This document shows, one piece after another, positions 1 to 22,081 of a stretch of 22,081 nt of DNA; positions within the stretch are counted from its first letter, which is position 1, and each line of letters opens with the position of its first letter. This DNA is from a virus: IMG/VR virus record IMGVR_UViG_3300005513_000216, positions 1 to 22,081 of that record. One strand, 5' to 3'. The notes under the pieces are model-generated. The model had not been told where the DNA came from. It worked only from the letters and a program-made list of their open reading frames with translations, and did not search any database. The position numbers and the translations under genes were made by a program.

Positions 1-80
1 TCCGGGATGGAGAGATCGCTCTCGGCCTGCCGTCCCGTCGAGACTCGCAGGTACAGCGCCGCCCGAACCGTTGCAGCCAT
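1..80 (-). CDS. Serine recombinase (resolvase/invertase family), 5' end only
   Basis: The gene runs off the left edge of the window, and only the first 26 codons are visible. Reading from the ATG at 80 gives MAATVRAALYLRVSTGRQAE and then SDLSIP. The segment LYLRVST carries the catalytic serine region of the serine recombinase N-terminal domain, and the following Q-x-E-x-D-L-S-I-P is typical of rhizobial site-specific recombinases. A ribosome binding site (GAGAGGA, 88-94 read on minus) lies 7 nt before the start and overlaps the stop codon of the upstream gene, so the two are probably translationally coupled. Family knowledge: such enzymes cut and rejoin DNA through a phosphoserine intermediate and serve as integrases, transposon resolvases or invertases. 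Whether this one is the integrase of the neighbouring prophage cannot be decided from 26 codons. Confidence 0.85.
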   Translation of the reverse strand, partial: MAATVRAALYLRVSTGRQAESDLSIP

Positions 81-92
81 GGTGATGTCCTC

Positions 93-329
93 TCAGCCTT
101 TCCCAAACAACTCGTCGAACAGATCACCGAACCAGGCTTCGAACACATCGATCTCGGTTTTGGTCACCGGCACGTCCTTCGGCCAGTCGTCCGTCACCGC
201 CCATGTTATCGCAACGCGCTTCGCTCGTCGCCGGCCAGGACGCGCTGGCGCATGCGCGTAGTCATAGAGATCGTCAAGTGGCGCGCTGGTCGGCGGACGC
301 CGTAGCCGCGATTCGTGAGCAGGAGCCAT
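93..329 (-). CDS. Small acidic-tailed protein preceding the recombinase
   Basis: A 78-aa hypothetical protein. The N-terminal 35 residues are Arg/Pro/Ala rich. The second half (RVAITWAVTDDWPKDVPVTK and onward) has a regular amphipathic pattern and a strongly acidic, aromatic C-terminus (FEAWFGDLFDELF), which looks like genuine coding sequence. It ends 12 nt before the recombinase ATG on the same strand, with the recombinase ribosome binding site overlapping its stop, so the pair is very likely one operon. No family is recognised. Small ORFs in this position are common ahead of serine recombinases in Bradyrhizobium (recalled, not checked). No strong ribosome binding site precedes the ATG at 329, so the start is uncertain. 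Confidence 0.6.
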   Translation of the reverse strand: MAPAHESRLRRPPTSAPLDDLYDYAHAPARPGRRRAKRVAITWAVTDDWPKDVPVTKTEIDVFEAWFGDLFDELFGKG

Positions 330-930
330 GGCGCCACTGTGGCAAGCCAGGCCAATCCACAGAACGGCCGATGTCTACGCCACGTTACGCTGGGGTGCCG
401 CGAAAGAGGCCAGCTGCTCAAAGGCAGGATAAAGCACGCAAGGTGCGTGCCGTCGGTTGGTGTCGGAGGCACCAGCAAATTCCAATGACGCAGCAAACAT
501 TGCGAGATACCGGCACAACCTGCCGTTCTCACCAACGCGCCGCTGTTACAAAGCTTTAGAACACCTTGCGGTACCCAAGATGACTCAGCGGCAAATTGTT
601 TCCACACTGATCCTGGTCGCTCCCTTCGACACCAGCACAGATGCGCTCGCGCTAAGCGAGTAGCCATTATCGCTTGGCGGCAAAGGCTCAGTGTCAGCCC
701 GTCAAGCAAGGCTCGCGTTTCTCGCGACCGGCTCGCCGGCTTGCGGCCTTGACCGGCTACCGACGAACCGGCTGAGCTCGCCCCGAGCACGCAGCTCTCG
801 GTCGGTAGTGTCGGGTATTGTTGATAGCGGACCAGTGAGCGGACGCGGCAATCTCGACGCGAATGACCCAACTCGGAAATTCCAGACAACGATTGTTTCC
901 TAGCCACAGGGAAGCTTGCGATTTGTCCGA
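330..930. other. Intergenic stretch with no convincing gene
   Basis: About 600 bp where the open frames on both strands lack ribosome binding sites and have Arg/Ser/Cys-rich low-quality translations. The long minus-strand frame 206-949 is judged a shadow. One short hairpin is present, GCACGCA (434-440) and TGCGTGC (444-450) around a 3-nt loop, with no T tract. Nothing else is recognised. Confidence 0.5.
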
Positions 931-932
931 AT

Positions 933-997
933 CTGCATAGCCGCGACAAAGTGTCCTGCTCAGGACAAAAGTCCCTTCTGCCGGACCTGCATAGTCG
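933..997. promoter_or_regulatory. Operator-like palindrome flanked by direct repeats, upstream of the sulfatase
   Basis: A perfect palindrome, TGTCCTG (952-958), CT, CAGGACA (961-967), lies about 155 bp before the sulfatase start. It is bracketed by two near-identical copies of CTGCATAGYCG (933-943 and 987-997, one mismatch). A dyad between spaced repeats is typical of a dimeric regulator site, but no named regulator motif is recognised. The link to the sulfatase is inferred from position only. Confidence 0.35.
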
Positions 998-1122
998 GGC
1001 CTCCCGCTTTGGGTAAGCTGACAGAACAAGCCGACAAAGGATGCGTTCGCTGCACGCGACGGTCCGAGATCCGGTGCGTCAAGTCACCGACCATCATACG
1101 AGTCCGCAAGTAGGAGAATGGC

Positions 1123-3606
1123 ATGGGCAGGAACGCGAGTACGTTGATGTTGGCCGCCATCTTGACGGCCTTGGCCTGCGCTCCCGCAGGAGCCCAGCAA
1201 ACGACCGGGGTGCCGGGGTCGCCCGGTGCGACAACCACCATTGATGGCAGATACCTGCCCCCACCGCCGCAGCCGTTCAGGGGCGACATCGATCCCAACG
1301 CCGCGCAGTCGAAGCCGTATTGGCCAGCGCTCACCGTGCCGCCCAAGGGTGCACCGAACATCCTGTTGATCATGACCGATGATGTCGGCTTCAGCGCGCC
1401 CAGCACCTTTGGCGGCGTCATCCCGACACCGACCCTGGACCGCATCGCCCAAACGGGTCTGCGCTACACGGCCTTCCACACCACAGCGCTGTGCTCGCCG
1501 ACGCGGGCCGCGCTCCTCACCGGCCGCAACCATCATTCGGTGGGCACCGGCGTCGTCGTCGATCAGGCGACAGGCTACCCCGGCTACAACAGCGTTATCC
1601 CACGCGACGCCGTCGCCATCGGCGAGATCCTCCGGCAGCAGGGCTACGACACCTCGTGGTACGGCAAGGACCACAACGTACCGCAATGGGAGGGAAGTCA
1701 GGCCGGCCCCTTCCACAACTGGGCGACCGGGGCCATCAAGGGCTTCGACTACTACTACGGCTTTGTCGGAGACGACACCAGCCAGTGGCAGCCGAACAAC
1801 CTGTTCCGCAACACCACGCCGATCCAGCCCTACCTCGGCAATCCCGGCTGGAACCTGATCACCGCCATGGCAGACGAGGCGATCGGGCGGATCAAGATGC
1901 TGAACGAAGTGCAGCCGGATCGGCCGTTCATGATCTATTACGCGCCCGGCGGCACGCACTCGCCGCATCACCCGACGAAGGAATGGGTCGACAAGATCAG
2001 CGCGATGCACCTCTTCGATGAGGGCTGGAACAAGCTGCGCGATACGATCTTCGCCAACCAGAAGAAACTCGGCGTGATCCCGCAGAACGCCCAGCTCACC
2101 GCTTGGCCGAAAGACCTTCCGCAGTGGGACACGCTTTCGCCCGAGGCGAAGAAGCTCTACATTCGCCAGGCTGACGTCTATGCGGCGTACCTGGCGTATA
2201 CCGACGACGAGATCGGTCGTGTGGTCCAGGCGATCGCGGACGTGGGCAAGCTCGACAACACGCTTGTCATCTACATCAGCGGCGACAACGGCGCGAGCCC
2301 TGAAGGCACGCTCAATGGCCTGTACAGCGAGTTCGCAGTCGCCAATGGCGTGCACCCGACGGTGGAAGAGAACATGAAATTCTACGACGCCTGGGGCACC
2401 GACCAGACCTATCCGCACTACGCGGTGGGCTGGGCATGGGCATGGGACACGCCGTATCAGTGGACCAAGGAGGTGGCCTCGCACTTCGGTGGCACCCGCA
2501 ACGGTATGGCCATGGCATGGCCCGCGCGCATCAAGGATGCCGGCGGCATCCGCAACCAGTTCCACCATGTGATCGACATCGTGCCGACGATCCTCGAAGC
2601 GGCTGGCCTCCCGGAGCCGGTGACGGTCAACGGCGTGGCCCAAAAGCCGATCGAAGGGGTGAGCATGGCGTACACCTGGGACAAGGCCAACGCGAACGCG
2701 CCGGGCCAGCGGACGACGCAGTACTTCGAGATGTTCGGTACCCGCGCGATCTACAACGATGGCTGGATCGCCTCCGCACCTCCCATCCAGGCGCCCTGGG
2801 ACATCACGTTGGCAGAGCCGCCCAAGGATGTCATGAACGGCTTCCACTGGGAGCTCTACAACCTCAACGAGGACTGGACACAGGCCAACGACCTTGCTGC
2901 CAAAATGCCGGACAAGCTGCGCGCGATGCAGCAGCTGTTCACCATGGAAGCAGCGAAGTATCAGGTCTTTCCGCTCGACGACACCCGCTTGGCCAGGTTC
3001 ATTTCGGAAAAGCCGAGCTACTCCCCCGGCCGGACCGTCTTCACCTATGCGGGCGAACTGAGCAATGTGCCCTTCCCGGAGACCGGCACAGCGCCGAGCC
3101 TGCTGAATCGGTCATACACGATCACGGCGGAGATCGAGATTCCTCAAGGCGGCAGCGAGGGAATGCTGGTCACCGACGGCGGTCGTTTCGGCGGATACGG
3201 CTTCTATCTGCTGAAGGGCCGGCCGGCGTTCACGTGGAATCTCCTGCAACTGGAGCGTGTCAAGTGGCAGGGCAAGGAGGCGCTCGCACCCGGCAAGCAC
3301 ACACTGGCGTTTGACTGGAAGTACGACGGCCCCGGCCTGGGCAAGGGCGGCAGCGGCACCTTGACGGTGGACGGCAAGATCACGGACAACCATCCCATGC
3401 CGCACAGTTTCCCCATCACCCTCCCATGGGACGAGACCTTCAACGTCGGCCTCGATACCGGCACTTCAGTGGACGATCAGGACTACCAGGTGCCGTTCAA
3501 GTTCACCGGGAAGATCAACAAGCTGACGGTGAAGCTCGGGCCGTCAGAGATATCAGTCGCAGAGAAGGAGAAGGCAGATAAAACGACTGGTCGCAGCAGG
3601 CAATAG
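1123..3606 (+). CDS. Exported arylsulfatase-type sulfatase
   Basis: An 827-aa type I sulfatase. Residues 1-25 form a signal peptide (basic start, hydrophobic core, cleavage near PAGAQ), so the enzyme acts in the periplasm or outside. The alkaline-phosphatase-fold core follows. The metal-binding Asp pair is at 86-87 in IMTDDVGF. The activation motif C-S-P-T-R is at 124-128, where Cys124 would become formylglycine. GKDH is at 181-184, a conserved THS at 278-280, and the second metal pair D388-N389 sits in YISGDNG. The C-terminal 200 residues form a beta-rich extension ending in a Lys-rich tail. Family role: hydrolysis of sulfate esters, often for sulfur supply. The substrate is not readable. 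An AGGAG site at 1112-1116, 6 nt before the ATG, supports the start. The gene stands alone, is followed by a hairpin, and is probably host DNA or cargo rather than phage. It depends on an FGE or anaerobic maturase encoded elsewhere. Confidence 0.93.
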   Translation: MGRNASTLMLAAILTALACAPAGAQQTTGVPGSPGATTTIDGRYLPPPPQPFRGDIDPNAAQSKPYWPALTVPPKGAPNILLIMTDDVGFSAPSTFGGVIPTPTLDRIAQTGLRYTAFHTTALCSPTRAALLTGRNHHSVGTGVVVDQATGYPGYNSVIPRDAVAIGEILRQQGYDTSWYGKDHNVPQWEGSQAGPFHNWATGAIKGFDYYYGFVGDDTSQWQPNNLFRNTTPIQPYLGNPGWNLITAMADEAIGRIKMLNEVQPDRPFMIYYAPGGTHSPHHPTKEWVDKISAMHLFDEGWNKLRDTIFANQKKLGVIPQNAQLTAWPKDLPQWDTLSPEAKKLYIRQADVYAAYLAYTDDEIGRVVQAIADVGKLDNTLVIYISGDNGASPEGTLNGLYSEFAVANGVHPTVEENMKFYDAWGTDQTYPHYAVGWAWAWDTPYQWTKEVASHFGGTRNGMAMAWPARIKDAGGIRNQFHHVIDIVPTILEAAGLPEPVTVNGVAQKPIEGVSMAYTWDKANANAPGQRTTQYFEMFGTRAIYNDGWIASAPPIQAPWDITLAEPPKDVMNGFHWELYNLNEDWTQANDLAAKMPDKLRAMQQLFTMEAAKYQVFPLDDTRLARFISEKPSYSPGRTVFTYAGELSNVPFPETGTAPSLLNRSYTITAEIEIPQGGSEGMLVTDGGRFGGYGFYLLKGRPAFTWNLLQLERVKWQGKEALAPGKHTLAFDWKYDGPGLGKGGSGTLTVDGKITDNHPMPHSFPITLPWDETFNVGLDTGTSVDDQDYQVPFKFTGKINKLTVKLGPSEISVAEKEKADKTTGRSRQ

Positions 3607-3974
3607 GCGCGTTGTCGGCGGCGCGATCGACGGCGGGCAGCCCATGCGGGGCTGCCCGTAAATATGAAGCGCGACATGGAAAGCAACGTATGGCGATGAT
3701 CTGGCCACCGACCATCAACGGTGGTTGCACCACGGCCGACGTCCAGAATTGGCCCATCACGTCGATCCCGCGGCTGGTCGAAAGGGCCGCTATCGAAGGG
3801 TAACCGGACCACCAGCGAAATCGGGAAGACGGCCGCCCGTAAGGCGTAGCGCAAGATCGTAGTCCATCGGCGGTTATCCGGCAGGATCGTCTTGGCGGCC
3901 GCAGCATCATAGCGCCACGGCGAAGCAATAGTGCCCATCTTCATCGGCCGTGGCGCGCCATCTATGCTATTCAA
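3483..3974 (-). CDS. Doubtful small hypothetical protein
   Basis: A 163-codon frame on the minus strand. The first ~75 residues (MKMGTIASPWRYDAAAAKTI and a following RYALRAAVFPISLVVRLPFD stretch) look protein-like and resemble short hypothetical proteins I associate with Bradyrhizobium intergenic regions. The C-terminal third is low-quality and runs 124 bp into the 3' end of the convergent sulfatase gene, which is unusual for a real gene. Met residues at codons 11 and 13 (about 3944 and 3938) are alternative starts. No clear ribosome binding site precedes any of them. It may be a degenerate copy of a small gene. A function cannot be given. Confidence 0.3.
   Translation of the reverse strand: MNSIDGAPRPMKMGTIASPWRYDAAAAKTILPDNRRWTTILRYALRAAVFPISLVVRLPFDSGPFDQPRDRRDGPILDVGRGATTVDGRWPDHRHTLLSMSRFIFTGSPAWAARRRSRRRQRAYCLLRPVVLSAFSFSATDISDGPSFTVSLLIFPVNLNGTW
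3635..3657 (+). terminator. Hairpin downstream of the sulfatase
   Basis: A perfect 9-bp inverted repeat, GGGCAGCCC (3635-3643), loop ATGCG, GGGCTGCCC (3649-3657), lies 29 nt after the sulfatase stop. It is followed by GTAAATATG rather than a T tract, so termination may be weak or need Rho. Its position fits the end of a single-gene transcript. Confidence 0.5.
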
Positions 3975-4336
3975 ATCACCGATTTCTGCATCGGCCGAAA
4001 TCGCCCCAGACTAAGATTTCCCTTTAGTCTGAGGAATTTCTTCCCGAGCGGTGCTGACGAGGCGGCGGGGAGCTGCCGACCCACGCTTCCATCTACGATT
4101 TTATCATTTCCGTCTTGGTCTTTGCTTGGCAAAGCTTCGCCGCAACGGTCGAGGCTTACTCGCGAAGCCAGCAATGACCAGTCTTGGAGATTCGAACCCG
4201 CAACCACCGTCACGAGCGGTGGGAAAGGGTCAACGGCAATTGGTGCAGTGAAAGGCGCGCTGATTGTGGAATGGACGGGGCAGGGCAGCCGGCTTGTGAT
4301 GCGCGCGCGAGCGCATATAGTCTCATAACAAATAAG
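3975..4336. other. Intergenic stretch before the prophage block
   Basis: No convincing gene on either strand. Frames of 60-80 codons exist but have no ribosome binding sites and overlap one another. A sequence resembling a tRNA T-loop (GGTTCGAAT-like, minus strand near 4190-4200) has no pairing T-stem or acceptor stem and is not a tRNA. A prophage attachment site could lie here, but no repeat identifies one. Confidence 0.4.
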
Positions 4337-4447
4337 CTCCCAAACCTCCCAATCCTCCCATTAGGAATCCAAAGTGTTTGATACCCAACGAGTTAGTTAG
4401 ATCGGTCGTTTTTGGCTTTCCTCCCGAAAGCTCCCAACGATCCTCCC
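4337..4447. repeat. CTCCC repeat cluster (two triplets)
   Basis: Six copies of CTCCC lie within 111 bp. Three are exactly 9 bp apart (starts 4337, 4346, 4355, consensus CTCCCAAYC). Three more are at 4421, 4431 and 4443. On the other strand they read as TGGGAGG repeats. They sit just upstream of the first phage ORFs and next to a strong hairpin. Regular spacing suggests protein binding sites (replication iterons, transcription operators or a packaging-related site), but no known protein is assigned. Confidence 0.5.
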
Positions 4448-4485
4448 GGCGCTGAAAAATTCCAGTTTGGAATTTTTCAGCCGGT
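4446..4485. terminator. Long perfect hairpin upstream of the prophage operon
   Basis: GCTGAAAAATTCC (4451-4463) and GGAATTTTTCAGC (4469-4481) form a 13-bp perfect stem with a 5-nt loop. CCGG on each outer side (4446-4449, 4482-4485) extends it across a one-base bulge. The arms are symmetrical with A5 and T5 runs inside the stem, so it could act as a bidirectional terminator insulating the operon or as a protein target. There is no T tail after the stem. Confidence 0.5.
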
Positions 4486-4551
4486 CAAGGCGGCGGCCCT
4501 TAGGCAAGGCGGCCGATGTTTTGGACTTCCAGCAAATCGAGGGGATTCGAG

Positions 4552-4695
4552 ATGTTGGAGATGGTGATGAGCGATGTTGGCGGAAACCTGCAGCAGGTGC
4601 GGATTGCGCTGGAGGGGATTACAGGCGTCGAGACCAAAGCGCCGGCGCCGGTCAGGCCTGAGAGCTATTTTCGTGATCGCGCGGGTTGGGCGTGA
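4552..4695 (+). CDS. 47-aa ORF at the head of the prophage operon
   Basis: A short ORF beginning MLEMVMSDVGGNLQQVRIAL and ending with RDRAGWA. The ribosome binding site GAGGGG (4539-4544) is 7 nt before the ATG and is among the best in the window. A second in-frame start (MSDVGG) lies 15 nt further on. The N-terminal half is a probable amphipathic helix. The ORF overlaps the beginning of the NusG-like gene in another frame, so translation of the two is probably coupled. No family is recognised. Its position suggests a small regulator or leader of the late operon, which is inference. Confidence 0.6.
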   Translation: MLEMVMSDVGGNLQQVRIALEGITGVETKAPAPVRPESYFRDRAGWA

Positions 4696-5242
4696 ACGCG
4701 AGACGGTCGATAGCTTGCGCCGGAACGGCGTGCGCTCGGAATGGCCGAGCTACGAAGTGCTCGAAGCCAAACGGGAACGCGGCACTAAGCGGCTTGTACG
4801 CCGGATGCGCCGGGTCGGCGTGCTGCCCGGATATGTGTTTGCGTCGCCGGCGATTGACGTAGATTTCGAAGATCTGTTGAGACGGGTAGTCGGTGCGATC
4901 GACATCGCGCGGAAGGACTCAGGCAAGCCGCTATTCATTGGCGAGGCTGACCTTGAGATCATCAGGCGGATCACGATCGGGCTTAATGCGCCTCGGCCGA
5001 ACAAGGTTGATCATGACTTCAAGCGTGGCGAGAAGGTCAGGTTCATCGACGATGTCGTGCGTATATGGCCGGCGGGTACCGTCGAGAAGCTTGCACAGGA
5101 TGGGCGAATCGGTGTTGAGGTCGAACTGATGGGGCGGAAGATGATCATCTGGGTTCTTCCGCATCAGATCGAGCAACGCAAGCATCGCCCCGCACGGGAT
5201 GCGGGATCCCAGCCCAAGGCGCTCGACGGCGGGAAAACCTGA
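4673..5242 (+). CDS. NusG-like transcription antitermination protein
   Basis: A 189-aa product from the GTG at 4673. The N-terminal part has the NGN-domain pattern: a beta strand (FVIARVGRERE), a helix, and the conserved PGYVFA loop at about 52-57, like the FPGYLFV of NusG/RfaH. A linker follows, and then a KOW domain (about residues 116-168) starting FKRGEKVRFIDD with the usual G-x-V pattern. Family role: the protein binds RNA polymerase and alters pausing or termination. In phages, specialised NusG relatives let transcription run through the structural genes. The frame is open to an ATG at 4574, but the extra 33 residues are an out-of-frame reading of the 47-aa ORF, so GTG 4673 (GAGAG 8 nt upstream) is preferred. 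It trims two residues from the first strand, so the start remains open. Two terminator-like hairpins lie directly downstream, before the terminase genes. Confidence 0.82.
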   Translation: MIARVGRERETVDSLRRNGVRSEWPSYEVLEAKRERGTKRLVRRMRRVGVLPGYVFASPAIDVDFEDLLRRVVGAIDIARKDSGKPLFIGEADLEIIRRITIGLNAPRPNKVDHDFKRGEKVRFIDDVVRIWPAGTVEKLAQDGRIGVEVELMGRKMIIWVLPHQIEQRKHRPARDAGSQPKALDGGKT

Positions 5243-5253
5243 GACACCCGCTT

Positions 5254-5278
5254 CACATGAGCCTTCCGTGCTCATGTG
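5254..5278. other. 9-bp inverted repeat after the NusG-like gene
   Basis: CACATGAGC (5254-5262) and GCTCATGTG (5270-5278) form a perfect 9-bp stem with a 7-nt loop, 12 nt after the stop codon. No T tract follows. It could be a protein or RNA-level recognition element for antitermination, or a weak terminator. Confidence 0.4.
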
Positions 5279-5302
5279 CGACGCTATGGAAACAACGCCC
5301 GC

Positions 5303-5334
5303 GCCGTCAGCCCAGCTGGCGGCGTTTTCGTTTT
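5303..5334 (+). terminator. Intrinsic terminator
   Basis: GCCGTCAG (5303-5310), loop CCCAG, CTGGCGGC (5316-5323), an 8-bp stem with one G-U pair, followed by GTTTTCGTTTT. Flanking AACGCC and GGCGTT can extend the pairing. This is a standard Rho-independent layout between the NusG-like gene and the HNH gene. Confidence 0.65.
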
Positions 5335-5402
5335 CATAGGTTGTGCGGTTGACCGTTCGCGTTAGCCGTTGCCCTCCTTGGGCGTTTCCTCCCTAGACTT
5401 GG

Positions 5403-5452
5403 GCCGCCCGCGTTCCGGTCGCTTCGACGAACCGAGCGCGGGCGGCTTTCTT
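5403..5452 (+). terminator. Second intrinsic terminator, just before the HNH gene
   Basis: GCCGCCCGCG (5403-5412) pairs perfectly with CGCGGGCGGC (5437-5446), followed by TTTCTT. A smaller nested CGGT/ACCG pair lies within the 24-nt loop. It ends 13 nt before the HNH start, so transcription of the terminase genes from upstream must pass it. Confidence 0.65.
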
Positions 5453-5465
5453 CGGCAGGTACCGC

Positions 5466-5819
5466 ATGGCGCTGCGCAGCATCGGCCGCAAGCTCGCGCC
5501 ATCATCACGGCGGAAGGTGCAGCCGGCAGCAAAAGTGGCCGAGAGTTTCTACCTGTCGCCCGAATGGCGGATGCTGTGTGAGGAGTTGAAGTGCGAGCGT
5601 TGGCCTCTGCTCTTTGCCAGGCAAGGTCATGCCTGCGAAGACCCAGAATGCAGGGCGCGCCACACGCGTGAGACGCGGATCTTCTTCGACCATGTGATCG
5701 AGCGGAACGATCGGCCCGATCTCGCGCTGGTGAAGTCTAACATCAAGGGCCGCTGCGGCTCGTCGCACGGCAAGAAAACGGCAGCCGAGCGCGCGCGCCG
5801 TCAGCACAAGCAGGGGTAG
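5466..5819 (+). CDS. Phage HNH endonuclease
   Basis: A 117-aa protein with the compact HNH (beta-beta-alpha metal) domain used by HK97-like packaging modules. CEDPEC (Cys57, Cys62) and Cys97 with His101 in RCGSSHG are the likely zinc and active-site residues. FDHVIE (Asp75-His76) carries the catalytic His, and Asn92 lies in NIKGRC. The N-terminus is basic. Family knowledge: in HK97-like phages an HNH protein next to the terminase assists cleavage at cos sites. The gene directly precedes the terminase small subunit, which supports this role. The ribosome binding site is modest (GGCAGG near 5455). Length is normal for the family. Confidence 0.9.
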   Translation: MALRSIGRKLAPSSRRKVQPAAKVAESFYLSPEWRMLCEELKCERWPLLFARQGHACEDPECRARHTRETRIFFDHVIERNDRPDLALVKSNIKGRCGSSHGKKTAAERARRQHKQG

Positions 5820-5936
5820 GGGGCGATAAATTCCCAGCGCCACTGCCTTCCCCAACCGCGTGTTCCCTCATACGCGAAAAAAATCTTGTGGCGGCGGAGG
5901 TTTGATTGCTCCGGCCGAATTCAATGGAAATCAAAC

Positions 5937-6578
5937 GTGTCCCAAACCGCGACCAAGACAGCGCGTGACGGTTCTCGACGCGGCGATGCGCGGCCCGGCG
6001 CGGGTCGGAAGAAGAAGGAACTGTCGGCGCCAACCTCCCTGTCCGAGCTCGAGCTGCGAGCGCTCCTCGCAGAGCCCGCGCCGGACGAGATCGACGGCAT
6101 CGCGCAGCGTCATACGGACCTGGCGATCGAAACGTTGGCGCGCCTGATGATCTATGGTGACAGCGAAGCGGCGAAGATCACGGCAGCGAAGGAGATTCTC
6201 GATCGCGGCTATGGCAAGCCTGCCGTGGAGATCGGCGGCGACGCTGCGATGCTGCCGTTCATGATGGCGCCCGACAGCCAGGCGACGCTGACCAAGACGG
6301 GTGATGTGCGAACGCAGGCGCGGAAGTATGCGGCCGTTGCCGTCGCCGTGCTCCGCAAGATCGCCCAGGACGGACAGAGCGAGACTGCGCGTGCCGGCGC
6401 GTCGAAAGCCTTGCTCGATCGCGGCCTCGGCACGGTCGGCAAGGCTCGCATGCCCGACGAGCAGCGTGATCGGCCGCTTGGCAAGAAGGAGGAGGCCGCG
6501 CGCGCCGCGGAGGCGGCCGCGACCGGTCGCTTCGCGACCCCGCCACCGCCGCGGACTGCCTCTGACTCGCTACACTGA
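5937..6578 (+). CDS. Phage terminase small subunit
   Basis: A 213-aa product from GTG 5937. The N-terminal segment has the signature of these subunits, a basic Gly/Arg stretch (GDARPGAGRKKK) followed by a helical body. The frame is open from a TTG at 5886, but the extra residues look non-coding, so GTG is preferred. Role: it recognises phage DNA and recruits the large subunit for packaging. The body contains two related helical repeats, IETLARLMIYGDSEAAKITA with ILDRGYGKP, and VAVLRKIAQDGQSETARAGA with LLDRGLGTV, suggesting an internal duplication. The C-terminus is Ala/Lys rich and its TGA overlaps the presumed start of the large subunit. The call rests on motif pattern and strict gene order (HNH, small, large terminase). 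Confidence 0.75.
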   Translation: MSQTATKTARDGSRRGDARPGAGRKKKELSAPTSLSELELRALLAEPAPDEIDGIAQRHTDLAIETLARLMIYGDSEAAKITAAKEILDRGYGKPAVEIGGDAAMLPFMMAPDSQATLTKTGDVRTQARKYAAVAVAVLRKIAQDGQSETARAGASKALLDRGLGTVGKARMPDEQRDRPLGKKEEAARAAEAAATGRFATPPPPRTASDSLH

Positions 6579-6586
6579 CGCTGCCG
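6570..6586 (+). repeat. 17-bp direct repeat, copy 1
   Basis: CTACACTGACGCTGCCG occurs here across the small/large terminase junction and again, identical and in the same orientation, at 19894-19910 at the end of a small cargo gene. Both copies include the last codons and the stop (CTA CAC TGA) of the upstream gene. It could be a recombination scar or chance. Confidence 0.45.
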
Positions 6587-8437
6587 CAGTGGACAACGGC
6601 CTGTCCGGATTGGGAGCGCCGGATCGTCGAGGGTCAGTCACTGCTGCCCTTCCAGCCGATGTTCCCGGAGGAAGCCAAGGCCGCGCTCGACATCTATCGG
6701 GACCTGGTGCTGGTCGATGTCGCCGGCAAGCCGACTATGGCGCAGGCCTGTCTTCCGTGGGTGTTCGATCTGCCACGGGCGCTGTTCGGATCATACGATC
6801 CGATCTCCGGCCGCCGCCTGATCCGCTACTACTTCGAGTTCGTCGCGAAGAAGAACGCCAAGTCCACCCGCGCCGCCGGGATCATGGTGACTGCGTTGAT
6901 CCGCAATTGGCGGGAGTCGGGCGAGTTTTACATCCTTGCGCCAACTAAGGAGGTCGCAGACAACTCCTACATCCCCGCAAAGGACATGGTGAATGCGGAC
7001 CCCGGTCTGAGGGCCATACTCAAGCCGAGCGCCGGCCGCGTGATCGAGCATCGGAACACCGGCGCGTTCCTGAAGGTGGTTGCGGCGGACAGCGAGACCG
7101 TCACCGGCAAGAAAACGATCGGGCTCCTGGTCGACGAGCTCTGGCTGCTCGGCTATCGCGCCGCGGCCGAGTCGATGCTCAACGAAATCGAGGGCGGGTT
7201 GGCATCGAGGCCGGAAGGCTTCGTGATCTACCTGTCAACCCAATCCAACAAGAAGCCCGCAGGTGTATTCGAGCAGAAGCTCACCCGGTTCAGGGACATC
7301 CGGGACGGAAAGTTGGCCGACCCGACCAGTCTGCCACTGCTCCATGAATTCCCCAGGCGTATGCTCGACAGCGGAGCGTACCGCGATCCGGCCAACTGGC
7401 ACATCCCGAACCCGAACCTGACCAAATCGGTCGACATCGAGTTCATCCGCCACAAGCTCGAGGAGGCGCAACGGTCCGGAAAGTCCTCGGTGCTCGACAT
7501 CGAGGCAAAGCATCTTAACGTCCAGATCGGCAACGGCGTGCGCGTCGACGGCTGGGCTGGCGCCGAGATCTGGGACCGCGGCCTCGAGATCAGCCTGACG
7601 CTCGACGCGCTGTTGGAGCGTTCCGAAGTCGTGACGATCGGCCTGGATGGCGGGGGCCTCGACGATCTGCTCGGCATCGGCGTGATCGGATGCGAGCGTG
7701 AGACAGGCCGCTGGCTCGGCTGGGCCTGCGGCCTGATATCGACCATCGGTGTGGTCAGGCGCAAGGCAAACGCAATCGACTATCTCGGCTTCAAGCGAGC
7801 CGGCGAGCTCCTGGTGTTCCGGTTCAACGCCGACGAAGAGGTGTGGGAGGATTCGGAGTCCGAACTGATCGAGCTTCTCGAAAACCCTCTACAGCCGTCG
7901 GACGAGCCGAACCCGCTACCGCCCGATATCAAGTTCGTGGTCCACCTGGTCAAGCGCATCCGCGACCTGGGGCTATTGGCGCAGGTCGGCGTCGATGCCG
8001 CCGGTATCGGCGCAATCGTCGATGCGCTCGCCGATATCGAAATCACGCAGGACAACGATACCCTCGACGCTGTACGCCAGGGTATCGCGCTGATGGGCGC
8101 GATCAAGACGCTCGAACGCAAGCTGGCCGACCGCACCTTCCGGCACGGCAGGAATACGCTGCTCGACTGGTGCATCTCGAATTTGAAGGTCGTGCAGACA
8201 CCGACCGCGATGCACGTGGCGCGCGACGAAGCGGGCTATGGCAAAGTCGATCCTGCGATGGCGCTGTTCAACGCGGCGCATCTGATGTCGCTCAACCCGC
8301 AGCCGGTCAGCAATTCCGGGTGGAACACCGACGACCTCGATGCGCTGATGGCAAAGATCGATGCTGCGGCCGAAGCGATGACCATGGGAGATGAGGGTGG
8401 CAGGCAGATGGTTCATGGCGTCGGCCGGCCTGGGTAG
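6575..8437 (+). CDS. Phage terminase large subunit (HK97 type)
   Basis: The packaging motor ATPase and nuclease. Counting from the ATG at 6659, the Walker A-like motif is AKKNAKST (63-70), Walker B is LLVDE (156-160), and the coupling motif YLSTQSN is at 191-197. The RNase H-like nuclease acids are Asp330 in IGLDGGG, Asp446 in VGVDAAG and Asp531 in KVDPAMALFNAA. Family members begin with a stretch like LTLPQWTTACPDWERRI, and exactly this is encoded upstream of 6659. However, no ATG, GTG or TTG occurs between the in-frame stop at 6563 and 6659. The likely initiator is CTG at 6575, which overlaps the small subunit stop as CTGA, the same geometry as the common ATGA overlap. The conservative reading is 6659-8437 (592 aa), which would lose conserved N-terminal residues. 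All catalytic motifs are intact. Confidence 0.92.
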   Translation: MTLPQWTTACPDWERRIVEGQSLLPFQPMFPEEAKAALDIYRDLVLVDVAGKPTMAQACLPWVFDLPRALFGSYDPISGRRLIRYYFEFVAKKNAKSTRAAGIMVTALIRNWRESGEFYILAPTKEVADNSYIPAKDMVNADPGLRAILKPSAGRVIEHRNTGAFLKVVAADSETVTGKKTIGLLVDELWLLGYRAAAESMLNEIEGGLASRPEGFVIYLSTQSNKKPAGVFEQKLTRFRDIRDGKLADPTSLPLLHEFPRRMLDSGAYRDPANWHIPNPNLTKSVDIEFIRHKLEEAQRSGKSSVLDIEAKHLNVQIGNGVRVDGWAGAEIWDRGLEISLTLDALLERSEVVTIGLDGGGLDDLLGIGVIGCERETGRWLGWACGLISTIGVVRRKANAIDYLGFKRAGELLVFRFNADEEVWEDSESELIELLENPLQPSDEPNPLPPDIKFVVHLVKRIRDLGLLAQVGVDAAGIGAIVDALADIEITQDNDTLDAVRQGIALMGAIKTLERKLADRTFRHGRNTLLDWCISNLKVVQTPTAMHVARDEAGYGKVDPAMALFNAAHLMSLNPQPVSNSGWNTDDLDALMAKIDAAAEAMTMGDEGGRQMVHGVGRPG

Positions 8438-8621
8438 GGCGCTACGCGCGAGCGCGCGGGCCGTTCCGCATCTCGTAGTGGACGCTGCGGGCTTCGTTGG
8501 CGCAGGCAGCATCGCCTATGGTGCCTGGCTGATCTATGTGCCGGCTGGCTTTCTGGTCGGCGGCGCGCTGCTGATGGCGCTGTCGATCCTGTTCGGACGT
8601 CGCCTTGAGGCGCGCGAATGA
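8391..8621 (+). CDS. Small membrane protein between terminase and portal
   Basis: A 76-aa protein with two hydrophobic segments, about 28-48 (DAAGFVGAGSIAYGAWLIY) and 50-68 (PAGFLVGGALLMALSILFG), and a charged C-terminus. It overlaps the 3' end of the large terminase gene by 47 bp and its stop overlaps the portal start (GAATGAG), so it is translationally locked into the operon. An alternative ATG at 8415 gives a 68-aa product. Short membrane proteins in this position are common in related rhizobial prophages (recalled), but their function is not known to me. Confidence 0.75.
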   Translation: MRVAGRWFMASAGLGRALRASARAVPHLVVDAAGFVGAGSIAYGAWLIYVPAGFLVGGALLMALSILFGRRLEARE

Positions 8622-10345
8622 GCCTGTTCGGTTCGCTGGCCCGCGAGGTCAAGACCGCCAACGGTCTGACCTGGGGCGAGATCAACGATCTCTGGTCCGG
8701 CCTGTTCGGCGGCCATCAGTCACGCTCCGGCCCCGCGGTCAACTGGAAGACCGCACTTCAGACCACGACTTTTCTCGCCTGCGTGCGGCGCATCGCCGAG
8801 GCGGTCTCGACCGTCCCCACAAAGGTGTACCAGAAGCCACGCGGCGCCCAGCGCCAGGAGGCCTACGAACACCCGCTCTACGAGTTGCTCGGTGATGAGC
8901 CGAACGAGTGGCAGGATCCGCTGCAGTTCAAGGAGACGCTTGCGGTCCACTGCGCGGTCACCAACAATGCGTACGCCTTCAAGAACATCGTGCGGGGCAA
9001 GCTCGTCGAGCTGATCCCGATCATCCCCACCCACGTGCAGCCGAAATGGACGCCGGAGCGCACGCCATATTATCTGGTCACGGCCCCCGATGGTTCGCAG
9101 TCGACGTTGACGCCGAACGAGATCCTGCACATCCGCGGGCTTTCATGGGACGGGCTGACCGGCCTCGACGCGGTGAAGCTGTTGCAGGAGCCGCTCGGCC
9201 TCGCGCTCGCGACCGAGCAGACCCACGCGATGCTGCATGCTCATGGTGCGCGTCCGAGTGGCATCATCTCCGTCAATAAGGGCCTGGACGAGAAGGAACT
9301 CATCCGTCTCGCAGCCTGGGTCAAGAAGCACTACGGTGGCCTCGACAATGTCAGCCGCGTGATGATCCTGGACAATGATGCCAAGTTCACACCCTTCGAT
9401 ATGAAGGGCGTGGACATGCAGCATATCCAACTGCGCAACCTCGAGGCCGAACGCATCTGTCACGGCATGGGCGTGCTGCCGATCGTCATTGGCTATCCGG
9501 CCGAGATGGCGGCCCGGGCCGCGGCCGAGACGCTGATCGCGATGCACCTGGTGCATACCATCAGGCCCTGGCATCGCCGCTTCGAGGCCGCTTTCGACCG
9601 CCAGTGCCTGACCCGCGCTGAGCGGGCCCAAGGCTACTACACCAAGTTCATCGATGGCGAGTTCCTGCGCGCCACGGCCAAGGACCGCGCCGAATACAAC
9701 AAGGTCGCGCTTGGCGGCGCCGGCAATCCCGGCTGGGCCTCCATCAACGACGTCCGCGATTGGGACGACATGGATGAATATCCCGGCGGCAACCACATCT
9801 ACGCGCCGGTGAATGTCGGCCCGATTGGGCCGGACGGCGTTCCGATCATGCCAAACCAGGAACAAGGAGCCAGCGCGATGATCGCCGCAAAAAAATGCAG
9901 CGCGCGCCGGTACCTGTCGGATCCTTGCCCCCATGTGGCGGTGGATGCTGTCGTTCGGCTACGATCTCACCCTCTATGGTTGCAGAGTTGGAGTGAGCCG
10001 GCTAATGTTTGGCAAACATTGTGGGAGCAAACAGTGGCTCGCTCGATTTTTATAATCTTTGCCATTGGTCTCGCCTCCGGTTCTGTGCAGGCGCAACAAG
10101 CATCGTCCGAGCCAAGTCCTGCCGCGTCAACGCACTCGGCGACCACCGCTTCGTCTGGCCCCCCAAACCCTGGCCTCTGCGATCAACTCCGGAGTAAGGC
10201 GCGGGCCGGCCAGAAGTTGTCCGAAGAAGAGCAATCACAACTCGTCAGTCAATGTATCGGCGGGGGCGGAGGAGGTGGTGATGGCTGCGGGAAACATGGC
10301 CTTATGAAAGGCTATGTAACAGTTGCTCCCGAAGATTGCTATTAG
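8618..10345 (+). CDS. HK97-family portal protein, fused in frame to cargo at its 3' end
   Basis: Residues 1 to about 420 form a complete HK97-type portal, the dodecameric ring at the head vertex through which DNA passes. Recognisable segments are the N-terminal TTTFLACVRRIAEAVSTVPT, the conserved ILHIRGLSWDGLTGLDAVK, a central PSGIISV region, and the C-terminal GNPGWASINDVRDWDDMDEY and APVNVGPIGPDG. The HK97 portal is about 424 aa, so the body is full length. From about 9880 on, the sequence stops looking like portal (Cys/Arg-rich, no family resemblance). It then runs in frame into an independent secreted-protein gene with its own start at 10034. The 575-aa frame is therefore a chimera created where cargo was inserted at the 3' end of the portal gene. 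The native stop has been lost. Confidence 0.9.
   Translation: MSLFGSLAREVKTANGLTWGEINDLWSGLFGGHQSRSGPAVNWKTALQTTTFLACVRRIAEAVSTVPTKVYQKPRGAQRQEAYEHPLYELLGDEPNEWQDPLQFKETLAVHCAVTNNAYAFKNIVRGKLVELIPIIPTHVQPKWTPERTPYYLVTAPDGSQSTLTPNEILHIRGLSWDGLTGLDAVKLLQEPLGLALATEQTHAMLHAHGARPSGIISVNKGLDEKELIRLAAWVKKHYGGLDNVSRVMILDNDAKFTPFDMKGVDMQHIQLRNLEAERICHGMGVLPIVIGYPAEMAARAAAETLIAMHLVHTIRPWHRRFEAAFDRQCLTRAERAQGYYTKFIDGEFLRATAKDRAEYNKVALGGAGNPGWASINDVRDWDDMDEYPGGNHIYAPVNVGPIGPDGVPIMPNQEQGASAMIAAKKCSARRYLSDPCPHVAVDAVVRLRSHPLWLQSWSEPANVWQTLWEQTVARSIFIIFAIGLASGSVQAQQASSEPSPAASTHSATTASSGPPNPGLCDQLRSKARAGQKLSEEEQSQLVSQCIGGGGGGGDGCGKHGLMKGYVTVAPEDCY
10004..10020. promoter_or_regulatory. Operator-like palindrome before the secreted protein gene
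   Basis: AATGTTT (10004-10010), GGC, AAACATT (10014-10020) is a perfect 17-bp dyad ending 2 nt before the ribosome binding site GGGAG (10023-10027) of the gene at 10034. The position suits a repressor site or an RNA hairpin controlling translation. No regulator family is recognised. Confidence 0.4.
10034..10345 (+). CDS. Small secreted Gly-rich, four-cysteine protein (cargo)
   Basis: A 103-aa product from GTG 10034 with an excellent ribosome binding site (GGGAG, 6 nt spacing). This is why it is treated as its own gene although its frame is continuous with the portal. Residues 1-20 are a signal peptide (ARSIFIIFAIGLASGSVQA, cleavage before QQ). A Ser/Thr/Ala/Pro-rich linker (21-48) follows, then a short helix, a run of seven glycines (76-82) and four cysteines (49, 74, 85, 102) that could form two disulfides. 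It resembles no phage structural protein. It begins an AT-richer island with the next gene. Function unknown; the exported, disulfide-type layout suggests a cell-envelope or secreted role. Confidence 0.6.
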   Translation: MARSIFIIFAIGLASGSVQAQQASSEPSPAASTHSATTASSGPPNPGLCDQLRSKARAGQKLSEEEQSQLVSQCIGGGGGGGDGCGKHGLMKGYVTVAPEDCY

Positions 10346-10381
10346 CGGGGACGTTGCAATGCTTGAGATGAGCGACGTCAA

Positions 10382-10924
10382 ATGATTAGTTGGCAAGATA
10401 TCGTAAGTGTTCTCATTTTTGCTGGGTTTCTTCTCCTCTTTTCTACAGCAGTCTTCTTGGTTAGTTATCTCGCTTTCCGGCTTCTGTCTAAGTTGAACAG
10501 AGTTCGGGGTGCGGGGCACGTGCTCAGTGGACTATGGGGAGGCTTTCCTCTCGGTTTTACGGGCATGGCAGCTGGTTTCCTCACTGGTTCGAGCCGAGTG
10601 CCTGCAGTTGCCGCTGTTGTTCCGGCCATTCTCACGTTCGTGGGTTTGACTGTCGTTTATTTGATGGGGAAAGGGAAACTACGAGCATTGCTTGCTGGCA
10701 TGATCGTTTTGCTTTTTTCGATCAATCTCTTGTTGGGAACGCTGCTGGGCACTGTGTCGCGTGACCGGCAAGAACAACTCGAGACAAGCGTAGCGGTATC
10801 AGAAGCGCGAGCCGAAAAGGAGCTTGCCATCCGCAAGTACAGGAGCGCTTTGGGTTTGCCAGCGGTCCCGCCAAAGGCAGGTACACCAGGAGCAGACCCA
10901 GAAAAGCCTTCGCCGTTAAATTAG
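10382..10924 (+). CDS. Four-helix integral membrane protein (cargo)
   Basis: A 180-aa protein with four hydrophobic segments, about 8-33, 48-69, 73-95 and 100-124. A charged helical tail (about 126-155, possibly coiled coil) and a Pro/Ala-rich C-terminus follow. No family is recognised. Base composition is clearly more AT-rich than the flanking phage genes, as for the secreted gene 36 bp upstream, so the two probably arrived together. The start ATG overlaps the stop of a minimal upstream reading frame (MLEMSDVK, 10358-10384) as ATGA, which may couple their translation. It sits between portal and protease, where phages carry no membrane protein by default, so it is called cargo. An exclusion, immunity or export role is possible but unsupported. 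Confidence 0.65.
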   Translation: MISWQDIVSVLIFAGFLLLFSTAVFLVSYLAFRLLSKLNRVRGAGHVLSGLWGGFPLGFTGMAAGFLTGSSRVPAVAAVVPAILTFVGLTVVYLMGKGKLRALLAGMIVLLFSINLLLGTLLGTVSRDRQEQLETSVAVSEARAEKELAIRKYRSALGLPAVPPKAGTPGADPEKPSPLN

Positions 10925-10999
10925 CTGGACGGAGCGTACCGCAACTCATTTGAGAGTGGTCGACGTCCGTACTTGCGGCCGTCAGGAAAGATCGATTCT

Positions 11000-11752
11000 A
11001 TGTCCAATCTGAATTCTATGGCGCGGCTCGAGCAGATTTTCGAGCAGAAGTCGACTGCCGGACTGCCCGCTCGCAAGAGCGCGCGCTTCGAGTTCAAGTT
11101 CACCGACGAGGCAACCGCCCCTGGGACATTCGAAGGCTATGGCTCCGTCTTCAACACCGAGGACGACGGCGGCGACTTGATCCTCCCCGGCGCCTTCTCC
11201 GGCGTGCTGGCGCGCCATCAGGCGAACGCGACGATGCCGAAGATGCTGTTCAACCATGGCAGCATGGGAGGCTTCTTCGGCTCTGACCCGATGGCTGATC
11301 TGCCGATCGGTGCCTGGAGCACCATGAGCGAGGATACCCATGGGCTGCAGTGTAAGGGCCGGCTGATCAATCTCGACACGGAGAGCGGCAAGCGCATCTA
11401 CGGCGCCATGAAGGAAAACACGCTCGACGGTCTCTCGATCGGCTATCGGGTGGGCGAATTCACCCGCGGCACCAAGCCGAACGAACCGCGGCGTACCATC
11501 AAGTCGATCAAGGACCTGCCGGAGGTCTCGCTGGTCACATTTCCGATGAACGATCTGGCTCGCACTGGCGCGGTCAAAGCGGCGGACATCCGCACCATTC
11601 GGGACTTCGAGGCCTTCCTGCGTGAGGTCGGCGGCTTCTCGCATGCGGCGGCGAAGTCGATTGCGAAGCGAGGGTTCCAGGCTGCCGAGAGTCAGTCGTT
11701 TGGGCTGCAACAACTATCTGCGTCGTTGCGCGATCTTCGTCGAGCGATTTAG
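11000..11752 (+). CDS. HK97-type prohead protease
   Basis: A 250-aa product from ATG 11000 (the frame is open from a TTG at 10973). It has the family's fold markers: FEGYGSVFNTEDDGGDLILP, the catalytic His86 in MLFNHG, Ser146 in LDGLSIGYR and the LPEVSLVTFPMN segment at 173-184. The role is to mature the capsid by cleaving scaffold-like delta domains. In intact phages it is followed directly by the major capsid gene. Here the capsid gene is absent and a convergent hydrolase gene begins 143 bp later. The last 20 residues (after QAAESQ) look unlike family C-termini, so the deletion endpoint may lie at about 11,700. The catalytic residues are intact, but the substrate gene is missing from this locus. 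Confidence 0.88.
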   Translation: MSNLNSMARLEQIFEQKSTAGLPARKSARFEFKFTDEATAPGTFEGYGSVFNTEDDGGDLILPGAFSGVLARHQANATMPKMLFNHGSMGGFFGSDPMADLPIGAWSTMSEDTHGLQCKGRLINLDTESGKRIYGAMKENTLDGLSIGYRVGEFTRGTKPNEPRRTIKSIKDLPEVSLVTFPMNDLARTGAVKAADIRTIRDFEAFLREVGGFSHAAAKSIAKRGFQAAESQSFGLQQLSASLRDLRRAI

Positions 11753-11894
11753 TTCGATCGGAACTCATGCGACTATCTACAGCCAAGAGGGTTGTGCCTT
11801 TTCGGTTTCCTCGCAGGACGTGTCCGGCGTCGCCGAGAGGCCTCTTGAGGTGCCCCGGCTGATGAGTAGTAAACGATCTAAGTTCTTTAATTAT

Positions 11895-13088
11895 TCAAGC
11901 GGGCTTGGTGTTGCGGAGCGCTTGGTCGCAGGCATCCCGATAGAGCTTGTCATTGATGCTTGAAAAGCGCTGCATTTTTGGAGGGACGTTCTTCGGTGCG
12001 TATTGTTGCCATTTCGACCGTATCCAAATCTGCTTTCCATATAGACAGTCAAAAATTGGATGTAATTTCTCACCTACAGTAGGAAGTTGGCCTGGCCTCG
12101 GGTCGCAACCCACCTCGCGGCTTGCTTTGGACAGCAGCTTTCTTTTCCGGTCGGACCGTTCGTTCGATATGGCGGCTGACACGTTACTCCCCAGCTGATC
12201 CTTGCATCGATCGATATATCCGTCATCCCAGATGGTTTCTTTGCAATAGTATCTGGTTCGCTCGATCATGGTGAGGAGTGAAACATCGCTTAGGAATGCC
12301 CTATCGGAATTGCCGCCCACGTCTGCGTGAACACCCGGCATCCAGATCTGTTCGATCGCCTTGGGTTGGCTTCGCTGCGCTTCCCCCAATAGTACAGGGC
12401 GGAAAGAAGGGCTGCGGTCGTCATCGATTGATAAGATGCTCACGACGGAATCGACAACGTCGTCTAGCGGCATCGGTTGCTGGAGGCGGACGGTTGAGAA
12501 GCGAGTTCGCGTATCCCAATCGTTCCCTGGAACTGGATCGAATAGGCCCAAGAACCTTATTTTTGGTCGTCTTACCTTTCGCTCGATGTGAGCGGCCCAG
12601 ATACCCCTCATCTCTGCTTCGGTAAATGCCTTGCGACCGTGGTGCCCCAGGTAGTAGTCCCAGACAGCATGCAAGTTGTCCAAGTCGTCAGGCCAAAGCA
12701 GTCCAACGCGAGAGACTATATCTACAAGTGCAAGTGCTGCAGCAGCACCGCGCGAGTATCCGAAGATTTGGATTTCGTCGTCCTCGATGAAGTTGGAGGC
12801 AAGATTGACGTACGCCTCCCTTACGATTTCGTCCATGCCGCGGGCAGTGACGGCAGACATCCAATCGCTCCGTGTGCCGACACCAGGTATGTAAAAGACG
12901 ATCTGATTGCCCGCAAAGTGCAACGCTAAGTTCAAGCGGAAGATATTGGTGGCGTCCGACCACCGGCCGTAGGCCGCCGAATTGGCCGTCCCGTCGAAAA
13001 ATAACTGAATTCGCTTTAGTGGACTTGATGTCACAGCTGGTGACATCGCTTCTTCGTTCTGTCCAGATTCGTTCACACCAGCAGTCAT
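11895..13088 (-). CDS. DUF2235 / Tle1-like alpha/beta hydrolase (cargo)
   Basis: A 397-aa protein of the DUF2235 family, which includes type VI secretion phospholipase effectors (Tle1). Landmarks are QLFFDGTANS near the start (Asp32-Gly33-Thr34), nucleophile Ser112 in the lipase motif G-Y-S-R-G (110-114), Asp184 in FLGLFDPVPG, and MPGVHADVGGN with His254 and the family's H-x-D-V-G-G. The catalytic triad is thus likely Ser112-Asp184-His254. There is no signal peptide or membrane segment. The start is firm: GGGAGG lies 6 nt upstream and a promoter-like pair sits 25-55 bp upstream. It is transcribed against the phage operon and occupies the place of the deleted capsid genes. Phospholipase activity is family knowledge, not shown here. 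No VgrG, PAAR or immunity gene is adjacent. An effector, an anti-phage factor or a housekeeping lipase are all possible. Confidence 0.85.
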   Translation of the reverse strand: MTAGVNESGQNEEAMSPAVTSSPLKRIQLFFDGTANSAAYGRWSDATNIFRLNLALHFAGNQIVFYIPGVGTRSDWMSAVTARGMDEIVREAYVNLASNFIEDDEIQIFGYSRGAAAALALVDIVSRVGLLWPDDLDNLHAVWDYYLGHHGRKAFTEAEMRGIWAAHIERKVRRPKIRFLGLFDPVPGNDWDTRTRFSTVRLQQPMPLDDVVDSVVSILSIDDDRSPSFRPVLLGEAQRSQPKAIEQIWMPGVHADVGGNSDRAFLSDVSLLTMIERTRYYCKETIWDDGYIDRCKDQLGSNVSAAISNERSDRKRKLLSKASREVGCDPRPGQLPTVGEKLHPIFDCLYGKQIWIRSKWQQYAPKNVPPKMQRFSSINDKLYRDACDQALRNTKPA

Positions 13089-13113
13089 GCGAACCTCCCA
13101 GCAGTGTTCGCAA

Positions 13114-13142
13114 ATCCTATGTCACCTGCTGAGCAATGTCAG
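13114..13142 (-). promoter_or_regulatory. Predicted promoter of the DUF2235 gene
   Basis: Read on minus: CTGACA (13137-13142), 17-nt spacer, TAGGAT (13114-13119), followed by a ribosome binding site and the ATG at 13088. The match to the sigma-70 consensus is 5/6 and 4/6 with ideal spacing. It implies the cargo gene is expressed independently of the phage operon. Confidence 0.45.
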
Positions 13143-13750
13143 CGAAAAAGCGGGTGAGGAAGCGAAGTGCAAGTCGGAGAGTAGGTCAACGCGACCGGAC
13201 CCTCGAGATGAGGCCGGCGCGACAACGTCTGTATCTCGGAAAGACCGCGTCCATCACCCCGACCCGCGCATCGGGGGCGACTGACCAGGCGGCGCCGACC
13301 TATGGCGTGCTCAACACCTCGTCGAACGTCCGCCGTGTCGGCTTCAACGGATCGACGATCACAGGCCCGAACTACATCCTGGCCGCGTCCTTCAACATCA
13401 ACAACAATCTGCGCGCCCAGAAGGCGGTCGGCAATATCGGCGCCGTCGGCATCGGCAATGGCGAGTTCACGGTGACCGGGCAGCTGCAGACTTATTTCGG
13501 CGATGCCTCGGTCTACAATCAGATCCTGAACAACACGCTGACCTCCTTCGACATGCGGCTTGGCCGCGCCGACGGCAATCGCGAAACGATGCTGTTCGAT
13601 TTTCCTTCGATCAAGCTGTCATCCGGCGCTCCCGCCGTGCCCGGCAAGAACCAAGACGTCACCATCCAGGCCGGCTTCCAGGCCTTCATGCACGCGACGC
13701 TGGGCTACACCATGAGCGTCAGCCGCTTCTGGTATCTGCCGACATCATAG
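13136..13750 (+). CDS. Phage tail tube protein, 5'-truncated
   Basis: From about 13,210 to the stop the frame encodes the C-terminal part of a siphophage tail tube (major tail) protein. Recognisable parts are YILAASFNINNNLRAQKAVG, the GEFTVTGQLQTYFGD strand pair, MRLGRADGNRETMLFDFPSI and the closing VSRFWYLP. Tail tube proteins of this type are usually around 300 aa; about 180 residues remain. The first 24 codons of the open frame (a basic MSAKKRVRKRSASRR stretch) overlap the promoter of the divergent DUF2235 gene and are probably not phage sequence. An in-frame ATG at 13208 is a possible later start. The gene is therefore most likely a non-functional remnant marking the right end of the head-module deletion. 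The protein, if made, could not build a full tube domain. Confidence 0.75.
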   Translation: MSAKKRVRKRSASRRVGQRDRTLEMRPARQRLYLGKTASITPTRASGATDQAAPTYGVLNTSSNVRRVGFNGSTITGPNYILAASFNINNNLRAQKAVGNIGAVGIGNGEFTVTGQLQTYFGDASVYNQILNNTLTSFDMRLGRADGNRETMLFDFPSIKLSSGAPAVPGKNQDVTIQAGFQAFMHATLGYTMSVSRFWYLPTS

Positions 13751-13781
13751 GGGGCGGGCGTTCCCGGCGAGGGCCTGGCGA

Positions 13782-13955
13782 TCAACTCAACGATGCGGTT
13801 TGCTTGATCTGTCGCAATGCGACTTGCTCTTCCCAGAGCCGCAACTCTATGAAATTTCGCTCAATATCCGTGAGATAGGTCTTCAGCAATCGTTCGTAGC
13901 GGTTGATGTTATTCCGGTGAGTTTGGCAACGTTGGCAGCACTCTACAAATATCAT
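13782..13955 (-). CDS. 57-aa Cys-containing helical protein (cargo)
   Basis: A short minus-strand ORF too small for default gene lists. The N-terminus has MIFVECCQRCQTHRNNINRY with a CCxxC cluster (Cys6, 7, 10). A long charged amphipathic helix (about 15-50, with ERLLKTYLTDIERNFIEL) follows, and a short tail ends SLS. The consistent amphipathic pattern, low frequency of rare codons and an AGG just before the ATG support a real gene. I associate similar short proteins with Bradyrhizobium genomes (recalled, not verified). It interrupts the phage operon between tail tube and tail chaperone and points the opposite way. Function unknown; the cysteines could bind a metal. Confidence 0.55.
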   Translation of the reverse strand: MIFVECCQRCQTHRNNINRYERLLKTYLTDIERNFIELRLWEEQVALRQIKQTASLS

Positions 13956-14266
13956 CCTGGTCGACCCTGTTATTCGTCCATTCGCACCACTGGCTTCCAG
14001 TTTCTCTGAAGGCGTTCGCCGAAATGACTGGCAAACTAACCTTCAGTTGTACGTGTTAATACGGGGACTAATTACTTTGTCTGCCAGGAATCAAACATAG
14101 CGCAGCTGAAAAACAGGGTAAAAATGTGAAACTGTTGCGTCAGGATGGCGCAGGTTCGTTTGCTGCGTCGCATCGCGTGGCGCGAATGCGAAAGTGAAAA
14201 TGTCGAAGCTGAAACCGAAAATCTCCTCGGCTTCTTCAGCCGATGTCCATTGCATGAGGTTCCCAA
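13956..14266. other. AT-richer spacer between cargo ORF and tail chaperone
   Basis: About 310 bp more AT-rich than the phage genes around it. The only frame of note is a 54-codon minus-strand ORF, 14091-14255, beginning MQWTSAEEAEEIFGFSFDIF. It has no clear ribosome binding site and may be fortuitous. No phage gene is recognised, although the native spacer between tail tube and chaperone is usually short, so this is part of the inserted DNA. Confidence 0.4.
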
Positions 14267-14680
14267 ATGAAACTCTCCGCCATTGCTGTCGACGCCAAGC
14301 TGATCGAGCAGGGTGACTGGGTCGACGATCTGCCCGAGATGCCAGGCATTCGCATCAAGGCCCGCGGGACCGGCAACAGCGACTATCGCAAGCTCGAGAC
14401 CAAATTGATCCGCCAGATCCCACGCGAGCAGCGCATGCATGGCCTGAATCCGGCCGATCGTGATCGCATCATCGGCCAGCTACTGCTCGAGACCGTGGTG
14501 CTCGACGTCGAGGGCTTTACCGAGGACGACGAGACGACGCCGGTCAAATACACGCGCGAGATCGGCAAGCAGTTGCTGCTCGATCCTGATTTCGTCAAGT
14601 TCCGGAACGCTGCTGCCTATGCCGGCGAAGTGGTCGCACAGCGCCGCAAGGCGGAGACCGAGGACGACGCAAAAAACTGA
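14267..14680 (+). CDS. Tail assembly chaperone (G-type, upstream product)
   Basis: A 137-aa protein in the position of lambda gpG, before the tape measure. It begins MKLSAIAVDAKLIEQGDWVD and is rich in charged residues with a helical C-terminal half. Role in the family: it coats and guides the tape measure protein during tail assembly. It ends GCA AAA AAC TGA, where A_AAA_AAC is a canonical -1 slippery heptamer directly before the stop. The open frame continues as the T part in the -1 frame. The combination of position, size, slippery site and downstream frame identifies the pair despite low sequence conservation. Confidence 0.82.
   Translation: MKLSAIAVDAKLIEQGDWVDDLPEMPGIRIKARGTGNSDYRKLETKLIRQIPREQRMHGLNPADRDRIIGQLLLETVVLDVEGFTEDDETTPVKYTREIGKQLLLDPDFVKFRNAAAYAGEVVAQRRKAETEDDAKN
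14671..14677 (+). promoter_or_regulatory. Programmed -1 ribosomal frameshift site (A_AAA_AAC)
   Basis: The heptamer AAAAAAC lies in the phase X_XXY_YYZ relative to the chaperone frame and is followed at once by TGA (14678-14680). Slippage by -1 lets translation continue as CTG ACT GAC into the downstream frame, which is open for 114 codons. Purine-rich Shine-Dalgarno-like runs (GGAG 14653-14656, GAGGA 14660-14664) lie just upstream and could stimulate slippage as in dnaX. I did not establish a downstream stem-loop. Confidence 0.85.
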
Positions 14681-15021
14681 CTGACGCCCTGGTTTGGCAA
14701 CTGGCCTGGGCCGACAGTTTTGATGCCATCGTCGCCGCGGCGGAGAGCGCCGGAGATCCGCTCGATCAACTGCCCTGCGTGGCCTCCCGCGTCGATCCGT
14801 CGCCTCATCTCCTGTTCGAATGGCAGGCCTTCGCCGAGCTACGGACGGACCGGCCGGTTGGGCTCGACATCGGCGCCATTCCGTGGGCCGCCATCAATGC
14901 CTTTGCGTTGCGTTACGACTTCGTCGCTGAGGAGTTCGAGCGGTTCGCGCGATTGATCCGCGCGCTCGATATCGCCGAACGCATCTACATCAGGGATCAC
15001 CGGCCGAATGCCCAGCCTTGA
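14677..15021 (+). CDS. Tail assembly chaperone T extension (made as G-T frameshift fusion)
   Basis: The -1 frame reads LTDALVWQLAWADSFDAIVA onward for 114 aa with good coding character, including LPCVASRVDPSPHLLFEWQA and a long C-terminal helix. No normal start codon exists near its beginning; the first candidate is GTG 14779, which would lose a third of the domain. The frameshift from the upstream gene would give a 251-aa G-T fusion, as in lambda gpGT. Its role is to link chaperone-bound tape measure to tail tube subunits. Its stop overlaps the tape measure start by 14 bp. Confidence 0.82.
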   Translation: MTDALVWQLAWADSFDAIVAAAESAGDPLDQLPCVASRVDPSPHLLFEWQAFAELRTDRPVGLDIGAIPWAAINAFALRYDFVAEEFERFARLIRALDIAERIYIRDHRPNAQP

Positions 15022-17545
15022 GACCATCCGAACGGTTCGCGTCAGAGGCGAAGCCGACGGCGTCGACGCGACGACCGCGGCACTCAACCGGCTGACGGAT
15101 TCGATCCGGGCGGCAAATGACAATCTCACCCGCAGCGATGCGGCCGCGCGCCAGGCCGACGACGGCTGGAGCCTGACCGGAGAGAGCGCGGTCAAGATGG
15201 CGAACCATCTGCGCCAGGCTGCCGAGGCCGCCTATGCGTTCTCACCGGCCTTTCGCGGGGTCGTCAATGAGATGGCGGCGCCCGCGCTGGCGGCTGCCGG
15301 CACGGCGATGACGGCGGTCGCTGCCGGCACCGGCCTGGTCACGCTGGCCAATACCGCGGAGAGCGCCAGCCCGCGTCTCGTCGGCATTGCCGCGGGCATG
15401 CGGACGGCAGGCGCTGCGATGGAGGCGTTCTCGCCAACGGTTGCCACCGCTGGCTCGACCCTGCTCGGGTTCGTCGGCACCGTCGTGTCGCGGTTTCTAC
15501 CGATCGTGGGACAGGCCCTGCTGCTCTATGACGCGATCAAGCTGGTCACGGAGGCCTGGGATCTCGGCAACCAGAAGCTCGCCGAATATGTCGAGATTTC
15601 CGAGAAGGCTGCGAGGGCTGGCGTCTCGGCCGAGTTTTTTCAGCGGATCGAGCAGGCCGCAAAAAACGCGCGATCGCCGATCGATGATATTACCGCCTCG
15701 CTGAAGAGCCTGAACAATGCCACCGCGCCTCAGCTGGGCGGAACGAGCGGGCAGCAGCGCCTCGACGAGCTCGTCCAGGCGGGCAACTTCAAGGGCAACA
15801 CCGGCGTCAGCCAGATCGCCAATGCCGATGGCACCGAGGACAAGCTGCGCGCGATCGCCAGTTTGATCGATCAGGCTATGGACAAGGGTCAACGGCTGGC
15901 TGCGCTCGATATCGCCCGCTCGTTCCTCGGCTCGGATGTTGCGGACAATCTGGCGAAGGATTCCGATTATCTCGACCGGATGATCGCCTCAGCCGATGCG
16001 ATCCGCGCCAAGGACCTGGTCTCGCAGGCCTCCGTCGACAATGCCGTCGCGCTGCAGGCGCGGCTCGATGCGGCCGAGCAGATCCTGTCGCAGCGCTGGC
16101 ATCCGGTCCAGGACGCGCTGGCACAGCTCGGCATCAAGATGAAGGAGACCTGGGTAGATATCGTCGAGGCGATCGCGACCGGCGTCGATGTGGTCTTCAA
16201 GCTCGGCCAGAAGATTGCCGATGCCCTGGCGCCGCTGATGGACTACATCAGGTCGGCCGAAAGCCTCCTCGCTAAGGCCGCACAGTTCGTCGGCGCCGGT
16301 GCAGGTCCTGTGGGCGCCGCGATCAGCGCGGGCGGTGCGATCGCCGGCTCGGCGCTGGCGCCGGCGCAGCAGCCGAGCGCGCTCGACGAGGCCCGCGCGC
16401 GACTTGGCACCCAGCTCTACAATCGGAACAATATCGCCGACAGCCTGAGCGCGACGGTGAATGCTCAAAGCCGGGTCCGCCAGGATACGTCAGTCAACCC
16501 GAAGACTGTCGACGACACCAAGGATGCCTACGACCGCGCGACGGAATCGCTGCAGAAGTACATCGCCACGACCAATGCCGCGGCCGATACGGTTGGCAAG
16601 AGCGTGGCCGAGCAGGAGAAGGCCAAGGCGACGGCGCAGCTGCTGGCGGCCGCCGAGAAGGACGGCACCGCGGACACGGCCGAGATGCGGGCTGAGATCG
16701 ACAAGCTCGCCGATCGGGCCGCGGCAGCCGCGCAGGCACTGGAGAAGGCCAAGATCGCGGCCGATATCAAGTTCAACCGCGACACCTCGCTGCTGTCGTC
16801 CGAGGACGTGCAGATCGCGCAGCAGCTGAAGGGGCTCTATCCCGACGTCGCGACCGCGCTTGGGAGCGTCGAGGCGCAGGGCATCCGCGTCAACAACGCG
16901 ATGAAGGAGCTGTCGTCCTCGATCGAGAGCAATCTGACCTCCGGCCTGACCGACCTGGTGTCCGGCTCCAAGTCGGCAGGCCAGGCCTTCTCCGACATGT
17001 CGAACACCATCATCAAGGCGATCGAGCAGATGATCATCAAGATCACGATCGTCGAGCCGCTGATGAGGGCCTTGCAGTCGTCGATTGGCGGCGGCTTCAA
17101 CCTGTCGGGGCTCGGCTTCAATCCGATCGCCGGCGCCGCCGGCGTCGCCTCGGCGCATGGCAACGTGTTTTACAGTGGCAACGTGGTGCCGTTTGCGAAT
17201 GGCGGCATCCCGGACATCGTGAACAGTCCGACGATCGCGCCAATGGCACTGTTCGGGGAGGCGGGCGAGGAAGCCATCATGCCGCTGCAGCGCGGCTCCG
17301 ACGGCAAGCTCGGCGTCGCGTCGAGCGGCGGCGGTGGCCGTGCCGGCAATGTGACGGTTAACGTCTTCAACGCGCCGGCCGGCGTCGAGAGCCAGCAGAC
17401 CACGACCGACGCGCAAGGTAATTCCCGCGTCGACATCACGCTCCGGAAGGCGGTCGATGGCGCCGTCGGCGATTCCCTCGCTGGTGGCACGGGCCGGCGA
17501 GTCTTGCGCGACAAGTACAACGTCCGGCAATTCATGGGGGCCTGA
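15008..17545 (+). CDS. Tail tape measure protein
   Basis: An 845-aa, Ala-rich, mostly helical protein. Hydrophobic segments occur at about 85-125, 145-170 and 435-460, and a charged coiled-coil stretch at about 560-625 (EKAKATAQLLAAAEKDGTAD and neighbours). The C-terminus carries the lambda-type tail motif, VVPFANGGIPDIVNSP followed by MALFGEAGEEAIMPLQRG, found in many siphophage tape measures. It sets tail length and helps DNA delivery. At roughly 0.15 nm per residue it predicts a tail near 125 nm, a non-contractile siphophage. It starts inside the T frame (ATG 15008) and its stop is 2 nt before the next start. The gene is intact and in frame throughout. Confidence 0.93.
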   Translation: MPSLETIRTVRVRGEADGVDATTAALNRLTDSIRAANDNLTRSDAAARQADDGWSLTGESAVKMANHLRQAAEAAYAFSPAFRGVVNEMAAPALAAAGTAMTAVAAGTGLVTLANTAESASPRLVGIAAGMRTAGAAMEAFSPTVATAGSTLLGFVGTVVSRFLPIVGQALLLYDAIKLVTEAWDLGNQKLAEYVEISEKAARAGVSAEFFQRIEQAAKNARSPIDDITASLKSLNNATAPQLGGTSGQQRLDELVQAGNFKGNTGVSQIANADGTEDKLRAIASLIDQAMDKGQRLAALDIARSFLGSDVADNLAKDSDYLDRMIASADAIRAKDLVSQASVDNAVALQARLDAAEQILSQRWHPVQDALAQLGIKMKETWVDIVEAIATGVDVVFKLGQKIADALAPLMDYIRSAESLLAKAAQFVGAGAGPVGAAISAGGAIAGSALAPAQQPSALDEARARLGTQLYNRNNIADSLSATVNAQSRVRQDTSVNPKTVDDTKDAYDRATESLQKYIATTNAAADTVGKSVAEQEKAKATAQLLAAAEKDGTADTAEMRAEIDKLADRAAAAAQALEKAKIAADIKFNRDTSLLSSEDVQIAQQLKGLYPDVATALGSVEAQGIRVNNAMKELSSSIESNLTSGLTDLVSGSKSAGQAFSDMSNTIIKAIEQMIIKITIVEPLMRALQSSIGGGFNLSGLGFNPIAGAAGVASAHGNVFYSGNVVPFANGGIPDIVNSPTIAPMALFGEAGEEAIMPLQRGSDGKLGVASSGGGGRAGNVTVNVFNAPAGVESQQTTTDAQGNSRVDITLRKAVDGAVGDSLAGGTGRRVLRDKYNVRQFMGA

Positions 17546-17547
17546 TC

Positions 17548-17922
17548 GTGGCGCTGCCTTCTTGGCCGATCGCCTCCTATATGCCCGACCCAGATAGCTT
17601 CCAGCCGATCCAGCGTATGCTGGATCCCCTGGAGACGGCCATGGAAGGCGGCAACACGCGCATGCGGCCACGGCCAGGCGACAATGTCGGGACGATCCAG
17701 CAGACCGTCTGGATGTCTTTCGCGGAGTACGACACGTTCACCGATTGGGTGAAAAACACCCTCAATAACGGCACCGCACGTTTCGCGGTGAATGTCTGGC
17801 TCGGCACCGCTTACATCAGCAAAACCTGCCAGTTCATCAAGCCCGGCACGATGCTGACCAGCGCCTACATCTCAGTTAACAAGGTTGCAGTGCCGATGAA
17901 GCTACGCGTTTACGGAATGTGA
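17548..17922 (+). CDS. Small tail protein downstream of the tape measure (gene A)
   Basis: A 124-aa protein beginning MALPSWPIASYMPDPDSFQP. It has an aromatic and beta-rich body with EYDTFTDWVKNTLNNGTARF and a characteristic ending, QFIKPGTMLTSAYISVNKVA then VPMKLRVYGM. It starts with GTG 2 nt after the tape measure stop, so it is part of the tail operon. The position corresponds to minor tail proteins at the tail tip (lambda gpM region), and the role is inferred from that. Diverged copies of its C-terminal end recur at 18756-18851 and 21671-21727, next to cargo, so this is the one complete copy in the window. Confidence 0.8.
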   Translation: MALPSWPIASYMPDPDSFQPIQRMLDPLETAMEGGNTRMRPRPGDNVGTIQQTVWMSFAEYDTFTDWVKNTLNNGTARFAVNVWLGTAYISKTCQFIKPGTMLTSAYISVNKVAVPMKLRVYGM

Positions 17923-17925
17923 TCG

Positions 17926-17994
17926 ATGCCGACCCATTCCGAGCAGGTATCTGATCCGTTTCTTTCCTCAGATGGCTGTCAGATCAAAACCTGA
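17926..17994 (+). pseudogene. Stub of a DUF1833-like tail gene start (gene B), cut by cargo
   Basis: Three bases after gene A, ATG CCG ACC CAT TCC GAG encodes MPTHSEQ. This closely matches the MPTHNEA start of the complete DUF1833 gene at 21142. After about seven codons the resemblance ends and the frame stops at 17994, inside the 3' end of the convergent DUF4329 gene. The simplest reading is that an original gene B began here and was interrupted or replaced when the DUF4329 cargo arrived. Confidence 0.5.
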
Positions 17995-18465
17995 CACAAC
18001 CATCCGCTGTTTTTCTTTTTGCCCGCCACGTTTGCCTTCTAAAACCGTAACTTCGCCATGTATGTCTATAACATACATATCGATTGGTCCCGGTGATACT
18101 TGCTGCCAAGCCAACTCAAAGGCCCGTCTCCCGGGCACATCCCGATCTTGCGAAAAGCGAGGCGGCTTGTGAAGAGTACTAAGGTCACCTTCCTCGTCAT
18201 ACGTATCCTGGTTGAAGGGATGCGTGTGCATAGTGGCAATAAGCTTTGCTTCTCGGGGTAGTCTGGGAGGCGCAAGCGTCCCACCGCGAGGTTCGGAAGT
18301 CCTCTCCAATGGGGTGGTATAATAGAATTTAGCTTTTTGACCGCTACCGATCTTAAATATGTATCCACCGTATTCATATTGCTCATGAATCGACTTCGGC
18401 AGTATATGAAGTAGCGCATCAACAGCAGCTTCATCGGCGGTACGGAAAGGGAGACTCTGGCTCAT
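17968..18465 (-). CDS. Free-standing DUF4329 (JAB/MPN-like) protein (cargo)
   Basis: 165 aa from the ATG at 18465, which has a GAGGAG ribosome binding site about 7 nt upstream. The frame is open to an ATG at 18528, but without such a site. The domain shows Glu31 in EYGGYIF, a central IATMHTHPF with the H-T-H pair (80-82), and RFSQDRD with Ser105 and Asp107/109. This arrangement resembles the E..HxH..S..D metal site of JAB/JAMM peptidases and matches DUF4329. Family knowledge: DUF4329 is often the C-terminal domain of Rhs or polymorphic toxins. Here it is a stand-alone soluble protein with no signal peptide. It lies between gene A and a partial second copy of gene A, opposite to the phage operon. 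Toxin, immunity partner or peptidase are all possible; none is shown by the sequence. Confidence 0.72.
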   Translation of the reverse strand: MSQSLPFRTADEAAVDALLHILPKSIHEQYEYGGYIFKIGSGQKAKFYYTTPLERTSEPRGGTLAPPRLPREAKLIATMHTHPFNQDTYDEEGDLSTLHKPPRFSQDRDVPGRRAFELAWQQVSPGPIDMYVIDIHGEVTVLEGKRGGQKEKQRMVVSGFDLTAI

Positions 18466-18619
18466 GGGGTGCTCCTCAGCACATCGGGCTTGAGGTGTTC
18501 TCGTCGTGCCTGACAGCGCGGCGTTCATAAGAAATCGTGAGCTATTGAAAAGTGCGAGCGCGGGTCAAACTAAGACGAGTTTTCGGCTGCCGCTTGGTTG
18601 TGCGCGACAAAGGAGCGGC

Positions 18620-18661
18620 TTGACCCGTCAGACGTATTTCGTATCGACCGTTCGGAGGAGG
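18620..18661 (+). promoter_or_regulatory. Promoter-like pair and strong ribosome binding site
   Basis: TTGACC (18620-18625), 16-nt spacer, TATCGA (18642-18647), then GGAGGAGG (18654-18661) 4 nt before the ATG at 18666. The -10 match is only fair (4/6). The ribosome binding site is the strongest in the window, yet it now drives only a 61-aa chimeric frame. Confidence 0.4.
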
Positions 18662-18665
18662 TTGG

Positions 18666-18851
18666 ATGGAATTGGGTGAGTTGTCGCTAATTCGATGCGA
18701 GGACGCAGGCCGGACTCCGCCGGCTCGATGTGGGTCTGATCCGGCGTTTCACTCTAAGTTCGTCCAGCCCGGCACAACGCTGACCTCCGACTATATTCCC
18801 GGTGGGGAGCAGGTCGCGGTCAACATGACTTTGCGGGTTTACGACGTATAA
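18666..18851 (+). pseudogene. Chimeric frame: unknown start joined to a second copy of the gene A 3' end
   Basis: Codons 1-30 (MELGELSLIRCEDAGRTPPA onward) show no resemblance to any phage gene. Codons 31-61, KFVQPGTTLTSDYIPGGEQV then AVNMTLRVYDV, are a clear diverged copy of the end of gene A (QFIKPGTMLTSAYI, VPMKLRVYGM). The joined frame has its own strong ribosome binding site and may be expressed. It most likely marks an acquisition scar, with a leader from cargo DNA read into leftover tail-gene sequence. Confidence 0.55.
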
Positions 18852-18927
18852 CTCTGGATCGGGTCGATGTCTGCTTTGGGGGGTGAAACGGAAATGCTTT
18901 AAACCTCAGACACATGACCGCTAGTGA

Positions 18928-19143
18928 CCGATTGTGTTGAAAAAGTCCTCTCTGGCGTTGGCACCAATTTTCCAAGAGCCGCTGATGCGCTTGAGGTCTT
19001 CAGACGCGGGGGATCGCTTCGACCTGAGCGTTCAGTCGCCTTCTCACACGCTCTAAGAGGGTACGCTAGCCGAAGTCGGCGATCTACTCGCTTTGTCGCC
19101 AATCTTACTGACGCAATATTTTCGACTTTTTCAACACAATCGG
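18928..19143. mobile_element. 216-bp MITE-like element with 20-bp perfect terminal inverted repeats
   Basis: CCGATTGTGTTGAAAAAGTC (18928-18947) is repeated in perfect inverted orientation at 19124-19143. Ends of the GTTGAAAAAGTC type are familiar from rhizobial insertion sequences (recalled). Only 176 bp separate the ends, with no transposase, so this is a non-autonomous miniature element or an internally deleted insertion sequence. Short open frames cross it but have no support. No target-site duplication is evident: the flanks read GTGA and CCCA. It sits inside the cargo region between the second gene A fragment and the 72-aa gene. Confidence 0.65.
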
Positions 19144-19341
19144 CCCAAAAAGGACATTGTGCGTCGCACCATCCGCCATTGCGGAAGTATTATCACTCGG
19201 TTCGACCAGCCCCTGGACTTGTATAGTAACCTTTCGTGAACACGCTTATTGTCCCTGCATCACCGGCCATGGCTCTGTCCGTAGGCGTCGGTGGCTAAGA
19301 GACCAATTGTGCTCCCGCCTGCAAAACAGGGGAGTACGGAT

Positions 19342-19560
19342 ATGTGGTCACCACTCCATATCTTCCGACCGAACAGAGAAGACGCTGAGCAGATGCGAGC
19401 GGTTCGCGACGGCTTGGCGAAAAGTATGCGCTTGTTGAGAAGCGCCCAGGCTGCAGACACATTCCTCGGCCGCAAGACGCAAGAGCCGTTTCGCCAAGGG
19501 GACGAAGCGATCCGCGCCGATCGCTGGCTCAATTCCAAGGAATTGCGTCCACCGAAGTAG
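19342..19560 (+). CDS. 72-aa small helical protein (cargo)
   Basis: It begins MWSPLHIFRPNREDAEQMRA with an AGGGGAG ribosome binding site 7 nt upstream. The frame is open from a GTG at 19291, but the ATG is clearly better. A long helix with LRSAQAADTFLGRKTQEPF follows, then a basic C-terminus (LNSKELRPPK). The LRSAQAADTFLGRKT pattern recalls short Bradyrhizobium hypothetical proteins (recalled, not verified). A hairpin overlaps its stop codon, so it is probably a single-gene unit. Function unknown. Confidence 0.65.
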   Translation: MWSPLHIFRPNREDAEQMRAVRDGLAKSMRLLRSAQAADTFLGRKTQEPFRQGDEAIRADRWLNSKELRPPK

Positions 19561-19580
19561 GCCGCTCAATGACGGCCTAC
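19557..19580 (+). terminator. Hairpin at the end of the 72-aa gene
   Basis: GTAGGCCG (19557-19564) and CGGCCTAC (19573-19580) form a perfect 8-bp stem with an 8-nt loop that overlaps the stop codon. There is no T tract, so its strength as a terminator is uncertain. The 180 bp after it hold no gene, only a 12-bp palindrome TTTCCGCGGAAA (19680-19691). Confidence 0.45.
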
Positions 19581-19761
19581 GACGTCGCCTACTGGCCATC
19601 GCATCGATATCGGCGCGTCTCTGTTCGCGCGCGGCTAGACGCTAGCAAATGCTTCAATTTGGCACTGTGGATATGCGGTTTTCCGCGGAAAGAAGGCCAT
19701 TTATCAATGTTCCGTTGATTTCGATCAATGGTCCCGTTTGGGCTTCGCTGACCGTTGGTCC

Positions 19762-19902
19762 ATGAAACTTCTAGAACAACGCCTGGAAGAGCAAACTGAA
19801 AGCCCCGAAACGTCGCGTTTGGAGGAGGCGCGCCGGATCGTCGAGGAGTACGTGCAGGGCCTGCGGGAAATTCTCAAGCAGCTCCGTCGTCGCCTACACT
19901 GA
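19762..19902 (+). CDS. 46-aa charged helical protein (cargo)
   Basis: A short ORF, MKLLEQRLEEQTESPETSRL onward, ending EILKQLRRRLH. Almost the whole product is a highly charged amphipathic helix with a break at Ser-Pro, and the base composition and codons look genuinely coding. It is too short for default gene lists. No recognised family; similar short helical proteins occur in Bradyrhizobium (recalled). The stop codon lies within the second copy of a 17-bp direct repeat shared with the terminase junction. A dimeric DNA- or RNA-associated role is conceivable from the basic C-terminus but is speculation. Confidence 0.6.
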   Translation: MKLLEQRLEEQTESPETSRLEEARRIVEEYVQGLREILKQLRRRLH

Positions 19903-19910
19903 CGCTGCCG
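19894..19910 (+). repeat. 17-bp direct repeat, copy 2
   Basis: Identical to 6570-6586 and in the same orientation, 13.3 kb apart, spanning the final codons and stop of the 46-aa gene. The surrounding bases differ on both sides. See the paired entry at 6570. Confidence 0.45.
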
Positions 19911-20045
19911 GCCGTTGACTTCCAGCGTTTCCCGTTGCCTTGTCCTGAGCGATTTTTAGAAAATGGACCAGCGGCGCATCCGAGGAGTTGAACCTGCAAT
20001 AAGCAAAGCCGAAGCAGACAGGACTCACAACACCAGGAGAGTCAG

Positions 20046-20984
20046 ATGCAATCGAGAACGCTCGTCCTGAAATACGTTGTCCTCGTATCTGTAGCAGCCA
20101 TGTTCTTCGTCGCGAGTGCTTCATTCGCGCAGCAGAAGGGCGCATCCTCTTCTGAAACGCAAACAAGAGAGGTGCAAATCAATGGCTTTACACTGCATTA
20201 CATTGAACTCGGGCAAGGAACTCCAGTTGTGTTGGTGCACGGCACACTGGAGGATTACCGCACGTGGGATGGACAGCTTGAGGCCTTGTCGAATGGATAT
20301 CGACTAATCTCGTACAGTCGTCGGTATCACTATCCTAATGAATGGATCAAAGATTCATCAGATTTTTCTGTCACGATACATGCGACAGACCTGGCCGCCT
20401 TCATCAAGGCACTTAATCTAGCCCCGGTTCATCTCATTGGTCATTCATATGGGGCGTTTATTGCGTTCCTGGTCGCACGAGATCACCCGGAGCTCATTCG
20501 AAGTCTGACGCTGGCCGAACCGCCCATAATGCCATTGCTAAAAAATACACCTGAAGGAGATGCTGTTCTTGGCGCCGTTATTACGGAGTCAATCGCTACG
20601 ACCGAAGCATTCAAGCAGGGGTATGACGAAGAGGGGGTGCGTCGATTTTTGAACGGCGTGTTGGGCGAGGGTTCCTACGAGAAACTCCCACCTCCCGTTC
20701 TGAAGCGCGTCATGGACAATGTTCAAGAGCTAAAAGGCGAGACCTTACACAGTCAAGACCTCTTCCCACCCATCACATGCGAGGACGTGCAGAAGGTGAA
20801 AGCGCCAACATTGGTCATCGACGGAGAACTTAGTCCTAAGATGTTCCGTCTCATCAATGACATGCTGAAGCACTGCTTGCCGAGCGTAGAACGTGTGATG
20901 ATCCCGGCGGCATCTCATGCGTTACAGCTTGAGAACCCCCAAGCCTTCAATGACAAGGTGCTTGCATTCGTTGCAAAGCACTGA
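20046..20984 (+). CDS. Exported alpha/beta hydrolase (cargo)
   Basis: A 312-aa protein with a signal peptide (residues 1-29: basic start, VVLVSVAAMFFVASA core, cleavage near FAQ), so it acts in the periplasm or is secreted. The alpha/beta-hydrolase fold is complete: oxyanion-hole HG at 65-66 in VLVHGTLEDY, nucleophile Ser134 in GHSYG (132-136), acid Asp259 in LVIDGELSP and His291 in ASHALQLENP. A YSRRYHYPNEW segment near 90-100 and a lid-like insertion (about 160-240) follow the usual plan. The AGGAGA ribosome binding site is 5 nt before the ATG. Substrate cannot be told; esterase, lipase, haloperoxidase-like or lactonase activities share this architecture. It lies inside the disrupted tail module with only weak promoter-like sequence upstream (TTGACT at 19915) and is not a phage structural or lysis gene. 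Confidence 0.88.
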   Translation: MQSRTLVLKYVVLVSVAAMFFVASASFAQQKGASSSETQTREVQINGFTLHYIELGQGTPVVLVHGTLEDYRTWDGQLEALSNGYRLISYSRRYHYPNEWIKDSSDFSVTIHATDLAAFIKALNLAPVHLIGHSYGAFIAFLVARDHPELIRSLTLAEPPIMPLLKNTPEGDAVLGAVITESIATTEAFKQGYDEEGVRRFLNGVLGEGSYEKLPPPVLKRVMDNVQELKGETLHSQDLFPPITCEDVQKVKAPTLVIDGELSPKMFRLINDMLKHCLPSVERVMIPAASHALQLENPQAFNDKVLAFVAKH

Positions 20985-21141
20985 ACTGCTGCGGTGCACG
21001 AGTCTGCTGTTGGGCCCAAGGCGGACCAATAGGCCGATGAGCCCGCTGGTCGGCTCGCGGTCCTAAAGCGGACGTCGTCCCGCTGGGTAGGTCAGCCTTA
21101 GCTTCCACCGAGAATCTGGCCCCGGCTTGGGCAGGATAGTC

Positions 21142-21666
21142 ATGCCAACCCACAATGAAGCGCTCCTCGAGGCGTATGCCTCCTGTCCGCCGAGCGCGCG
21201 CATCTACAACACGCTCGAGGTCTGGCATCCGTCGTTCGCGCAGGCCGCGCGGGTGGTCGCCAATGTCGGCGACGACATGACGCTCGGGATCGAGGCTGGC
21301 GCGCCCCGCGACGGCGGCAGCATGGCGACGTTCATCGCTTGCCCGTTCACGGCCGATTATCCGGAGCAGCGCGAGGGGCAGCCGCCGTCCTGCAAGATCT
21401 CGATCGACAACGTCGCGCGGGATCTGGTGCCGCAGATCCGCGCTGCGCTCGGCGTGCGGGCCTATATCGACGTGCTCTACCGGGAATATCTCGGCAGCGA
21501 TCTGACCGAGCCCGCCTACGGCCCGGTGCAATTTGAGCTGACCAGCGTGCAAATGACGGGCACCACGCTGACCGGCACGGTGGTGGTGACGAACCTACAG
21601 AACAAGCGCTTTCCGCGCATCACCAAGAACTACACCTATCAGCAGTTTCCGAGCTTGTTGCCATGA
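21142..21666 (+). CDS. DUF1833-family phage tail protein (gene B, complete copy)
   Basis: 174 aa from ATG 21142 (MPTHNEALLEAYASCPPSAR), preceded by GCAGGA. The body has LEVWHPSF, a beta-rich VVANVGDDMTLGIEAG segment, FIACPFTADYPEQ and the family's signature KISIDNVARDLVPQIRAA. It ends KNYTYQQFPSLLP. DUF1833 proteins are encoded between the tape measure and the NlpC/P60 tail-tip peptidase in many siphophages, and a minor tail-tip role similar to lambda gpL is inferred. It should follow gene A directly, but here it is 3.2 kb downstream because cargo separates them, while a seven-codon stub of a similar start remains at 17926. The tail-tip peptidase and host-specificity genes normally following are not seen before the window ends. 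Confidence 0.82.
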   Translation: MPTHNEALLEAYASCPPSARIYNTLEVWHPSFAQAARVVANVGDDMTLGIEAGAPRDGGSMATFIACPFTADYPEQREGQPPSCKISIDNVARDLVPQIRAALGVRAYIDVLYREYLGSDLTEPAYGPVQFELTSVQMTGTTLTGTVVVTNLQNKRFPRITKNYTYQQFPSLLP

Positions 21667-21670
21667 GCAA

Positions 21671-21727
21671 TGGATCGGCCCCGACAAGGTCGTCGCCACT
21701 ATGACGTTGCGCGTCTATGGGGTCTAG
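21671..21727 (+). pseudogene. Third copy of the gene A 3' end
   Basis: Four bases after gene B the sequence reads WIGPDKVVATMTLRVYGV then TAG, matching the last residues of gene A (VAVPMKLRVYGM) and of the second copy (VAVNMTLRVYDV). Only 18 codons remain and there is no start. It is out of order, because gene A precedes gene B in intact relatives. It is best explained as residue of another A-B unit or of recombination with a related phage. Confidence 0.55.
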
Positions 21728-21770
21728 GGTCGCGACCACGTTCGCATGCCTCGTCCGATCGGCTCGTCGA

Positions 21771-21902
21771 TCAGCGAAGGGATTGCGCTATCCAAGCCCC
21801 GCGCATTTCCGGCATGTTTTTGCCGCCGATGTTCGCCACTATCGCGGCGTTGAATAGCAGGAAGGCAAGGCCAAGTCCGAAAACCAAAGACATCTGCTTC
21901 AT
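21771..21902 (-). CDS. 43-aa single-pass membrane peptide (cargo)
   Basis: A short minus-strand ORF, MKQMSLVFGLGLAFLLFNAA followed by IVANIGGKNMPEMRGAWIAQ and SLR. One transmembrane helix spans about residues 5-24, followed by a soluble tail. The ribosome binding site GGAGGGG (21910-21916 on plus coordinates) is 7 nt before the ATG, very strong. Not in default gene lists because of its length. It points against the phage operon, like several other cargo genes here. It could be a small envelope protein or a type I toxin-like peptide, though the tail is not typical of the latter. No antisense RNA partner was identified. Confidence 0.6.
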   Translation of the reverse strand: MKQMSLVFGLGLAFLLFNAAIVANIGGKNMPEMRGAWIAQSLR

Positions 21903-22081
21903 GGAAGGTCCCCTCCATGTTAGCACTTTAAGTTGCCATAGGAGGCGTGGTTCCTATCAGTCTATTGCCGTCGGTTCTGGGCGCCGATGAACGTGTCAGT
22001 GTCGTCTAGCGACCGGTGCACCCTGGAACAAACGGTCTGTCCCTCTATCGAGGCGCTTGTGCGAACGACCCGGGTCGGTCA
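21903..22081. other. Right-edge stretch without a recognised gene
   Basis: It contains the upstream region of the 43-aa gene, including a TTAGCACTTTAAGTTGCC AT-rich patch. No reading frame with a ribosome binding site was recognised. The expected tail-tip peptidase gene is absent. Confidence 0.4.

Follow-up and report, generated by a model that had tools for sequence, protein, structure and literature searches.

The question raised by this locus is why the end of one tail gene should occur three times, and the start of its neighbour twice, around genes of non-phage character. The window, meaning the whole 22,081-base IMG/VR viral record analysed here, carries a tape measure gene (15008..17545, plus strand; PHROG tape-measure families, best E 1.2e-13) followed by gene A (17548..17922, plus), which is complete, encodes 124 amino acids from a GTG start, and is phrog_384-like. 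Four bp past the stop codon of A, at the usual spacing, lie the initial 7 codons of gene B (MPTHSEQ; 17926..17946, plus), here called relic 1. Next are the first cargo gene, a DUF4329 protein (17968..18528, minus; Pfam E 3e-8), and relic 2, the final 31 codons of a diverged gene A (18756..18851, plus). A partial boundary site of cassette type begins 6 bp past the stop codon of relic 2 (18857..18929, plus; 20.3 bits, shuffled maximum 8.9), and an unstranded MITE-like element spans 18926..19145, with 18-bp perfect terminal inverted repeats at 18928-18945 and 19126-19143. The second cargo is a mobile single-gene unit (19981..21017, plus) whose gene, at 20046-20984, encodes an exported alpha/beta hydrolase. 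A shortened boundary site (TTGGGCCC...CCTAAAGCGGACGTC; 21018..21090, plus), so degenerate that it stays below 12 bits with the site profile, was recognised there by direct reading and comparison of hydrolase 3' ends. A complete gene B (21142..21666, plus), encoding a 174-aa DUF1833 minor tail protein (E 5e-25), is followed by relic 3, the final 18 codons of a third gene A (21669..21727, plus), and the record ends 354 bases further on. Within this last stretch, a 51-aa ORF with the look of a small membrane protein (21771..21926, minus) is a possible third cargo, seen as an ORF alone.

Genes A and B are real tail-operon genes, B being a member of the well-known minor tail family phrog_396. The original prediction of a full A followed by a 7-codon start of B was confirmed: the start matches a relative at 18 of 21 bp, a level reached only by relic 1 and the real B start among 44,120 positions on both strands. 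For the end of A, a DNA profile of its final 93 bp was built from relatives. Relic 2 scored 50.7 bits and relic 3 scored 28.2 bits with this profile, far above the highest value of 8.1 in 1.27 Mb of dinucleotide-shuffled sequence. Therefore, the third A end, whose 18 codons had raised the worry of a chance match, is not due to chance, and the end of A is indeed present three times with a full B in between. The DUF4329 gene, the MITE-like repeat pair and the exported hydrolase also lie where they had been placed. The copies of A are diverged, as had been claimed; the first and second are identical at 64 of 99 positions (65%), and over the final 63 bp the third agrees with the first at 34 of 62 positions and with the second at 36 of 63. 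When A ends were compared, the three of the window did not group together.

The order tape measure-A-B-C-D was mapped for gaps in 47 A-B loci from viral contigs and Bradyrhizobium genomes, some of which are the same or sister prophages, so that the counts are non-independent. The gap between A and B is at most 8 bp in 39 of the 47 loci and 35-60 bp in three, and cargo of 1.3-4.6 kb is found there in five (the window, L009, L012, L021 and L045). Extra DNA of 0.18-2.3 kb occurs at the B-C junction in 17 loci, and of 0.25-1.8 kb at the C-D junction in 9. The junction of the tape measure gene and A never carries cargo, its gap being 0-12 bp with the single exception of 38 bp at a contig-end locus. 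Extra DNA at B-C or A-B was also found in 6 of 16 remoter relatives of the wider family, and prophages of sequenced isolates with otherwise continuous tail operons carry cargo at the same junctions. In this phage family, the A-B, B-C and C-D junctions are thus docks that tolerate the insertion of non-phage genes ("morons"). The view of the A-B junction as a repeated acquisition point is supported, since other phages hold quite different cargo there, and the B-C and C-D junctions act alike. An arrangement that would have spoken against it, intact phages in which several A genes are separated by full B genes, occurred in none of the 47 loci. A tblastn search of gene A against deposited phages gave no match, and a search in plasmids gave no useful match. 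In L021, an in-frame stop (3325-3333) is present at about codon 105 of A, just ahead of the 4.6-kb dock, and the final codons of A are still recognisable beyond it.

The cargo differs nearly every time, and much of it is encoded on the opposite strand from the operon. It includes a Crp-type regulator (L012), two response regulators (L040), CobW with the nickel/cobalt transporter NicO (L021), a cation efflux protein (L045), a periplasmic binding protein (L036), a DUF6894 protein (L057), and many small unknown proteins. No homologue of the DUF4329 cargo was found in 259 Bradyrhizobium genomes or in viral contigs. The cargo separates genes that are direct neighbours in related phages, and its composition is unlike that of its surroundings: its GC content was below that of gene B for 9 of the 10 docks compared, and within the window it is 0.48-0.59 for the cargo and mostly 0.62-0.72 for the tape measure gene. 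The opposite orientation of many cargo genes implies promoters of their own, and these genes would be expressed to the benefit of the host. A sigma-70 scan of the window cargo detected no promoter, and terminator-like sites were at the level of shuffled sequence. The docks lie in series within a tail operon. Their cargo genes are morons in the usual sense, with the stacked relics as the unusual feature.

Relics of this kind are also found in other loci. In L045, four B starts follow gene A: the first two run for about 10-20 codons, the third belongs to a B cut at codon 145 and the fourth to another B, and these last two copies are 91% identical. In L007, B and its side cargo are present twice (86% identical) with a C start in between, and in L049 a B end with 56 codons of C is followed by cargo and then by B, side cargo and C. 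In both L007 and L049, where this is readable, no 3' remainder of an interrupted gene occurs downstream; the relics are therefore not simple insertions into a gene. In L075 (9764-9880), the first 39 codons of B are fused in frame to the apparent start of D and C is gone, which looks like the deletion counterpart of the duplicated relics. The expectation of precise shared endpoints was borne out in part. The relics themselves end at varying points (7-145 codons), but in pairs of filled and empty docks the sequences part within the final ~5 codons of B and rejoin within the opening ~5-9 codons of C, and the 3' end of the hydrolase unit is the same in several unrelated contexts.

Several IMG genome identifiers supply two such prophages each, often with different docks, so filled and empty docks reside together. 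L018 and L031, from one genome identifier, share 96.6% identity until the final codons of B are reached; 1.4 kb then stands at the B-C junction in one and none in the other, and similarity picks up again at about codon 5 of C. Because the two differ from the last codons of B to about codon 5 of C, the exchange carried the very ends of both flanking genes, and gene ends moving along in this manner would explain why the relics are gene ends. We consider it likely that related prophages, carrying different cargo at the same docks, recombined by illegitimate, offset crossovers, and that the relics are the traces of these events. The left part of one phage, cut slightly late, would be joined to the right part of another, cut slightly early; the overlap would stay behind as a relic, so that a gene end is duplicated and nothing is lost. 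The reverse offset would delete genes, and such an outcome was seen only in a broken prophage (L075). Crossover as the mechanism, together with its order in time, is what we infer from these joins. The same reading, taken as a whole and at the same strength, has the cargo drawn from the gene pools of the host, at least once as a mobile one-gene unit, and the window belonging to a temperate siphophage whose host would be Bradyrhizobium or a close relative. It agrees with one of two routes originally proposed, recombination with related phages carrying other cargo. The relatives of A and B in the window are discordant, L009 showing 60% identity in A but 88% in B. However, the identities of A and B go together only loosely even where no cargo is present (correlation 0.49 versus 0.29), so this discordance is not specific to docks and is only suggestive of exchange.

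Part of the pattern could be due to decay, as the prophage in the window looks defective and probably is so. A Tle1-like phospholipase gene (11895-13085, minus) occupies the place expected for capsid and connector genes, with the prohead protease on one side and the C-terminal half of a tail tube gene on the other. A tblastn search of the window with the capsid and connector genes of relatives gave zero matches, so the remark on a missing capsid concerns gene order alone. Other features were observed in the left part of the window. The Pfam portal match of the ORF at 8618-10345 stops at residue 383 and is followed by about 180 residues that look unlike portal proteins, and a membrane-protein-like ORF (10382-10924) after it possibly marks another dock. 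The left end of the record is taken up by a large sulfatase-like (arylsulfatase) gene (1123-3606), which is intact and probably host flank or cargo. The suhB/mmgR small RNA matches at 5364-5460 (Rfam, 61.6 bits against a gathering score of 41).

The hydrolase is the sole cargo gene traced in detail onto chromosomes. DNA copies of its unit, 86-90% identical, are present in ten Bradyrhizobium genomes at ten different chromosomal sites. In all pairwise comparisons, the match around the gene extends over just ~1.0-1.35 kb and the surroundings differ, although a few pairs share other short stretches within the 14 kb, the longest being 2 kb (L114/L118). This limited similarity amid differing surroundings indicates that the gene moves as a one-gene unit. 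In the unrelated phage L102, the unit lies ahead of the terminase genes with the same 3' end at TTGGCCC. Directly upstream of the unit in L112, where other copies have the boundary site, a group II intron with RNA domains and a reverse transcriptase ORF was found (4619-6474), the only Rfam feature beside a hydrolase copy. A second array cassette (L116, 7833-8801) was uninformative, its protein family being present in nearly all genomes of the genus.

One-gene units of this type have as their boundary a variable ~106-bp site with the consensus TGGCCC...ATGTCCGCTTTTGGGGGTAGACCGGAAGT...GACGCGATTGACCCAAAGCGGAC. Counts of the exact motif TCCGCTTT were uninformative; a site model found at least 21-84 copies per genome in four genomes, with 150 candidates scored in each. 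The repeat core can be translated as MSAFGGKADI, a string that occurs in many "hypothetical proteins" of the genus. The sites lie in accessory islands: within one genome, 280 kb of two such islands contain 56 of them, and 280 kb of segments scattered elsewhere contain 2. Neighbouring sites are co-oriented in 60 of 64 pairs (P 4e-14) at a median spacing of 1.4 kb, and all sites of at least 15 bits within ~7 kb of chromosomal hydrolase copies point along with the hydrolase. Arrays in which directly oriented sites stand between single genes occur in L111-L134 and L135-L140, and at G240:C1 1.48-1.67 Mb and 1.97-2.03 Mb, G097:C1 821-830 kb and G165:C68 94-109 kb. Single genes between directly oriented sites of ~60-150 bp are an integron feature that these arrays share. 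However, none of 75 sites contains the attC core boxes RYYYAAC...GTTRRRY on either strand, and single-site DNA folds no better than shuffles (z -0.15 to -1.55), with no consensus structure; for these reasons the arrays are not called an integron. Tentatively, they may represent an undescribed gene-cassette system of Bradyrhizobium, in which one-gene units with a ~106-bp non-attC site form directly oriented arrays in accessory islands. A recombinase or rolling-circle process would move the units between chromosomal sites and the tail-operon docks of phages, the phages acting as a shuttle, and an IS91-like rolling-circle process could be the source of such arrays.

This site could also have been the means of entry into the docks, with a recombinase inserting cargo there as in integrons and fragments of A and B being carried along. 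The phage loci hold 13 sites in 36 kb of docks and 3 in 701 kb elsewhere, an approximately 84-fold difference when sister loci are counted separately; the distinct cargo families behind the dock count are those of the window, L007, L009, L018/L030 and L036. Two co-oriented sites bracket a gene in L009, sites occur at both cargo borders in L036, and the mobile hydrolase unit keeps a fixed 3' end. Against these points, empty docks contain no site but just 2-8 bp, many cargoes are without a recognisable site, and the relics vary in length. The attC boxes are missing, and the integron integrase model (TIGR02249) gave nothing over the cut-off in 259 Bradyrhizobium genomes, a search lacking a positive control as the control genomes gave no match either. 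Site-specific insertion appears unlikely as the way in which cargo and fragments came into the docks, and because several docks carry no recognisable site, the cassette link covers part of the cargo and not all of it.

It had alternatively been proposed that an A-B unit was duplicated in tandem within one phage and later broken by insertions, and the order A-B'-A'-B-A'' does resemble a broken tandem array. This does not fit the relatives, which have one A and one B, or the divergence of the copies: tandem copies should be closely similar, but the first two A ends are just 65% identical, the three ends do not cluster, and the B copies of L007 share side cargo yet are 14% diverged. We regard tandem duplication as highly improbable. 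Only slightly more credence is given to plain decay of a defective prophage or an assembly chimera, with no special dock at all. The reverse-strand Tle1-like gene in place of the expected capsid and connector genes and the half tail tube are consistent with such a history, and all stacked relics are in metagenome contigs, with joins read from the contigs alone, while the isolate prophages examined have clean single insertions. Yet those isolate prophages, with continuous tail operons, carry cargo at the same junctions, and the joins are not at shared k-mers. Moreover, L007 and L008, which come from two IMG/VR records, do not differ across 8.5 kb, although their source samples may be related to each other. 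Offset crossover between prophages with different cargo is thus the preferred reading of the relics.

The stacked docks provide a readable record of moron stacking; as each relic would stand for a single recombination between related prophages, the donors and the sequence of events could be worked out. Phage cargo is also tied here to one-gene units that move around Bradyrhizobium chromosomes. Like the morons of lambdoid phages and the Pseudomonas Mu-like phages, for which the definition and regions of genomic plasticity have been described (PMC4378225), the cargo consists of non-phage genes between otherwise adjacent genes, differs in composition, and varies at each place. Unlike in those phages, the docks lie in a row within the tail operon, diverged gene-end relics are stacked in them, and the cargo includes chromosomally mobile single-gene units. 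The chromosomal arrays resemble integron cassettes and CALINs (IntegronFinder 2.0, PMC9024848) in their single genes, their variable, directly oriented sites of ~100 bp, and their occurrence without a nearby integrase, and integron cassettes, as the cargo units here, occur in phages too (PMC9892861). They differ in having sites without attC core boxes in a genus where the integrase search, run without a positive control, found none over the cut-off. Integrons are reported to be extremely rare in Alphaproteobacteria; if the units do form a non-attC cassette system, an integron-like route of gene sharing would exist in a group where integrons are reportedly near absent. The Br-REP1 and Br-REP2 elements are likewise repetitive and intergenic in Bradyrhizobium, but their printed consensus is short and, compared by eye with the site alignment, different from the ~106-bp site, and the part of that report covered here describes no arrays around mobile genes (PMC5082802). 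Finally, as in grounded prophages that act as gene-transfer hotspots (PMC6379469), defective prophages gather host genes; in this family, however, the same junctions are used also in the continuous tail operons of isolate prophages.
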